Below, piece by piece: positions 1 to 64,000 of a stretch of 64,000 bases of DNA. A program made the position numbers and the translations under genes. The stretch's first letter is position 1; every line of letters begins with the position of its first letter. The notes under the pieces were generated by a model. That model saw nothing but the letters and a program-made list of their open reading frames with translations. It was not told where the DNA came from and ran no database searches. The stretch comes from Corynebacterium occultum (GTDB taxonomy: Bacteria; Actinomycetota; Actinomycetes; Mycobacteriales; Mycobacteriaceae). The DNA lies in NCBI RefSeq assembly GCF_009734425.1, contig NZ_CP046456.1, positions 1-64,000 on the forward strand. The letters run 5' to 3'.

Positions 1-1247
1 GACGTAGTGGCCCTGGCCATCGTCCCTGCAGCGATGGTCCCGGCAGCGCGGGTGAGGTTGAACGCCATCACCGCACACACCAGCCAGGCCGCGTTCGCGG
101 TGAATACACCTGACGGCATATGCGCCAGGGCGCTGTTTTTCAGGTCCGCGTTGACCTGTTCAATGATCGCGTGTTGTCGGTGGGTTTTATCCGCGGCAAC
201 GGTATCGAGGATGTCTGGGTCGGCAGTAGTGAACACCGCATGAAACCGGTATAAATCAAACAGTCCCGGCTGGTCGATGTCTTTCTTATTCAGCTCAGGT
301 ATGCGGCGGACAACCAGCCGACCGGGGATGTGGTCAGTTTTCTTCCGTGAGGTAAACGCGGTAAAGGGGATCTCAGCGACTTCTGCGGAGGAGATCCAGC
401 GTTGGGTGCCCTCGTCGAACACGGCGTCGGTGTACTCAATGGTTTCCCAGGACGTGTCCGGAATCTGGGTGATCGCCTGTGTGATATTCGAGGTCATCCT
501 GGTCGTTACGGACACCTCCGCACCTGCCTTGATCGCGGCACTGATACTCGGATGTCCATAGTATGCAGAATCCGCGCGTAGAAGGATCTTCTGGTTGTCC
601 ATCCCCGGCACACGCCGGGTGGTGGCCACCGCATCGCCGATCAGGCGCTTGGCACCACGAGGCGACCCACATGATCCTTTTCGTAGACGTTGGCCCACGA
701 TCACTGGTGCTGAGTCTTGGGTGCTGACGGTGGCAAGCAGGGCATTAAGTCCACGAACACCGGAGTAGCCGAAGCCGGCACCTTGTTTCTTATATCCGTG
801 GACTTCGACGATCGTGTCGTCAACATCGACGAAGACGTACCCCTCGGTGGCAGGAACCAGATTCGGTGCCTGTGCTGCCAGGCCGGTCAGGAACCGGGAG
901 GCCACGGCATCAAATTGGCGCACGTGCCCGAAAGCACATGACCGGAGGAATGATCCCAGGGTCGAGGGTGCGTAGATCTGGTTAAAGATCGTGCTCATCC
1001 CACCGTGACGCAGTATATCCATATCGGCGATGGAATCAGCGCCAGCAACCATACCGGCGATCAGGGTCGTGATTTTGGCACCTGGGTTAGCACCTTTATC
1101 GGTTGGTACTGTTAACCGGTCCTCGGCCAGGGCTGTCAGGCCTGCGGTGTCGGCAAGGCGCATGATCGGAACCAGCCCTGCTGTAGAGATGAGGTTGGGG
1201 TCGTCGAAGGAAACTGACAAAGCGTTTCGGGTGTGAGATACTTGCAC
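1..1247 (-). CDS. IS1380-family transposase, partial at window edge
   Basis: The minus strand stays open from a GTG at 1247 to the first base, about 415 codons, so the C-terminus lies outside the window. The translation opens VQVSHTRNALSVSF and contains YVFVDVDDTIVEVHGYK and, later, LLRADSAYYGHPS. These match the aspartate-containing blocks of IS1380-type DDE transposases; the RADS motif is typical of the family. The frame is intact throughout what is visible. The terminal repeat upstream of the start (about 1260-1385) was not resolved. It lies just before the OpuAC-like gene and may have displaced that gene's native upstream region. The family call rests on recognised motifs, not a search. 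Confidence 0.75.
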   Translation of the reverse strand, partial: MQVSHTRNALSVSFDDPNLISTAGLVPIMRLADTAGLTALAEDRLTVPTDKGANPGAKITTLIAGMVAGADSIADMDILRHGGMSTIFNQIYAPSTLGSFLRSCAFGHVRQFDAVASRFLTGLAAQAPNLVPATEGYVFVDVDDTIVEVHGYKKQGAGFGYSGVRGLNALLATVSTQDSAPVIVGQRLRKGSCGSPRGAKRLIGDAVATTRRVPGMDNQKILLRADSAYYGHPSISAAIKAGAEVSVTTRMTSNITQAITQIPDTSWETIEYTDAVFDEGTQRWISSAEVAEIPFTAFTSRKKTDHIPGRLVVRRIPELNKKDIDQPGLFDLYRFHAVFTTADPDILDTVAADKTHRQHAIIEQVNADLKNSALAHMPSGVFTANAAWLVCAVMAFNLTRAAGTIAAGTMARATT

Positions 1248-1499
1248 CTTGGAGATGCTCTTTCTTGATATGGAATACGGACCTTAGATAAGTCGTATTA
1301 TCCCATGTCGGAAGGGCATTTCCTTTATTCCCACGCCGTTGGAAACTAAACTACATCGGTGGATCCAGGCTAAGCAGGCCGGGCCATAATGCCGACCAAG
1401 CGACGAAGAACCGGGTATTCTCAGTTCCCCACCCAACTTTGCAACAGGACCGGCGAAAGCCGGTCTGTACTCGACCGCGTCTTAAGGACCACCAGCGAC

Positions 1500-2297
1500 A
1501 TGAAGATCCACTACGGACGAATCAACGAATCCTTCCACCAGGTTGCCGCAGCTGTCGTCGAGGAGGTGTTGTTGCGACTCGGCCACGAGGTCGTGGTCCA
1601 CGAGGGCCCGCACCCGGAGATGTACCCGAAACTGGCCAGCGGGGAGCACCAGCTGTTCGCCGACGCCTGGCTGCCGGGCGGGCACGCCATGTACTGGGCC
1701 GATATCAAGGACTCGGTCACCAATGTCGCCCCACTGTACGACGACGCCAAGTTCTTCTGGGCGGTGCCCGATTACGCCGATGCCGCGATCACCTCACTGG
1801 AGGACCTCGCCCGTGAGGAAGTCGCCGACACCTTCGCCACCCGTGTCGTGCAGGGGACCGGCTCCTACGCCGGCCTGACCGTCATGGGCAACGACCTGTT
1901 GACAACCTACGGGCTCGATTCGCTGGGATGGGAACAGCCGTCCGGCGACATCGACAAGGTCATCGACACGGTGAATACGCGTATCGCAGCCCGCGAGAAC
2001 TTCGTCACCCCGCTGTGGCAGCCGATGTTCCTCAACGAGGCCCACGACCTGCGCCCGCTCACCGATCCGAAGGGAGCTTTCCCTGCCCCGGACGAGGCCT
2101 GTCTGCTCGCGCACAACGATTTCTGGGCCGAGTGCGACGAGCACACCCGCGCGGTGCTGCAACGCATCCGTTTCACCACCGCAGATGTCAACGAGATGGA
2201 CCTCTACGTTCAGCGCGACGGACTCGACATCCTGCCAGCGGTACGCCGGTGGGCCGACAACCACCCAGGCACGGTGGAGGAATGGCTGAAGGACTAG
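1500..2297 (+). CDS. OpuAC-like glycine betaine/choline-type substrate-binding protein without signal peptide
   Basis: A 265-residue protein from ATG 1500. It resembles the substrate-binding domain of OpuAC/ProX-type quaternary-amine ABC importers: the start (MKIHYGRINESFHQVAAAVV) is the usual first strand and helix, followed by the LFADAWLPGGHAMYW block. The frame is open back to 1389, but that extension (basic, PTKRRRTG) is not a signal peptide, and no lipobox is seen. It is therefore either a cytoplasmic stand-alone binding domain or a gene that lost its export signal when the neighbouring IS1380-type element arrived. No permease or ATPase gene is adjacent. The fold is fairly secure; ligand and function are not. 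Confidence 0.65.
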   Translation: MKIHYGRINESFHQVAAAVVEEVLLRLGHEVVVHEGPHPEMYPKLASGEHQLFADAWLPGGHAMYWADIKDSVTNVAPLYDDAKFFWAVPDYADAAITSLEDLAREEVADTFATRVVQGTGSYAGLTVMGNDLLTTYGLDSLGWEQPSGDIDKVIDTVNTRIAARENFVTPLWQPMFLNEAHDLRPLTDPKGAFPAPDEACLLAHNDFWAECDEHTRAVLQRIRFTTADVNEMDLYVQRDGLDILPAVRRWADNHPGTVEEWLKD

Positions 2298-2970
2298 GGG
2301 CCCGGAGAACGCCGGAGATATATTTCGGCCAGGTGAATCACTCAACTGGCCGCCTCGCCTTATAACCGTGAAGAGAACGACATACTCGCTGCGGAGCAAA
2401 CCGCATTCTCTCATCGAGGTACCCCTGTCGGACGAGGAGGGGAATTCGAAGTTTTTTTGTGTAGGAGCCCATGAGTGCGGTGTGCAGCGGTCTTCTGATG
2501 TCCGCGCAGAAGATGTTCGAAAGCGGTAGGCGCCATCGTGGTCAAAAGTCGGCCACCTGCCCCCTTAATAAGGGGAATTACGACGGCGACATCATCCCCG
2601 GTGAAGACCTCATGAGCTTCCTGATCACCGACCAGGCAGATGTTGCAGAGCTCGCCGCCAAAGAAACACCCCTCGCTTACCCTGGTGCCCGCACAGCTTC
2701 TGCCGGGCACTAGGGAGGCATCTACCCGACCCCCTGCGGTAGACAGGTCATGGCCCGGGGGTTGCTTAATTCTCGGCAGACATCTCAACCTCAACCCGTG
2801 TGCGGGCTGGGGTTGAACCCAGGTGCGACACGCCGTCGGGTCATGTCGGTGATGACCTCGTTGTGCTAGCCGCACTCCTCCGTGCCGCAAGCGGGGGAGG
2901 AACGCAGAGGCAGTCTGAGTACACCACAGGCGATGCCGACTTGTCGCTGTCCTCATGCTGCGGGCAGGAG
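2298..2970. other. Intergenic stretch without a convincing gene
   Basis: Open frames exist on both strands (for example plus 2471-2713, 80 codons, and minus 2411-2956) but none shows a recognisable domain or a good ribosome binding site. The stretch separates the OpuAC-like gene from catA and may hold degraded mobile DNA. A hairpin at 2786-2815 is listed separately. Confidence 0.4.
2786..2815. terminator. Hairpin downstream of catA
   Basis: The arms CAACCTCAACCCG and CGGGCTGGGGTTG flank a 4-base TGTG loop, with one mismatch and one G-T pair. It lies about 155 bases past the catA stop and could end catA transcription. There is no clear U tract, so a terminator role is only plausible. Confidence 0.3.
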
Positions 2971-4307
<1,337 letters not shown>

Positions 4308-5627
4308 ATGGGGATCCCCAATGAGCTCTCTGAATTGGCGCCGGTCCAACAGGCGCCCAAGCGGTGGGATGACTACATTCGCCGAGACCGGGTCCACCGG
4401 GAGCTATATACCGAAGATCGGATCTTCCAGGAGGAAATGATCAAGGTCTTCGGTCAGACCTGGGTGTACTTGGCCCACGAATCCCAGCTTCCGGAGCCTA
4501 ACTCCTTCCTTTCGGTTCGCATGGGATTGCGTCCGATCATCGTCACTAAAGACCGGAAGGGTGTTATCCACGCCGTTTTCAACCGGTGTTCACACCGTGC
4601 CGCAACGTTGTGCCGGGAGGAGTCCGGGGTAGCCAAGAGCTTTCAGTGCCCCTATCACGGCTGGACCTTCCGGAACACCGGTGAACTTGTGGGTGCTCCT
4701 TGGCCGCAGGGATACGCGGACTTCGACAAGTCTGAATTCGACCTGGGCAAGGTCAGCCGGGTGGAAACCTACCGGGGATTTATTTTCGGCACCCTCAATG
4801 AGAATGCTCCCACTCTGGAGGACCATCTCGGCAACGCCAGGCCCTGGCTGGACTACTGGATCGACCGGGCCCCTGAGGGCGAAGTGATCGTCAACAGTGG
4901 CGCTCACCGTATGGGCTATCGGGGCAACTGGAAACTCGCCTACGACAATGCCGGGGATGGATACCACCCCTCTTTCTCCCATCGCTCCCTGTTGGAGATG
5001 GCTTCTCGCCTGGGAGACAGCAAGGATATGTCCTACTTTGGCAAGACCCCCGATGATGGAGCGATGTCCATCCATTCCCTCGGTAATGGTCACAGTGTCT
5101 TGGATCAGCGACCGAACTTCGACGGGCCGGGATCCATCTGGGAAAACCAGCGCCCGCAACCCGGTCGGGAATGGTTCGAGGAGATGATCCGGGAAAAATA
5201 TCCAGACGACGCGGACCGGTTGCTCGATGTCTGCGCCGGTGCACAGATCAATCTCAGCATTTTTCCAAATCTCCTCCTCATCGGAAATCAGATCCAGGTT
5301 ATCGAGCCGTTGGCTGTGGACCGGACCCAGTTGACCTGGAACGCCACCACTATCGGCGGGGTCCCTGATGAGATCAACACGATGCGGATGCGGACTCAGG
5401 AGGACTTCCCGGCTTTTGGGGAGCCCGACGATCAGGCCAATTTTGAGGAGGTCCAACGGGGCCTTGCCGTCCCGGAGGCTGAATGGATCCTGATGAACCG
5501 TGGTCTGGATGTCGAGGACTGGCAGGAACTCAGTGAAAACGGCGTGATCAAGTCTGCAGTGACCGATGAGATTCATATGCGGAGCTACTACGGCGAATGG
5601 CTGCGACTGATGAACGGGGAGAAGTAA
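4308..5627 (+). CDS. Aniline-type Rieske dioxygenase, alpha (large) subunit
   Basis: A 439-residue ring-hydroxylating oxygenase large subunit. The Rieske [2Fe-2S] ligands are C94-x-H96 in CSHRAA and C114-x2-H117 in CPYHGW. The mononuclear iron site is D217-x2-H220-x4-H225 in GDGYHPSFSH. The C-terminal half has the usual INLSIFPNLLLIGNQ strand. Together with the glutamine-synthetase-like and amidotransferase genes downstream, this fits the AtdA3/TdnA1 group, which dioxygenates the ring of gamma-glutamylanilide or aniline to give catechol. The stop overlaps the beta-subunit start by one base (TAATG), so the two are translationally coupled. Substrate is inferred from the neighbours; a substituted aniline is equally possible. 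Confidence 0.88.
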   Translation: MGIPNELSELAPVQQAPKRWDDYIRRDRVHRELYTEDRIFQEEMIKVFGQTWVYLAHESQLPEPNSFLSVRMGLRPIIVTKDRKGVIHAVFNRCSHRAATLCREESGVAKSFQCPYHGWTFRNTGELVGAPWPQGYADFDKSEFDLGKVSRVETYRGFIFGTLNENAPTLEDHLGNARPWLDYWIDRAPEGEVIVNSGAHRMGYRGNWKLAYDNAGDGYHPSFSHRSLLEMASRLGDSKDMSYFGKTPDDGAMSIHSLGNGHSVLDQRPNFDGPGSIWENQRPQPGREWFEEMIREKYPDDADRLLDVCAGAQINLSIFPNLLLIGNQIQVIEPLAVDRTQLTWNATTIGGVPDEINTMRMRTQEDFPAFGEPDDQANFEEVQRGLAVPEAEWILMNRGLDVEDWQELSENGVIKSAVTDEIHMRSYYGEWLRLMNGEK

Positions 5628-6223
5628 TGGTGAGCAAACTCAAGAAATATGAGGATACCTCCGCCTGGTCCTACCATGTGGACAATGAATTCTACGCTGA
5701 CCTAGACCGCTTCAACCAGGTCCTCCGACAGGACTGGGCTGGCGCAGACGTCGAGACACACCGGGAAGCGGAGGCATTCCTCAACCGGGAAGCCTGGCTG
5801 ATCGACGAGGCCCGATTCAATGAGTGGCTTGAGCTGTTTTCTGCCGACTGCTTGTACTGGGTTCCCGTGATCCCAGGTGGGGGAGATCCCCGGACCCAGA
5901 TCTCCCATTCTTTTGATGACTGTCGCCGCCTAACGGACCGGGTCTACTGGCTGCGAACGGGCCTGGCCTTCAGTCAGATCCCACAGTCCCGGACTCGCCG
6001 GATTATTTCGAATATCGAAGTCCACGATGAACCCGAAAACTCCCTGCGATTCATCAGATCGAATTTCATGGTCCACGAATTTCGAGCAGGCATCGCGAAG
6101 ACCTACGCAGGGTGGACAGGCCATGCGCTCAGTGAGGGGAAGAACGGATGGGAAATCCGTCTCAAGCAGGTCAACCTCATTGACTCAGAACATATCCACG
6201 AAAACCTCACCCTGATCTTCTAA
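5627..6223 (+). CDS. Aniline-type dioxygenase, beta (small) subunit
   Basis: A 198-residue small subunit of the ring-hydroxylating dioxygenase, with the SnoaL/NTF2-like cone fold expected of the family. Recognisable blocks are EAFLNREAWLIDEARFNEWLELFSADCLYWVP, DRVYWLRTGLAFSQIPQSRTRRIISNIEV and a C-terminal strand ending NLTLIF. The start is ATG 5627, one base inside the alpha stop, with GGGGAGAAG just upstream. It probably forms an alpha3beta3 hexamer with the product of 4308-5627 and has a structural role. It corresponds to AtdA4/TdnA2. Confidence 0.88.
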   Translation: MVSKLKKYEDTSAWSYHVDNEFYADLDRFNQVLRQDWAGADVETHREAEAFLNREAWLIDEARFNEWLELFSADCLYWVPVIPGGGDPRTQISHSFDDCRRLTDRVYWLRTGLAFSQIPQSRTRRIISNIEVHDEPENSLRFIRSNFMVHEFRAGIAKTYAGWTGHALSEGKNGWEIRLKQVNLIDSEHIHENLTLIF

Positions 6224-6258
6224 GAATTTATGAACGGAAAAGGAAGGAGGCGTAACAC

Positions 6259-6537
6259 ATGACCGATCTCGATTCCGCCCTGGAGAAACTCCGGGAGCAG
6301 AATGAATTTCTCCAACGCCAGGTGCGACATCTAGAACGTGAAGTCGCCGCGATGAGACCCGTCATCGCTGAAGTTCGCAGGCTCAGAATCTGGGATTTTG
6401 CCCCCTATGAGGTATCTCCCGATGAATCGTGGCTCGCGCTGGATCGACACAGCGCCACCACCCTGATGCAGGCGCTGGCCGGCAACGACCACTGGCATCC
6501 ATGGACATCCAGCCTTGATCCGAGGCCACAGCCATGA
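6259..6537 (+). CDS. Small N-terminal coiled-coil protein within the aniline-type cluster
   Basis: A 92-residue protein with a strong ribosome binding site (GGAGG eight bases before ATG 6259). Residues 4-35 form an obvious heptad coiled coil rich in E, L, R and Q. The C-terminal half is aromatic (IWDFAPYE, HWHPWTSS) with no known domain and no transmembrane segment. The stop overlaps the amidotransferase start (ATGA), so it is a co-translated member of the operon. I do not recognise it, and it has no counterpart in the Gram-negative atd/tdn/tad clusters as I know them. It might be an assembly or adaptor factor for the ligase, amidotransferase or oxygenase; that is speculation. Confidence 0.75.
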   Translation: MTDLDSALEKLREQNEFLQRQVRHLEREVAAMRPVIAEVRRLRIWDFAPYEVSPDESWLALDRHSATTLMQALAGNDHWHPWTSSLDPRPQP

Positions 6538-7268
6538 CACCGACGCCAACGAAGCAGGTTACCCTGCTGATCACCCATAATCCCGACCCGGATATCGACC
6601 AGGTGTGTCAGATACTAGACAACCGGAAAAAGACTTGGCGCCATATTCAACCTTTCGCGGGGGATAAACTTCCAAATCTGCATGAGGTTTCCCAGGTGAT
6701 CTGCTTCGGCGGGCCATACGCGGCCTATGACCAAGACCGGTTCCCCTTTCTGCGGGAAGAGGCCCAGTTTCTGCGCGACGCCGTGGATGCTGACATCCCG
6801 GTGCTCGGAATCTGCCTTGGTTCGCAGATCCTCGCTGAGGCACTCGGTGGCACATCCCGGCCGGGTGATCACGGTTTGGAATGCGGGTTCGTCGATGTCG
6901 TCCCCGTAGCTGGTCAAGAAGACGTGGCCCACCAACTCACCGGACGATATTTTTCCTTCCACACCGACAGCATTGATTTACCCCCCGGAGCAGAATTGCT
7001 GGCAGTGTCGCAGCGGTACCCGCAAGCCTGGCGACAGGGAAGCGCGCTGGCCATCCAGTTTCACCCCGAAATGTCCGTCACAGGTATCCGAGAACTGCTC
7101 CGTATTGAAAAGGTCAAAATCCGTCAGCACGGCATCAACGTGGAAAATCTCATGGCTGAAGCGGAAAACAACCGGGCGCTTCTCCAGCAAGGGGCCGAAA
7201 AGGTCATCGGCGGCTGGATAGACCACGCCGACGCACGGGCACCGGTGCATACCGGTGAATCTCCATAG
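6534..7268 (+). CDS. Class I glutamine amidotransferase-like protein (AtdA2/TdnT type)
   Basis: A 244-residue GATase1 domain. The nucleophile elbow is GICLGSQ with Cys94, and the His177/Glu179 pair lies in FHPEM, so the triad is complete. In known aniline clusters the equivalent protein (AtdA2, TdnT) hydrolyses gamma-glutamylanilide or tunes its level while the AtdA1 ligase makes it. The start overlaps the coiled-coil gene by four bases. The 120-base gap to the ligase is the largest in this part of the run. A stand-alone GMP-synthase-like domain is the generic alternative, but context favours an aniline-pathway role. Confidence 0.8.
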   Translation: MTPTPTKQVTLLITHNPDPDIDQVCQILDNRKKTWRHIQPFAGDKLPNLHEVSQVICFGGPYAAYDQDRFPFLREEAQFLRDAVDADIPVLGICLGSQILAEALGGTSRPGDHGLECGFVDVVPVAGQEDVAHQLTGRYFSFHTDSIDLPPGAELLAVSQRYPQAWRQGSALAIQFHPEMSVTGIRELLRIEKVKIRQHGINVENLMAEAENNRALLQQGAEKVIGGWIDHADARAPVHTGESP

Positions 7269-7388
7269 CCCGGTAGCGCACTTTGTGAAGATACCCGCAC
7301 ATCAGCGCCCATCTGGCCCTCGAGCACTTCCCTCACCAACCCCCACTCTGATCCCAAAATTATCCCGTCCACATTTCAAGGAGAGATC

Positions 7389-8900
7389 ATGACCACCACA
7401 CAGACCCCCGTGTACGCCCCGAAGTTCATCGAGAAGTACGACCTCTACACCCCCGTCCAGCAGGAAGCCGCAGAGCGCAGCCTGCGACGGATCGAAACTG
7501 ATGGCATCGAGGTCATCCGCATCGTCTGGCCTGATCAGCATGGTTTGCTGCGCGGAAAGTCCCTCACCAGGGACGCCTATGCGGCCGCGCTCAAAGCCGG
7601 CAATGACATCACCATGGCTCCTTTCTTCTTCGACCCGGCCAACGCCATCGTGCTCAACCCCTTCAGCGCAGACGGTGGTTTCACCGTCGAGGGACTGCGC
7701 GGCAGCCCCAATGTGAAAATGGTCCCGGACCCGGTCACCTTCCGGGTGCTTCCCTGGGCCCCGGAAACCGCGGTGGTCATCAGCGACCTCTACATGAGCA
7801 ACGGCGAGCTCTTCCCATTCGCTCCGCGCTCCATCCTGAAGCAGTCACTGCAGAAAATGGCGGACGCCGGCTACGGATTAATCGCTGGAATCGAGATGGA
7901 ATGGTATCTCACCAAACTCATCGATAACATGCTGGAAACCGGATCTCTGGGGGCACCGGGAACCCCGGCTGATCCCCCTCGCGTGGCACCGGTTGCCCGA
8001 GGCTACAGCTACCTGCTCACCGATCACCTCGACGAAATCGACGACATCCTCCGGCCGATCCGCAAGGCCATCGAAGACATGGGGATGCCGCTTCGTTCCA
8101 TGGATGACGAGTGGGCGCCCAGCCAGGTGGAGACAACCTTCGACATCCTGGAAGCCTTGGCTGCAGCGGACGCCGCAGTACTGTTCCGCATGGCTGTCAA
8201 ACAGATCGCCAAGCGCAATGGGCATATCGCGTCCTTCATGTGCACCCCGGCCATCGAGGGCTTCTATGCCAGCGGCTGGCACCTGCACACCTCGGTGGTC
8301 GATCTTGTCACAGGAGAAAACCTCATGGTCCCGGGTGAGGGAGAGGCGCTCTCTGAGCTGGGACGCCACTATGTCGGCGGAACGCTCGCCCACGGCATCG
8401 CAGCTTCCACCTTCACCACTCCCACCATCAACGGCTACCGACGCCGCCGCCCCTACTCTCTGGCCCCAGACCGACTGACCTGGGCCATGGACAACCGAGC
8501 GTCCATGATGCGGGTTATCTCCTCACCCCACGATCAGGCCTCCCATGTGGAAAACCGGGTCGGAGACTCAGCGGCGAACCCGTATCTCTACATTGCTTCG
8601 CAGGCTGTAGCCGGCCTGGATGGAATCCTCAACCGGATTGAGCCGGGAGTCATGGCCGAGGACCCCTACGCGGAGGACGTCCCGCAACTCCCGGACACCC
8701 TGGAGGCTTCCCTCGACCTGCTGGAGAAGGACACCTTCTTCCGTAAGGAGTTCGGCGATGCCTTTATCGACTACATCGTCACGATGAAACGCAGCGAGGT
8801 CAACCGCTACAACGAGTGGTTAAGCAATAATCCGGATGCCTCCACCTATGTCAACGGTGTCACCGACTGGGAACACCGCGAGTACTTCGAGCTGTTCTAA
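7389..8900 (+). CDS. Glutamine-synthetase-like gamma-glutamylanilide synthase (AtdA1/TdnQ type)
   Basis: A 503-residue type I glutamine-synthetase-fold ligase. It has the N-terminal beta-grasp region (EVIRIVWPDQHGLLRGKSL), the glutamate/metal-site block IEMEWYLT, the HLHTSV histidine segment, and an arginine-rich phosphate/ADP block around NGYRRRRPYS with NRASMMRV. AAGGAGAG precedes ATG 7389. In aniline degraders this family joins glutamate to the aromatic amine with ATP, giving gamma-glutamylanilide as the oxygenase substrate. The cluster context supports this over true nitrogen assimilation. A role on alkylamines (IpuC type) is the alternative but fits less well beside catA. Confidence 0.85.
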   Translation: MTTTQTPVYAPKFIEKYDLYTPVQQEAAERSLRRIETDGIEVIRIVWPDQHGLLRGKSLTRDAYAAALKAGNDITMAPFFFDPANAIVLNPFSADGGFTVEGLRGSPNVKMVPDPVTFRVLPWAPETAVVISDLYMSNGELFPFAPRSILKQSLQKMADAGYGLIAGIEMEWYLTKLIDNMLETGSLGAPGTPADPPRVAPVARGYSYLLTDHLDEIDDILRPIRKAIEDMGMPLRSMDDEWAPSQVETTFDILEALAAADAAVLFRMAVKQIAKRNGHIASFMCTPAIEGFYASGWHLHTSVVDLVTGENLMVPGEGEALSELGRHYVGGTLAHGIAASTFTTPTINGYRRRRPYSLAPDRLTWAMDNRASMMRVISSPHDQASHVENRVGDSAANPYLYIASQAVAGLDGILNRIEPGVMAEDPYAEDVPQLPDTLEASLDLLEKDTFFRKEFGDAFIDYIVTMKRSEVNRYNEWLSNNPDASTYVNGVTDWEHREYFELF

Positions 8901-8973
8901 ACCCTCCCCCAGGAAGGACCGGATCCGGCAAGGTCTGGTCCTCCCGGCACCTCGAACTGAAAGTAGGCCCCTC

Positions 8974-9294
8974 ATGCCCGCCATTCGACTTCAATCCCCT
9001 GACGGACGAAGCCACACAGTGGAAGCCCGGCCAGGCGCATCCGTGATGGAAACCGCCGTGAAGCACGGTGTGCCTGGCATCGTCGCCGAATGCGGCGGTG
9101 GACTGTCCTGTGCCACCTGCCATGTGTATGTCTCTCCGGAGTTTTTGGAGAAGACGGGAATCGCGGAAGATTTCGAGGATGAAATGCTCGATGACACGGT
9201 CTCCGAACGCCAGGCCAACAGCCGTCTCTCCTGCCAGATCCGTATGACCGATGAGCTCGACGGGCTCGAAGTCACTATCGCCCCGGAGCAATAA
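8974..9294 (+). CDS. [2Fe-2S] ferredoxin of the dioxygenase system
   Basis: A 106-residue putidaredoxin/adrenodoxin-type ferredoxin. The cluster ligands are Cys40, Cys46 and Cys49 (AECGGGLSCATC) and Cys87 (RLSCQI). The frame is open further upstream, but ATG 8974 gives the normal family length. It ends one base before the reductase start (ATG 9296). It should pass electrons from the reductase to the Rieske oxygenase. The classical aniline systems use a single-polypeptide reductase (AtdA5/TdnB), so a separate vertebrate-type ferredoxin is a difference. Confidence 0.88.
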   Translation: MPAIRLQSPDGRSHTVEARPGASVMETAVKHGVPGIVAECGGGLSCATCHVYVSPEFLEKTGIAEDFEDEMLDDTVSERQANSRLSCQIRMTDELDGLEVTIAPEQ

Positions 9295-9295
9295 C

Positions 9296-10576
9296 ATGAC
9301 CACACTCACGACCGGTACCCTGATCATCGGGGGCGGTGAGGCGGCTTTACATACCGCCGTGGCCCTGCGGGCCCAAGGTTACGACGCCGGCATCATGATC
9401 GCAGCGGAAGAACCGTACTCCCCTTATCAACGCCCTCCGCTCTCTAAGGCCTTTCTGACCGGAGAGGCTGATGAATACAGCCTCCAGCTGCGGGCGGATG
9501 ACTACTACCTGGATAACCACATAGATCTCCGGACCGGCAGCCGCATCACCGAAGTGAACATCACAGCCCGCGGCCAGGGGGAGGCGGTTACCCAGGACGG
9601 GGACACCATCACCTTTGCCAAAGTCGTACTCGCAACCGGTGCCACACCTCGACACCTGACCATCCCCGGTGCCGAAGCCGAGGGTGTGGTGTATCTGCGT
9701 GACATTGACAGTGCTCGTCAGCTCAGTCGGGGACTCGGGGAGGCCCGGAAGGTGGTAGTCATCGGCGGTGGATTCATCGGCCTGGAAGCCGCCGCGGCGG
9801 CTCGGATGAGGGGCATAGAAGTCACCATCCTGGAAGCTGGAGAGTGCCTCCTTGGCCGGGTGGCGGCTCCCCCCATCTCGGAGTTTTACCGGCAGGCGCA
9901 CGAAAACCGCGGCGCCACCGTCATGACCGGAGCAGCGGTAACCGAGATTGCCGTCGGCGAGGAAGGCGAGGTCACCGGAGTTATTCTGGCTGATGGGCAG
10001 GAAATCCCCGCTGATCTGGTTGTGGTGGGAATCGGTGTGATCCCCAACACCGCCTTAGCGCAGCAGCTCAACCTTGAGTGCCAACGAGGCATCCTCGTCG
10101 ACCACGCGGGGCGAACCAGGCACCCAGATATTTATGCCGCAGGTGATTGCACCCAGCAACCTCACCCTTCCCTGCCGGGAGAAGTGGTGTGTGTGGAATC
10201 GGTGCAAAACGCGGCAGCCCAGGGAAAGATTGTCGCTGCCTCTATCGTGGGCAATTCCTTGCCTGCCCCCCAAGTTCCCTGGTTCTGGTCAGATCAAGGA
10301 GATCTCAAGCTACAGATTGCCGGTCTATCCCACGGGTATGACGACTATGTTCTCCGAGGCGACCCGGCCACCGAATGCTTCTCCCTCCTGTACTACCGCG
10401 GAAATCGTCTGATTGCTGTCGACGCCATTAATCAGTCGCATGACTTCATGGCAGTGCGAAGAGCGCTGAGCAAGAACGCCACCATTGATCCCGAACGAGC
10501 CGGTGACACCACCGTCGCGCTCAAGACCCTCATCCAGGATGACCATGTACAAAATCGGAATACCGTCTCGGCTTAG
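9296..10576 (+). CDS. NAD(P)H:ferredoxin oxidoreductase (FAD)
   Basis: A 426-residue pyridine-nucleotide-disulfide-fold reductase of the putidaredoxin-reductase type. An FAD-binding IIGGGEAALHT is at the N-terminus, a second Rossmann glycine motif (VIGGGFIGLEAA) lies near residue 160, and YAAGDC near residue 285 closes the FAD site. The C-terminal domain contains the FWSDQ block typical of ferredoxin reductases. It pairs with the ferredoxin immediately upstream. Its last 32 bases overlap the PuuD-like gene. Confidence 0.87.
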   Translation: MTTLTTGTLIIGGGEAALHTAVALRAQGYDAGIMIAAEEPYSPYQRPPLSKAFLTGEADEYSLQLRADDYYLDNHIDLRTGSRITEVNITARGQGEAVTQDGDTITFAKVVLATGATPRHLTIPGAEAEGVVYLRDIDSARQLSRGLGEARKVVVIGGGFIGLEAAAAARMRGIEVTILEAGECLLGRVAAPPISEFYRQAHENRGATVMTGAAVTEIAVGEEGEVTGVILADGQEIPADLVVVGIGVIPNTALAQQLNLECQRGILVDHAGRTRHPDIYAAGDCTQQPHPSLPGEVVCVESVQNAAAQGKIVAASIVGNSLPAPQVPWFWSDQGDLKLQIAGLSHGYDDYVLRGDPATECFSLLYYRGNRLIAVDAINQSHDFMAVRRALSKNATIDPERAGDTTVALKTLIQDDHVQNRNTVSA

Positions 10577-11273
10577 CAGCTCGCCCGCTGATAAGAGGGT
10601 GGTAATTGCTAACCAGCTGATTGACCTCATTGCGGATCGTCTCCGCTCTCTGGATGCAGAGCCGATTCTCCTCAATCCCAGCGACCTGTCCCACCCGCCG
10701 GATCTTGATGCTCTGCTCCTGCCTGGGGGTGGAGATATCAGCCCACACCGTTACGGACAGGAACCTGATCCCCGGGTGTATAACGTCGACCCGGAGCAGG
10801 ACCGGTTGGACTTCGGGATGGCACGGCATGCGCTGCACCGAAATTTGCCGATCATGGGCATTTGTCGCGGGATGCAGCTTCTCAACGTGCTGTATGGGGG
10901 GAGCTTGATCCAGCACCTGCCGACCAGTGCTGTGAAACATTCCTTTCAGCTCAAAAGAAAGAGCACCACCTTGGCGGAGAGGTTCACACCGCACGAGGTA
11001 GAAATCACCCCTGGTTCCCGGCTTGCCGGAATTCTCGGATCTTCAGTGTGGACTGCGTCGGCGCATCATCAGGCAGTTGATGAACTGGGGGAAGGACTGC
11101 GTATTGTTGCCCGAGCAGCTGATGGCACCGTGGAAGCGGTGGAGGATCCCCGCCGGAGTGTTATCGGCGTCCAGTGGCACCCAGAAATCCGAGAACACGG
11201 TGGGGAGGCACAAGACCACCTCTTTATGAATCTCCTCCACTGCGTAGAGCTAGGTCGGGCAGTTAAAATCTGA
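10545..11273 (+). CDS. PuuD-like gamma-glutamyl hydrolase (peptidase C26)
   Basis: A 242-residue class I amidotransferase-fold hydrolase of the gamma-glutamyl-GABA hydrolase type. The early LLLPGGGDISPHRYG block, the nucleophile Cys107 in GICRGMQLLNV, and a terminal WHPE give a full triad. It starts inside the reductase stop region (ATG 10545, with ATG 10539 as alternative). Two gamma-glutamyl-acting hydrolase genes in one cluster is unusual. This one could remove excess toxic gamma-glutamylanilide or recycle glutamate from a ring-oxidised intermediate. Which of the two does which cannot be told from sequence. Confidence 0.82.
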   Translation: MYKIGIPSRLSSSPADKRVVIANQLIDLIADRLRSLDAEPILLNPSDLSHPPDLDALLLPGGGDISPHRYGQEPDPRVYNVDPEQDRLDFGMARHALHRNLPIMGICRGMQLLNVLYGGSLIQHLPTSAVKHSFQLKRKSTTLAERFTPHEVEITPGSRLAGILGSSVWTASAHHQAVDELGEGLRIVARAADGTVEAVEDPRRSVIGVQWHPEIREHGGEAQDHLFMNLLHCVELGRAVKI

Positions 11274-11296
11274 AGGGATCCACTTCGCCTTCAGAT
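11268..11296 (+). terminator. Hairpin after the PuuD-like gene
   Basis: Arms ATCTGAAGG and CCTTCAGAT pair perfectly (9 bp) around an 11-base loop, beginning within the stop region of the hydrolase. It is a likely partial terminator at the end of the catabolic run. No U tract follows, so strength is uncertain. Confidence 0.4.
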
Positions 11297-11508
11297 GCCT
11301 AGGATTCACCGCGGGACGGCGCCGGTTTGACCCCCTTACCGGGGGTCAGGCCGGTACTATTTTCTTCAGAAAAAGTTGCTGGTAAAAAAGTATAGGCCGA
11401 ACGCACCTGGCGACCATGAGCATCGGCATATAAGACACTCCTGATGCCGGATTACCGCCCACGAGAATAAAAACCCTGGCTGAACTGAAAAAACGTAAGG
11501 TTTGTTCC

Positions 11509-12261
11509 ATGGTGTACCTGCCTTCCCCGTCTTCGCCCAAGCAATCGACCCACGTAACGATCGGTGAGATTCTCCGGTCTCGTATCAGCCACGAAAAGAT
11601 GCAGGCCGGCGATAGATTTCCTACCGAGCGAGAACTGGCTGAAGAGTTCGGAGTGGCCCGGATGACTGTGCGCAAGGCCCTGGAACTGCTGCAGATGGAA
11701 GGCGTGGTGGAACGTCGTCGAGGAAGGACCGGTGGAACTTTCCTCCGGGCCACAGTTCCTAAGGTGGAGATGACGAGGATAGAGGGTTTTATACCCCGCT
11801 TTCATGACCGCAATATGGAAGTTACCTCGCGGATCCTGACTGCTGACCGACGCCAGGCCCCAGAAAAAGTCACCCAGGCTCTGGAAATCGACGCGGGCGA
11901 ACCAGTTTTCTATCTTGAACGTCTCCGCTCGGTGAACAACACCCCAGCACTTATCGAGCGGTCCTTCTTCCCCGCGAATATGGTACCGGGAATGCTCCAC
12001 CAGGATCTTTCCGGATCAATTTACGATCTACTCAGGAGGAGATGGTCTCTTCCTCCAGTACGCAAGTGGGAAACGATTGTGCCCGGGGTGACATCGATGC
12101 GAGAGCAGGAGCTACTCCAGGTAAAAAAAGAACTACTTATACTCCGGCTGGAGCGGCGAACTCAGGTGGCCGACAATCGCTTCATTGAGTACGCCGAGGA
12201 TGTATTGCGTACGGACATAGCTCGAGTGGAGGTTTACACTACTTCCGGACCGGGAGGCTGA
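11509..12261 (+). CDS. GntR/HutC-family transcriptional regulator
   Basis: A 250-residue regulator. Residues about 17-80 are the GntR winged helix (RFPTERELAEEFGVARMTVRKALELL and the RRRGRTGGTF wing). Residues about 90-245 fit a UTRA ligand-binding domain, including the IERSFFP block. It follows the aniline-type cluster in the same direction after a 235-base gap, so it probably has its own promoter and controls the cluster in response to the amine, its glutamyl conjugate or a ring product. Known aniline clusters mostly use LysR-type activators, so this is a different control logic. Confidence 0.82.
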   Translation: MVYLPSPSSPKQSTHVTIGEILRSRISHEKMQAGDRFPTERELAEEFGVARMTVRKALELLQMEGVVERRRGRTGGTFLRATVPKVEMTRIEGFIPRFHDRNMEVTSRILTADRRQAPEKVTQALEIDAGEPVFYLERLRSVNNTPALIERSFFPANMVPGMLHQDLSGSIYDLLRRRWSLPPVRKWETIVPGVTSMREQELLQVKKELLILRLERRTQVADNRFIEYAEDVLRTDIARVEVYTTSGPGG

Positions 12262-12525
12262 TGGTTGTCTTTTAAGGTGGTGCATCTGCAACTTGCGGGG
12301 ACGGGGTTCATTTTCCCCTCCGATCAGGGCCGCATAAGTCGTTACTGGTGGTCAAGCGACGCTATTTCGGCCAGCCGGTCGATGGAGGTGGCATAGAGTT
12401 CATCGTGGTCGCGCAAGTACCGGGCCCGCCCGGAACCGGAATCAGGACGTCAACGAGGGCACGTCGGTGGAACTGACCCGGTGTCAGCGCACAGGCAAGG
12501 TCATGGTTTCCCCCTCCGGGAGGGT
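12262..12525. other. Gap between the GntR gene and KfrA-like copy 1
   Basis: No intact gene. A short minus-strand stretch (about 12350-12440) translates to YLRDHDELYATSIDRLAE and stops, which looks like the C-terminal scrap of an unidentified gene. Confidence 0.3.
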
Positions 12526-13161
12526 TTAAGAGGTGGGGGAGGGTGGTGTCTGCTCTGGCGGGATAATCGCGTGCGGAGCAGGTGTGATGGGGGTGTGGGT
12601 GGTCTGCTGGGTAAACCATTGCTCGAACACGGAGAGCCGGCCGCGGGCTTCCGCCGCCTGGGATTGGGCTACCTCGAGGGTGTGCTGCTGGGTGTGGAGT
12701 TGGTGGCGCAGGCGTTTATTATCTGTGGCCAGGGCGGCAAGCTCTGCGTTCGCTTGGGCGAGCAGGGCCCGTGCCTCAGCGGTGGCGGCCTGTTCCCGGG
12801 CCAGCTTCTCGACAAGCTCCGCCAGCTCGCGGTGGGCCTGGTCGGCGTCCTCGGTCGCTGCTTTGACCACCTGCTGGAGGGTGTTCTCCTGGTGTGCCCG
12901 CCCGGCCAGTACCTGCTGGCCTATCACCGCGCGTAACGCCTCGAAAGCATGGGTTTCTTCCGCCGTGGCAGGTACGAACGCGGGATCACCGGCGGCGGTG
13001 CGGCGGGTATCACGCCACTGGCGGACGACTTCAGCGGCCAGGGCCTGATCCACCCGGGCGGTGGCACGGACGCGTGCGACTGTGATCGCCTGGGCTCCCT
13101 CTGTGGCGAGGAGGTCGGCGAGGGCACGTTCGGTACGGGCACGGGGTGTGGAACTGGTCAT
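12526..13161 (-). CDS. KfrA-like DNA-binding coiled-coil protein, copy 1
   Basis: A 211-residue protein with an N-terminal helical region of KfrA_N type (RTERALADLLATEGAQAITVARVR, residues about 8-60) and a long coiled coil (about 95-185) rich in A, E, Q and L. KfrA proteins are plasmid-encoded autoregulators that bind their own promoter and support partitioning. The start is ATG 13161. Two homologues occur in this window: a C-terminal fragment at 16732-17098 and a full copy at 52536-53171. The upstream AT-rich block is shared with copy 3. This suggests a plasmid or plasmid-derived island, although no replication gene is visible. Confidence 0.72.
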   Translation of the reverse strand: MTSSTPRARTERALADLLATEGAQAITVARVRATARVDQALAAEVVRQWRDTRRTAAGDPAFVPATAEETHAFEALRAVIGQQVLAGRAHQENTLQQVVKAATEDADQAHRELAELVEKLAREQAATAEARALLAQANAELAALATDNKRLRHQLHTQQHTLEVAQSQAAEARGRLSVFEQWFTQQTTHTPITPAPHAIIPPEQTPPSPTS

Positions 13162-13194
13162 GGCAGATGGTCTCCGTAGCGGGGTCTTGTCCCT

Positions 13195-13234
13195 ACCATC
13201 ATACATAATAAATCATAAGATAAATGATGATTAT
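13195..13234. promoter_or_regulatory. AT-rich upstream block of KfrA-like copy 1
   Basis: A 40-base AT-rich block before the gene contains ATCAT-AAGATAA-ATGAT and further ATCAT/ATGAT repeats. The same block lies at 53204-53243 with one base changed. Such conservation in non-coding DNA, together with the known autoregulation of KfrA, points to promoter plus operator. Confidence 0.6.
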
Positions 13235-13355
13235 TATTATGTTGAGCAGGGGAGGGAACGGGGGATGTGCCTGACCCCGACCTCATCGGTTTCCCGGGAG
13301 GCAGCCCCCGGGGAGTGCGATAATGATCCCCACCCAGAAGGAAGTGAGGATAGCC

Positions 13356-14036
13356 ATGATCGAACCCAGGCCCACGGTCGTGATCTTCGATGTCAATGAG
13401 ACCCTCAGTGATCAGAGTTCCCTGCGTGATCGCCTGGTCGAGGTCGGTGCCCCCGCCGAGCTGCTCCCCGAGTGGTTTAGCGGCATCCTCCGAGACGGCA
13501 TGGCCCTGACAGCCGCGGGCGGCTACGCCGACTTCGCCGACCTTGCCCGCGACGGACTGCGTGCCCTCCTCCCCGCCCGAGCCGGTCTCACACCCTCTGA
13601 TGGGCTCATTGACCAGGTCGTGGCTGGTTTCCACCGGTTGGATGTTCATCCTGACGTGGCCGAGGGGGTACGCCTGTTGCACGGGTCTGGGATCCGCTTG
13701 ATCACCATGACCAACGGCAGCACCACGATCACCGAGGCCCTCCTTGATCGGGCCGGACTGCGGGAGTACTTCGAGCTCCACCTGGACGTGCGTGGGCCAC
13801 GCCGCTGGAAGCCGGCACCGGCGGCCTACGGGTACGCGCTCGCCCGGGCCGGTGTGGCGGCAGGTGATGCCCTGCTGGTGGCGGTGCACCCGTGGGATGT
13901 CGACGGGGCTCTGCGGGCCGGACTACGGGGTGCCTGGATTCGCCGCGGGCAGGCGGCAACGGCCTATCCGAAAGCCATGGTGGCACCGACGATCACCGCC
14001 GATGACCTTGTCGAACTGGGCGCTATGTTTACCTAG
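13356..14036 (+). CDS. HAD-superfamily hydrolase, haloacid-dehalogenase-like
   Basis: A 226-residue HAD hydrolase. Motif I is IFDVNETLSD with the nucleophile Asp12, motif II is TMTNGST, and the motif III lysine is in RRWKPAPAAYGYAL. In motif IV the expected acidic pair is replaced by VAVHPWDVDGALRAGLRGAWIRR, in which HPWDVDGA is typical of type II 2-haloacid-dehalogenase-like proteins. ATG 13356 is preferred over 13323 because it starts directly at the family N-terminus. The substrate is unknown; a phosphatase is as likely as a dehalogenase. Confidence 0.78.
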   Translation: MIEPRPTVVIFDVNETLSDQSSLRDRLVEVGAPAELLPEWFSGILRDGMALTAAGGYADFADLARDGLRALLPARAGLTPSDGLIDQVVAGFHRLDVHPDVAEGVRLLHGSGIRLITMTNGSTTITEALLDRAGLREYFELHLDVRGPRRWKPAPAAYGYALARAGVAAGDALLVAVHPWDVDGALRAGLRGAWIRRGQAATAYPKAMVAPTITADDLVELGAMFT

Positions 14037-14546
14037 TGACCACGACCTGCCCACCTGTCGGCAGGATCGCCGGGGGTGCCACGGTGATGAGAGTGACCAC
14101 GGCGATGGTCAGGTCCTGACCAGGCTCTGTGGACAGGGCAACACCCTGGCCCGCCCGTTCTCTCCCACCGGTGTGCAGGTGTGGGCAGGCAATCTCTGCC
14201 CGCCCACCCGCAACTCCCCGTCGGGGACACCTTGAGGTTGCCAATAGTGGTGCTGCTGGCCTCGGCCGATCCCTACCTGGGGAAGGGCCGTTCGGGTGCA
14301 GGTCCACCCACGGAATCTGTCCGATAACAACCCCAGCTCCGGGCAAACACGACCCCCAGTCACCCGCTCATCCCCCCACCCCATCACCCTCCCCCACCTA
14401 AACCACCCCTATTTGAGGGTGAAGTAAGGAGGATGCAAACCTTCCCATAAAACTTTGTTTCTATTCGGACAGTCTACCTGGGTTAAAGTGCCTCCTCGGT
14501 GAAAATTTATAGTTACTCCGGGAAACCCGGGAGGAAGGCCGTGCCC
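14037..14546. other. Non-coding gap upstream of the WhiB-like gene
   Basis: No convincing gene on either strand. It should contain the promoter of the WhiB-like gene. Short frames here lack domains and codon bias. Confidence 0.35.
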
Positions 14547-14933
14547 ATGACCATCTCGTTTTACCGTGACCGGCAGCGGGATATTCCGGTGTGGCAGGGA
14601 CCCACTACCCGGATGACCCGACGGAAACCGGTCCGCGCCCGCAGGCCAGAGAAGATCCCCACCCCGGAAGACTGGGTCATCCAGGCCAGCTGCCGGGAGG
14701 ATGATCCTGATGCGTTGTTTGTTCAGGGTGCGCAGCAGCGTCGTGCCGCCACCATCTGCCGGCCCTGCCCGGTACAGCGGCACTGTCTGGCGATGTCTTT
14801 AGATAACCGGGAGGAGTTCGGGGTGTGGGGTGGGTTGACCGAGCGTCAACGTCGCGCCCTGTTACGCACGCACACCGATGTGGAAAGCTGGGCCGACTAC
14901 CTTACTGCCGGTGACAGCCTCACCGGTATCTAA
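14547..14933 (+). CDS. WhiB-like (Wbl) iron-sulfur transcription factor
   Basis: A 128-residue protein with the Wbl cysteine set: one Cys in QASCREDDPDALF, then CRPCPVQRHC (C-x2-C-x5-C). The GVWGGLT turn and basic ERQRRALLR tail follow. The N-terminal 40 residues are basic and longer than usual. ATG 14547 is preceded by GGAGG. Wbl proteins bind a [4Fe-4S] cluster and act with the sigma factor. They are confined to Actinobacteria and their phages and plasmids, which supports the host assignment. The target is unknown. Confidence 0.88.
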   Translation: MTISFYRDRQRDIPVWQGPTTRMTRRKPVRARRPEKIPTPEDWVIQASCREDDPDALFVQGAQQRRAATICRPCPVQRHCLAMSLDNREEFGVWGGLTERQRRALLRTHTDVESWADYLTAGDSLTGI

Positions 14934-15112
14934 AACCCACCCCTTACCCACCTGAGAGCACAACCTGTGGTGGTGCTACCGATCAGTACGACCTCTGGGG
15001 TGATGCGCGCGTATGCCCAGCGTAGAGGTTCCCCCTCCGGAGATCACCCCGGATAATCCCACGGTAGGGGCCGGTGTGTGAAAAAACCTTGGTGTTTAAA
15101 AAATAAGGAATT

Positions 15113-15343
15113 ATGTACGACACTGACACAGACCCCTTCGATTCCCCCGAGGGACAGGCACTTCTGCGCCGCGTTGCAGCCCTCGCGCAGCAGCACTTCC
15201 CCCACAGCTGGAAAGAGACGTCCTATATCACCCAGGCGGCCGGTTTCATTCTTGCCAACGGGTGGACCACCCTGGAGCAGGCCCTGACGGTGTGCCCGGA
15301 GGGTACGCGGCGCATCCTCACCGAGAACAGCATCATCTGCTGA
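15113..15343 (+). CDS. Small hypothetical protein, 76 aa
   Basis: A compact acidic-to-neutral protein (starts MYDTDTDPFDSPEGQ) with a helical middle and ATAAGGA before the ATG. No domain was recognised and there is no membrane segment. It lies between the WhiB-like gene and the broken phoU on the same strand. Confidence 0.5.
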   Translation: MYDTDTDPFDSPEGQALLRRVAALAQQHFPHSWKETSYITQAAGFILANGWTTLEQALTVCPEGTRRILTENSIIC

Positions 15344-15414
15344 GGGGGACTGAGAGGAATGTTCAGCACGTGAATTCCCTGCACGGGTGAGGTCTTATTC
15401 CTATAGTTAAGACC

Positions 15415-16080
15415 ATGCGGGCGAGCTACCAGGAACAATTCGACGATTTCACCCACGACCTGATCATCATGGGCGATACGGTTCGCGACATCATGACCGC
15501 AGCCTGCGACGCACTCTTGCAGGGATCGTTGGACTCCGCGGAAAACGCCCTGACCCTGTCTCACGACCTGCCCGAGATCCGCACCCGGTGTGCCCAGCGG
15601 GCGGTGGATCTATTCGCCCTGTAAAGCCCGCTGGGTAGGGGTCTGCGCCAGGTGGTCTCCTCGATCTATATCCTCGAACACCTCGACCGCATGGCGGCCC
15701 TGGCCACCCACGTCGCCCAATCCGCCCACCGGCGCCACCCCGAGCGGGTGATTCCGGCGGCTGTGACCGGTTATTTCGAGGAACTCACCCACCTGACCTT
15801 AGGCATGGTCAAGAAGACCCGTGATCTTCTCATCGTCCCGGATGCGGAGGCCGCGCTGGCCTTGGCACGAGACGATGACGCCGTTGATGACCTGGATCGT
15901 TACCTGTTGGTCATGCTGACCCAACGCGAATGGGCCCATACCACCCGGGAGGCGGTGGATACGGCGTTGTTGGCCCGGTTTTATGAGCGTTTCGCCGATC
16001 AGTGTGTCAGTGTCGGCACCCGGATTGTGTATCTGACCACGGGGTTGCCCCCGGAGGAGTACCTGGCGCACCAGGAGTAG
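15415..16080 (+). pseudogene. phoU: phoU-like gene interrupted by one in-frame stop codon
   Basis: PhoU is a phosphate-signalling helical-bundle protein that acts with the Pst importer and PhoR. The 5' part (15415-15624) encodes a normal N-terminus (MRASYQEQFDDFTHDLI). After TAA at 15622-15624 the same frame continues with LRQVVSSIYILEHLDRMAAL, the second PhoU repeat, to 16080. A CAA codon would give the expected Gln at this place, so a single C-to-T change explains the break. No pst genes are nearby. It is probably a dead duplicate; a sequencing error or reinitiation at a downstream start are alternatives. Confidence 0.8.
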
Positions 16081-16271
16081 GAGGCCGAACGTGCTGCTCT
16101 TCGGCCCCCTTGGGACACACTGGAACGCCGGTTGCCCCGTGACTGCACCCGGAAGCGACCCCTGTCCTGGCCCGGGAGGGCTGTCGTAGTAAGGGGGTGT
16201 TCCCCCACGGGGATTTCTCACCGGTGGTTGGGGTGCCCTGGTCTCTGCGGGATGTGAGGGTGGGGAAGGTG

Positions 16272-16568
16272 TTAGGCGTAGGACCGCTGACTCACCTGGG
16301 CAGCGGGGTGGGCGGAGTCAGCCGTGCGCCGTAATCCCCGCAGGCAGGTGGTGATCACCTGGACAGCCTCCCAGCGTTCGCTTGAGTCGTTCTTATCGCC
16401 GGGGGTGGTGATATGGGTCTCCACCAGGTCACACAGCAGCATAAACCGCTCGTACTCGGCACCCTCGGCAGTGCCCCTGCGGGCCTGGTTCACCAGCTCG
16501 TCATAGCCGGTGCTGATAAGTGCGTCCTCTACTTTTCCCAGCAACCGGGTCACCTCGCCTCTATTCAC
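16272..16568 (-). CDS. Small helical hypothetical protein, 98 aa
   Basis: Starts MNRGEVTRLLGKVEDALIS and is mainly helical and charged, with no membrane segment and no recognised domain. Codon use looks coding-like and the frame is clean. It lies just upstream of the repeat that precedes the truncated KfrA-like copy. Function unknown. Confidence 0.5.
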   Translation of the reverse strand: MNRGEVTRLLGKVEDALISTGYDELVNQARRGTAEGAEYERFMLLCDLVETHITTPGDKNDSSERWEAVQVITTCLRGLRRTADSAHPAAQVSQRSYA

Positions 16569-16589
16569 CCCACCAGCATAAGTGATACC

Positions 16590-16731
16590 TATGGTTCTTC
16601 CTTAATCCTCGTGCGAGACACGTGCGCCTGCTCACGACCCACACCGTGGGCAGGCCCGGTGGAGTGGCTGCGTCCTGGGGGCTGTTCACCGCGCATCACG
16701 GCGGGGCATGTTTCTGCTGTGTTCTAAAGGT
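16590..16731. repeat. Repeat flanking KfrA-like copies 2 and 3
   Basis: The sequence beginning TTCTTCCTTAATCCTC and running through GCTCACGACCC to GGAGTGGCTGCG is matched at about 52400-52535 with scattered changes. In both places it lies directly downstream of a KfrA-like gene. The duplicated unit therefore includes flanking non-coding DNA, not only the gene. Confidence 0.55.
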
Positions 16732-17098
16732 TTAAGGGGTGGAGGAGGGTGCTGTCTGCTCCGGCAGGGTGGGGGCGTCCGGAGCAGGTGTGATGGGGGT
16801 GTGGGTGGTGTGGTGGGTAAATAATTGTTCGAACACCGAGAGTCGGCCACCGGCTTCCGCCGCCTGGGCCTGTGCCACCTCGAGGGTGTGCTGCTGGGTG
16901 TGGAGCTGGTGGCGCAGACGCTTATTGTCTGTGGTCAGGGCAGCACGCTCTGCGCCTGCCTGGGCGAGCAGGGCCCGTGCCTCAGCGGTGGCGGCCTGTT
17001 TCTGGGCCAGCTTCTCCACCAGCTCCGCCAGCTCGCGGTGGGCCTGATCAGCGTCCTCGGTGGTGGCGTTGACCACCTGCTGGAGGATGTCGTCCTGC
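16732..17098 (-). pseudogene. Truncated KfrA-like gene, copy 2 (C-terminal fragment)
   Basis: Only the coiled-coil C-terminal half remains (KLAQKQAATAEARALL to the stop at 16732), very similar to copy 1. Similarity stops near 17098, where unrelated DNA begins, so the N-terminal DNA-binding region and promoter are missing. The frame from ATG 17076 is open but would give only a coiled coil of about 114 residues. Recombination or an insertion-deletion event is the likely cause. Confidence 0.75.
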
Positions 17099-17282
17099 CC
17101 CTGCCTCCCACCCCAGAGCAGGTTCCACAGCGGGACAGAGAGGTCGGTTCACTGCCCCGGACCCTGGAGGTGGGCCCATACGGTGGATACCCCCATGGCG
17201 GAGAACACGGACAGATCCTGGCGGGGTGATGGTGAGCTACAGACTGTGGGCGCTCCACCGCAACGGCATCACCCCTGGCCTG

Positions 17283-17636
17283 TCATTTTCCCGGGGTGGC
17301 TTCCGCGACCTTCTGGAGTACCTCATCCCGGTCGGTGCCCACGGCCCGGACGGAGCTGTGGTTGACCACGACTGTGGCGCGGATCGCAGGAGTGCGCTGC
17401 ACATGCTGATAGAGCTTGATCTCCCCGTCTTCATGAAGATAAGCGGTGTACACGACTGTTTCCGGCACTTCATCATGGAGCACCCGCTCACCCTCCCACA
17501 CCTCGATCGCGGGAATCCCATGAACACTGATACATGTTTCCTCCACCAGTCGCTGGGCTTCTCGCAGGTGAGAAAAGACCCCCAGAATGCAGTACTCCGA
17601 ATCCCGGACCTGGCTGACCACGTAATGCCTACTCAT
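17283..17636 (-). CDS. Hypothetical protein, 117 aa
   Basis: Starts MSRHYVVSQVRDSEYCILG and shows alternating beta strands and helices consistent with a small alpha/beta fold. No known domain was recognised. A longer plus-strand frame covers the same bases, but its translation is low-complexity and lacks a ribosome binding site, so the minus strand is preferred. Confidence 0.5.
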   Translation of the reverse strand: MSRHYVVSQVRDSEYCILGVFSHLREAQRLVEETCISVHGIPAIEVWEGERVLHDEVPETVVYTAYLHEDGEIKLYQHVQRTPAIRATVVVNHSSVRAVGTDRDEVLQKVAEATPGK

Positions 17637-17639
17637 CAG

Positions 17640-18007
17640 GTAAGTGTAAAAAACCGTGCTGAGATAGATGGGTAACTTTCCCTAGAAAAGGAGTATATTT
17701 ATTTCCCTTCTGGAAAATATTTACCAGGCGATATTTTAAGCCACATTAGAATGCCAGAGTGGTGAAAAGCTGGGCATGCGAAAAATCATTCCTGCCGGTC
17801 CCAGCGACTTAAAGCAACGATGATTCGAAAACGCCGGCTTACCGCGGGGCTCTCCGAAAATCGGATCCGTGGTGGACCTACGACAGGACACGGGAAGGTG
17901 TTTCGCCCCTGATTTCCCGCTTCATGGTCTCTCGACGAGAGGATGGTTGATCTACCAGTGCAGACACCCATACCAGGATGGGATCATGATAAGGACAGGA
18001 TGAAGTT
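17640..18007. other. AT-richer intergenic stretch
   Basis: No gene seen. It separates the divergent genes at 17636 (minus) and 18008 (plus) and must hold their promoters. No clear operator was found. Confidence 0.3.
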
Positions 18008-18241
18008 GTGAGGGTGAACCGGGCAATCAAGAAGGCAGCGATGGCTGTCCTGCAGCGCATGAGGAAGCAGCACCGGGGTGATCAGGCACTATGGGACAAT
18101 GTTCCCGATCGGTGGAACAGGCTGGAGCACCAGATCGATGCCCGAGTGTTAGAACTGCATGCTCAAGGCGCGTCGGTAGCGCAGATAACCCAGCTGACAG
18201 GCGTGCATCCCCGCCGGATCCGCCGCCTACTTCCCCGGTAG
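18008..18241 (+). CDS. Small helix-turn-helix protein, 77 aa
   Basis: A GTG start at 18008 gives a basic protein ending with a resolvase-like helix-turn-helix (ARVLELHAQGASVAQITQL, then GVHPRRIRRLL). The N-terminal 40 residues are basic and helical (RVNRAIKKAAMAVLQRMRK). It could be a small DNA-binding regulator or the isolated DNA-binding end of a recombinase. Confidence 0.5.
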   Translation: MRVNRAIKKAAMAVLQRMRKQHRGDQALWDNVPDRWNRLEHQIDARVLELHAQGASVAQITQLTGVHPRRIRRLLPR

Positions 18242-18303
18242 AGATCCTTCGTGGACACGGGTGCTGTCCTGTTATCCTGAAATCTGCTTCCTGATCAAAT
18301 TCC

Positions 18304-18335
18304 TCGTCCACCAAACGGGGGTCAGGTCTTACTTA
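18304..18335. repeat. Remnant of an IS3-type end
   Basis: The sequence CGTCCACCAAACGGGGGTCAG resembles the end of the second IS3 element at about 24387 (CGTCCACCAAACACGGGTTAG). It is probably a scar of an earlier insertion, or the site of a related element. Confidence 0.35.
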
Positions 18336-18416
18336 GGGCCCTGATCATTCCATATCGGTGATCATGCTGCCCTACCTTTGCAATATCACCACCGTGATCA
18401 CCCCGGTTTCAGACCA

Positions 18417-19178
18417 CTAGTGTTTTAGCAGTCCCAGCAGCTGATGTCTTAGCTCCGACTTGCGCTCATCCTGACTGTCATCGGTATCATCCATGCGCGG
18501 GCGAGGAAGATCGATAGCGATATCCGCGATGATGGTGGAGTTTGGGGAGGGTGCCATCACTAGCACGCGGTCAGAGAGCAGGATTGCCTCATCCACATCA
18601 TGGGTGATCATAACGACGGTACGTCGTGAGGCTTCCCAGACCTGCAGCAGCTGGAGCTGCAGCTGACGACGGGTCAGGGCATCCAAGGCGCCGAAAGGCT
18701 CATCAAGTAGCAGGATAGCCGGGTCGATGGCGAAGGCGCGGGCCAGGCCGACCCGCTGCTGCATGCCGCCGGACAGTCGGGCGGGACGCCGATTGGCGGC
18801 GTGGGAGAGGTTGACTTTTTCCAGCCATTCCGAGGCCACCTCGGAGCGTTCCGTTCGAGAGAATTCCGGGCGCGCAGAGCGTAACCCGAACTCTATATTT
18901 GCGCGAGCGGTCATCCACGGCAGCAGCGCATGGTGTTGGAATACCAGGCCACGATCTGCGCCCGGCCCGGTGACCTGCCGACCGTCGGCGGAGACGGTGC
19001 CGGAAGTGGGGAAGCTCAGACCCGCAATCATGGAAAGGATCGTTGATTTGCCGCAGCCCGAGGGGCCGAGGATGGCAACGAACTCACCCTTGCCGATGGT
19101 GATGGAGGTGGGCGCGATGATGGTGGTTGCGCCATAAGACTTGGAGATCTCGTTTAAGGCGACATGGGGATTAGTCAT
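18417..19178 (-). CDS. ABC transporter ATPase, nitrate/sulfonate/taurine type
   Basis: A 253-residue ATPase. Walker A is GPSGCGKST, the signature is LSGGMQQRVGLARA, Walker B is ILLLDEPFGALD, and the switch His is in VVMITHDVDEA. ATG 19178 overlaps the permease stop (ATGACTAA), so the two are coupled. The 13-codon upstream extension is unlikely to be used. Sequence type is SsuB/TauB/NrtD. Confidence 0.9.
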   Translation of the reverse strand: MTNPHVALNEISKSYGATTIIAPTSITIGKGEFVAILGPSGCGKSTILSMIAGLSFPTSGTVSADGRQVTGPGADRGLVFQHHALLPWMTARANIEFGLRSARPEFSRTERSEVASEWLEKVNLSHAANRRPARLSGGMQQRVGLARAFAIDPAILLLDEPFGALDALTRRQLQLQLLQVWEASRRTVVMITHDVDEAILLSDRVLVMAPSPNSTIIADIAIDLPRPRMDDTDDSQDERKSELRHQLLGLLKH

Positions 19179-19953
19179 AGCGGACAACCTTCTGAAGTGC
19201 GGCGATAAGGTGATCAAGGATCAGGCCGGTTAGTCCGATGATCACAATGGCGACGACGATGGCATCAATGTCGAGGCGGTTCCACATATTCCACACGAAG
19301 AAGCCGATGCCTTGGCCACCGACGAGCATCTCTGCGGCGATGATCACCAACCACGAGGTGGACAGGGACAGGCGCAGACCGGTGATGATCCCAGGTAGTG
19401 CTGAGGGGAACATCACATAGACCACTTTTGACCACCAGGAGGTACCCAGTGTGGCGGTCAGATCCAGGTAGGTGGGATGAATATTGCGTACGGCATCAAT
19501 GGTGTTGACCAGGGTGGGCCACAATGCGGAGAGCACGATGACAAAGATGGCGGTGTTCTCGGCATCGCGCAGCAACGCCAGACCCAGCGGCAGCCACGCC
19601 AGCGGGGAGACCGGACGCAAGATCTGGACCATCGGATCCACCGCCCACCGCAGGGTGTCAGAACGGCCGAGGACAAAACCCAGCGGCACCGCGATCATCG
19701 TGGCGATGAGGAAACCGATAAGCACGCGTTTGAGGCTGGTGAGCAGGTGCCAGAAGATACCGACGCTGGCGGGGCCGTCTCGGTAGAAGGGATCGGAGAG
19801 CAGCTCGACGGCACGGGCGCCGGTGCGTTCCGGGGTGGGGGCGAGGTCGCTGAGCCAGCCGGAGGTGGCAGCGAGCTGCCACAGACCGAGGAAGGCGGCG
19901 AGCAGCATCACACCTAAGATGACCGCATTAAAGCGCTGGGGGGTTGATTTCAC
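19171..19953 (-). CDS. ABC transporter permease, nitrate/sulfonate/taurine type
   Basis: A 260-residue integral membrane protein with about six segments: one N-terminal helix (VILGVMLLAAFLGLWQL), then the BPD_transp_1 core with RPVSPLAWLPL and the EAA-like loop (TLGTSWWSKVVYVMFPSALPGIITGLR). It follows the binding-protein gene by 23 bases and overlaps the ATPase start. It is the SsuC/TauC/NrtB equivalent; the substrate is set by the binding protein. Confidence 0.9.
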   Translation of the reverse strand: MKSTPQRFNAVILGVMLLAAFLGLWQLAATSGWLSDLAPTPERTGARAVELLSDPFYRDGPASVGIFWHLLTSLKRVLIGFLIATMIAVPLGFVLGRSDTLRWAVDPMVQILRPVSPLAWLPLGLALLRDAENTAIFVIVLSALWPTLVNTIDAVRNIHPTYLDLTATLGTSWWSKVVYVMFPSALPGIITGLRLSLSTSWLVIIAAEMLVGGQGIGFFVWNMWNRLDIDAIVVAIVIIGLTGLILDHLIAALQKVVRYD

Positions 19954-19976
19954 TTCTGCGTCAGTTCCTTGGGTAG

Positions 19977-21131
19977 TTAAAGGGTGTAGGTGCGGGTCGG
20001 GTGGGCGGGGTCAAAGACCTCGCCGTTGATCTTTACCGGACGGCCAGTGGGCGGGGAGCCCGCTGGCAGCACCGAGGTGGCAGCCGCGATAATCGCGGCG
20101 TCGTCAAGCGGGAGGCTGGTGCCACTGCTGAGGTCCCAGCGCGCGATCTGAGCCGCCATCCACGTAATGGCGGTCGGGTCAGTCGGATCGCCAAAGGACA
20201 TCATCTCCGGATCTGTGACCTCTTCGTCATCCCAGTTCCGGTAATGTCCCGCCAGCGCCGGAGCCAGGAGCGCAACCGGCTGGTTGAGATACTTTTCGTG
20301 GGATAGGAGCTGGGCAGTTTCTTCGTGTCTGGCCGGATCGTTGACAATGCCCGCGGCCTCGTGGAGCGCACTGAGCAGCCGATCTGCGCTATCCGGATGA
20401 AAACTGCGCCAGTCCTTGGCCATTGCCACCGAGCAACAGGGATGCTTATCCCAGAGCTGCCTGGTGGGCAGGAAGATCCGGCCAGCCCCGGATTGTAGGG
20501 CGCGTTGGTTGAAGGGCTCTGGGCCGATGAAACCGTCAATGCCGCCGACCTCAAGTTGGGCCACCATGTCCGCCGGACGCAGCAGCCGCAATTCCACATC
20601 AGCCACCGGATCCACCCCACCGGAAACCAGATAGTCCCGCAGCAGCAGGGCATGAACCGAGTATTCGAAGGGGATGCCCAGCACCATGCCGCGCATATCG
20701 GTGGCCGACTGCACTCGGGGATGATGCTCGGTGGCCAGGGTAATGGCCTGGCCATTGGTATTCTGGGTGAAACTTAGCTCGGTCGGCCGCTGTCCGTTGG
20801 TGACCCCGGAATCAATGGCCACGGGCATGGGGGAGAGCATGTGTGCGATATTGAGCTCTCCGGTGGAATAGGCGCTCCACAGGTCTGACCAGCCAGCGTA
20901 CTTTTTCAAGGCCACACTGAGACCGTGCCGTTTAAAGACACCAGCGGCCTCGGCGATGAGCAGCGGGGAGGCGCAGGCGATGGGGACGTAGCCGATCATC
21001 AGTGGGTCCTCCGCGTTGCTTGGCGACACCCTGCGGGGGGCGGTGGAGCAGGCGCCCACTCCGAACATGACGGAACCCAGGGCAGTGGCGGAGGCGGCAC
21101 GCAAAAAGGTTCGTCGAGAGAGATGCGGCAT
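19977..21131 (-). CDS. Lipoprotein substrate-binding protein, NrtA/SsuA-like
   Basis: A 384-residue exported binding protein. The signal has a twin-arginine pattern (SRRTFLRAASA) and a lipobox (VGACS), so it is likely Tat-exported and lipid-anchored. The mature part starts LMIGYVPIACASPLLIAEAAGVF, a classic NMT1/NrtA opening. It heads an operon with permease and ATPase. Nitrate, sulfonate and taurine importers share this fold. The divergent OsmC-like and SfnB/DszC-like genes make an organosulfur compound more attractive than nitrate, but no nitrate or sulfur genes decide it. Confidence 0.85.
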   Translation of the reverse strand: MPHLSRRTFLRAASATALGSVMFGVGACSTAPRRVSPSNAEDPLMIGYVPIACASPLLIAEAAGVFKRHGLSVALKKYAGWSDLWSAYSTGELNIAHMLSPMPVAIDSGVTNGQRPTELSFTQNTNGQAITLATEHHPRVQSATDMRGMVLGIPFEYSVHALLLRDYLVSGGVDPVADVELRLLRPADMVAQLEVGGIDGFIGPEPFNQRALQSGAGRIFLPTRQLWDKHPCCSVAMAKDWRSFHPDSADRLLSALHEAAGIVNDPARHEETAQLLSHEKYLNQPVALLAPALAGHYRNWDDEEVTDPEMMSFGDPTDPTAITWMAAQIARWDLSSGTSLPLDDAAIIAAATSVLPAGSPPTGRPVKINGEVFDPAHPTRTYTL

Positions 21132-21391
21132 CGGTAACGGAATTCCTCGTTCCAGGGTAGAAAACTTGTTCGGGGGAATGGCAGACCGCTCGGTCTTGAA
21201 AGCTGTCTGGAAACTATAGCGATTTTCGCTGAGCTTCGTCCACTAGGCAGGTTATAGGGGTTATATTCCCAGGAATGTAAATGTATACCGCGTGGCCTGG
21301 GATTATATTCGGCTGGTAGACAGTGCGGTTCATGTCTGCCGGAAAACATGCTAGCGTCGGCTCTGTAAATGAAACATTTGAAGGAGATTGC
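21132..21391. promoter_or_regulatory. Divergent promoter region of ABC importer and osmC-like operon
   Basis: 260 bases between divergent starts. AT-rich imperfect repeats occur around 21245-21290 (GGTTATAGGGGTTATATTCCC). No recognised operator was found, although paired promoters here suggest co-regulation of importer and enzyme genes. Confidence 0.4.
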
Positions 21392-21940
21392 ATGTCTGAT
21401 CTGACCCCGAACCACATCGATGGGGAGGCCTTGGCCCCGATCGACGCCGATGCCCTGAAGGCACTGGCGCAGAAGAACATCGACAACCCGGAGGGTGGTC
21501 TCAAGAAGATCCGCACCCACACCGAGGCTGATGGCCATTTCCGCAACATCACCCAGGTTCGCGATCTGCCTCCGATCCTGGTTTCTGAGCCGCCGGCACT
21601 GCTTGGTGATAACTCCGCCGCGAACCCGACCGAGGTCGCCCAGGCCGCTCTGGCAGCCTGCATCTCTGTGGGTATTCAGGCTATTGCCACCCACCGCGGT
21701 GTGACCCTGACCAAGATCAACATCGACATTGTCTCTGACATTGACGTGTCTCCGACTTGGGGCACCGGCGACCTGGGCGAGCATAAGCGCCCTGGCGTCT
21801 CCAACGTTGAGGTTTCCATTGATCTCGAGGGTGATACCGACCGTGAAACTCTGGACCAGATCCAGAAGGATGCCATTGAGTGGTCCCCGGTTGTCAACAC
21901 CTACACCCGCCCGGCCAAGCTGACCTCCAAGCTGGTCTAG
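21392..21940 (+). CDS. OsmC-family protein
   Basis: A 182-residue OsmC/Ohr-fold protein from ATG 21392 with AAGGAG upstream. The family's central helix is visible as AAQAALAACISVGIQAIATHRG with its reactive-site Cys, followed by the beta strand INIDIVSDIDV. A second, C-terminal peroxidatic-type cysteine, usual in Ohr/OsmC peroxidases, is not obvious, so peroxide reduction is uncertain. Co-directional with the acyl-CoA-dehydrogenase-like gene 44 bases downstream. OsmC-like proteins near sulfur-scavenging genes are common, so a link to sulfur metabolism is a reasonable inference. Confidence 0.8.
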   Translation: MSDLTPNHIDGEALAPIDADALKALAQKNIDNPEGGLKKIRTHTEADGHFRNITQVRDLPPILVSEPPALLGDNSAANPTEVAQAALAACISVGIQAIATHRGVTLTKINIDIVSDIDVSPTWGTGDLGEHKRPGVSNVEVSIDLEGDTDRETLDQIQKDAIEWSPVVNTYTRPAKLTSKLV

Positions 21941-21984
21941 GCACTCTCCCTTTCACCTTCAGTCAATACTCATCCGGAAAGCAT

Positions 21985-23070
21985 ATGACCACCGTGACCC
22001 AACCTGTGACCACCACCGAATCCCTCATCCTCCCGGCAGTCGTGCGTGCAGAGATCGCCGCCAACGCCAAGTCGGTGGATAAGGGGGAGAAGGATGCCCG
22101 CTATGTGCTGAATTTGCTCGGTGATGCCGAACTGCTCAGCCTGGGGGCGCCGACCAACGAGAGTGGGAAGCTGCTGGAGATGGCACGGGTGGTCCGCGAG
22201 GTGTCCGCGGAGGATCTCTCCGCGGGCTTTACTCTCTGGGCTGACCGGATGACGCTGGAGTACCTCATGCAGGCCAGCACTGACTACTCCCTGGGTCTGG
22301 CGGAGCAGCTGCGCTCTGGCCAGCGCCCGGGAGTCACCGGAATGGCCGGTGCCTTCAAAGAGGCCGCCGGCTGCGGTGAAATCGATCTTTCGGCGTCTCG
22401 GGTTGAAGGCGGCTGGCTGATCAATGGCAAGCTGAACTGGGCTTCCAATCTTTATGAGGACGCAATTGTAGTCACCGCGGCCAAGGCTGCGGACGGCACC
22501 CGCTTCCTCTTCGCCTTCGAAGCCGGACACACCGGCGTGGAATTCGGCCAGCCTTTTGGATTGCTCGGACTCAATGCCACTGCCTCCGCTTGGGTGGGTT
22601 TTGACAGTGTCTTCATCCCGGATGTGCAGGTTCTCACCGAGGACTTCACTAACTTCATCAAGACTGTGCGCCCCACGTTCGTGGTGCTGCAGACTGCCGA
22701 GTGTATCGGTGTGGCCGAAGCTGCCCTGGCTTCCGGAGCGAAACGACTCACCGGAGTCAATGAGAGTTTCAGTCAGGACCACCAGCAGGCGGCCGCCCGT
22801 GTCGCAGATGTGATAACCCGCCAGGAGGAGATCATCTCTCGGATCGGAAATGACCAGGTCAGCTCAGTGGAGCTGCTGGAGCTGCGTCTCGATGCCGCCG
22901 AGGTCGCCGTTGCGACAGCCAATATCGAGGTTCGTGTCGCTGGTGGCGCAGGCTATGCCAAGTCGTCACCGGCCTCCCGTCGTTTCCGCGAAGCGGCCTT
23001 CATTCCGGTTCAATCTCCCTCAGAAGGGCAGCTGCGTTGGGAGCTCGCGCGCGCGCGTGAAAACGCTTGA
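21985..23070 (+). CDS. Acyl-CoA-dehydrogenase-fold flavoprotein (SfnB/DszC-like)
   Basis: A 361-residue flavoprotein from ATG 21985. It has the helical N-domain (EVSAEDLSAGFTLWADRM), the beta-domain (GWLINGKLNWASNLYEDAIVV, then a FAFEAGHTGVEFGQP strand) and a C-terminal helical bundle with AGGAGYAKSSPASRRFREA. The usual catalytic Glu of true acyl-CoA dehydrogenases is not evident. The pattern fits reduced-flavin-dependent monooxygenases of the SfnB/DszC group. With the OsmC-like gene and the divergent importer it suggests import and oxidative desulfurisation of an organosulfur compound. It ends about 40 bases before the first IS3 element. Confidence 0.72.
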   Translation: MTTVTQPVTTTESLILPAVVRAEIAANAKSVDKGEKDARYVLNLLGDAELLSLGAPTNESGKLLEMARVVREVSAEDLSAGFTLWADRMTLEYLMQASTDYSLGLAEQLRSGQRPGVTGMAGAFKEAAGCGEIDLSASRVEGGWLINGKLNWASNLYEDAIVVTAAKAADGTRFLFAFEAGHTGVEFGQPFGLLGLNATASAWVGFDSVFIPDVQVLTEDFTNFIKTVRPTFVVLQTAECIGVAEAALASGAKRLTGVNESFSQDHQQAAARVADVITRQEEIISRIGNDQVSSVELLELRLDAAEVAVATANIEVRVAGGAGYAKSSPASRRFREAAFIPVQSPSEGQLRWELARARENA

Positions 23071-23145
23071 CAGTGCTGACAGCTATACACGTATAACTTG
23101 GAGCCGACGGGCCCGACCCCCGGAAAGTGGACACAGGGGATTTAA

Positions 23146-23979
23146 TCAGGAAGCAAATCTCAGAATAGCAGGACAGCGTTCCTCGAATACGGTTGGCGCG
23201 AGATATTTACACCAGGAATGTCTCCGGGTGGTGTTATACCTGGTACACCAGCGAAACACCTCCTGACGACACAGCAACTGATTCGCAAAGGTCTTGGAAT
23301 CTTGAAGGACTTCCCGCTTCAGCGCGGCATTAAACGACTCCGCCAAGGCGTTGTCAGCACTGGTCCCGATTGATCCCATCGACTGCCTGATTCCCAGCTC
23401 GGTGCAGGTGCCCTGGAACCCGTGAGAGGTGTACACGCTCCCGTGGGCGGAATGGAACACCGCATCTTTCAGGCTGCCGCGCTGGCCCTTGGCCATGAGC
23501 AGGGCATCCTGCACCAGGGAGGTGCGCATGTGATCAGCGATCGCGAAGCCCACCAGCCGGCGAGAATAGCAATCGATTACCGTGGCCAGGTACATATTCG
23601 ACCCATCCGCAATCGGCAAATAGGTGATGTCTCCGACGTAAGTTCGGTTCGGCTTATCAGCGGTGAACTTACGGCCGACAAGGTCAGGGAACACCGTCTT
23701 GGTTTTGTCGGACACGGTGGTGGTGACCTTGCGTTTCTTCGAGTACCCAAACAGCTTCAGCGAGCGCATGATCCTCGCGACCCGCTTATGGTTGACCGGT
23801 GATCCAACTGGATCGTCGTTGAGTTCCGCGGCAATGCGTTTGGCCCCGTAACAACCGCGTTCTGCAGCAAACACGGTCTTGATCCGGGCTCCGAGAACGG
23901 CATCGCCCAGCAGGCGTTTCTTCCTGGTAGAGGCAGTGTTTTTCCATTTATAGTACGAGGACCTGTTGAGTTTGAGCAC
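23146..23979 (-). CDS. IS3 element 1 orfB (transposase catalytic part) with Asp-to-Ala change
   Basis: A DDE transposase of the rve type: helical start (VKQLCTVLKLNRSSYYKW), first Asp in YVGDITYLPI, last Glu in ADNALAESFNAALKRE. The second Asp, normally in HSDHGSVYTS, is replaced by Ala: HSAHGSVYTS near 23450 (GCC instead of GAC). Loss of this metal ligand should abolish catalysis. The frame is open upstream of ATG 23979 as RFVDDARHDHS, so natural expression probably uses a frameshift from orfA. Confidence 0.82.
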   Translation of the reverse strand: MLKLNRSSYYKWKNTASTRKKRLLGDAVLGARIKTVFAAERGCYGAKRIAAELNDDPVGSPVNHKRVARIMRSLKLFGYSKKRKVTTTVSDKTKTVFPDLVGRKFTADKPNRTYVGDITYLPIADGSNMYLATVIDCYSRRLVGFAIADHMRTSLVQDALLMAKGQRGSLKDAVFHSAHGSVYTSHGFQGTCTELGIRQSMGSIGTSADNALAESFNAALKREVLQDSKTFANQLLCRQEVFRWCTRYNTTRRHSWCKYLAPTVFEERCPAILRFAS

Positions 23980-23999
23980 CGTGCATAACTGCTTGACCG

Positions 24000-24351
24000 A
24001 GTGGTCGTGTCGGGCGTCGTCAACGAACCTTCAAGCGGATCACCAGGTCGTCTCTTGCCGGGAAAATATTTAGCCGCTTTCCGTAGAATGTCGCGCTCTT
24101 CCCGCAGGCGGGCGTTTTCCCGTTCCAGTTGGCGGATCCGCTCGGCTTCTGTCACCGAGGTCGACGAGGGTGAATCCGCGGTGGTGATGTTGGTGCGGGC
24201 TCCGGTGCCGTATTTTTTGAGCCAGTTCTGAAAGGTGTTGCGGTTGACTCCGAGGTCGTTGGCGATGGTCTGGATCGACGCGCCTGTGGAGTTCTCGTAG
24301 AGCGCGACGGCGTCGCGCTTGAACTCCTTAAGAATAGGTCTTGCTTGGCAT
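24000..24351 (-). pseudogene. IS3 element 1 orfA, frameshifted near its start
   Basis: ATG 24351 encodes MPSKTYS then a stop. One base out of frame, EFKRDAVALYENSTGAS continues with a proper helix-turn-helix and the leucine-zipper-like stretch RIRQLERENARLREERDILRK. One inserted or deleted base near 24328 explains the break. Confidence 0.75.
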
Positions 24352-24375
24352 GGTGGCAGAGTACCTTTCCCAGCA

Positions 24376-25330
24376 TCATGCTGGTGTCAGCGTCCACCAA
24401 ACACGGGTTAGGTCCAGTCCCTGGTTATTACTGTGAGGCCGGCGCCGGTTGTACCATCCCTCGATATAGTCCATCACCGCGGTCCGGGCTGACAGGTGAT
24501 TCTTAAAGTCATAATGGTGATACATTTCGGTCTTTAGGTGAGAGAAGAAATTCTCCGCCACTGCGTTATCCCAGCACACCCCAGTCACTCCCATCGACTG
24601 GGTGATCTTATTGCCCGCACACCACGTCTGAAATTCCCCGGAAGTGTATTGAGATCCTCTATCCGAGTGAAAAATTGCACCCTCGGGATGAAGACGCCCA
24701 TGATCACGGGCCATGGCCAACGCATTGATAATCAACGGTGTGCGCATATTGGAATCCATCGACCACCCCACCACCATCCGCGTGGCCAAATCGATCACGG
24801 TAGCCAAGTACAACCAACCCGAGCCTGTCTTTAAGTACGTGATGTCACCAACAAGCCTGGTCCCAGGCACGGTAGCGATAAAGTCTCGTTTCCCGTGGCT
24901 GTCGAGCATATGGTTGTTGATGTGCTCGGTGCGGGCCGCAGGATCATTGACCGTGGTGTTTTTCCAGGCACGCATCGCCCCTGGCACGCAGTCCTAATTC
25001 GTTCATAATTGCCCCCGCGGTCCCAATGGACACTTTGACACCTCGTTGGTTGAGCAACGTGGTCAGCTGATCCCTGCCAGCCATGTGGTTACTGTTTTCA
25101 AACTCCTGGGCGACCTCGTCCTTGAGCTTTAAATGCCGCGTAGCTGTGGGAGTCAGGCCCCCAGGCTTAGCCCAGCGGTAATACGATGCCCGGGATACAC
25201 CCAACTTCCTGCACATCCATGTAATAGGAAAGACGGCCTTCTCCTGCTCGATGAACGCATAGAAATGCATCTCACAGGTGCTTCGCGGCAAAGAAGGCGC
25301 TGGCTTTTCCCCAGAACTCATTTTCTCGTT
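24376..25330 (-). pseudogene. IS3 element 2 orfB, frameshifted
   Basis: The N-terminal part encodes FPITWMCRKLGVSRASYYRW and continues to MNELGLRARG near 24975. The DDE domain (GDITYLKTGSGWLYLATV, FHSDRGSQYTS, DNAVAENFFSHLKTEM) is one frame over, beginning at RAWKNTTVNDPAARTEH. The shift falls at a run of four G (minus strand) near 24978. All three catalytic acids are present, so only the frameshift disables it. Confidence 0.78.
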
Positions 25331-25438
25331 TCAACGCAGCTTTTTCTGCCTGCAGGGCCTTGTATTTCGCCCATTCAACTGGGCCTGGTTCATCCACACC
25401 AGCATCAGGGTGTTCAGTTTTCCAGGCTCTCACCCACG
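25275..25438 (-). pseudogene. IS3 element 2 orfA, 3' part
   Basis: Encodes VRAWKTEHPDAGV to ENEFWGKASAFFAAKHL, the zipper end of an IS3 OrfA. Its 5' part is at 28089-28217 on the far side of the IS21-family insertion. Confidence 0.8.
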
Positions 25439-25559
25439 TGCCAGGAGCGGGTTTGTGGTCGGGGTTCTCCGATGAGGTGGTAGGGCCTGTGTCCGCGCAC
25501 ATGGTAGGGGCCGACATCGTGACTGATGCCGGCCCCAGTTGTACTCGCGACGGGATTAC

Positions 25560-26330
25560 TTAGCTGTCGTGGTCGAGGTCCTCCTGGTGCTTCTTCGCCA
25601 GGTGACGGCGCATGTCGTAGTCACCGATCTGAATACGGCGACCGTTGTTGAGCCGGCTGACCAACGAATCAGCCCCGACCCGGTTGGGTAGTACCTCCAC
25701 CCAGTACGCGGCTGACGACTGTGAAGAAATGATCGTCGGGAGTCTGCCGTCCCGGTCGATTACGATTTTGGTCAGGTCTTCTTGCCCGCGTTGGTCAATG
25801 CTCAAGGTGAGAAAGTCGTCGATGATGAGGACATCGACATTCATCAACTTTTTCATCGCATCGGCATATCCCGGATCCGTCGGCGAGTGGACCGCCAGCT
25901 TTGCCACCAGCTGATCCAGCCGGTAGTACGCCACTGAAAACCCGGCCTGACAGGCAGCGATCCCGATGGCGCAGGCAATGTAGGTCTTGCCGGCGCCGGC
26001 GGGCGCGAATAGGTGCACATTCGTCGGATTCTCCCGCCAGTTGGTCGCGGCGACGCGCTTGAGCTGGCGTTCATTGATGCCTCGCTCTGCCGCGTTGACC
26101 AACTCACCCAGACTGGCCTGCGGATAACGGAAATGCGCCTGCGTGATGGCTGTGGCGATGTTGCGTTCACGTCGCTGGGCGTCGGTGGCGTCCACGGCAC
26201 GCAGGAAAATCTCTTCGGGCAAGGCGTCGGCGTGCTCGTCGCTGGTGACCAGGTCGAAGAAGTTCTCCGCGAACCGCGACAGACGCAGCGACCGGAGTTT
26301 TCTACGGGTCGTCTCATCGATATCGATCAT
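25560..26330 (-). CDS. istB: IstB-type AAA+ ATPase of the IS21-family element
   Basis: A 256-residue transposition helper ATPase that remodels target DNA for IstA. Walker A is APAGAGKTYIA, Walker B is VDVLIIDDFL, and sensor-like SSQSS follows. The N-terminal helical domain matches IstB. It starts just after the istA stop. The frame is intact. Confidence 0.88.
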   Translation of the reverse strand: MIDIDETTRRKLRSLRLSRFAENFFDLVTSDEHADALPEEIFLRAVDATDAQRRERNIATAITQAHFRYPQASLGELVNAAERGINERQLKRVAATNWRENPTNVHLFAPAGAGKTYIACAIGIAACQAGFSVAYYRLDQLVAKLAVHSPTDPGYADAMKKLMNVDVLIIDDFLTLSIDQRGQEDLTKIVIDRDGRLPTIISSQSSAAYWVEVLPNRVGADSLVSRLNNGRRIQIGDYDMRRHLAKKHQEDLDHDS

Positions 26331-26333
26331 GAG

Positions 26334-27933
26334 CTACTTGCCCTCCTGATCATCATCGAAATGACTGGTTGGGCGGATAAACACTGCATCAGACAACCGG
26401 GACAGATCCACCTGCCGCGGTAAGCCGGGTGTCGGTTGCGCCGTCGTGGTGGGCCGGGCGTGGGCGATGTCGGCCTGGAGTCGTTTGAGTACCGACATCG
26501 TCGGCGCCAGCTGCTTGTCCAGCAGCTGCGCACAGGCCGGTTCCAGGGTGGTCTTGTCGTGCTTGCGGCCGAGGTTGGCCAGGATGTTGCGTGACAGCGT
26601 CAGTCCCCGGGGCACACTCGCTCGGTTGCGGTCCAGGATCATGGTGATCACCGTGATCGTTGCTGGCCCGAAGGATCCTGCCCACGCCAGGAGCTCATCA
26701 CGGGTGAGCACGTTGTGGGCGTCGGTGTCCCCGGATGGGCCGTGGGTGACATCGGTGCTGTAGCGGTAGCGGAACCCGTGCATGCGGGTGTGTTCTGCCA
26801 CGAGCCGGTCACCGTCGAAGATGCTGACCAGATCTGTGGTCAGCCGTGCCCGCAGAGTCTTGCCCACCAGCGCAAACGGCACCGAGTAGTACTGGTAATC
26901 GCAGCTGATATGCCAGTTGCGGTCGACTTTCGCACTGCGCCAGGACACCTCTGTAAACGCCATACGGGGAAGATCACGCATCATCGGCGCTTCATCCTCG
27001 TTGAAGCGCTGTCGGCGGGTGGACCCGTCCGGGCGGGTCATGACGTCGTTGATGTCTGCCAGGCGCTCGGCGATGGCTTCGTTGAGCTCGTCCAGAGTGT
27101 AGAACTGTTCACCGTGGAAGTAACCCAGGATGCGGGTGTAAGCGATCTGCACGGCCCGTTCCACCGCGGCCTTGTCCCTCGGCTTGGCGGGTCTGGTTGG
27201 GACGACTGTGATGTCGTAGTAGTCGGCGAAGTCCGCGTACCGGCTGGTGGTCGCCCGGTAGGAGGAGTTCTTCTTCGGCTGGTAGGTCGCCGTCGACGCG
27301 TTGTCGGGGACGATGACCGCGGGTAGTTTGCCGAGGTAGTTCAGAGCCTTAACGTGGCAGTCGATCCAGGCGCCCATCTTTTCGTTCGCGGCTGCGACCG
27401 TGAACATCAATCCTAAGTCAGGGGCACACGCCGATGAACAGGGACGCTTTGAACCCCACCCGGCCGGTGGCCTGGTCGTAGATGGTGATCTTGTCGCCGG
27501 CCCAGTCGACGTAGAATTCCTGCCCGGGCTCGTGTTCGACGACATCGACGAGGTCGTTGGCCTTCAGATACTCGGCCAGACCGTCGCAGAACTGGGAGTA
27601 CTGATACTTCAACAGGCCATCAGCACTGGGGGCGGCCAGGTAGTCCATCCACAGCTTGTGCCTGGTCAGATGCTTGTCATCGGTGAGCTTTTTAGCCAGT
27701 GCCTGGAAGTTCGGCTGGTCGTAGCTCATCGATCGTCGGCCGCGTTGGTCGGTGAAGGTCTCATCGAAAAACGCCGGCGGCAGCTGGGTGAAGCTGTCTG
27801 GGGTGATGTTGTGGTCGTCGATGACGGTCTGGACGCGGGCGATGTCCCGATTCGAGCAGCCCAGAGCTGCTGCGATGTAGGAGTAGCTGCGGTTGTTCAG
27901 GCGTAGGGCCATGATCTCTTTGAATTGAGCCAT
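26334..27933 (-). pseudogene. istA: istA-type transposase, frameshifted
   Basis: From ATG 27933 the protein starts MAQFKEIMALRLNNRSYSYI (helix-turn-helix) and runs into the first catalytic region (EFYVDWAGDKITIYD). It meets a stop after LFIGVCP near 27419. One frame over it continues DLGLMFTVAAANEKMGAW through the second acidic block (AVIVPDNAS) and DKAAVERAVQ to the stop at 26334. A single-base shift in a CCCC run near 27422 explains this. The element probably cannot move by itself. Confidence 0.85.
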
Positions 27934-28088
27934 GGGAGGTGTCTCCTTGGTGTGAAACCGTGTCGCAGCCCTGCGAGTTGCAGGCACTGCCACCAAGAAG
28001 ATTCCCGCAAAAGCACCGGCGCTACCGGGTATGTGGAAAGGGCCTACCAACTACGCGGACCTCCCCGACCAACAACCCCGAAATGGCA

Positions 28089-28217
28089 CCACGCACCCAG
28101 TGTTCCTTCTTTGATGCCTAACTCGGTGGCCACTTCTTTGATGGAGCGCCCAGATGACACGACGAGTTGCACAGCTCCTGCTTTGAACTCTTCGGTGAAG
28201 ATGCGGCGATTCGACAT
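28089..28217 (-). pseudogene. IS3 element 2 orfA, 5' part
   Basis: Encodes MSNRRIFTEEFKAGAVQLVV up to EGTLGAW, the helix-turn-helix start of an IS3 OrfA, cut exactly at the IS21-family boundary. Confidence 0.82.
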
Positions 28218-28268
28218 GGCACTAATTCTCCTAGACCCTGTCTCAAATCACCATACGGGCGCAGTTCA

Positions 28269-28424
28269 TGGGGTCGGCTACCGGCAGTTACAGATACACC
28301 ACGCTACGGGACGTAACCAAGCAACCGGTGGTGGCTCAACCGCCGAAGGAGGTTACGTTCAATATCACCAACACCCCCGAGGATATTTCCAATCGGACTG
28401 TTATGCAGTCAGCGATTGTTAGTT
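28269..28424 (+). pseudogene. Gene scrap, possibly from a phage tail protein
   Basis: The frame is open from the IS3 edge (QITIRAQFMGSATGSY) and ends NRTVMQSAIVS at a stop. The ending EVTFNITNTPEDISNRT loosely resembles the C-terminus of phage tape-measure proteins. It is probably the 3' end of a gene cut by the IS3 element. The identity is a guess. Confidence 0.3.
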
Positions 28425-28504
28425 AACCCCAGTTTTACCCCACCCGTTTACCCCCGCATTTCACAACTAATTGACAGCGAGCGGGGGTTGTTGACTGTCT
28501 AACC

Positions 28505-28693
28505 ATGGCCGCAGCCCTGAAGATTGCCCTCACGGGTGAGGAAGTCGCCATCCTCAAAAGCTATAAACGCTCCCGATTCAACCTCATCCAACACAAAGCC
28601 GAGGCACTCCTGCTCCTTGATGACGGCGTCTCCTTAGATATCATCGCGGTGCTGTTGCAAAGTTGGGGTAGTAGGAAGGCCGGCGTGCTGTGA
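28505..28693 (+). pseudogene. 5' fragment of an IS630-like transposase orfA
   Basis: Encodes MAAALKIALTGEEVAILKSY and KRSRFNLIQHKAEALLLLDDG, matching the helix-turn-helix opening of IS630-type transposases. Similarity ends after IIAVLLQ, where the sequence joins the DNA next to the KAP-family gene. Only about 55 codons remain. Confidence 0.5.
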
Positions 28694-28697
28694 GCAG

Positions 28698-30770
28698 CTA
28701 GTCTGGGGATGCTTTTTCTCCCCCAGGAGCTTTGGCGACAGCAAAATCCCGTCGGTTTTTCCAACTCAGATCATATTCATCCACGTTACTTCTCGGGGTA
28801 CTGGACCAAGAAGGATCAGCGTCAGGAACGATCTCATCAAAGGCTTCCCTATTGAAATCGTGCAGCTTGGTCACAGTCTGTTCACCCCCCAAGGAGCGTG
28901 AGTAAGTGACACAGCGTGCTGCGACGTCCTCCACGGTGAAGGCGCCTTCAGCCAACCCTGCCCTGAGCGGCTCCACAAGAAACTCCTGCTGCTTCCATTC
29001 CCGCAGGACAAAGATCATGAACTCCACCTGATCATCTAACGAAGCCTCGTCCTGATCTCGGAGATTGCTCATAATGACCTCCACGAGGTGCTGACACACT
29101 TGGTCCAGCACCTCGTCCACCCAGCGGTGATGCCCGTTGTACAACAGCATGAACTGGAGAATGTGAACCTGATCGAGGTGATGCGGGGAAAGATTCAGCG
29201 CGTCGACCAGCTTGGAAACCTCAACATCATCGCTTAGCCGAGACAGCATTTTCCCCGACCACTCTCTAATCCTCTTGTCTGCGCTGAGCAATGCGGTATC
29301 GTGCCGCGAAAGGCTTCCCAGGAGGGGGATGATAGTACGCAGAACCGCCAGACGTTCAGCATCCTCCCCCAGGAGGTCAGTGCTGGTTTCTGCCTTGTCG
29401 ATGGCCATAGAGATGCGGTTGGAATCCTCATCCAGGAGCAGCTCCTTGAGTGGGCTTTCGTTGCCGTCTGCAGCAGCAGTAATCGCGTTCGCTACAGCCG
29501 TATCAGAAATATCATGAGCGGGAACTCCCATGGCAAAGTAACGGTCAAAATAGCGCTTGTCGTAGATGCTCCTTTCCTCTGGGCGTGAGAAATAGTAGCT
29601 TCTCTTTCCCCTGACGCCGGGAAATAGCTCTTCCAGAAGCGTTCGGGCATCCGGGCACTCTTGAGGTGGGATCCCGTCAAAAAGCGGATCAGGATCAAAG
29701 GTCTTGCGGTCGGCATCATAAAATCCGCGTCCCAGTCCATCCTGCATGCCTGTGATCAGTTGGTCCTTATAGCGTGGTAGCTGGTTGTAGAGGGAAGGGA
29801 AGCTAGTCTTGAGTAACGTCACGACGATGACGTCTTCTACCTGGACTTCCTGTGAATCAAACATCGCTAGGTGATGCCGGACCTGAGCGATGTAGCGGTC
29901 AATGGCACGAGGCGTCGACAGCTGAGAGAGTAAAACCCTGCGTAGTCCCTGGAGACGCATCGCAAACATCTCCGGCTGCTCAAGGCGGGTAATAAAAGGT
30001 TCTAGGCCTTCATCGATCCGGGTCCTGAGCTGGGTCGGCACCAGTGGCGGGATGGCCAAAGGATATTGAACGATCTTCTCCAGAAACTTTCTGCCCGCGG
30101 CAGTCCCTTTTCCGGCGATGCCGGTCTCAGATAGTGTTTCAGTCACCGTCTGTTCGTCGTAGGCCAGCAGGAAATGAACACCGGGAAAACGACCCAGCAG
30201 CCTGACCACCTTCAACAGGGCTAATAACTCCTCTCCATGAAGGCGATCAATGTCATCAGCGATGACGAGAACCGGAATATCTAAATTCTTGAGCTCGTCT
30301 GATGCTTCCTTGAAAGCCTGACTCCAGGAGGGTTGCTTCTGCAGCCTTTCACCTGCTTTTTCTGCGGCCATGGCCGCGGCATCGCCAAACAAGGGAATCA
30401 TTTTGGCCGCAGGAGCTGAGATCTGCAGAATGGTTCCTAATTTTTCTCGAAGATCCTTACCGCGCTCTGAAGGGAGTGCACTACTCAGTGAAGCGTAGAA
30501 GTCCCCCAAGAGGCCATTGATATCACTGGTAGCCCAGGGGGTAAACCTCGCGATATGCCATTCGTTCTCGCTGGATGTTAGTTGTTCCTCGATCATCGCC
30601 AGCATCGAGCTTTTCCCACTACCCCATGGCCCGGTCAAGCCGAAGACAATACTGTCCTCCCAGGAATGGGCACCCTGAACAAGATGGGCGATTTGCTTGG
30701 CGTATGGGCTCCGTCCAAACGAATCCTCATCCGCAGACTTGATCGGTGCATCGCTCCATATCGTGGGCAT
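28698..30770 (-). CDS. KAP-family P-loop NTPase (candidate defence protein)
   Basis: A 690-residue KAP NTPase. Walker A is GPWGSGKSS (residues 47-55), the Walker B region is VLVIADDIDRL (about 168-178), and the TPWATSD block between them is typical of the family. No membrane segments are evident, unlike many KAP proteins, so it is probably cytoplasmic. The C-terminal 300 residues are helical and unrecognised. ATG 30770 follows the AbiEii stop (30772) by one base, so it is the third gene of the AbiE operon. KAP NTPases occur in several phage-defence settings, but their pairing with AbiE is not one I recognise. It might supply an effector or a sensor. Confidence 0.8.
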   Translation of the reverse strand: MPTIWSDAPIKSADEDSFGRSPYAKQIAHLVQGAHSWEDSIVFGLTGPWGSGKSSMLAMIEEQLTSSENEWHIARFTPWATSDINGLLGDFYASLSSALPSERGKDLREKLGTILQISAPAAKMIPLFGDAAAMAAEKAGERLQKQPSWSQAFKEASDELKNLDIPVLVIADDIDRLHGEELLALLKVVRLLGRFPGVHFLLAYDEQTVTETLSETGIAGKGTAAGRKFLEKIVQYPLAIPPLVPTQLRTRIDEGLEPFITRLEQPEMFAMRLQGLRRVLLSQLSTPRAIDRYIAQVRHHLAMFDSQEVQVEDVIVVTLLKTSFPSLYNQLPRYKDQLITGMQDGLGRGFYDADRKTFDPDPLFDGIPPQECPDARTLLEELFPGVRGKRSYYFSRPEERSIYDKRYFDRYFAMGVPAHDISDTAVANAITAAADGNESPLKELLLDEDSNRISMAIDKAETSTDLLGEDAERLAVLRTIIPLLGSLSRHDTALLSADKRIREWSGKMLSRLSDDVEVSKLVDALNLSPHHLDQVHILQFMLLYNGHHRWVDEVLDQVCQHLVEVIMSNLRDQDEASLDDQVEFMIFVLREWKQQEFLVEPLRAGLAEGAFTVEDVAARCVTYSRSLGGEQTVTKLHDFNREAFDEIVPDADPSWSSTPRSNVDEYDLSWKNRRDFAVAKAPGGEKASPD

Positions 30771-30771
30771 C

Positions 30772-31761
30772 TTAATTCTCCTCGTGAGTACGTATGGATG
30801 GGAGTTCCCCCGAAGTCTGCCAGGATTGGGATGCCGGTCCCCAGTGTCCTGCGATGATTTCTCCTGATAGAACGGGGTTCACACATACCCCGGCATGGGA
30901 TAAAGAAGTATTCAGCTGGTGGTAGGCCACGGGGTATTCAGCGAAGTCTTTCGCTGCCCTGGGAAAATTCTCCACCCACCTCGGGGACGGGGCGTGGAGC
31001 TGTTGCGGGAGGACAATACCGCGTCGCTGCTGCTCATGACCAAGAATCTCCCGTAGCCGCGCAGCGTCGATGATAGAGGCGTTGATCAAGCGAACAATAT
31101 CGGCCAGATCGCGGTAGCGGGTGGAGGGTTCCTCCTTGTTCCGTCCGTGGAGCTCATACATCGCGCAGATTTTATCGGCCAGGTGATTTTCCACCGCCAC
31201 CACCGGGATGTCGGGCAAATCAGCCAGGGTTTCATGCTCAATTACCGGAGACAGCGGGAGCATGTCGACGGGCCCGTGGTCATGGCGGCGATTGGTGATG
31301 TCGATGAGGAAAGTGTCAAAGATCCGGTTGCCCAGCCAAACTGTCACGGTGATCTTCGCGGTTTTCGAGCCGTATCCAAAGCTGTCGGGATCAGAGTGCG
31401 GGTCGATATCTCCCAGCTCGAATCGGAACGGATCGGACGCAGTCCCCGCATTGACCAGTACTTGGAGTTCTTCTTTCACTGGGGCGGGATCCTCCCAGGT
31501 GGTACCTCGAGCCAGGTCGATATCCCGGGTGAAGCGCCCACCGCCGGCACGAATCAACAGGGCGTTTCCACCCAACAGCATCCAGTTGCCCTCATCGCCA
31601 TGAAAGAGGCGCTTGAAGAATAAGGCGAAGACGTACTGTTTACGCACCAGCTGCGGATCCACGCCTTTGCTGCGGGCAACGGTGGTGATCTTGGTGGACA
31701 GGATTTTGCGCAGGCGCTGGAGGTTCTGCCGATTCTGGTTCTCGTCTACGTCATGTATCAT
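30772..31761 (-). CDS. AbiEii-type nucleotidyltransferase toxin
   Basis: A 329-residue member of the AbiEii/AbiGii toxin family. The nucleotidyltransferase core is GGNALLIRAGGGRFTRDIDLA (residues about 62-82), with a second conserved block VENHLADKICAMYELHGRN. Type IV toxins of this kind transfer nucleotides to tRNA or bind GTP and stop growth on phage infection. ATG 31761 lies 11 bases inside the AbiEi end, so the pair is coupled. All motif residues are present. Confidence 0.85.
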   Translation of the reverse strand: MIHDVDENQNRQNLQRLRKILSTKITTVARSKGVDPQLVRKQYVFALFFKRLFHGDEGNWMLLGGNALLIRAGGGRFTRDIDLARGTTWEDPAPVKEELQVLVNAGTASDPFRFELGDIDPHSDPDSFGYGSKTAKITVTVWLGNRIFDTFLIDITNRRHDHGPVDMLPLSPVIEHETLADLPDIPVVAVENHLADKICAMYELHGRNKEEPSTRYRDLADIVRLINASIIDAARLREILGHEQQRRGIVLPQQLHAPSPRWVENFPRAAKDFAEYPVAYHQLNTSLSHAGVCVNPVLSGEIIAGHWGPASQSWQTSGELPSIRTHEEN

Positions 31762-32581
31762 GGTCAGTCCGGTTTTCTTCTTTCTTGAGTTCTGCAGCGC
31801 GCGCCGGAGACAGGAGGTCGCCCTTGGCCATAGCGCCGGTGGCCTGCTGGAGAAAGTGATCAACATCGGGGTTCACCAGGTCGGCGTGCAGCTGCCGGGT
31901 AAGAAACTCCCACGCCTTGGTGACCGTGGGGTCTTTAGACGGGGCATAGCCGGCATGGCCCAGAAGTGAGTGGACCAGTTCCCGGCTGTTGGCAGCGCCA
32001 TAGTCACCGAGGTGGGGAAACAACCGTTCCGCCAGCTCATCGGTAGAAACGTGGTGATCTTCCACCGCATCACGCACCACAGTGGCCAGGTGATCGAAAT
32101 CTATCGCCTGAGCAGCCAGATCCCCGACTGTCCGGGCGACAGAGGTCACCGGGAGCCCCTCCACCCAGGTGATATCCCCCGCGGGCACCTCGCACCGGTG
32201 GAAGCGCAGATCCTGCTGAGTGGTCTGCCGACGAGCCGGTGAGGAAAACTCATGACGGGCCGCGAGCAGATCCCCCAAGCCATGCACACCAGCGGCTGAT
32301 ACATGAGAAACCACCACCGGATCCTCGGCCTCGACACGATTTTCCGCAGGGGACGAGGCCTCCGTGGCCAACCAGGCAGCCTGCAGATCCTGCCACGGAC
32401 CAAACCGGGCAGACGGCACGGCATAAACCCCATGACGGATGCGCTGCAACCGACCCCGGGCCCTCATCCGTGACAGCCACAATCGGTCAACGCCGAGATC
32501 ACGGGCCTGCGCCGAAGTAATCAGCCCCCACTGCGACGAGCCAAACATTTCCAGCTCTTCCAACACAGTCACTTCGTCCAT
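31751..32581 (-). CDS. AbiEi-type antitoxin and autorepressor
   Basis: A 276-residue protein whose N-terminus is a winged helix of the AbiEi_4 type (SQWGLITSAQARDLGVDRLW, then GRLQRIRHGVYAV, residues about 17-56). The C-terminal part is of the antitoxin type (VEGLPVTSVARTVGDLA). ATG 32581 has AGGAGG five bases upstream; a GTG two codons earlier is in frame but overlaps that site. AbiEi proteins neutralise AbiEii and repress their own operon by binding inverted repeats; such a repeat lies 60 bases upstream. Confidence 0.85.
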   Translation of the reverse strand: MDEVTVLEELEMFGSSQWGLITSAQARDLGVDRLWLSRMRARGRLQRIRHGVYAVPSARFGPWQDLQAAWLATEASSPAENRVEAEDPVVVSHVSAAGVHGLGDLLAARHEFSSPARRQTTQQDLRFHRCEVPAGDITWVEGLPVTSVARTVGDLAAQAIDFDHLATVVRDAVEDHHVSTDELAERLFPHLGDYGAANSRELVHSLLGHAGYAPSKDPTVTKAWEFLTRQLHADLVNPDVDHFLQQATGAMAKGDLLSPARAAELKKEENRTDHDT

Positions 32582-32640
32582 GACCACCTCCTTAGGGGAA
32601 GCCTCTCAACATAGGAACCCAGATCATCCTGATCCACTTC

Positions 32641-32666
32641 GATTGTATCACTCAGGTGATACAATC
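32641..32666. promoter_or_regulatory. Perfect palindrome upstream of abiE operon
   Basis: GATTGTATCAC and GTGATACAATC form 11-bp perfect arms with a 4-base spacer (TCAG). The placement, 60 bases before the AbiEi start, fits an operator for that autorepressor. Confidence 0.7.
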
Positions 32667-32949
32667 AAAGATCAATGCCCTAGCGAAGCCTCGTTCGAGG
32701 GTCTTTCGAGAACCTCGTTGCAGAACTATCGGCACGTGTGTTCATCACTACGTACGTTTACGGCAGCTGGAAAGAAGCTTCAAAAATATCTGATGGAGCT
32801 CTTTTTGAAGCGCCCCGTATACCCCTTGTGTCAAAATGCTGGTTCCTGAAGAGGTGAAGATGCGAAAGCGGTCATCGAGGGTGGCTAACTGGACCCGGCC
32901 GGTTTCTTCGCGCTTCGGCTACCGCTTCCACGCGTTAAAACTCTACGAA

Positions 32950-33948
32950 TTAAGTCTCCGAGCCAGATTCGTCGAAGAAGACGAAAATGTTGTCAGGCTG
33001 GGGTTCGGTCTGCTCAAAGCCGAGGATCCCATCAGTCTCGACGGGCTCCCAGATCCCCGTTGGGCTGAGGTCGGGAACAGAAGTGAGGAAATTTCTCTCT
33101 TCAACGTCGATGCTGTGGTAAGAAAGCTCAGCATCGGAGGCGTATCCGGCACTGGCACGCGCATCCTGAGCTCGTTCACAGAGAAAAACGTATTCGCTGA
33201 AGACGCCAAAGCCATTAGGGAAGTGTGCGGTGCCCGCAAAGGAATGAATCGCTAGCTCACCAGAGGTGGCCACACTGATTCCACTCTTGAACTCGGGAAT
33301 TTTTGCACTCGCCGAAAACTTGGCATGGCTCAGGACCGAATCGAAACACTCTTGCTTGGCTTGATCATGAACGGCGAGAATCTCTTTAAAATTACCCGTG
33401 GTGCTCAAATGGTGGCCGTAACTATCGCCGGATGGGATGCTTGCACCGATAACCGAGGCCAGAGAGATCAGTGCAGGTAGCCACAAGAATCGCTTGATCC
33501 GCTGGCCGGTCTTAGGCAGCCTGATTTTGTCGATGATTTCGCAGGTGAAGAACCAGATCGCGGGAACGAGGAAAACCAGAGCAGTTAATATGCTGCCAAG
33601 AAAATCGCTCTTTGTCGCGGTATAGGCTGGATCGAAGGCCGTAGCAATACCAGCCACTCCGAAAATGAGTAGGGCTAACGCGAGGACGTACTTGATGACA
33701 GTAAGGACTTTATTTCGAGGCTTAGGTGGCTCAAAAACTGTCGCATTAGGGTTCCCGAGGGTGGAAGCGCCAGGTTCCTGTCTAGGGTGTGTCGGACCAT
33801 ATCCAAACCCTGTCATCTCAGACTGTCCTGCAGCAGGGTAAACGTCGGCCATGTTTTTCTGCTCCCTGGAGCCGGGAAAGGCTACGTTCTCGTCGATGGG
33901 GTGGGAGGGGGAGGAGCTTCCAGGCTCCTGAGGCCGCATGCCGGTCAT
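32950..33948 (-). CDS. Membrane protein of unknown function, 332 aa
   Basis: A low-complexity, Pro- and Gly-rich N-terminus (about 80 residues) is followed by three membrane segments (VLTVIKYVLALALLIFGVAG, FLGSILTALVFLVPAIWFF and WLPALISLASVIGA). A soluble acidic C-terminal domain of about 150 residues follows. A later start (MADVYPAAG) is possible. It lies upstream of the AbiE operon on the same strand, 369 bases away, with the palindrome between, so it is probably a separate transcript. Function unknown. Confidence 0.65.
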   Translation of the reverse strand: MTGMRPQEPGSSSPSHPIDENVAFPGSREQKNMADVYPAAGQSEMTGFGYGPTHPRQEPGASTLGNPNATVFEPPKPRNKVLTVIKYVLALALLIFGVAGIATAFDPAYTATKSDFLGSILTALVFLVPAIWFFTCEIIDKIRLPKTGQRIKRFLWLPALISLASVIGASIPSGDSYGHHLSTTGNFKEILAVHDQAKQECFDSVLSHAKFSASAKIPEFKSGISVATSGELAIHSFAGTAHFPNGFGVFSEYVFLCERAQDARASAGYASDAELSYHSIDVEERNFLTSVPDLSPTGIWEPVETDGILGFEQTEPQPDNIFVFFDESGSET

Positions 33949-35544
33949 TAAGTCTCGATTCAGAAAAAGATCAACTAAGTATCAGGTAAACATTAGTACT
34001 TTCATTGATCATTTTAAAATGGTGGCTCGACAACATATCCGCAGTCCCACCCGCCTGCACTGTCCGTCGTCTTCTGAAAAATAACGGCTAGTGCAGACCG
34101 GTGCTGAACATAGTGAGATCTGCATTCCGCTCGCCACGCGCGAAAATTCAGGAGTCGCGTTCACTATCCGCACACACTGTCCCGGAACATTGGTTCGCAC
34201 AACGTGCCACCGTTCGGCAGGCGAACCATGGCCACGATGGGCATGATGCAAAACAGTAAGTCTCGGAAAACTCTGTCACATTAATAAATTTACCCACCGT
34301 TCACGCGACATAGTAAAATAACGCGTTAAGTGACAAATTTGATTTTTGCGACCTTGTGACTTGCAGCTTCGTTTGGCGGTTTTTTAGCAACTTCAGTTGG
34401 CGGCTTTAAACGATTCCAACACCGAAACCGAGTAGGTCGAATAGGCACTCGGAGTGAGCTGATTAGAGGGCCAAGCCGCTTCCGCCGGCAGGGATGAAGA
34501 TGCCTCAACAATCAGAACGGACCGGGACGGCTCCCTTGTCACAAAAACACCCCTCCAAGCCAGGCTCGTCACCTCACCATCTTCGGAAGTATCCGCTACT
34601 AAAACTCACGCACGAGATTCCAGTCATATTCACCTATTTTGCTTTTCCACATCACAGCGCTCGCGATCGATGGGCGGCCATCACTACATGGCCCGCTATG
34701 TTGCTTCACTCATGATAGGGATATTAAGAGATGGTGGTCATTGTTATCACTGAAAACTGTTTGGCGCACTACCTCATGGGCGAGGGGCTTCAATCACAAA
34801 TATGGTTCGCTCCGTGGGTTGTGTCAAAAACGAACGATTTCGACACAAGCCCGACAGGCTCCCACTGGACATGGTCCACATCTTTCGTAGCGGTGGGGAT
34901 CATGAGCATCTCTTCTCGGAGGAGTTGTAACTGATCCTCTCCTGGCCCTATCAGGACCAGAGATCCCTTAGGGCTGACTGGGAAACGATGCGCAGCAAAC
35001 ATCCCCCGCGACTTTTCGACGACACCTTGTGATCTCACTTCTTTTCACCGATGGGCAAGTCAGCGTTTCTTCCTCCCCGAGGTGACCTCTCCGAGGAGAT
35101 CAGCCACTTCCCTGCCCGCCCACGAGAAACCTCACGGATGTGGAGAGGAGTGTCAAAAAAGTCCTCTGCCCCGCCTGCTCCCACGCTCGCGCCTTATATA
35201 CAGAGGCGCTCATCGTTATCCGTAGTACGCGATGTCCTTCAACCAGATCACCCGTCAGCAGCAGACACCGGCCCCCTGGCCCACATCCACCAGGTAGGAG
35301 ACTGCTGGGGGGGGGTGAACTGCACCTGCGATCACCTGACCCTCACGAGGCACCGTGACAAAGCCCCAGGTTTCCCTCGGGGTGGGAAGTATCCCAACTC
35401 GGCTTTGCTGGGACGTTTCTCCTCCCGGACCTGCCGGATGGTTCATACTGAAGACGATGGGTGCGCCTGCCCCTTTCCTACTCCAGGGGGATCACCGGTG
35501 ACTGCCCACCCCAGCTAGCGTCATCAAGGCGAGAAGAGCCGACC
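33949..35544. other. Gene-poor stretch with resolvase-site remnants
   Basis: No convincing gene in about 1.6 kb. It contains a res-like block (34262-34353), a copy of a motif also found at 51.34 kb (34071-34112), and between 34425 and 34450 a degraded stretch that faintly recalls a resolvase start (compare GYARVS). The remainder, 34500-35544, looks like mutated non-coding DNA. Confidence 0.45.
34262..34353 (-). repeat. res-like block A (inverted copy of 51162-51253)
   Basis: Read on the minus strand, this 92-base block matches 51162-51253: both begin GGTCGCAAAA, share GTCACTTAACGCGTTATTT and CGTGAACGG, and end GTGACA-AGTTTTC. The copy at 51.2 kb lies between two divergent resolvase genes, the normal place for a Tn3-type res site. 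Confidence 0.7.
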
Positions 35545-36135
35545 ATGAAGACTCAGCAACAACGAGACACCCTCGACCTGCCCACGGCCTACCACCGGCA
35601 CCTCACCGTGGATTTCAAACAGGACCGGAAATACTTCGTCACGCTCCAGGCAATCTTTCTTGCAGTGGTTCTTACCGCTGTTGCGCTCGCCCTGGTCTTT
35701 GACCTCCCCCTAGCCACCGGCTGGCCTCCCGTGGTCACCATCCCGGTCACCTTGCTGTCTTTGCTGGTGTACATGGCAGCCCACGAAGCCACCCACGGCC
35801 TCACCCTGCGTCTGCTCACCGGCACCACCCCGTCCTACGCGGTGAGGTTTCCCTTCCTGACCACCAGCAGCCCCCTCCACCTCACCCGCCGCAGCACCAT
35901 CACCACAGCCTTATCCCCCTCCATCATCTGGGGAACGGTGTTTTTCGTTGCCCTGTTCCTTGTCCCCGCAGATGCCCGTCTGCCGGTCTACATTCTTTTG
36001 ACCGTGAACTTTGCCGGCTCGGCCGGGGACTACCTCGAGGCGGCCCTAGCGCTACGGCAGCCACGGGAAGCACTCTTCCAGGATGAGGGCGATCGGGTGG
36101 ATGTCTTCCTCCCCACTGCGCAGGAACCAAGGTGA
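35545..36135 (+). CDS. DUF3267-type zincin-like membrane protein
   Basis: A 196-residue protein with four or five membrane segments and a zinc-metalloprotease-like motif, AAHEATHGLTLRL (HExxH, near residue 90). DUF3267 proteins are putative membrane metalloproteases of unknown substrate. The start is ATG 35545. A degraded second copy of its 5' end exists at 45709-45849. Confidence 0.7.
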   Translation: MKTQQQRDTLDLPTAYHRHLTVDFKQDRKYFVTLQAIFLAVVLTAVALALVFDLPLATGWPPVVTIPVTLLSLLVYMAAHEATHGLTLRLLTGTTPSYAVRFPFLTTSSPLHLTRRSTITTALSPSIIWGTVFFVALFLVPADARLPVYILLTVNFAGSAGDYLEAALALRQPREALFQDEGDRVDVFLPTAQEPR

Positions 36136-36423
36136 GACATCGGTCACCGGTCAGAACACCGGTGGTCCTTCTGTCCGGCAGGAGCCCATGAAAGACCACA
36201 CCGGCCGGTCTCCTCGGGAGAAGATCCCCCTATTCCTCCCCAGAAGTCCTGGGCTCATCCTGTGGCTATCCCTACAGAGAAAATGCCTCCATGCCCGGAA
36301 AGCAGTTGATAAAAATTCGGGGGAAACAACTACATGGTGCGCGGGCTAAGGTCCACTTGAGGAGACCAGCGGCTCGGACTCGCGACAGTTCACACGCCAT
36401 TCCCACCCTTGTAAGGAAGCGTC

Positions 36424-38010
36424 ATGGATTCCCGGACGACCTACCCCACCTCTTCCGCTCAACGACCTGCCCGGATGAGACCGCTGAACTGGGTCCTGCT
36501 GGTGGCCGGAGTTCTCCTCACTGCCCTCGGCCTGGGCCTGACCCTCGGCGGAGCAGTGCTCATGAGCGCTGAATCCGCCCAACAAGACGGCCAGTACCTC
36601 ACCCTCGATCCGCAGCGTTACCAGAGCACCGGCCACGCCATCACCACCCCATCCCTGGTGCTCGATCCCGGGGAGTCCGGGACGACCGGTCTGCCCCCAC
36701 TGGAGGAACTAGCCAGCATCCAGGTGAAGGTGACCCCCGTGGTCCCCGACCAGGCTATCTTCGTTGGCATCGGGGATGCCTCCGAGGTCGCCGCCTACCT
36801 CGACGATGTCCCTTCTGCCGCCATCGGAGGTATGACCTGGACCGAGACCGGGCAACTGTCCGGCCAATGGTCCTGGAACTCCGGTACTGACGGGCAACTA
36901 CAGGACATCCCCGGCGACCGCGTTCCCGCATCCCCTGCCGACCAGGATTTCTGGGCCGTCTCGGCCATGGGAACCGGCACCCAGGAAGTCACCTTTGATC
37001 TGCAGGAGGGCCAGTGGACCCTGGTGGTGATGAACGCCGACGCCACCCGTCCGGTGTGGATCGATCTGCAGGCCGGCGCCCGCACAGACCTGCTGAACCC
37101 CGTCAACCCCGGTCTGTTGATCACCGGCCTGATCGCACTACTCCTGGGCCTTGCCCTGCTGCTGTTGGGGACCCGCGGCCTGGGCCGGGACATTGACCAA
37201 CCGACCCCGTCGCCCCTCGCCACAACCGGGGACATCGCCGGTGGACACCCCACCTCAGGTGCAACCCGACTGGCTGTGCACCCGTTGTCTTTTACCGGGC
37301 ACCTGGACACCCGACTCTCCCGGGGACTGTGGCTGATCAAATGGCTGCTGGCCATCCCGCACTATCTCATCCTGGCCTTACTGTGGTTTGCCCTCGTGAT
37401 CACCACGATTGCTGCCGGGATAGCCATCTTGTTCACCGGTCGCTATCCCCGGTCCTGGTTCGCCTTCAGCGTCGGGGTGCTGCGGTGGAACTGGCGGGTG
37501 GGTTTCTACGCCTACTCGACCCTGGGCACCGACCAGTATCCTCCGTTTACCCTCGCCCGGGCCGACTACCCCGCGGAGCTGGCGGTAGATTACCCCGACC
37601 GACTCTCCCGCGGGCTGGTCCTGGTGAAGTGGTGGCTGCTGGCCATCCCGCACCTGCTGATCCTGGGAATCCTCACCGGCAGCACCGGGGCCGCCGGGAT
37701 GGTCTACTCGGACGAGGGTTGGACGCGGGTGACCACCGGCGGATCCCCCTCCCTGTTGGGCCTGCTGGTCCTCATCGCGGCCGTGGGGCTGCTGTTCACC
37801 GGCCGGTACCTTCCCGGTCTCTTCGCCCTGATCGTCGGGCTCAACCGGTGGGTCTACCGCGTCGCCACCTACGTTCTTCTCCTGCGCGATGACTATCCCC
37901 CCTTCCGTCTGGACCAGGGCCCCACCGACCTACCTCACCCCGGTGAGCCCGCAGGATCCGAGACGATAACAGCAACCACCACACCTCATCCTCCGTCAGC
38001 GCCGGCCTAG
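36424..38010 (+). CDS. DUF4389-domain membrane protein, 528 aa
   Basis: One N-terminal membrane helix (WVLLVAGVLLTALGLGLTL), an extracytoplasmic domain of about 180 residues, a helix (LLITGLIALLLGLALLLLG), then a tandem DUF4389 region. The repeat is seen as LSRGLWLIKWLLAIPHYLI and LSRGLVLVKWWLLAIPHLLI, each followed by a FTGRYP or FTGRYLPGLFA block. Function unknown in the family; likely an envelope protein. It starts 288 bases after the DUF3267-type gene, a gap with no gene. Confidence 0.75.
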   Translation: MDSRTTYPTSSAQRPARMRPLNWVLLVAGVLLTALGLGLTLGGAVLMSAESAQQDGQYLTLDPQRYQSTGHAITTPSLVLDPGESGTTGLPPLEELASIQVKVTPVVPDQAIFVGIGDASEVAAYLDDVPSAAIGGMTWTETGQLSGQWSWNSGTDGQLQDIPGDRVPASPADQDFWAVSAMGTGTQEVTFDLQEGQWTLVVMNADATRPVWIDLQAGARTDLLNPVNPGLLITGLIALLLGLALLLLGTRGLGRDIDQPTPSPLATTGDIAGGHPTSGATRLAVHPLSFTGHLDTRLSRGLWLIKWLLAIPHYLILALLWFALVITTIAAGIAILFTGRYPRSWFAFSVGVLRWNWRVGFYAYSTLGTDQYPPFTLARADYPAELAVDYPDRLSRGLVLVKWWLLAIPHLLILGILTGSTGAAGMVYSDEGWTRVTTGGSPSLLGLLVLIAAVGLLFTGRYLPGLFALIVGLNRWVYRVATYVLLLRDDYPPFRLDQGPTDLPHPGEPAGSETITATTTPHPPSAPA

Positions 38011-38275
38011 CTGAGTCATCATGCCTCGTCCTTGGCCAGCATCCTGGCCCTCGGGGCAGCAACTGCGGCGTTTGCTCCTGCTCGGGGACCAGGACCACGC
38101 CCTGCCCACGACGGACCCCTGCCCGGAAACCCGCTCCCGGCCAGGGGTCAGCCCTCCTGGCCACCCCATCACGGAACTGTTGGTCTGGCCTCATGCCGGG
38201 TACACCCCGCATGTGGAGGAGCCTTCTCGGTGCTATGAGTTCATGTCCGGGACTGTTCTTACAGGATCCAGCCCC

Positions 38276-38713
38276 TCACGCTGAGGAGTTGCGGGTTGCA
38301 CCGTGCCGGATGGTCGCAAAGGCTGCTGCGGAGACTGCGTTGACGGTCCAGTACGGCCACGGCAGGGCAGGGATCAGTCCCAGGACCCAGGCTTGGGCCC
38401 ATAGCAGCGCCCCGGAGATCCGACGGCCGCGGAGAAGGTGATAAGCCACCGTCGCCTGGAACACGGCCGCAGTTAAGACCACGGCGGGGGCGGCCGGCTC
38501 CAGGGCACGAATGATCGGCCGGTAGGGCGGGAACCAGGTTGTATCACCCAGCCAGCGCAGGAAATCAGGGGCGGTACGTACCGTGTACACGGTGTTCACC
38601 ACGGCGGTGCCAGCGAAATACACTCCCACGGCCCGCACCCCCATTCTCCATGCCCGAGCCGGTCTGGGCGAGAGGGAACGAAAACGGCCAAGCTGCTGTT
38701 TGAGGGAAGCCAT
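38276..38713 (-). CDS. Small membrane protein, 145 aa
   Basis: Three or four membrane segments after a basic N-terminus (RPARAWRMGVRAVGVYFAG). It has an overall DoxX-like look, but no defining motif. It is downstream of the P-type ATPase on the same strand, 160 bases away. Confidence 0.6.
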   Translation of the reverse strand: MASLKQQLGRFRSLSPRPARAWRMGVRAVGVYFAGTAVVNTVYTVRTAPDFLRWLGDTTWFPPYRPIIRALEPAAPAVVLTAAVFQATVAYHLLRGRRISGALLWAQAWVLGLIPALPWPYWTVNAVSAAAFATIRHGATRNSSA

Positions 38714-38873
38714 GGGTATGTCTCCTACCTGCGACGGGTGGGACGTCGGCTACCTCGGAAACCGAGGTATGCCAGTCTCCTGATGCTGTCTAGTATCGCG
38801 GATTCCAGGTCCCGAGGGGAGAAGATCGTCTCACTTCTCGGTTGCTGTCTTGTCCATCTGCAACCGATCCGCG

Positions 38874-40763
38874 CTATTTTTCGAAGTCTGCCAGCGTTCC
38901 GCGGGCCATGGCCACCCGGGCGGAGTTGAGGATCGCCAGTACGTCGATGACCTCCTGAGCAATAGCGCCCAGCAGGGGGGTGAGCAGTCCGAAGACGGCC
39001 AGGATCATGCCGATGATCGACAGTCCCATGCCCCCAAGCGCGGACTGCAGGGCGATCCGGCGCATGCGTGCACCGATGTGGAGCAGATCATCGAGTCGCT
39101 CCAGGGAGGAATCCAGGATGACCGCGTCTGCGGCCTCGGCGGTAATATCGGATCCTGCCCCCATCGCCACCCCGACGGTGGCCGCGGCCATGGCAGGGGC
39201 GTCGTTGATGCCGTCGCCCAGGAACATCGTCGGTCCGCGCTGGTTGTAGTCTTCGACGATCGCGAGCTTGCCTTCGGGGCTCACACCGGCGTGGACCTCC
39301 TCAATTCCGACTTTCTCCGCCAGGTAGCGTGCCTCGGATTCCCGGTCCCCGGAGATGATCATGATCTTTTCGACGTCGTGTTTTCCCGGTAGGTGGGCGA
39401 TGAAGTCGGCTGCGGAGGCCCGGGGCTCATCCCGTAGCTGGATCAAGGCCGCATAACGCCCGTCGATAAGTACGGCAGCCTCCATACCGGCGCTGGTGTG
39501 CGGCAGCAGACCAGCAGACGCGGAGTCGAGGGTGATCGTGGTTTTCCGGTTCGTCAGCAGGATCGTGTGCCCTCCCACCTGCCCGGTCAGTCCCTGGCCG
39601 GGGCGTTCGGAAACCTCCGTGACGGCAGGCAGCTCAAGTCCACGGGCCTGGGCTCCCTGGATGATCGCGGAGGCCAGCGGGTGCCGGGAGTAGTGTTCGA
39701 CTGCGGCGGCCAGGGCAAGGACCTTGTTCTCGTCGACACCGGGGGCGAGGTCGATGGCGGTGATCACGGGCCGCCCATAGGTCAAGGTGCCAGTCTTATC
39801 GAACATGACAGTCGTGACCCGACTGGTGTTTTCCAGCATGCCGGGGTTTTTGATGATGATTCCCCTCCGAGCGGCCAGGGAGATCGCACCGATGATCGCC
39901 ACCGGCACCCCGATCAGCAGCGGGCACGGGGTCGCCACCACCACGACAGCGAGAAAACGCAGGGGATCTCCCGACAGCACCCATCCCACCCCACCCAGGA
40001 ACAAGGCGATGAGGGTGTACCAGGACCCCAGCCGGTCGGCCAGCCGGCGCATGGCCGGGCGGTGCTCCTCTGCCTGGCGCAGAACACCGACGATTTTGGC
40101 GTAGCGGGAGTCCTGCGGCAGGGCAGTTGCCTCAATGGTCAGGGCCGAGTCGCTGTTGATCGCCCCCGAGATCACCGATGAGCCCACCGACTTGGAGACC
40201 ACGTAGGGCTCACCGGTCAGGTAGGACTCATCCATTGCCCCGTGCCCGGCAACAACCTCCCCGTCCACCGGGCACAACTCGTGGGGCAGGACCGCGATAC
40301 GATCACCCACCCGGATCTCGTCGACCGGGACTTCTTCGGTGTCATCGGCGAGGGTCTCCCCAAACAACCGGTGCGCGATGGTCGGGGAGCGACGGGCCAG
40401 GGCATCCAGGGTGGAGGTGGCCCGGCGGGTGGCGGCCTCCTCAAGTGCCTGACCCCCGGAGAGCATAAGCACGATGATTGTGGCGACCAGCCACTCTCCC
40501 AGCAACACGGCGGTGATGATGGAGATGGCGGCCAAGAGGTCAGCCCCACCCTTCGAGCGCACCACACTACGCAGCACGCTGATCATCAACGGCCCACCCC
40601 CCAGGACCACCACGGCCACCAGCGGCCAGTCCGCCTGTAGCCCCTCCAAGCTCATGACCAGCCACAGGACGAGATGGAGCAGGATCGCCACCAAGGCCGC
40701 GACGGCGGTAAGACCATCGCGGGATTTCACGAAGAGGACCCAGGGGTTTTCGGGCGTACTCAT
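38874..40763 (-). CDS. P1B-type heavy-metal translocating ATPase (TPC motif)
   Basis: A 629-residue ATPase from ATG 40763. It has the actuator TGE (MDESYLTGEPYVV), the phosphorylation site DKTGTLTYGRP, the P1B-specific SRHPLASAI (His-Pro) and the hinge GDGINDAPAM. The membrane metal-site motif is TPCPL rather than CPC or SPC, so copper or zinc cannot be assumed. There is no N-terminal metal-binding domain. It lies in the inner membrane and probably exports or imports a transition metal. Confidence 0.85.
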   Translation of the reverse strand: MSTPENPWVLFVKSRDGLTAVAALVAILLHLVLWLVMSLEGLQADWPLVAVVVLGGGPLMISVLRSVVRSKGGADLLAAISIITAVLLGEWLVATIIVLMLSGGQALEEAATRRATSTLDALARRSPTIAHRLFGETLADDTEEVPVDEIRVGDRIAVLPHELCPVDGEVVAGHGAMDESYLTGEPYVVSKSVGSSVISGAINSDSALTIEATALPQDSRYAKIVGVLRQAEEHRPAMRRLADRLGSWYTLIALFLGGVGWVLSGDPLRFLAVVVVATPCPLLIGVPVAIIGAISLAARRGIIIKNPGMLENTSRVTTVMFDKTGTLTYGRPVITAIDLAPGVDENKVLALAAAVEHYSRHPLASAIIQGAQARGLELPAVTEVSERPGQGLTGQVGGHTILLTNRKTTITLDSASAGLLPHTSAGMEAAVLIDGRYAALIQLRDEPRASAADFIAHLPGKHDVEKIMIISGDRESEARYLAEKVGIEEVHAGVSPEGKLAIVEDYNQRGPTMFLGDGINDAPAMAAATVGVAMGAGSDITAEAADAVILDSSLERLDDLLHIGARMRRIALQSALGGMGLSIIGMILAVFGLLTPLLGAIAQEVIDVLAILNSARVAMARGTLADFEK

Positions 40764-40945
40764 AATCTGATTATTGCCCTCATCACGTGCTTTGACTAGG
40801 AAGGGTAGCCTTGGCTCAGTTCCTGCTCGGCCGTTTCGTGCTCGGACCCCTGGGAGCGAATCTTGGCCCCACACCTGAGGAGACATGGGTGGGCCTTCTA
40901 AGGTTTAAACAACGTAGCTGAACCGCAGCGGACACGGTGGTGGGG

Positions 40946-41170
40946 TCAGCGGCGGATTCCGCGCGTGAAGTAGAGGGCGGGGCCGAGGAAATTGATGGCG
41001 ATGATCGCTGCCCATGTCGCTTTACGGCCGTGAACCTGGGAGACCGGGCGGAAGAACAGGTCGGTCCAGGCGCTGACGGCCAGGGAGAGCTGGAGGGACC
41101 CCAGGGTCAGGATCACCGTCTGTTGGCTGCGGCTGAGATCATTCCACTGCAGCTTCGTCTTGTCGCGCAT
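40946..41170 (-). CDS. Small membrane protein with PLDc_N-like region, 74 aa
   Basis: A short protein with two membrane segments (VILTLGSLQLSLAVSAW and TWAAIIAINFLGPALYF). The ending FLGPALYFTRGIRR matches the N-terminal domain of cardiolipin-synthase-like proteins, which also occurs as free small proteins. Function unknown. Confidence 0.65.
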   Translation of the reverse strand: MRDKTKLQWNDLSRSQQTVILTLGSLQLSLAVSAWTDLFFRPVSQVHGRKATWAAIIAINFLGPALYFTRGIRR

Positions 41171-41654
41171 GGCAGTCCTTATCAGTTGTCTGGTCGGTGG
41201 TCACGGCGTCGGCCAGGTCCCTGGCATTGTGCTGCAAGAGCGCACGGGACACCGGCCTGGGGTGCAGACGGTGATAGATCTGCTGGCCGGCCAGCTGTCT
41301 TCCGCGTGCACGGCCATTTTCTGTCGTGGATGCGGCCATCGCTGTGCCACCGTCATTATGGAACAGCACCCAGCGCCCCACGGTGGAAACGACGTAACAC
41401 ATCCATCTCATCCTCACCCGTCCCCTGGTGGGCTGGAGACCAGCTGCGTTCCTGGTGCTCCTTTGGGGAGTGCGCCTCGCGCCCGCAGCAGGGGTCGCAG
41501 GTGAGGGGGACACAGCCATCCTGGCAAGACCTGTTGCTCCCGCAGTCGCAGCAAGCCGATATCCGATCCCAGCCGAATGACATCTACGATCCCCTGTCCC
41601 CTGCGGTACCTCCAGGGCTTGCCTGTCTCGGTTATCAACGGCAGAATCGGGAAC
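41171..41654. other. Intergenic, no gene seen
   Basis: Several overlapping frames on both strands, none with recognisable domains. It contains the promoter of the alcohol dehydrogenase-like gene. Confidence 0.35.
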
Positions 41655-42641
41655 ATGAGAGCGTGGCGGACAGGCGCTACCCCAGGCCAGCTCGAACTAG
41701 TGGAGGCCCCCCTCCCTGAGCCCCAGGTCGGCGAGGTGCTGGTCAAAGTTGAGGTGTGCGGTGTGTGCCGCACGGACTTACACGTCATCGACCAGGAACT
41801 AACGGTCCATCATCCTGGGGTAATTCCCGGCCATCAGGTCGTCGGCACGGTTGAGACCACCGGTCCTGGAGTACTGGAGCTTCACCCCGGGGACCGGGTG
41901 GGGGTGGCCTGGCTGCGAGGGACCTGCGGGGTCTGTCAGTGGTGCCGGACGGGGCGCGAAAATTTGTGCCCGCGCTCGACCTACACCGGCTGGGACGCCG
42001 ATGGGGGCTACGCTGACTACGTCACCGTGCCGGAGGCCTTTGCTTACCAGCTTCCCGCCCAGCTCGACGCGGTCACGCTAGCACCTCTGCTGTGTGCCGG
42101 CATCATCGGTTACCGGGCCTTTAAACGCAGCGCTCTGCCTCCCGGTGGGCGGTTGGGCATCTACGGCTTCGGGTCCAGTGGGCACCTCACCGCCACGCTG
42201 GCCTTGGCCGCTGGCGCCGAGGTCTATGCGATGACCCGCGGGGAGCGTAACCGGCAACTGGCGCGCGACCTGGGTCTGTCCTTTGTCGGGGACTCCCACG
42301 AAAGGCCCCCACAACTGCTAGATTCGGCGATCGTCTTCGCCCCCGCAGGGGACATTGTTCCCACAGCCCTGCAGGCAACCCAACGGGGTGGAACCGTGAC
42401 CCTGGCCGGTATCCATATGACGGACGTGCCGTCACTGACTTACCAGGAACATCTCTTTAACGAACGGGACCTGCGGACGGTAACCGCCAACACCCGCGCC
42501 GATGGTATTGAGTTCCTGCGGTTGGCCAGCCGGCTCAAGATGAGCCCGCAGATCACCGTCTATGACTTCGAAGAGACGAATAAGGCCCTCAGTGATCTGC
42601 GCGACGGTCGGGCCTCCGGCTCCCTCGTCGTGACCCTGTGA
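41655..42641 (+). CDS. Zinc-dependent alcohol dehydrogenase-like MDR protein
   Basis: A 328-residue medium-chain dehydrogenase. Catalytic zinc ligands are in CGVCRTDLH and PGHQVVG, and the structural zinc cysteines are in CGVCQWCRTGRENLC. The Rossmann fold has GIYGFGSSGH. Oxidises an alcohol or reduces an aldehyde with NAD(P); the substrate is unknown. ATG 41655 gives the normal family length. Confidence 0.85.
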   Translation: MRAWRTGATPGQLELVEAPLPEPQVGEVLVKVEVCGVCRTDLHVIDQELTVHHPGVIPGHQVVGTVETTGPGVLELHPGDRVGVAWLRGTCGVCQWCRTGRENLCPRSTYTGWDADGGYADYVTVPEAFAYQLPAQLDAVTLAPLLCAGIIGYRAFKRSALPPGGRLGIYGFGSSGHLTATLALAAGAEVYAMTRGERNRQLARDLGLSFVGDSHERPPQLLDSAIVFAPAGDIVPTALQATQRGGTVTLAGIHMTDVPSLTYQEHLFNERDLRTVTANTRADGIEFLRLASRLKMSPQITVYDFEETNKALSDLRDGRASGSLVVTL

Positions 42642-42741
42642 TCCAGTAGTTGTGTCCCTCAGGGGTGAACCAAGTGGTGCCGTCTGAGCGATAGGGATGG
42701 GCAGCCTGTTCGAACGGTTCGGTCCCTGCGATGCGGTTAAT

Positions 42742-43478
42742 TCAGAGGTGCAGTTCGGTTCCCAGCACGATGGTCCGGGTGGGTGGCAGGTGAAAGATCT
42801 CGGTGCGGTTGGCCCGATTTTTCTCCAGGGCGAGGAACAACTGCTGCCGCCAGTCACGCACGCGGTGGACGCAGCGTGAGCACCGAGAGGAAATAGAGCG
42901 CCTGGTCGAGGTCGATGTGGAGCTCGGGGGTCTGATCCACGGCCAAGGCGAGGTTGCGGGGGATGTCCTGATCATCGGTGAAACCGACCCGGATGCTCAT
43001 GTGCACGATGCCGTCGGCGGCGGAGCCGATATCATCCACTGAGATCCGGTCCGCGGGTGCCGCGTGCGGGACGTTCATGTGGACGATCCGCACGATGATG
43101 ACATGTTCATGGAGCATATGGAAGCACGTACTTGACAGTGACGATGAGGGTGATGGTCCACAGGACCATGGAGATGATGCCGTAGACGTTCTCCGGGGCA
43201 ACAGTGACCTTGTTGTGCTCCATGCTGAAGGCGGTGTGCAGCGCGTAGAGGGGGCTGGTGTCGATGTCACCGAAGACCACCCCGAGGGCACCGAGGGCAA
43301 GTGGCCAGGACGTCGGTTGGATAGTACTCCGTGCGGTGCCGACAGCTTTCCTTTTTGAAGCGGCGGTGGAGCCGGCGCTGCCGGATGAGGGGGATGAGGG
43401 GTCTGCAGCCTCGGAGGACTGTCGGGGGGATCCAGTCGGCCCGTGGGACCGGCAGTTATCCATGCGATCAGTGTGCAC
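42742..43478 (-). pseudogene. kup: kup-type potassium transporter with its centre deleted
   Basis: The N-terminus is clear: PLALGALGVVFGDIDTSPLYALHTAF, then IISMVLWTITLIVTVKYV. The next sequence is the C-terminal cytoplasmic region (HEHVIIVRIVHMNVPHAAP, then DLDQALYFLSV and RDWRQQLFLALEKNRA) in other frames. Roughly ten membrane segments between them are missing, and further frameshifts interrupt the C-terminal part. Kup imports K+ with H+; this copy cannot work. Confidence 0.82.
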
Positions 43479-43620
43479 CTACCGAAGGGGGTTTAGCTAC
43501 AGATTGCCCAGGTTCTCAAGGAGAACAAGGTGAGCTCACCGCAGCCGCCGGGTGAGGCCTCAGGAATAAGGTCCTGACCAGGCAAGCTGCTTCCCGGTTA
43601 GTAGTCTCCCCATGCGGAGA

Positions 43621-44634
43621 TCACAACCATCCGCGGCGCTTGAACCACACGTACAGGCCAAGGCTCAAAGCCACCATCAGGCCCAGGGCGAACAGGTAAC
43701 CCAGCTGCCAGCCGAGTTCGGGCATGACCTTAAAGTTCATCCCGTACACCGTGCCCACTAGGGTCGGGGCAAACAGGATAGCCGCCCAGGACGAGATCTT
43801 CTTGACCTCCTCGCTCTGCGCCAAGCTTAATTCGGATAGTCGCCGCATCTCCTCGTTCTGCCGTTGGCCCACGAGGGTGGCATGCACGCTCAGGGCGTGG
43901 TGGAGCAGCACCCGAAACGCGTCCACCCGTTCCACCACCCGGATGACGTGGCCGTGGACGCCGCGCAGCCTGGCCTGCAGTTCGATACCCGATTCTGTCT
44001 CGGAGCTGTGCTGGAGAGCCTCCAGCATGCCCCCGAGTGGATGGGTGGCCCGCTGGAACGCGATGACCTCACGGGAGAGTTCATAAATCCGCCGGGCGAC
44101 GTCCGGGTGGGCGTCGAACAGCTCATCCTCGATCTCGTCGATGTCATTCTCTAGGCCGACGACCACCGGTTCGTACGCGTCGACGACTTTGTCCAGGATC
44201 GCGTACAGCACCGCGTGTGACCCCAGGGCCAGCAGCTCCGGAGCGGCCTCCAGCCTGTGCCGGACCCGAGCCAGGTTGACGGCTTCGGCATGCCGGACCG
44301 TGACCACGAAATCCGGTCCCGCGAACACGTGTAATTCGCCGAACTCGACTTTTTCGACATCGTCGAGATACCGGGCCGGGCGCAGCACGGTAAACAGGGT
44401 GTTCCCGTAACGTTCGAGCTTGGCACGCTGATGGCCGTAAAGTGCCTCCTCCACCGCGATCTCGTGCAGGTTGAACTCGTCCGCGATGGACTGGATCTCG
44501 ACTGGATCCGGGCGGTAGAGATCGATCCACGCCAGGCCTTCGCGCTTACGCGTCGCCTCAAAGGTCGCGGCCAGACCTGCCGGGGTATCGGTCCGGTGCC
44601 CGTTCACATACACCGCGTTATCCACGATGGTCAT
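43621..44634 (-). CDS. corA: CorA-family magnesium/cobalt channel
   Basis: A 337-residue CorA protein: a cytoplasmic funnel domain (about 1-270) with long helices, then two C-terminal membrane segments. The GMN motif (YGMNFKVMPE) lies after the first segment, and the tail is basic (WFKRRGWL). It forms a pentameric channel for Mg2+, sometimes Co2+. Length and motif are complete. Confidence 0.92.
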   Translation of the reverse strand: MTIVDNAVYVNGHRTDTPAGLAATFEATRKREGLAWIDLYRPDPVEIQSIADEFNLHEIAVEEALYGHQRAKLERYGNTLFTVLRPARYLDDVEKVEFGELHVFAGPDFVVTVRHAEAVNLARVRHRLEAAPELLALGSHAVLYAILDKVVDAYEPVVVGLENDIDEIEDELFDAHPDVARRIYELSREVIAFQRATHPLGGMLEALQHSSETESGIELQARLRGVHGHVIRVVERVDAFRVLLHHALSVHATLVGQRQNEEMRRLSELSLAQSEEVKKISSWAAILFAPTLVGTVYGMNFKVMPELGWQLGYLFALGLMVALSLGLYVWFKRRGWL

Positions 44635-44876
44635 AGGGACACCTTTCTACGTCTGTGTTCAACGGCCGCACTGTCGCCGTGTCGATGTGATCCGCTCCAC
44701 ACTACCCAGCCACCCAACTTCATTTCACTGACGGGAGTCATGCCCTCCCACGGAAGATGCCTTGATTATGGTTTCAGGGGACGGATAAAATATTATGCTC
44801 CCGCGCCCCACGACAGGGCTGAGAGAGCAGTCGCCTCGGGTTAAGCTGTCAGCACCTTAATTTCTAGGGGTGCTGC

Positions 44877-45407
44877 ATGAAGGTTCTCATCGCTTATTCC
44901 AGCTGGCATGGATCCACCGCCGAGATAGCCCAACGCCTTGCCGCGGTGGTAACCCGCGACGGCATCACCGTAGATGTCACCTCGATCCGGGAAGCACCCG
45001 ACCCGGCAGGCTACGACGCTGTGGTGGTGGGCAGCGCAGTCCACAATCAGGCCTGGTCTGCGGAGGCCGCACAGTTTGTCCACCACCATGCCTTCGCCCT
45101 GTCGCAGCGACCGGTGTGGCTGTTTAGTGTGGGCATGTCCGATGGCCTGCCTCGTCTCCTGCGCCGAGCAGCGCGTGCGGGACAGGACCGACGCATTACG
45201 GACGCTTTGCCCTCTGCCATCCAGCCTCGGGAACACCGGGTCTTCTCAGGGGTATGCCGGCCCGAGCATTTGCCCCGTTGGTCTGGAATCGTGTTCCGCA
45301 TGGTGGGCGGTCATTTCGGTGACTACCGCGACTGGCCAGCGATCGAGGACTGGGCCCGGCACATCACCCGACAGCTCAGCGCCCCGCAGACCACCGAAGC
45401 CGAGTGA
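44877..45407 (+). CDS. Flavodoxin-domain protein (HemG-like)
   Basis: A 176-residue flavodoxin fold. The FMN phosphate loop is YSSWHGSTAEIA, followed by VVVGSAVHNQAW and GGHFGDYRDWPAIEDWA. The pattern matches menaquinone-dependent protoporphyrinogen oxidase (HemG) relatives often found alone in actinobacteria. The role is probably electron transfer or redox stress. Confidence 0.75.
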   Translation: MKVLIAYSSWHGSTAEIAQRLAAVVTRDGITVDVTSIREAPDPAGYDAVVVGSAVHNQAWSAEAAQFVHHHAFALSQRPVWLFSVGMSDGLPRLLRRAARAGQDRRITDALPSAIQPREHRVFSGVCRPEHLPRWSGIVFRMVGGHFGDYRDWPAIEDWARHITRQLSAPQTTEAE

Positions 45408-45708
45408 ACGTCGAGGAGTGTTCCACGACTCCTAACGCACTCCGCACCTGGGGGACTCACGCAACCACACCCTCACCTGGGGCATCAGGGACTGGTTCTA
45501 CGCCGGTTCCCTGCCGCAGCCCCGGTGCAGCAGGGTTCGAATATGATCGGCCTCTTCATGTTGGCCCAGGAAGTTTTCCTTATTCCCCCTCCACGGGAGC
45601 GGCGCCTAATACGGGTGGGTGGTGCTCCCACCGCCCACCCCGAGAGGGGTCATCGTCGTCTCACCATCTCTTAAGGACGCCCACGTGGGAAGAGCCGTCC
45701 ATAGACAA
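45408..45708. other. Intergenic, no gene seen
   Basis: No recognisable gene. It joins the flavodoxin gene to the DUF3267-type remnant. Confidence 0.3.
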
Positions 45709-45849
45709 TTTCGGCAACAGCGGGACTGTGCGGAACGCTCCAGGCTCTATCACAGACATCTGACGGAGGATGTCACGAAAGATCGGAAATTCGCTGCCAT
45801 GATCCAGGGAATTTTCCTCGCGGTGGCGATGATCGAGGTGGCAGTCGCG
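45709..45849 (+). pseudogene. 5' fragment of a DUF3267-type gene (duplicate of 35545)
   Basis: The translation RLYHRHLTEDVTKDRKF and MIQGIFLAVAMIEVAVA aligns with the opening of the gene at 35545 (AYHRHLTVDFKQDRKY, LQAIFLAVVLTAVAL). Similarity ends at about 45849, where the tail of the minus-strand gene at 45870 begins. Only the first 45 or so codons survive. Confidence 0.7.
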
Positions 45850-45869
45850 ACGCGCTCAACAGTGGCAAC

Positions 45870-46439
45870 CTATCCCTGCTCGGCGGCGATGATGCCCGCC
45901 TGCCAGCCAGGTGCCCGCCCGGGAGACGGTGGCACGAAATCTGCGGCTTCCACACCCCCGGTGTGCAGTAACCAGGCGACCAGTGAGTTCGAGTTCCACA
46001 TGTCCCCGATCCCGAATTCATCTCTACCCCAGGTCAAGGGCGGCACGGTGGTGGTTCTCGCAATCATGTCCCCCGCCTCCCGGGCGGTGAGCGGGATCTC
46101 GAGGACTTCCCCGACCGCGAAGTCCCGGTCCGGGATAACACCGTCCTCCCAGCAGCGGACCTCGTAGCGAAACAGCCGCCACCGTCCCAGAAACTCCATC
46201 CCCACCGGTCCGGTGGCGACGACTCCTCTCCCCGTCACCGTTTGGCCCCAGGCCGGGCCCATCTCAATGACGTAGCGGGTGGTACCGGTGAATATCTCCA
46301 GCGCCGCATGATAAAGCGGTTGTGACGGCCGTTTCTCCCGACGTGCCGCCATCGCCTCCCACCAGTGACTGGTGTGGATGACGAAGTGTCCTCCGGCTCC
46401 GACGGGAAGCCACCATAAAGCAGCGTGTGGGCTGTTCAT
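45870..46439 (-). CDS. Hypothetical protein, 189 aa
   Basis: No domain firmly recognised. It has His, Trp and Asn-rich blocks (HTSHWWE, RYVIEMGP, GDMWNSNSLVAWLL), giving an arrangement that recalls papain-like or LRAT-like folds. The start overlaps the stop of the CPBP protease gene (ATGA), so the two form an operon. An enzyme role is only a possibility. Confidence 0.55.
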   Translation of the reverse strand: MNSPHAALWWLPVGAGGHFVIHTSHWWEAMAARREKRPSQPLYHAALEIFTGTTRYVIEMGPAWGQTVTGRGVVATGPVGMEFLGRWRLFRYEVRCWEDGVIPDRDFAVGEVLEIPLTAREAGDMIARTTTVPPLTWGRDEFGIGDMWNSNSLVAWLLHTGGVEAADFVPPSPGRAPGWQAGIIAAEQG

Positions 46440-47335
46440 TGCTTTTCCTCGCGGGGGCGCGTCAATGGTTCTGCCGGCCCCGGGTGCCCGGGGAGGAATC
46501 GTTCCGGAACATCCGCCACGTCGGATCGTTGGCTTAGTGTGGACGACCTGGGGTGGAGGGGCCGGGATGCCTGTTGTGCCGAGTCAGGTGGACGCTGTGT
46601 CGCGGCGATCTCCTTGAGTCGGGACAGCGCTCCGGCGCCATAGAGCAGCCAGGAACCATAGATGATGAGGACCGCGATGGCGGGGATGATGAGGCTGGTG
46701 CCTTCCCCGATTGTGCTGAACTCGGCGATGATGTTGTAGAGGATATGGGCGACAATGACCGCCTGCAGACTGCCGGTCGCGATGACCACCAGCGTAAAGA
46801 GCAGGCCAACGAGGGTGGCGTTGATGATCTGCAGGGCGGTGTCGGTGCCGCCCTGCCCAATGAACAGGCTGGCCGAGTGGCCGAGGCCAAAGGTCAGGGA
46901 GGTCACGATCACTGCCCACACTGGTCGTCCCTTCCGTAGGAGGGCATGGAGCAGCAGGCCGCGGAAGAGTACTTCTTCCAGAAAACCGACGAAGACAAAG
47001 TGAGCGATGATCGTGACCCCGATGAGAATCGTCAGGTCATCGCGTACCCCGCGGAGTAACGGGAGGCCGATGAGGATCAGCAGGGGCAGATAGAACCACA
47101 TGCGGGCCGCGGGGACCGCGGGGGATACACCTAGTCCGATCTGCAGGCCGATGCCCGAACGGAGAAGATAGGCGAGCATGATCACTGTCAGCACGCCCAG
47201 CGGGATGACCGCAGCGGCGTGAGCGGATATCCCGACGTTGACGCCGAGATTGACGGCCACAATGGTGGCCATCAGGTAGAGGGCCAGCCACACCAGGAAA
47301 TGTCGGACCTGATTTTTCTCGTATAAGCGTTTCAT
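46436..47335 (-). CDS. CPBP-family intramembrane metalloprotease
   Basis: A 299-residue protein with about eight membrane segments. The CPBP motifs are EEVLFRG, FGLGHS and HILYNI. The family cleaves or binds proteins in the membrane (CAAX-protease-like, and in bacteria linked to bacteriocin immunity). The C-terminal 70 residues are disordered and charged. Co-transcribed with the gene at 45870-46439. Confidence 0.83.
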   Translation of the reverse strand: MKRLYEKNQVRHFLVWLALYLMATIVAVNLGVNVGISAHAAAVIPLGVLTVIMLAYLLRSGIGLQIGLGVSPAVPAARMWFYLPLLILIGLPLLRGVRDDLTILIGVTIIAHFVFVGFLEEVLFRGLLLHALLRKGRPVWAVIVTSLTFGLGHSASLFIGQGGTDTALQIINATLVGLLFTLVVIATGSLQAVIVAHILYNIIAEFSTIGEGTSLIIPAIAVLIIYGSWLLYGAGALSRLKEIAATQRPPDSAQQASRPLHPRSSTLSQRSDVADVPERFLPGHPGPAEPLTRPREEKQ

Positions 47336-47870
47336 GCGCTCATCACGGCCTTATAGTGTTGTGTTCCTTAGCTTCAGTTTATGGCGGATGCCGTTTGGCC
47401 TGGAAGTTTTACACGGTGGGTTGCGACACAGGAGATACGGCAGAGGTCCCTCCGCTGGCTGGGAGCCTCGGCTTCCTCGGCTTCCAATGGAGGCAGCTGG
47501 GGTCCTTACGGCAACTCCGGGCAAGAAGCCACCACCCTGGAACATGCCGGACACTGCCTTGACCCCATCCATACCGGCCCTCTGTTGGCGCGATACTGGA
47601 CCCCACCAACAACAGTGGGAAAAACAACTACCCCACCTTTAAGCACACGTTGGGTTCCGCTTTTCAGCAGCCGGCTGCCCCCGTCCAGTACTGCAAGCGC
47701 AGCTGGCCCAGTTTCGTGACCCACAATCCGGTTCCCTCACCCCCGGCAGTGGCTAGGGTTAACACCAGCAGGAACCGGTCGCGCACGGCTCCCTGACCCC
47801 GACGTCCTCTTCGGCGAGATTATTACCCCACGGCACGAGCTCAACACGATTACCGGAAGGTCCTACCATC
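47336..47870. other. Intergenic, no gene seen
   Basis: Short frames on all strands, none with a domain. It must hold the promoters of the divergent CPBP gene and the membrane-protein pair starting at 47871. Confidence 0.35.
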
Positions 47871-48356
47871 GTGAGTCTCCCGCTTTCCGACAAAAAAGTT
47901 TCGACCCTACTCGTCGTCCTCCTGATGTTCGGCGCCGTGTCCGCCTTCTGCGGAGCAGTACTGGGCATTGTCTTCAACGGGGCAGGAGTCCCGCTGGAGC
48001 ATCTGGCGGGAACGCCGTTTTCTTCCTTCGTGGTCCCGGGGCTCATCCTGGGCGTCGTCGTCGGCGGAACTCAGTTGGCCGCCGGGGTTGCGTTGCTCAC
48101 TCGTAGCCCTCGGGCCCCGCTGATGGTGGCAGTGGCCGGTTTTGGAATGATGATCTGGATCTACACCGAACTGGCGCTTATCGGGTACTCCTGGCTGCAG
48201 AGCATCTACTTCGGGCTGGGGATCGTCGAGCTGATCCTCGTCCTTGCCCTGCTCGGTATTGCACCGGAGTTCGTATCATCCTGGGACCGTCACCGGGGTC
48301 GAGCCAGGTCACCGGAGAAGTCCTCCGAGACGAGTCCTCCGACCGGGGTGTCCTGA
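47871..48356 (+). CDS. Four-segment membrane protein, 161 aa
   Basis: A GTG start at 47871 (GTGAGTCTCCCG). Four predicted membrane segments, for example TLLVVLLMFGAVSAFCGAVL and IYFGLGIVELILVLALLGI, and a charged C-terminal tail. The stop overlaps the next start (TGATG). Function unknown. Confidence 0.65.
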   Translation: MSLPLSDKKVSTLLVVLLMFGAVSAFCGAVLGIVFNGAGVPLEHLAGTPFSSFVVPGLILGVVVGGTQLAAGVALLTRSPRAPLMVAVAGFGMMIWIYTELALIGYSWLQSIYFGLGIVELILVLALLGIAPEFVSSWDRHRGRARSPEKSSETSPPTGVS

Positions 48357-49225
48357 TGACAAGGAGACTGCAGGAGGGACAGAGGCAGGAGGTTGTCACC
48401 CGGATTCCGGCATTGTGGGCATGGTTGTCCGCGTCGGCCGCAGTACTGGCGGCAGTGGGCAGCGTTCTCGGACTTTCGGTTCCCGGGCGCCTCTATGGGC
48501 AGAAGACATCCGAGATGGTCATAGCCGTCCTCGCCCAGGATCTGGTGAACCTGTTCCTGGTTGCACCCCTGATGCTCATTCTCGCCGTCTACGCCCGACG
48601 GGGCTCGCTCAGCTCGGGGCTGTGTCTGATCGGATTTCTCGCTTTCACCGTGTATAACTACGCGATCTACGCGTTCTCCATCCACTTCGGTCCCCTGTTC
48701 CTGATCTGGGTCGCAGTGCTCGGCCTGTCCGTCTTTGCCCTCATCGGCAACCTGGCCGCCCTGACCCTGCCAGGGGTGGACACACGTTTCAGCGGTGCCA
48801 CGGTGAGAGTGCCGGGGTGGTTGCTGATCGTGGTCGCGGTCTTGTTTGCGCTGCTGTGGCTCAGTGAGATCGTGCCCGACCTGCTGAACGGCAGAAACTC
48901 CACCAGCGCGACCGACTGGGATGTTCCCACCAATCCGGTTCATGTGTTGGACCTGGCGTTTTTCCTCCCCGCGGTCGGTGCGGTGGGTGTGCTCCTGCTC
49001 AGAGGTCACCGGATCGGATACGTTGCTGCCCCCGGGGCTTTGATCTGGGTGATTTTGACCAGCCTGCCCATTCTCGTCACCCCCTTCGTGGCACAAGCCC
49101 GAGGCGAGGAACCAGGGTGGTTTGTCCTAGTGCCGATAGGAACCCTTGCCGTGGCCACGGCGGTGATTGTCTGGCGGCTGCTGCACACCGTGGGACAGCG
49201 TCCAACTGTTTCCCCGGGCGCGTGA
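48356..49225 (+). CDS. Multi-segment membrane protein, 289 aa
   Basis: About eight membrane segments. The start overlaps the preceding stop by one base, so it is co-translated with the 161-residue protein. No enzyme motif was seen. The pair may form one membrane complex. Confidence 0.65.
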   Translation: MTRRLQEGQRQEVVTRIPALWAWLSASAAVLAAVGSVLGLSVPGRLYGQKTSEMVIAVLAQDLVNLFLVAPLMLILAVYARRGSLSSGLCLIGFLAFTVYNYAIYAFSIHFGPLFLIWVAVLGLSVFALIGNLAALTLPGVDTRFSGATVRVPGWLLIVVAVLFALLWLSEIVPDLLNGRNSTSATDWDVPTNPVHVLDLAFFLPAVGAVGVLLLRGHRIGYVAAPGALIWVILTSLPILVTPFVAQARGEEPGWFVLVPIGTLAVATAVIVWRLLHTVGQRPTVSPGA

Positions 49226-49278
49226 TCATGGGACCGGGCGACCACAGACCCGCACGTATTTCTGGATGGGACCAACGG

Positions 49279-49607
49279 CTGACAACCGCCCCACCCGCGC
49301 AACCTTCACTGACAAAGAGGTGGCGGGGCCGCCGGAGCCGGTGCAGCGCTACCTGAGCACCGCCATCCGGGCCGGAACACCGCTGACGCGGGCCGGCCGG
49401 GACCATGGGGCACAATCAAGCTGGGCCGGTGGCTGCCCTGCCGGCCCGGATGCATCCCGTAGCGCGGCCGGATGCGGGGGGGCGGAAGCAGTCTGGGTGC
49501 CTCCGGCGCTGTTGCCTCAGTTCACCACGACCTGGGCCGTGTTAGATGACACCCAGATGTCGTCACATGCCTGGTCGTTAGGCTCGAACTGTGCCAACCC
49601 CTTCTGA
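49279..49607 (+). pseudogene. Degenerate DUF6544-like gene
   Basis: The translation KEVAGPPEPVQRYLSTAI near 49310 and WVPPALLPQFTTTWAVLDDT near 49495 match two blocks of DUF6544-type proteins (the PEPVQRYL start and the VPPALLP-TTWAVLDD region). The middle is frameshifted and shortened, and the end runs to a stop at 49607. It is a remnant. Confidence 0.55.
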
Positions 49608-49825
49608 CCCCGACAATCTATGGGCTTGTTCCGGAACCAGGTTTTTGTGTCAGGAACGAACGTTTCTGCTACAAAAAACACGCTTCCCGAAAATATACGT
49701 TCATAAAGGTCGCCACACCCAGATTTTGTAGCACAACCCAGTGCCGTATTCTATGTGTCCATACGCGGACCTCTTGACGGGTTCTGCTACATTTTTCGGA
49801 TATGGGACACGAATTCGGTTGTCGT

Positions 49826-49866
49826 TTTCAGAAGTCGTCTGCACGGATTTCAGAAGTCCTCTTCAC
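49826..49866. repeat. Two copies of the 19-bp resolvase-region repeat
   Basis: TTTCAGAAGTCGTCTGCAC (49826-49844) and TTTCAGAAGTCCTCTTCAC (49848-49866) are inverse copies of the consensus GTGCAGnnGACTTCTGAAA found at 51.3-51.45 kb. The second copy has one mismatch. Confidence 0.65.
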
Positions 49867-49912
49867 TGACACACCAGTCCCGGCGTCTGTGCGTAGTTGG
49901 TAGTTTCAGAGA

Positions 49913-50248
49913 GTGGCCTCAACTAGTGGATGGAAACGAAAAGCAGGCGCGATCCTGTCGTTCCTTCTCGGCTTCGGCATGGGAGTCATCCTCCGACGTT
50001 TTTTAATCCCCTTAGGGACCAGCGTTGAACAGTTGGTGTGGCCCTGGATCGTTGGATCGTTTATTTTTCTGGTGATCGTGGGCGGTGTCCTGGTCGCTTT
50101 TGCTGCGGTTCTCTATCGTTATCGCCACCGTCATTGCCTGGCTGTCGCCCTGGGGTGGGGAATCTGGGCCGGATTCCTGGTGCATAGTCTTCTGCTCTTC
50201 GTGTTGTCCCTGCTGATCTTTAAGTACGGGATAACTCCTGTCGGATAG
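49913..50248 (+). CDS. Small membrane protein, 111 aa
   Basis: A GTG start at 49913. Three membrane segments (AILSFLLGFGMGVIL, IVGSFIFLVIVGGVLVAFAA and FLVHSLLLFVLSLLIF) with a basic YRYRHRH loop. No domain recognised. It lies between the 19-bp repeats and the first resolvase. Confidence 0.55.
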   Translation: MASTSGWKRKAGAILSFLLGFGMGVILRRFLIPLGTSVEQLVWPWIVGSFIFLVIVGGVLVAFAAVLYRYRHRHCLAVALGWGIWAGFLVHSLLLFVLSLLIFKYGITPVG

Positions 50249-50482
50249 GGATCGATCGGCCCCTGTCGCCCAACAGTGTCTATGGGTGATCCCCGGCATC
50301 AGAACCGGTCAATGTCTTGGGGGTTGAGAGGTATTGGCCTGATACGGGATCCTCACCACCTCATCGGTGTCAGCGACCGTCGATTTCTTCGTTGACCTTT
50401 CTCACCCCATGCCTCATATATAGGGACGTGTCGAGAAATCCTCTGGGAAACAAGGGTCGCAGTTCTCACTGAAGACGCATCG

Positions 50483-51100
50483 TTAGCGTCCCGCGAGAAG
50501 CTTTCGTCCGTCCTCGCGCAGCTCCCCCGTGGGGGACACGTGCCGGTAGAGGGTCTGGCGGGTGATGTCGAGCTCCTTGCAGAGTGCTGCGACGCTGGTT
50601 TCGGGTTGACCCATCGAGGCCATCGCCAGCCGCACCTTGGCCGGGGTCATCTTGAACGGTCGCCCACCCTTACGCCCACGGGCCCTCGCCGACTCCAGGC
50701 CAGCTATCGTGCGTTCAGAGATCAACTCGCGCTCGAACTCGGCCAGGGCGGCGAAGATCCCGAAGACCAACTTGCCCTGAGCCGAGGTCGTGTCAATCGC
50801 CGCACCCTGACCGGTCAGCACCTTGAGCCCCACGCCGCGGGCGGTGAGATCGTGGACGATGTTGACCAGATGCCGAAGATTTCTCCCCAACCGGTCCAGC
50901 TTCCACACCAACAGGGTGTCGCCGGCTCGGAGTGCTTTCAGGCACGACACTAATTCCGGGCGGTCCTCTTTCTTGCCGGAGGCCTTGTCCTCATACATGT
51001 GGTCCGGATCCACTCCGGCAGCAAGGAGGGCGTCGCGCTGTAAATCAGTGGATTGTGACCCATCCGCTTTTGACACCCGCATGTAACCAATTAGAGCCAT
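50483..51100 (-). CDS. tnpR: Serine resolvase (Tn3 TnpR-like), gene 1
   Basis: A 205-residue small serine recombinase. The catalytic domain opens LIGYMRVSKADGSQSTDLQ (Ser in the RVS motif), then LVWKLDRLGR and AEFERELISERT. The C-terminal helix-turn-helix is SVAALCKELDITRQTLYRH. Resolves transposon cointegrates at a res site, which should be the block at 51162-51253 just upstream. No transposase (tnpA) is in view. All key residues are present. Confidence 0.87.
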   Translation of the reverse strand: MALIGYMRVSKADGSQSTDLQRDALLAAGVDPDHMYEDKASGKKEDRPELVSCLKALRAGDTLLVWKLDRLGRNLRHLVNIVHDLTARGVGLKVLTGQGAAIDTTSAQGKLVFGIFAALAEFERELISERTIAGLESARARGRKGGRPFKMTPAKVRLAMASMGQPETSVAALCKELDITRQTLYRHVSPTGELREDGRKLLAGR

Positions 51101-51161
51101 AACCTATTCCCATCACTTATACGGTCGTTTGTGTGACACACTTCTGAAAAATGTTGCGCGA

Positions 51162-51253
51162 GGTCGCAAAATCGGAAATTGTCACTTAACGCGTTATTTA
51201 TCCTACGTCACGTGAACGGATCGAAAAACCAATAAAGTGACACAGTTTTCTCG
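51162..51253 (+). repeat. res-like block B between divergent resolvases
   Basis: A 92-base AT-richer block starting GGTCGCAAAA with core GTCACTTAACGCGTTATTT. It matches 34262-34353 in inverted orientation. Its place between two divergent resolvase genes is that of a res site and shared promoter region. Confidence 0.72.
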
Positions 51254-51331
51254 TTGGCGCAGATTTTTCGCCGGCTTATCCGTGACTGGACCGAAAAGGT
51301 TTACTCTTCAAGTATGTGGGTCTGTCTTTTG

Positions 51332-51449
51332 GTGCAGGGGACTTCTGAAACATGACGGACAGTGCAGACGGGTACTGAAAACGAGATTTCAGAAGTCGAC
51401 TGCACTTCTCCAGGTCGCCAGGTGCCGATGGTGCAGAGGACTTCTGAAA
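51332..51449. repeat. 19-bp repeat cluster GTGCAGnnGACTTCTGAAA
   Basis: Exact copies of the consensus lie at 51332-51350 and 51431-51449 on the plus strand and 51387-51405 on the minus strand. Half-copies (ACTTCTGAAA) occur at 51140 and, degenerate, near 52086 and 34070. The last copy covers the first codons of resolvase gene 2 (MVQRTSET). It may be recombinase binding sites or a vestige of transposon ends. Confidence 0.68.
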
Positions 51450-52045
51450 CTGACATTGGTTACGCCCGGGTATCCACCGACGAGCAAGACGCCCGACTCC
51501 AACATGACGCACTCACCCGGGCCGAGTGCTACCGGATCTTCACCGACACCGCGTCCGGATCCTTGGAGTCACGACCCGAGCTCGATAAGTTGCTCGATCA
51601 ACTCCGCCCCGGCGACACGTTGGTGGTGTGGTGCCTCGACCGGTTGGGTCGGTCAATCAGACACCTGATTGATCAGCTCGCCGCCCTTCAAGATCGTGGG
51701 GTGGAGTTCCGCAGTTTGCAGGAAAACATTGACACCTCCTCCTCGGGCGGGAGGTTGGTGTTCCATATCTTCGCCTCGTTGGCTGAGTTCGAGCGCGATC
51801 TGATTAGGGAACGGACCAACGCCGGGCTTGAGGCTGCCCGGGCCCGGGGCCGGGTCGGTGGCCGGCCACCGTTGTTGTCGGGGGATAAGCTGCGTACCGC
51901 GCGGCAACTTTACGAGCAAAAGGACATGACCGTCGCCCAAATCGGGGAGGTCCTGGGGGTGAGCCGCACCACCGTCTACCGGGCGTTGCGCAAAGAAACA
52001 GGGGCATTACCTACGCGACAGAAGAAGCCCTCGCAGTCCACGTAA
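51428..52045 (+). CDS. tnpR: Serine resolvase (TnpR-like), gene 2
   Basis: A 205-residue serine recombinase with GYARVSTDEQDARLQHDAL, VVWCLDRLGRSIRHL, SLAEFERDLIRERT and a C-terminal helix-turn-helix (TVAQIGEVLGVSRTTVYRAL). Its catalytic residues are intact and it differs clearly from gene 1. ATG 51428 is chosen because the catalytic domain begins nine codons later; the bases encoding those codons coincide with a copy of the 19-bp repeat. Divergent from gene 1 with a res-like block between them. Confidence 0.83.
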   Translation: MVQRTSETDIGYARVSTDEQDARLQHDALTRAECYRIFTDTASGSLESRPELDKLLDQLRPGDTLVVWCLDRLGRSIRHLIDQLAALQDRGVEFRSLQENIDTSSSGGRLVFHIFASLAEFERDLIRERTNAGLEAARARGRVGGRPPLLSGDKLRTARQLYEQKDMTVAQIGEVLGVSRTTVYRALRKETGALPTRQKKPSQST

Positions 52046-52535
52046 CCGGGCAGCGTGGCAGAGCGGTTCTCGGAATCTGTGCCAGTGACTTCTGACATTT
52101 GCGCCAACATCTTCTGACTCTGACACAGACAGAATTTCTTTCAAGGTATTACTTATGTCGATAAGCTCTAAAATTGACTTTTGATACATTTCGCGATGAA
52201 CCTATTGATTTTATGGAGATACTGCATCGGGAATGGGCGGAGTCACAAACCTCCTCGGCAAGTGCGGCTGACCCGAAGCCCGGGTGCAGATCATTCATAA
52301 GGGAAAATCATCACCTGCATCACATGCGAGACCAGTCACGGTCAAAACTGGTCGCCCCAGGATGGGCAGATCGACACTGTCCTGATCTTGGATTGGTTGG
52401 CTCTTCCTTAATCCTCTTTCGAGGCGAGTCTTCCTGCTCACGACCCGCCCCGTGGCTAGGCCCTGTGTGTTGGCTGCGGTCTGAAGTGTCCGGTAACGGA
52501 GATAAGGTGTTGCGCCCTCACAGCGTCCTGAGTGC
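52046..52535. other. Gap with KfrA-associated repeat
   Basis: No convincing gene. Its right part (about 52400-52535) repeats the non-coding DNA at 16590-16731, so the open frame across it (52174-52539) is probably not a gene. Confidence 0.45.
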
Positions 52536-53171
52536 TTAAGGAGCGGGGGAGGGGGTTTCCTGCTCCTGTGGGATAGCCGAATCACCAGACCGCACTGTGG
52601 GGGTCTGGGCCGTTTGTTGAGTAAACCATTGCTCGAACACGGAGAGCCGGCCACGGGCTTCCGCCGCCTGGGATCGGGCTTCCTCGAGTGTGTGTTGCTG
52701 GGTTTCCAGCTGGTGGCGCAGGCGCTCATTGTCTTTGGCCAGGGCGGTGAGCTCTGCTTCTGCCTGGGCGATCATGGCCAGCGCCTCGGTGGTGGCGGCT
52801 TGTTCCTGTTCCAGTTTCTCCGCCAGCTCCGTGACCTCCTGGTGGGCCTGGTCGGCGTCTTCGGTGGCGGTTTTCGCCACCTGGTGGAGGGTGTCGTCCT
52901 GTTGTGCTCGCCCGGCCAGCACTTGCTGGCCTATCACTGCACGCAGTGCCTCGAAGGCCCGGGTTTCTTCCTCCGTAGCAGGCGCAAACGCCGGATCGGC
53001 TGCCCCGGTTCGGCGCATTTCACGCCAGTGGCGCACGACTTCAGCAGCCAGGGCCTGGTCCACCCGGGCGGTGGCACGTACACGTGCGACCGTGATCGCC
53101 TGGGCTCCCTCTTTCGCGAGGAGGTCGGCGAGGGCACGTTCGGTGCGGGCGCGCGGTGCAGAACTGGTCAT
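52536..53171 (-). CDS. KfrA-like DNA-binding coiled-coil protein, copy 3
   Basis: A 211-residue protein very similar to copy 1 (N-terminus MTSSAPRARTERALADLLAK, same coiled-coil pattern), with differences concentrated in the coiled coil and C-terminus (AQTPTVRSGDSAIP). An intact N-terminal DNA-binding region is present. ATG 53171 and the upstream AT-rich block match copy 1. Two full paralogues in one replicon segment could bind each other's operators. Confidence 0.72.
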   Translation of the reverse strand: MTSSAPRARTERALADLLAKEGAQAITVARVRATARVDQALAAEVVRHWREMRRTGAADPAFAPATEEETRAFEALRAVIGQQVLAGRAQQDDTLHQVAKTATEDADQAHQEVTELAEKLEQEQAATTEALAMIAQAEAELTALAKDNERLRHQLETQQHTLEEARSQAAEARGRLSVFEQWFTQQTAQTPTVRSGDSAIPQEQETPSPAP

Positions 53172-53203
53172 GGCAAATGTCTCCTTAACGGGTTTTGTTC
53201 CTT

Positions 53204-53243
53204 ACCATCATACGTAATAAATCATAAGATAAATGATGATTAT
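53204..53243. promoter_or_regulatory. AT-rich upstream block of KfrA-like copy 3
   Basis: A 40-base block almost identical to 13195-13234 (one A/G difference) and at the same distance from the start codon. Likely promoter and KfrA operator. Confidence 0.6.
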
Positions 53244-53511
53244 CGTTATTATATTGGGTAGCAGGATGGTTCGTGCAGAGAGTGGGGTGGGTAGCTGAGA
53301 GGGGTCGGTTTCCCACCGCCTGATGAATGTCCAGCGTCACCGTTACCCGGCCACCTCGAAACAAGGGACGGTCAAGATATTGAGGTCAGATTCGTGAATC
53401 TAACCTCGCCTTGCACCAGCGCCCAACTCGCTTAAGCGTGCCCTGAGGGATGGGAAGGGCCAATTCCGGGCCCTCACGTGCAAAAAGTAAAAATCTCTTT
53501 ACTTTCGATTC
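53244..53511. other. Intergenic, no gene seen
   Basis: No open frame with support. It separates KfrA-like copy 3 from the second catabolic cluster. Confidence 0.35.
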
Positions 53512-53526
53512 GATACGTATAGTATC
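53512..53526. promoter_or_regulatory. TetR-type operator before the MFS gene
   Basis: GATAC-GTATA-GTATC is a perfect 5-bp-arm palindrome with a 5-base spacer, 57 bases before the transporter start. It matches GATAC-GAAAC-GTATC near the thiolase gene. Confidence 0.6.
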
Positions 53527-53583
53527 TAATCTTACATGTGGTGCAGATCACGCCTACGTGAACCGGATATGGAAGGTCTCAAT

Positions 53584-54984
53584 ATGACCACTGACTCAGT
53601 GAGACAGCGCAGTATCTCTGAAGTTATTGAATCTGCCGGAATTACTAGACGGCACTGGCTTTATTTCACGCTCATTTTTCTTCTGCTCTTGGCGGATGGC
53701 ATGGACTCCACCATCGTCAGTCATATTTTTCCCTCGCTCATTAAAGAATGGGGAGTTTCTGTCGGCGGCGGCATTGCATTGATAGTGTCCGGAGGTTTCG
53801 TAGCCATGGGACTCGGGTCGCTGGTGGCGGGCCGCCTAGCGGATCAGCTGGGCCGTAAACCTGTCCTCGTGGCGGCAGGGTTCATTCTTTCCGCGATGAC
53901 AATTTTGGGGGGTACTGCAGAAAATTTCACCATGTTCACCATATGGCGCTTTATTGCGTGCGTGGGAATCGGAGCTGTCCTGCCGACTGCTGTGACGCTT
54001 CTGGCGGATCTGGTTCCACAAAAGCGTCGCGGTGCTATGGTGGCTGCCTCCTATGCGGGGTTGGGTTTGGGCACTACTGTCGGCGCCACCCTGGCCGGCG
54101 CCATCCTTCCCGCCGAAGGCTGGCGGGTGCTTATGTTCGTTGGTGGCGCGATTCCCCTGATAATCACGGTTTTGATTTGGATCGGAATCCCTGAATCGCC
54201 CACTCTTCTGGCGGCCCGCGGCTCAACGAACCGGGCCAGACGTTCTCTCGTCCAGATCTTTCCCCGGGTTAATCCGGACGAGGTTGACCTCACTGCATCT
54301 GTAGTAAAAAAACAGCAATCAGCAACCTTCCAGCGGTTACTTTCTCAGCCCTATACCTGGACCAGTGTGTTGCTGTGGGTATTTGGTTTCCTTTCCCTGG
54401 GCACGCAGTTGCTGATCATCCAGTATCTTCCCACTCTTCTGCAGATGCCGAGCCCGGGACTCACGACAGTCGAAAGTAGTACAATCGTCGCTGTGTATGG
54501 CTTCGCCAGTGTGGCGAGCCTCCTGCTCCTCGGAGCAGTTCTCGCCAAATGGCAGCGGTTTGGGGTCATCGCTGCGTGCTTGGCAGTGTCTGCGATCGTC
54601 GCTGTGGCAGTGAGTCTGGTGAGTGACGCTGGATTCGTCACCTTGTTGATTGTGTTGGGTGTGACAGGTTTCTTCGTTCCGGCGGCGCTCGGGCCCACAC
54701 GAAATGTTCTTGCGGTGGAGGCCTACCCCACCGACATGCGCGCAACCGGTGTCGGTATTACTGAACTCAGTGCCCGGCTAGGGTCAGCCGGTCAGGGTGC
54801 ACTCGGAGGTGTACTCATCGGCGGGGGCCTGGGATTGGGCGGATTCTTCTTGGCTTTGCTTGTTCCGCTGGGAATTCTCGGCGCGGCACTGGCCGGATTG
54901 AAGGCGTTGCACCGTCCGCAAGAAACTTCTGATCCTGAACAGGAACCCATTGCGGTGCCTGAAAGCTTGCTACCTCAGACCTAG
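53584..54984 (+). CDS. MFS transporter, aromatic acid:H+ symporter type
   Basis: A 466-residue transporter with 12 membrane segments. The AAHS-type motifs are visible: LADGMDSTIVSHIFPSL in segment 1, then AGRLADQLGRKPVL between segments 2 and 3, and IGAVLPTAVTLLADLVPQKRRG. GGAAGG seven bases before ATG 53584 decides the start over the earlier 53569. Probably imports the aromatic substrate of the downstream cluster, a benzoate- or hydroxycinnamate-like acid. It is preceded by a TetR-type palindrome. Confidence 0.85.
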   Translation: MTTDSVRQRSISEVIESAGITRRHWLYFTLIFLLLLADGMDSTIVSHIFPSLIKEWGVSVGGGIALIVSGGFVAMGLGSLVAGRLADQLGRKPVLVAAGFILSAMTILGGTAENFTMFTIWRFIACVGIGAVLPTAVTLLADLVPQKRRGAMVAASYAGLGLGTTVGATLAGAILPAEGWRVLMFVGGAIPLIITVLIWIGIPESPTLLAARGSTNRARRSLVQIFPRVNPDEVDLTASVVKKQQSATFQRLLSQPYTWTSVLLWVFGFLSLGTQLLIIQYLPTLLQMPSPGLTTVESSTIVAVYGFASVASLLLLGAVLAKWQRFGVIAACLAVSAIVAVAVSLVSDAGFVTLLIVLGVTGFFVPAALGPTRNVLAVEAYPTDMRATGVGITELSARLGSAGQGALGGVLIGGGLGLGGFFLALLVPLGILGAALAGLKALHRPQETSDPEQEPIAVPESLLPQT

Positions 54985-55109
54985 TGTTGCGAACTGTCTT
55001 TTCTCGCCGACACCAGCCAAATGGATCACCCCGCCCACAGAAAAGGGAAAGAGCTGGTTTCCTCTTCCCTGCCCTACAGAAGAAGAGCGGAGTTAACACA
55101 TTATAGGTT

Positions 55110-55147
55110 AGGAGCTTCCCCACTCTGCCCGGGTGGGGAAGGCTCCT
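55110..55147 (+). terminator. Terminator after the MFS gene
   Basis: Arms AGGAG-CTTCCCCAC and GTGGGGAAG-GCTCCT pair around a short loop, with one bulge. It lies 125 bases beyond the MFS stop and is followed by the convergent TetR gene. Confidence 0.5.
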
Positions 55148-55394
55148 GAAGGTATTGCTGATGATTTTCGCCCGGAAATTGCCTCACCTGAAAGGGGATA
55201 GGCGGCCCCCGAATGCCGTTGGAGGGTGTGGATCCTAGGGGCCATCCTGGACGCCTTTCCCTTGGTGTAAGGGCATGGAGTTCAGGATTTGCGGGTGTCA
55301 TCGCTTCGCCACAGCGGCCAGCGTTTCGGAGTTTGCGCACTTCGCGTGCTGTCAACCTGGCGTGGCGGGGTGGTCGTATGCACTGCGGAAGAAG

Positions 55395-55973
55395 TCAGCG
55401 AACTCGCAGCCCTTCAAGGGCGTTGTTGAGGTGGCGATGAGCCCAATCCCGATCCAGCGGACCATCCGGGATGAGGAGCCGGAAGTAAATTGGCCCGTAC
55501 AGGAGCTCTGCAACTTCAGCAGGTGAAATATCCTGGCGGATAACCCCTTCATCCTGGCCTCGCTGGATGACGGCGTAAGCTACATCCCGGCGATTATGCC
55601 AAAATCGTTCCTTAAACTCCTTCATAACCTCAGGATCATGCTGACATTCAGCAATGAGCTGGGCGACGAGGCGTCCTTCGCCACCACCAAAAATCTCTGC
55701 AACGGATGCCAAATGGTCACGCAGAGCATCGAGGGCCGGAAGCTCATCATTTAATGGTGTGCGCGCGATGTGATTGTCGAGGAAACTATCAATCACCACA
55801 GCCACCTTGCTGGGCCACCAGCGGTAAATAGTCGTCTTGCTGACCCCGGCTTCTTTTGCGATCCGTTCGATCGAGAGCTTCTGGAGGGAAAATCCCTCTC
55901 CTTGCTCGGGATCTACCAGCGCAATAGTTGCATCCAGGATCGCTTGGTGACTTTGTTCGCTTCTAAGTGCCAT
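55395..55973 (-). CDS. TetR-family repressor of the catabolic cluster
   Basis: A 192-residue TetR regulator. The helix-turn-helix is LSIERIAKEAGVSKTTIYRW (residues about 29-48); the remainder is the helical ligand-binding domain. It is divergent from the thiolase gene, and related palindromes occur at 55995-56011, 56058-56072, 53512-53526, 60010-60024 and 61518-61532. Its ligand may be a CoA thioester or ring-cleavage intermediate. Confidence 0.87.
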   Translation of the reverse strand: MALRSEQSHQAILDATIALVDPEQGEGFSLQKLSIERIAKEAGVSKTTIYRWWPSKVAVVIDSFLDNHIARTPLNDELPALDALRDHLASVAEIFGGGEGRLVAQLIAECQHDPEVMKEFKERFWHNRRDVAYAVIQRGQDEGVIRQDISPAEVAELLYGPIYFRLLIPDGPLDRDWAHRHLNNALEGLRVR

Positions 55974-55994
55974 GATTTGAGGCTATCCTTCCCG

Positions 55995-56011
55995 CGTTTC
56001 GATACGAAACG
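55995..56011. promoter_or_regulatory. Operator-like palindrome near the TetR start
   Basis: CGTTTCG-ATA-CGAAACG, 7-bp perfect arms with a 3-base centre. It contains one GATACGAAACG half of the better site at 56058. Likely autoregulation. Confidence 0.55.
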
Positions 56012-56057
56012 ATCACCATCATTTAGTGCAAGTGTAGGACATCCAATGTAGTATATA

Positions 56058-56072
56058 GATACGAAACGTATC
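56058..56072. promoter_or_regulatory. TetR operator before the thiolase gene
   Basis: GATAC-GAAAC-GTATC, a palindrome with perfect GATAC/GTATC arms; GATACG and CGTATC around AAA are also symmetric. 47 bases before the thiolase start. Confidence 0.65.
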
Positions 56073-56118
56073 GAATCGTTTTGAAATGTTGCCCTACTTT
56101 GAAAAGGAGCGTGTCCTT

Positions 56119-57339
56119 ATGGCCGTTACTATCGCCCCGAACGATGCTGTCATTGTCGCTTATCAGCGGACCCCCTTTGGCAGAGCCCGAAAAGGAACCC
56201 TGGCGAATGAGCGCCCGGAGGATCTGGCCCGGGCTGCCGTGGGGGCTGTTTTATCCACCGTGCCGTCACTGGATGATGGATCGTTGGATGATTTTTATCT
56301 TGGAACAGCGGTCCCCGAAGGTGCCCAGGGGGATAATATTGCTCGGAGAGTCGCTGTCCTGTCCGGAATGGATCAGTTGCCGGGAGCTACCGTCAATCGT
56401 TTCTGTGCCTCGTCCCTGGAGGCTGTGGCCGCCGGGGCTCGGGCGATCAAAGCCGATGACGGTGATGTCTACCTCGTTGGTGGTGTGGAGTCCACATCGA
56501 CGACACCTCCCCTAACCACCAGTCCCTATCCGGGAATGGAGGAGGCGGCGTCACGCACCAAGAAACTACTTGATTCTGGGGAGCAATGGTGTGATCCGCG
56601 CCAGATGGGAGAGGTCCCTGATCTCTACGTGCCCATGGGGGCCACGGCAGAATTTGTTGCGAAGATGACGGGGACAACCAGGCGTGATCAGGACGAATGG
56701 GCGCTGATGTCCCAGCAGCGAGCCGCCCGGGCTATTGAACAGGGATTCTTCGAGCAAGAGATCTTGGCCTATGAGCGCGCAGATGGCACGGTCATTCGCA
56801 CCGATGATGGGCCGCGCCCGGGGACCTCGATGGAAGGTTTGGAGGGTTTGCGTCCTGTTTTTCTGGAGGGGGGAACCGTGACCGCAGGTAATGCCAGTCC
56901 CCTCAATGACGGTGCGTCGGCGGCTGTGCTCATGAGTGCCCGGTGTGCAGGTGAACTGGGGATCACACCTTTGGCCCGCGTCTTAGGGACCGCCACGACG
57001 GGTCTTTCACCGGAGATCATGGGATTGGGGCCGGTGGAGGCTTCAAAGAAGGTGCTGCAACGTCTTGGTATGACAATAAAAGATATTGACCTCATAGAAC
57101 TCAATGAGGCATTCGCAGCCCAGGTTGTCCCGGTGGTGCGTCAACTGGATGCTGATCCCATGCAGGTCAATATTCACGGCGGTGCTCTTGCGATCGGCCA
57201 TCCCTTCGGGGCGACTGGTGTTCGCCTGGTCGGTACTCTTATGAACGGTTTGCGCGCTACAGAGGGGACGTTGGGTTTGGCTACCTTGTGTATTGGCGGA
57301 GGTCAGGGCATGGCGATGGTCATTGAGAGGTTGTCATGA
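56119..57339 (+). CDS. Thiolase (acetyl-CoA acyltransferase type)
   Basis: A 406-residue thiolase. The nucleophilic Cys is in NRFCASSLEAV, the His is in HGGALAIGHPFGATG and the second Cys is in LCIGGGQGM. AAGGAG nine bases before ATG 56119 sets the start. Catalyses thiolytic cleavage of a 3-oxoacyl-CoA, here likely the last step of side-chain or ring-product breakdown. It overlaps the thioesterase start (ATGA). Confidence 0.88.
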   Translation: MAVTIAPNDAVIVAYQRTPFGRARKGTLANERPEDLARAAVGAVLSTVPSLDDGSLDDFYLGTAVPEGAQGDNIARRVAVLSGMDQLPGATVNRFCASSLEAVAAGARAIKADDGDVYLVGGVESTSTTPPLTTSPYPGMEEAASRTKKLLDSGEQWCDPRQMGEVPDLYVPMGATAEFVAKMTGTTRRDQDEWALMSQQRAARAIEQGFFEQEILAYERADGTVIRTDDGPRPGTSMEGLEGLRPVFLEGGTVTAGNASPLNDGASAAVLMSARCAGELGITPLARVLGTATTGLSPEIMGLGPVEASKKVLQRLGMTIKDIDLIELNEAFAAQVVPVVRQLDADPMQVNIHGGALAIGHPFGATGVRLVGTLMNGLRATEGTLGLATLCIGGGQGMAMVIERLS

Positions 57340-57791
57340 ACAATCACCTAGATACAGCTCTGGATACAGCTAGCGAGGGTAGTTCACCAGAGGCAGGAGA
57401 TTTCGTGACCGAGATGCTTGCCGCAGATCGCAGTCGCGGGCGCCTGGGGATCCACGGTACTGACGTGGGTCAAGGGAAAGCGTCTGCTTACCTCACGGTG
57501 GAGCCCGATATGGTGAATGGAATCGAGGTCGTCCATGGCGGATTTGTGTTCGCCTTGGCTGACTACGCTTTCGCGTGTGCAGCGAATTCCGTACTCCCCC
57601 GCGTGGCCACAGTAGATGCACAGATCTCTTTCCTTGCCCCCGCCAGGCTGGGGGAGACGTTGGTGGCTGAGGCCGTTGTTTCCTTTACCGGAGGCCGACG
57701 CATCATTGTCGATGTCACAGTGACAACTGCAGACCGCACTGTTGCGCTCTTCCGTGGCACCGGCAGAACAATGGGAGGTCCTACCCGTTGA
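57336..57791 (+). CDS. PaaI-like hot-dog thioesterase
   Basis: A 151-residue hot-dog fold protein. The family block is GIEVVHGGFVFALADYAFACAANS, with the catalytic Asp in the ALAD motif, followed by the strand VDAQISFLAPARLGETLVAEA. PaaI-type enzymes hydrolyse stray aromatic acyl-CoA thioesters. It overlaps the thiolase stop by four bases. Confidence 0.83.
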   Translation: MNNHLDTALDTASEGSSPEAGDFVTEMLAADRSRGRLGIHGTDVGQGKASAYLTVEPDMVNGIEVVHGGFVFALADYAFACAANSVLPRVATVDAQISFLAPARLGETLVAEAVVSFTGGRRIIVDVTVTTADRTVALFRGTGRTMGGPTR

Positions 57792-57842
57792 GGTGGTTCG
57801 GTTGAGACCGGGCGCTTGGGTGCCTCGGTTGCCTGAATAGAC

Positions 57843-57888
57843 GCACAGCCCCAGGATCGTCACGTCATTGACGATCCTGGGGCTGTGC
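57843..57888. terminator. Bidirectional terminator, 20-bp perfect stem
   Basis: GCACAGCCCCAGGATCGTCA pairs perfectly with its inverse (57869-57888) over a 6-base loop. It lies between two convergent genes (thioesterase, aldolase-like) and probably ends both transcripts. Confidence 0.8.
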
Positions 57889-57899
57889 TCTGGGGTCAG

Positions 57900-58916
57900 T
57901 TAGGGTGCTATGCGTCCCCGGACAAACTCCTCATCCGGGGAGTCGGTGACCGGCAGTCCGGAGGCTTCCAGTCCTGCGCGCAGTTGCTTCATGAAGCGGT
58001 CCGGGAGTTTAGCTGCCGGGGGGCGTAGCGCCCCACCATTGAATCCAGCAAGCCACTCCTGGTACTTCCACTGGGTTCGGTTGATGGTGTTGGTGCCCGG
58101 GGTGGAGGTGGAGGAGACCGCGGTATTGGCGGCTCGGGCTGGCTGGACCTTCCAATAAAGCTTCATTGCCTCCTCCCACTGGCCGGTGCGTGCCAGTTCA
58201 AAGGCGCGGGGATAGTAATCTCCCATCCAGTGGGTATTGGCGGTTCCGGAGAACTGGAAATCCAGCTGGGACATGAGCGGAATGGTCTCGGCTTCGATGG
58301 GGCAGGAAATGACTACTTCTTCTCGGAAGTGGTGGTACATCTCCATGACACCGGGAATCCCGGGGTAGCCTTGTTCGGCTTTGATGGCCACGATGCTGGG
58401 CATGGCGTCTAGTACCCGGCGGACGAAATCCACACTCATGCCGGCCGGGTGAATGCGTTCAAAACCCCAGGCAGGGAGGGGGAAGAGCATGGTTGCCAGG
58501 TCGGTACCGTCGGTGAACCTCTTGGTGTAGTCGAAGATCTCATCGTAGGAGGTCGGCCAGAAGGATGCGGGATAAGCCAGCAGTGCTCGGTCAGCGCCGG
58601 CCTTGGCAGCAAGATTGGCGGCGTGGATATTTTCTTCCAACGTCCCGAAGATGGCGTGGAAAAATAATGCGAAATCCGGTCCGGCGGCCTCCCGGGCGAT
58701 CGCGGTGATACGGGCGTTCTCCTCCGGTGTGACATTAACCTCAGCAACCAGCAAGGTCCCCTTATATCCGAGTTCTTTCAGACGCAGCACGTCGTGGCGG
58801 ATGGCGTTTTCGTTCAGCCCGGAGAAATCAGGGGTGTATGAGGGGTGTGTCACCGCGACGGCGCCGGTGAAATTCTCCCGGGCCCAGGCCCGTGCTTCAG
58901 ATTTGGTGTAATCCAT
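57900..58916 (-). CDS. DHDPS/NAL-family aldolase or hydratase-aldolase
   Basis: A 338-residue class I aldolase-fold protein. The Schiff-base Lys is in SIVAIKAEQGYPG, and a Tyr is in ALLAYPASFWPTS. The DHDPS family includes dapA and hydratase-aldolases that split hydroxybenzylidene-pyruvates in aromatic pathways. The usual GTTGE phosphate motif of DapA is absent, so lysine synthesis is unlikely. AAGGAG precedes ATG 58916. Downstream of the OCD-like gene by 15 bases on the same transcript. Confidence 0.75.
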   Translation of the reverse strand: MDYTKSEARAWARENFTGAVAVTHPSYTPDFSGLNENAIRHDVLRLKELGYKGTLLVAEVNVTPEENARITAIAREAAGPDFALFFHAIFGTLEENIHAANLAAKAGADRALLAYPASFWPTSYDEIFDYTKRFTDGTDLATMLFPLPAWGFERIHPAGMSVDFVRRVLDAMPSIVAIKAEQGYPGIPGVMEMYHHFREEVVISCPIEAETIPLMSQLDFQFSGTANTHWMGDYYPRAFELARTGQWEEAMKLYWKVQPARAANTAVSSTSTPGTNTINRTQWKYQEWLAGFNGGALRPPAAKLPDRFMKQLRAGLEASGLPVTDSPDEEFVRGRIAP

Positions 58917-58931
58917 GAGGTTCTCCTTGTT

Positions 58932-59942
58932 TTACTTGCGGGTGGTGATGATGTTGACGGGTAACTTTGTCCCCAGCTCTGCTGCACGGGCTCGATTCAC
59001 GAGCATCTCTGCGACGGCAATATCTTGTAGTCCTGAACCTGTCGACTTATAGATGCGAATGCCGCGGTTTTTATCGATGACAGCTTCGCCGCGAAGGGCT
59101 GCACTTAAAGTAGTGACCTTCGGTGTCAGGTCGATGCCCTGTGCCTGTGCTGCGAGCATGTCTCCGCTGCCATGAACAACTTCGTCGTAGGTATCAACGA
59201 CAATGGTGGAGGCTTGTTCGAGCAGTTCAACAGGTAGTTCCCGCTGGCCCGGTGTCGTTGAGCCAATGGAAACCACGGTGGCATTCTGGCCAATGCATTG
59301 CGCTTCGATGATGGGGGTCTCGTCTCGTGAGCGAGCCGCACACAGGATGAGGTCAGCACCGTCCACCGCAGCTTCGGCAGAGGAGACGGGGGTAGCGGTT
59401 GCTCCGTTTAATCCGTCAAAATCCCGGGCGAAAGCTCTCCGGTTTTCTTCTGTCGGGCTGAACACATGAATGGTGGAAAATTGAGCAACATGTGACAACG
59501 CCTGCAGGTGGGAACGGGCTTCAAAGCCAGATCCAATCACCCCCACAGACACGGGGTGATCAGGGATGATGGTGGACACTCCGACGGCTGTCGTGGCGGC
59601 GGTTCGCAGTCCGGTGACTCGGTTGCCGTCTAACAAGGCAACCAGGTCTGCAGTCTGCTTGTCGAAGAGAGTGATCAAATAGCTCACCGAGAGTCCGTCG
59701 GCGAAACTCCCCACGATGGACTTGGCGCCGAATAATCGGCCGGCCGCCGGAACGGAGGGCATAATTCGCATCCATTCCTGCGGTGACTCGGCAAAAATAC
59801 GCCCGGGGGTGCGGACATGGTCTTCGGGGGTGCTGTAAACATCTCGGATCACCTCCATCGCTGCCTCGATATCAGACAGCTCGGCGATGTCTGTATCACT
59901 GAGAAACAGCAGGGGACTAGGGGAAAGGGTGTCGTCGGTCAT
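58932..59942 (-). CDS. Ornithine-cyclodeaminase/mu-crystallin family protein
   Basis: A 336-residue protein with the N-terminal substrate domain, the Rossmann motif VGVIGSGFEARSHL, and the OCD blocks LRTAATTAVGV and IVVDTYDEVVHGSGD. Family members interconvert amino and imino or oxo acids with NAD(P). It heads a two-gene transcript with the aldolase-like gene. In an aromatic cluster it might reduce or hydrolyse an imine formed from a nitrogen-bearing ring. This is speculation. Confidence 0.83.
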   Translation of the reverse strand: MTDDTLSPSPLLFLSDTDIAELSDIEAAMEVIRDVYSTPEDHVRTPGRIFAESPQEWMRIMPSVPAAGRLFGAKSIVGSFADGLSVSYLITLFDKQTADLVALLDGNRVTGLRTAATTAVGVSTIIPDHPVSVGVIGSGFEARSHLQALSHVAQFSTIHVFSPTEENRRAFARDFDGLNGATATPVSSAEAAVDGADLILCAARSRDETPIIEAQCIGQNATVVSIGSTTPGQRELPVELLEQASTIVVDTYDEVVHGSGDMLAAQAQGIDLTPKVTTLSAALRGEAVIDKNRGIRIYKSTGSGLQDIAVAEMLVNRARAAELGTKLPVNIITTRK

Positions 59943-60009
59943 ATCACTCCTCGGATTTGAGGGATGGGCATTCTGGCGGGGTCGTGAAGTAAGAAGAAAA
60001 ATGCTGTTC

Positions 60010-60024
60010 GAAACGCACCGTTTC
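60010..60024. promoter_or_regulatory. Operator-like palindrome between OCD-like and aldehyde dehydrogenase genes
   Basis: GAAAC-GCACC-GTTTC, perfect arms with the same 5+5+5 spacing as the TetR sites at 53512 and 56058, in the divergent promoter gap 59943-60067. Confidence 0.55.
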
Positions 60025-60067
60025 TATTATACTGAATGTGACTCGTATCTCAAGCAGGAAGGTCATT

Positions 60068-61444
60068 ATGACACTCGCCACTATTAATCCCGCCACCGGA
60101 GCCACTGAGGTGCTTGTGGAACCCCACGCACCCGACGAAGTCTTCTCCCGGATCGATGAAGCCGCTGCGGCGGCACGGGAGCTGCAGTCCACCACATTCG
60201 ACCAACGTGCCCGGTGGATGCATGCTGCCGCGGACATCCTCACCGACCAGGCTGAGGGGCTGGGGGAACTGATTACTGTCGAGATGGGAAAGCCGATCCA
60301 CCAGTCCATCGCCGAGGTTCATAAATCTGCCAAGGTTATGCGCTATTACGCAGACCACGCCGAAACGTTCCTGGCAGATAGCCCTCTCGAGGACCCGGGG
60401 GTGGTGGGCGCCTCCAGGGCCTGGACGCGTTATGAGCCGCTGGGTGTGGTGCTGGCGGTCATGCCCTGGAACTACCCGATCTGGCAGGTGATCCGGTTTG
60501 CTGCCCCCGCCCTGATGGCCGGGAATTCCGGACTACTCAAGCACGCCTCAAACGTTCCGCAGGCGGCACTGTTTCTCGACACCCTCTTCGAGCGTGCCGG
60601 TTTCCCTGTCGGCTCTTTCCGTGCCCTGCTGATCGGTGGGGCAGAAGTCGCCGGAGTGCTGGCCGATCCTCGAGTGAAGGCGGTCACGCTCACCGGTTCC
60701 GAGGCTGCGGGACGCTCCGTCGCCTCAATCGCAGGTGACCATATCAAGAAATCTGTCCTTGAACTGGGCGGTTCCGATCCTTTCATTGTCATGCCCTCAG
60801 CTGATATCACCACGGCAGCCGCCACCGCCGTCCGCGCCCGGATCAACAACAATGGACAATCATGCATCGCCGGAAAACGGTTCATCGTTCATTCGAAGGT
60901 GTATGACGAGTTTGCCGCAGCCTTTGCTGAGCAGATGTCGGCACTAGTCATCGGAGACCCCCTTGATCCAGCTACGGAGGTGGGGCCGTTGGCCACGGAA
61001 GCCGGGCGGAATAGCCTGGTGGAACTGGTCGACGATGCGGTGCATAAGGGGGCGGAAGTTCTTGCCGGGGGATTCGCGCCAGACAGGGAGGGGTTCTTCT
61101 ACGCCCCCACCATCCTGGCCGGCCTGAATGACAGCATGCGGGTGGTCCAGGAGGAAACATTCGGCCCCGTCGCCTCCCTCTACCGGGCAGAAGACGCGGA
61201 AGCTGCACTGCGCATCGCGAATCAGACCTCCTTTGGCCTGTCGAGCTCTGTATGGACATCTGACCCCGAGGAGCAGGCTTGGTTCCTGCAGGGCCTGGAT
61301 GCTGGCGCCGTTTTTATTAACGGCATGACCATCTCCTATCAAGAGCTGCCTTTTGGCGGTGTCAAACGGTCAGGCTATGGCCGGGAACTGGCTGCTGCCG
61401 GCATCCGGGAGTTCTGCAACCTCAAGGCAGTCTGGGCCGCATAA
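60068..61444 (+). CDS. Aldehyde dehydrogenase, succinate-semialdehyde type
   Basis: A 458-residue NAD(P)-dependent aldehyde dehydrogenase. The general base Glu is in LELGGSDPF and the nucleophile Cys in NNGQSCIAGKRF. The substrate loop is MPWNYPIWQV and the NAD motif LTGSEAAGRSV. AGGAAGG before ATG 60068 fixes the start. The sequence type is Sad/Gad-like. It would oxidise an aldehyde from ring cleavage. Confidence 0.88.
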   Translation: MTLATINPATGATEVLVEPHAPDEVFSRIDEAAAAARELQSTTFDQRARWMHAAADILTDQAEGLGELITVEMGKPIHQSIAEVHKSAKVMRYYADHAETFLADSPLEDPGVVGASRAWTRYEPLGVVLAVMPWNYPIWQVIRFAAPALMAGNSGLLKHASNVPQAALFLDTLFERAGFPVGSFRALLIGGAEVAGVLADPRVKAVTLTGSEAAGRSVASIAGDHIKKSVLELGGSDPFIVMPSADITTAAATAVRARINNNGQSCIAGKRFIVHSKVYDEFAAAFAEQMSALVIGDPLDPATEVGPLATEAGRNSLVELVDDAVHKGAEVLAGGFAPDREGFFYAPTILAGLNDSMRVVQEETFGPVASLYRAEDAEAALRIANQTSFGLSSSVWTSDPEEQAWFLQGLDAGAVFINGMTISYQELPFGGVKRSGYGRELAAAGIREFCNLKAVWAA

Positions 61445-61517
61445 CTCCCTGGCATTCCGCACCCAATAGGTGAGATCTCGTCACTCATTGCGCTGCACTG
61501 TGATGCCGGATACAATC

Positions 61518-61532
61518 GATACGAAACGAACC
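61518..61532. promoter_or_regulatory. Half-operator before the FAD hydroxylase gene
   Basis: GATACGAAACGAACC shares GATAC-GAAAC with the 56058 site, but the second arm is GAACC instead of GTATC. 24 bases before the hydroxylase start. A degenerate TetR site. Confidence 0.45.
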
Positions 61533-61555
61533 GAACTGAATGTGAAGGAGTGGCT

Positions 61556-63061
61556 GTGTCAGCAACTTTCGATACTGACGTAGTAGTGATTGGCGGTGGG
61601 CCAGTCGGTGTCACCGCGCTGGCCATGCTTGGCCGGATGGGGCTTACCGCCATCGGCGTCGAAAAAAATACCGAGATGTGGCGCACTGCACGGGCAGTGC
61701 ATTTCGATGGAGAAGCCTTTCGGATGCTCCAATCCTTGGGGATCTCCGAGAAACTGGCGAAGGCCACCCGTCCGATGAATTCCATGCACATTCAGAACGA
61801 AGCGGGAGAGGTTCTCGTCTCGGTGCCGACCGGGCAGTTTGGTTCGCAAGCATGGAATGACGATCTGACGTTCCATCAACCCGATGTGGAGAGTGTGCTG
61901 CGGGACATCGTGAGCGACCTTCCAGGCATTGAACTTCGCTGCGGTGTCAGCGCCAGCGAGGTGAATAACGTTGCGGACGGAGTAGAAGTCACCGTTGTTA
62001 ATGCTGAGGGACAAGAATCTGTGTTGCGGTCTCGGTGGGTTATTGCCGCTGATGGCGCCCGATCTTCTACCCGAAGAGCTCTCGGTATCGAGGGTGACCG
62101 GTTCGGTGATGACGCGAACTGGGTTGTGGTGGACGGTCATCTGGTGGACAGTCCCGGCTATGAAGATGACATGATTTTTCTCTGCCATCACTCCCGGCCG
62201 GCCATGTGGATCCGTCTCCCGGGAAACCGTGTCCGCATGGAATTCATGGTCATGGACGGCGATGACCCAGATGAGATTGTCACTCCCGAGGCAATCGAAC
62301 GCATTAGTCGGGGGATTTTGCCCGCAGCCAACTTCACGCCTGAGCGCCAGGCGATCTATACCTTCCGGGGGAGGATCGCGCAGCGTTGGAGGGAAGGTAA
62401 TATCTTTCTCGTCGGTGATGCAGCCCATCAGGCTCCTCCCTGTTTTGGTCAGGGGTTGTGCGCAGGGATCCGAGATATCGCCAATCTCGTCTGGAAACTC
62501 GACGTGGTCAAGCGTGGTATTGAAGACGAAGATCTCCTGGATACCTATGAAACAGAGCGCAAACCACACGCTCAGTTCTGGGTGGAGCAGGCGGTCAAAG
62601 CAGCCGGTTTCCTGCAAACCCTTGACCCGGACGCCGCACGACAGCGTGATCAATTCATCCGGGCCAACCCCACCGAGGCGGCTCCGGTGTCACCTCCGTT
62701 GGGTCCGGGTTTTCACGATGGTGAGGTAGACAATCGGGCTGGACGTCTGAGCGTTCAACCCATCCTGTCCGACGGCCGCCGGTTAGATGACCTGATCGGA
62801 ATCAATTTTACCCTCGTGCTGGACACCGGCATGTACAACGATCTCGATGCTGACCTGCGACGCCAGCTTGAATCAAGCAACGAAGTTGTCGTGCTCACGG
62901 AGCCGACGCAGACGGATCTTATTCTTCAGGCGGTCGGAGCACAAGCAGTCCTCATCAGACCAGACCGCTACATCCTCAGCGTGGCGGAATCACCGGTGGA
63001 ACTAGACCGCGTGGTACGCCACATCCCCGGCATCTCCGTGGGAGCTGCCCGGACTGCCTAA
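61556..63061 (+). CDS. FAD-dependent aromatic hydroxylase (MhpA/PheA class)
   Basis: A 501-residue flavoprotein monooxygenase. The FAD motif is VVIGGGPVGV near the N-terminus, the DG motif region is VIAADGARSSTRR, and GDAAHQAPPCFGQGL near residue 287 closes the FAD site. The C-terminal thioredoxin-like domain (residues about 385-500) is present. GTG 61556 is preceded by AAGGAG. It hydroxylates a phenolic ring to a catechol, the substrate for the following extradiol dioxygenase. Confidence 0.87.
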   Translation: MSATFDTDVVVIGGGPVGVTALAMLGRMGLTAIGVEKNTEMWRTARAVHFDGEAFRMLQSLGISEKLAKATRPMNSMHIQNEAGEVLVSVPTGQFGSQAWNDDLTFHQPDVESVLRDIVSDLPGIELRCGVSASEVNNVADGVEVTVVNAEGQESVLRSRWVIAADGARSSTRRALGIEGDRFGDDANWVVVDGHLVDSPGYEDDMIFLCHHSRPAMWIRLPGNRVRMEFMVMDGDDPDEIVTPEAIERISRGILPAANFTPERQAIYTFRGRIAQRWREGNIFLVGDAAHQAPPCFGQGLCAGIRDIANLVWKLDVVKRGIEDEDLLDTYETERKPHAQFWVEQAVKAAGFLQTLDPDAARQRDQFIRANPTEAAPVSPPLGPGFHDGEVDNRAGRLSVQPILSDGRRLDDLIGINFTLVLDTGMYNDLDADLRRQLESSNEVVVLTEPTQTDLILQAVGAQAVLIRPDRYILSVAESPVELDRVVRHIPGISVGAARTA

Positions 63062-63092
63062 CCACTCAACCAGTCTCAGATCCAAGGAGAAA

Positions 63093-64000
63093 ATGATGAC
63101 CTTTAGCCCGATTACTCATCTACGTCACTTCGACCTCGCTGTTCCCGACTATGACAAGCAGGTGGAATTCTACGGCAAGCACTGGGGACTGACAGCCACC
63201 TCTGATGGTTCCGACCTGACCTATTTCGCAGCCGAAGGATCTCCGGAACAATATGTGGTGCGCGTGCGAAAAGCAGGTGAAAAGCGCCTAGACTTGGTTT
63301 CTTTCGGTGCCGCAAACCGTCAATCGGTCGACCAACTCGCCGGTTATCTCGCCACCGCCGGAGTGAAGCTGATCAGCGAACCCGGTAACGTCCAAACCCC
63401 TGGCGGGGGGTACGGATTCCGCTTTTTCGACCTCGAGGGAAGAACGATCGAGGTGTCCTCCGATGTGGAGGTCCGACAACACCGGAAAATTGAAGAACGC
63501 GAGGATATCCCCGTCCGCCTCTCCCATGTCGTGCTCAACTCACCAAACCCCGAGATCACGCTGGCCTGGTACGAAAAGCACCTCGGATTCCGACTGTCTG
63601 ACACTCTCAACCATCCCCGCACCGGCGACCTCTTCTACTTCCTGCGGTGCAATGATCAGCACCACAGCATGGCCATCGCCCGCGGCCCCCACGCCTCATT
63701 GCAGCACGCCTCCTTTGAACTCCGCGGACTGGATGAATACATGCGAGGCAGCGGACGGATGATGCGTTCGGGCTGGCAGAAACTGTGGGGACCGGGACGG
63801 CATCGGGCCGGAAACAATACCTTCACATATTTCCTGGATCCCAACGGCAACACGATGGAGTACACGACCGAGCTGGAGACGATCGAAGAGGATACCTGGC
63901 ATCCTTCCGTGTTCAACGTGCAGGATGCCGAGACCTCCGACCAGTGGGGTACCGCTAACGACATGGACGACTTCATCACCAAAGAAATGTTCAACGATCC
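63093..64000 (+). CDS. Extradiol ring-cleavage dioxygenase (VOC fold), cut by the window end
   Basis: About 302 residues are visible, open to the last base. It has two vicinal-oxygen-chelate modules. The first begins LRHFDLAVPDYDKQVEFYGKHWG. The second begins LSHVVLNSPNPEITLAWYEKHLGF and holds metal ligands in HASFELR and MEYTTELE. AAGGAG lies before ATG 63093. It should open a catechol-type ring beside the hydroxyls (meta cleavage). The C-terminus is outside the window. Confidence 0.85.
   Translation, partial: MMTFSPITHLRHFDLAVPDYDKQVEFYGKHWGLTATSDGSDLTYFAAEGSPEQYVVRVRKAGEKRLDLVSFGAANRQSVDQLAGYLATAGVKLISEPGNVQTPGGGYGFRFFDLEGRTIEVSSDVEVRQHRKIEEREDIPVRLSHVVLNSPNPEITLAWYEKHLGFRLSDTLNHPRTGDLFYFLRCNDQHHSMAIARGPHASLQHASFELRGLDEYMRGSGRMMRSGWQKLWGPGRHRAGNNTFTYFLDPNGNTMEYTTELETIEEDTWHPSVFNVQDAETSDQWGTANDMDDFITKEMFND

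What the first reader, a model, noticed from the sequence alone, without database searches (positions are those of the whole stretch)
28698..32666. AbiEi-AbiEii-KAP NTPase operon: possible composite phage-defence system
AbiEi and AbiEii overlap by 11 bases and the KAP NTPase starts one base after AbiEii. All nucleotide-binding motifs are intact. AbiE is normally a two-gene system; a tightly coupled 690-aa KAP ATPase as third gene is not an arrangement I recognise. It could sense phage or modulate the toxin.
Basis: partly seen in the sequence, partly recalled or inferred. Interest (0 to 1): 0.7.

Follow-up and report, generated by a model that had tools for sequence, protein, structure and literature searches.

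The report
AbiE toxin-antitoxin operon with PifA-like ATPase
A Corynebacterium plasmid carries an ordinary AbiE toxin-antitoxin pair with a third gene joined to it, an ATPase related to the phage-exclusion protein PifA of plasmid F; it looks like two defence modules under one switch, and no second copy of this three-gene operon was seen.

Summary
The anatomy is real. On the minus strand: AbiEi (31751-32581), AbiEii (30772-31761, 11-base overlap), then a 690-aa KAP ATPase (28698-30770) starting one base after the AbiEii stop, its ribosome site inside the last AbiEii codons. A perfect 26-base palindrome (32641-32666), unique in the genome, precedes AbiEi; its core recurs before two other corynebacterial AbiE pairs, so one AbiEi-controlled promoter probably drives all three. 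The contig is a 109-kb plasmid. AbiEii models as a MenT3-type nucleotidyltransferase; KAP is a distant PifA homologue. In plasmid F, pifA likewise starts one base after its repressor gene pifC. The three-gene order was found in none of 120 other distinct KAP loci, nor in another genome of the genus (242 searched). A wider AbiE model did find AbiE genes beside KAP in four loci, never in this order: tail-to-tail in two mycobacteria, head-to-head in one genome, and a same-strand AbiEi fragment after KAP in one. That is at most a weak excess over chance. Two other AbiEii proteins share the tail that encodes the KAP ribosome site, a hint of relatives. Best reading: two abortive modules sharing one switch, not a proven three-part machine. 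New variant of a known kind; moderate interest.

The parts
32641..32666 (-). Putative AbiEi operator: perfect inverted repeat, 11-base arms with a 4-base spacer (GATTGTATCAC-CTGA-GTGATACAATC); an extended -10-like TGATACAAT lies in one arm
   Evidence: one of two palindromes in the window with arms of 10 or more and spacer up to 8; 3 of 5000 first-order Markov versions of the leader gave an arm of 11 or more; the pattern occurs at one place in the 3.2-Mb genome; core TTGTATC-N8/9-GATACAA also precedes AbiE in G057 and G027. The promoter reading is inference; the standard scan lists no promoter here.
31751..32581 (-). AbiEi antitoxin and predicted repressor, 276 aa (GTG 32587 is an alternative start)
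   Evidence: PF13338 6e-12, PF09407 9.8e-5; PADLOC AbiEi 1.6e-86; AAGGAGG before the ATG
30772..31761 (-). AbiEii nucleotidyltransferase toxin, 329 aa, with an 11-residue C-terminal tail (ELPSIRTHEEN)
30771..30783 (-). KAP ribosome-binding site GAGGAG encoded by AbiEii codons, then AAT, stop TAA and one base before the KAP ATG
28698..30770 (-). PifA-like KAP NTPase, 690 aa; hydrophobic, poorly predicted stretch around residues 111-141 between Walker A and Walker B

Best explanation
A plasmid-borne three-gene operon in which a PifA-like KAP ATPase has been captured behind a standard AbiE toxin-antitoxin pair and put under AbiEi control. Steps: (1) AbiEi binds the palindrome over the promoter and keeps the operon low (inferred from the site and from work on other AbiE systems). 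(2) When repression is relieved, for instance when AbiEi is lost after host shut-off, AbiEii and KAP are made together; KAP is translated from a ribosome site inside the end of abiEii and is probably coupled to it (sequence shown, coupling inferred). (3) AbiEii, with a MenT3 fold, modifies tRNAs and stops growth (fold predicted, activity inferred). (4) KAP acts on its own, like F PifA: a nucleotide-driven, probably oligomeric ATPase that is triggered by a phage product and ends the infection by a membrane lesion (homology shown, function inferred). In effect the plasmid stacks two abortive modules on one autoregulated switch, as F places pifA behind pifC.
For: Gene order and spacing. Palindrome unique in the genome, core shared with two other AbiE leaders. 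KAP homologous to F PifA (PADLOC PifA 206 bits, a model that gives F PifA 963 bits; BLASTP 23% over 366 aa, E 1e-18; hhalign 99.2% over 413 columns). In F the gene after pifC starts one base behind it, TAA-T-ATG; the same spacing on E. coli plasmid pEC14III. Each module exists without the other: KAP without AbiE on C. efficiens pCE3; of the 6 of 242 genus genomes with KAP, 5 are not this one, and 4 of those 5 have no AbiEii at E 1e-6 while G118 has one about 115 kb away; of the 34 of 242 with AbiEii, none but this one has KAP next to it. KAP genes elsewhere follow varied regulators, restriction genes and, once, a RES toxin pair. AbiEii-MenT3 fold. Plasmid markers: MobF relaxase and ParA relatives.
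Against: No expression or phage data; coupling and repression are read from sequence. F PifA and this protein share only about 23% identity, over the N-terminal half, so trigger and killing mode may differ. The BASEL authors themselves suggest that PifA may not have evolved mainly as an immunity system (PMC8594841, passages). The tail shared with two other AbiEii proteins, and AbiE genes beside KAP in four further loci, would also fit a selected partnership. A palindrome was found in only 4 of the 18 AbiE leaders scanned.
Confidence: 0.55

Rival explanations
1. True three-component system: the KAP ATPase senses infection and releases or activates the AbiEii toxin, in the way RADAR pairs the ATPase RdrA with an effector.
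Confidence: 0.18
2. Chance neighbours: KAP landed behind AbiE by plasmid recombination, is expressed only as a passenger, and has no selected link to AbiE.
For: IS3- and IS21-type genes lie directly downstream. GC3 of KAP (0.60) is below AbiEi and AbiEii (0.67, 0.68). No second operon of this order found. The four other AbiE-KAP neighbourhoods are few: 2 independent AbiEii cases against about 0.3-0.5 expected in 1.05 Mb of flanks, P of 2 or more 0.03-0.08.
Against: Close fit of ribosome site, stop and start; open frame with conserved ATPase motifs; tail shared by two other AbiEii proteins that are only 80-82% identical.
Confidence: 0.2
3. The operon serves plasmid maintenance, with AbiE as an addiction module and KAP acting against incoming plasmids or phages that compete with the host plasmid.
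For: Location on a plasmid with MobF and ParA relatives; 133 of 72,556 plasmid records carry a KAP relative, while 0 of 50,697 phage records do, though 17 distant ones turned up in viral contigs.
Against: No direct evidence; PifA itself is studied as a phage-exclusion protein.
Confidence: 0.05

Closest known systems
AbiE (AbiEi-AbiEii), type IV toxin-antitoxin family
   Same: Both genes, their order and overlap, an operator-like palindrome before AbiEi, MenT3-type toxin fold
   Different: A third gene is joined; AbiEii carries an extra 11-residue tail that encodes the next gene's ribosome site
F-plasmid pifC-pifA phage exclusion operon
   Same: PifA-family KAP ATPase one base behind an upstream gene, on a plasmid, with a repressor (known or predicted) at the head of the operon
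   Different: PifC is replaced by AbiEi plus AbiEii, with no detectable similarity between PifC and AbiEi; KAP only 23% identical to PifA
Xre-RES toxin pair followed by KAP on Rhodococcus sp. USK13 plasmid pUSK13_1
   Same: Toxin-antitoxin pair followed on the same strand by a PifA-like KAP gene
   Different: Unrelated toxin pair; 54 bases between toxin stop and KAP start
AbiE beside PifA-like KAP in Mycobacterium sp. NS-7484 (L078)
   Same: AbiEi, AbiEii and a KAP gene within 4 kb
   Different: Tail-to-tail, 134 bases apart, so not one operon; AbiE of another subfamily; a second AbiEi-like gene next to it
Serratia marcescens operon of a KAP NTPase with an 'AbiEii-related' ATPase (PMC6192313)
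   Same: A KAP NTPase in an operon with a gene named after AbiEii (passage)
   Different: [quoted passage not shown] not a nucleotidyltransferase with AbiEi. It resembles QatABCD (recalled)
QatA of the QatABCD system
   Same: KAP-type ATPase (PADLOC QatA 1.9e-14; NCBIfam QatA 59.9 bits)
   Different: Far below the NCBIfam cutoff of 600 bits
RdrA of RADAR
   Same: Closest solved fold to the KAP model
   Different: 11-13% identity; AAA+ fold resemblance only

Membership tests
AbiE type IV toxin-antitoxin | AbiEi: winged-helix antitoxin upstream | tested here: met
   PF13338 6e-12; PADLOC AbiEi 1.6e-86
AbiE type IV toxin-antitoxin | AbiEii: DNA polymerase beta-like nucleotidyltransferase with its conserved motifs | tested here: met
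   [not shown]
AbiE type IV toxin-antitoxin | AbiEi represses its own promoter through an inverted repeat | tested here: inconclusive
   A palindrome with a partly conserved core is present; binding not testable here
AbiE type IV toxin-antitoxin | Toxicity of AbiEii, rescue by AbiEi, phage protection | not testable with these tools
   Needs expression assays
KAP family NTPase | PF07693 domain with intact Walker A and Walker B | tested here: met
   4.5e-60; motif residues conserved in 43 aligned proteins
KAP family NTPase | Membrane-spanning insert inside the P-loop domain | tested here: inconclusive
   Hydrophobic small-residue stretch at 111-141, 19-residue hydropathy about 1.1-1.2, pLDDT under 50 at 121-141; below a clear membrane helix. 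The feature is in the title of Aravind 2004, seen as a reference
PifA | Homology to F PifA | tested here: met
   206 bits to PADLOC PifA over residues 5-509 (the F protein 963 bits); hhalign 99.2%
PifA | Exclusion of a phage through a phage protein trigger | not testable with these tools
   Needs phage challenge
QatABCD | QatA equivalog score | tested here: not met
   59.9 bits against a cutoff of 600
Conserved AbiEi-AbiEii-KAP operon as a system of its own | Recurrence of the same gene order in independent genomes | tested here: not met
   0 of 120 other distinct KAP loci with flanks up to 6 kb; only this genome in the genus, phylum and family searches. Metagenome contigs were not searchable
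Co-location of AbiE and PifA-like KAP in any orientation | More often than chance | tested here: inconclusive
   4 of 120 loci (L078, L079, L045, L219/L147), L078 and L079 being the same site; 2 independent AbiEii cases against 0.3-0.5 expected

The most novel reading that the evidence does not exclude
A tripartite AbiE: a PifA-like KAP ATPase senses infection and controls release or activity of the AbiEii tRNA toxin, with AbiEi as repressor of all three. PifA-like ATPases would then be portable sensors that can be joined to different toxin pairs (AbiE here, RES-Xre in Rhodococcus).
Probability: 0.15. Interest if true: 0.8.

Novelty: new variant of a known kind. Interest (0 to 1): 0.4.

Why it matters
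What triggers AbiE during infection, and how PifA-type KAP ATPases kill, are both poorly understood. An operon that puts the two under one switch gives a compact test object for both, and suggests that plasmids assemble defence stacks by placing a PifA-like gene behind whatever autoregulated module they carry (PifC, AbiE, RES-Xre).

Tried and rejected
Conserved triad: searched and not found in the same order. The first survey used an AbiEii profile of this subfamily (A2) and a single AbiEi, and gave only one 18-bit hit (L078). None has the window's order. The A2-based counts therefore see only part of the AbiEii family: PF08843 matches 136 of 296 phylum genomes against 30 of 396 with A2.

AbiEii-KAP fusion proteins: none with both Pfam domains among the 120 of 775 KAP homologues listed.

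Contig-length comparison to link KAP and AbiE proteins of unnamed sources (119 KAP, 120 AbiEii and 120 AbiEi lengths typed from the listings; one KAP row had no length). Shared lengths were the window's own contig, two contigs too short to hold both genes (2334, 2894), and one chromosome (Luteipulveratus mongoliensis, P0098 and P0337) where the distance is unknown. A cluster's longest contig may belong to another member, so the test is weak both ways. The contig of P0123 (20624, shared with AbiEi P0244) has no KAP in the list, which speaks against a close KAP there.

Corynebacterium sp. A21 (AbiEii P0122, 87% identical) lacks the tail; its genome was not seen.

QatA membership: not met. RdrA fold match was not taken as membership.

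Viral contigs: 17 distant KAP loci and 2 distant AbiEii loci, with no trio.

Foldseek searches 'pdb' and 'viral' for the KAP model could not be run; the 'pdb_via' second look was used. Single-sequence searches matched no PDB chain; the A2 profile matched AbiGII 9hlo (8.3e-7).

Papers: no AbiEi-AbiEii-KAP operon was seen in the listings (open-licence PMC only). The one paper close to it, PMC6192313 (passages), concerns an ABC-type ATPase called AbiEii-related. Seen as passages: PMC10286901, PMC8594841, PMC10435456, PMC6458302; PMC7725324 as passages (54, 118) and section 24 (97). Supplements were not read.
Full report
What is there. On the minus strand the window holds AbiEi (31751-32581 from the ATG behind AAGGAGG), AbiEii (30772-31761) and a KAP ATPase (28698-30770). 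AbiEi and AbiEii overlap by 11 bases; a single base separates the AbiEii stop from the KAP ATG. The KAP ribosome site GAGGAG is made of the codons for the Glu-Glu before the last AbiEii residue (...HEEN, stop). Family assignments: AbiEi (PF13338 6e-12; PADLOC 1.6e-86), AbiEii (PF08843 1.1e-20; PADLOC 5.1e-82), KAP (PF07693 4.5e-60). The next ORF upstream (32950-33948) matched no Pfam, PADLOC or NCBIfam family at the limits used, and IS3- and IS21-type genes lie downstream.

Control element. Upstream of AbiEi is a perfect palindrome with 11-base arms at 32641-32666. Only one other palindrome with arms of 10 or more (spacer up to 8) exists in the window, and 3 of 5000 Markov versions of the leader gave an equal arm. 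Its pattern TTGTATC-N8..10-GATACAA occurs at one place in the genome. The core also stands before the AbiE pairs of two other Corynebacterium genomes, G057 (AbiEii 69% identical) and G027 (36%). In one search AbiEi was located in 18 of 20 regions, the window included; the palindrome scan reported a site in 4 of those 18, of which three share this core, so most AbiE leaders showed none. The consensus scan lists no promoter here; the promoter over the palindrome is my reading.

Where it lies. The genome has two contigs; contig 2 is 108,872 bases. It encodes relatives of MobF relaxase and ParA, so I take it as a plasmid. The genus is Corynebacterium: one same-genus hit (G042) has the same KAP coordinates and identity as C. 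efficiens plasmid pCE3.

Is the trio conserved? In the genus, KAP relatives (E 1e-10) occur in 6 of 242 genomes and AbiEii relatives (E 1e-6) in 34 of 242; only the window's genome has them together, and G118 has both about 115 kb apart. In a phylum sample KAP occurs in 7 of 396; AbiEii of this subfamily in 30 of 396. In the family of G588 the counts are 1 and 10 of 50. With the plasmid, viral and genome-search loci this makes 123 KAP loci besides the window, 120 distinct, with 1.05 Mb of flanks. The order AbiEi-AbiEii-KAP occurs in none of them.

A result against simple absence. My first profile was too narrow. Wider profiles and Pfam show AbiE genes beside KAP in four loci: Mycobacterium sp. 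NS-7484 (L078: AbiEi and AbiEii, tail-to-tail with KAP, 134 bases apart), Mycobacterium sp. GA-1841 (L079: same site, AbiE in pieces), genome G461 (L219: AbiEi-AbiEii head-to-head with a KAP frame that is broken in two), and a Quadrisphaera bin (L045: an AbiEi N-terminus on the KAP strand about 100 bases after KAP, at the contig end). PF08843 matches 136 of 296 phylum genomes, 328 matches in all; for genomes of 2.5-4 Mb that predicts 0.3-0.5 AbiEii in the flanks. Two independent AbiEii cases (P 0.03-0.08), or three loci if L078 and L079 count apart (P 0.003-0.012), is a weak excess, as expected of genes that cluster with other defence genes. It lowers the chance-neighbour rival a little (from 0.22 to 0.20) and leaves the other odds as they were.

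KAP elsewhere. Of 133 plasmid records with a KAP relative I opened 12 regions, plus plasmid F; none shows an annotated AbiE next to KAP, while Gordonia JH63 has both about 8 kb apart. One search took 120 loci with a KAP hit: 77 had a same-strand ORF just upstream, 33 had none, 5 were too near an edge, and 5 were dropped for lack of a Walker A match. Of the 77, 44 were scanned: HTH and S24-type regulators, restriction genes, a NACHT protein and a RES toxin appear, with no AbiE among the 25 of 31 families shown. On Rhodococcus plasmid pUSK13_1 an Xre-RES pair is followed by KAP at 54 bases. So KAP is a portable gene that is sometimes placed behind a regulator or a toxin pair.

Verdict. The most economical account is a plasmid operon that stacks two abortive modules, AbiE and a PifA-like ATPase, under AbiEi control. 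A genuine three-part machine remains possible; the shared tail is its best support, but nothing shows that KAP and AbiEii act together. The decisive data are metagenomic contigs across the junction and single-gene deletions under phage challenge.

Noticed in passing
L204 (Rhodococcus sp. USK13 plasmid pUSK13_1), 1630-5070: Xre antitoxin, RES toxin and a PifA-like KAP gene in a row on one strand, 54 bases between toxin and KAP: a second toxin-pair-plus-KAP arrangement.
   Followed up: partly
L078, 5854-10725: Mycobacterium sp. NS-7484: PifA-like KAP tail-to-tail with AbiEi-AbiEii, and a second AbiEi-like gene behind them; L079 has the same site with AbiE in pieces.
   Followed up: partly
L219, 1409-5064: Genome G461: AbiEi-AbiEii head-to-head with a KAP gene whose frame is broken into two pieces.
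   Followed up: partly
L045, 8202-8460: Quadrisphaera bin: AbiEi N-terminus on the KAP strand about 100 bases after KAP, cut by the contig end; whether AbiEii follows is unknown.
   Followed up: partly
L194 (G000 contig 1, 208000-221000), frames 5003-6010 and 6010-6924: The same genome has a second, divergent AbiE pair on the chromosome (AbiEii 30% identical), without KAP.
   Followed up: partly
L210 (Serratia marcescens plasmid), 1-6752: KAP gene two bases behind an unnamed 356-aa gene and beside a RES NAD+ phosphorylase on the other strand; further upstream an annotated nucleotidyltransferase (not named AbiEii) and an S-4TM pore-forming effector: a defence-like cluster.
   Followed up: no
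window 57843-57888: Perfect inverted repeat with 20-base arms and a 6-base spacer in a gap between ORFs; possibly a terminator.
   Followed up: no
window 23757-28050: IS3- and IS21-type transposase genes packed directly downstream of the operon; some appear to be split over two ORFs.
   Followed up: no
window 4122-10576 and 53536-63061: Catabolic-looking genes: Rieske oxygenase, ferredoxin reductase-like, glutamine synthetase-like, aldehyde dehydrogenase, thiolase and FAD-binding monooxygenase-like genes, suggesting a degradative plasmid.
   Followed up: no
plasmid NZ_CP047236.1 (Gordonia sp. JH63), record positions 99200-110242; KAP part in L003: AbiEii and a PifA-like KAP on one plasmid about 8 kb apart, with transposases just upstream of KAP.
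   Followed up: partly
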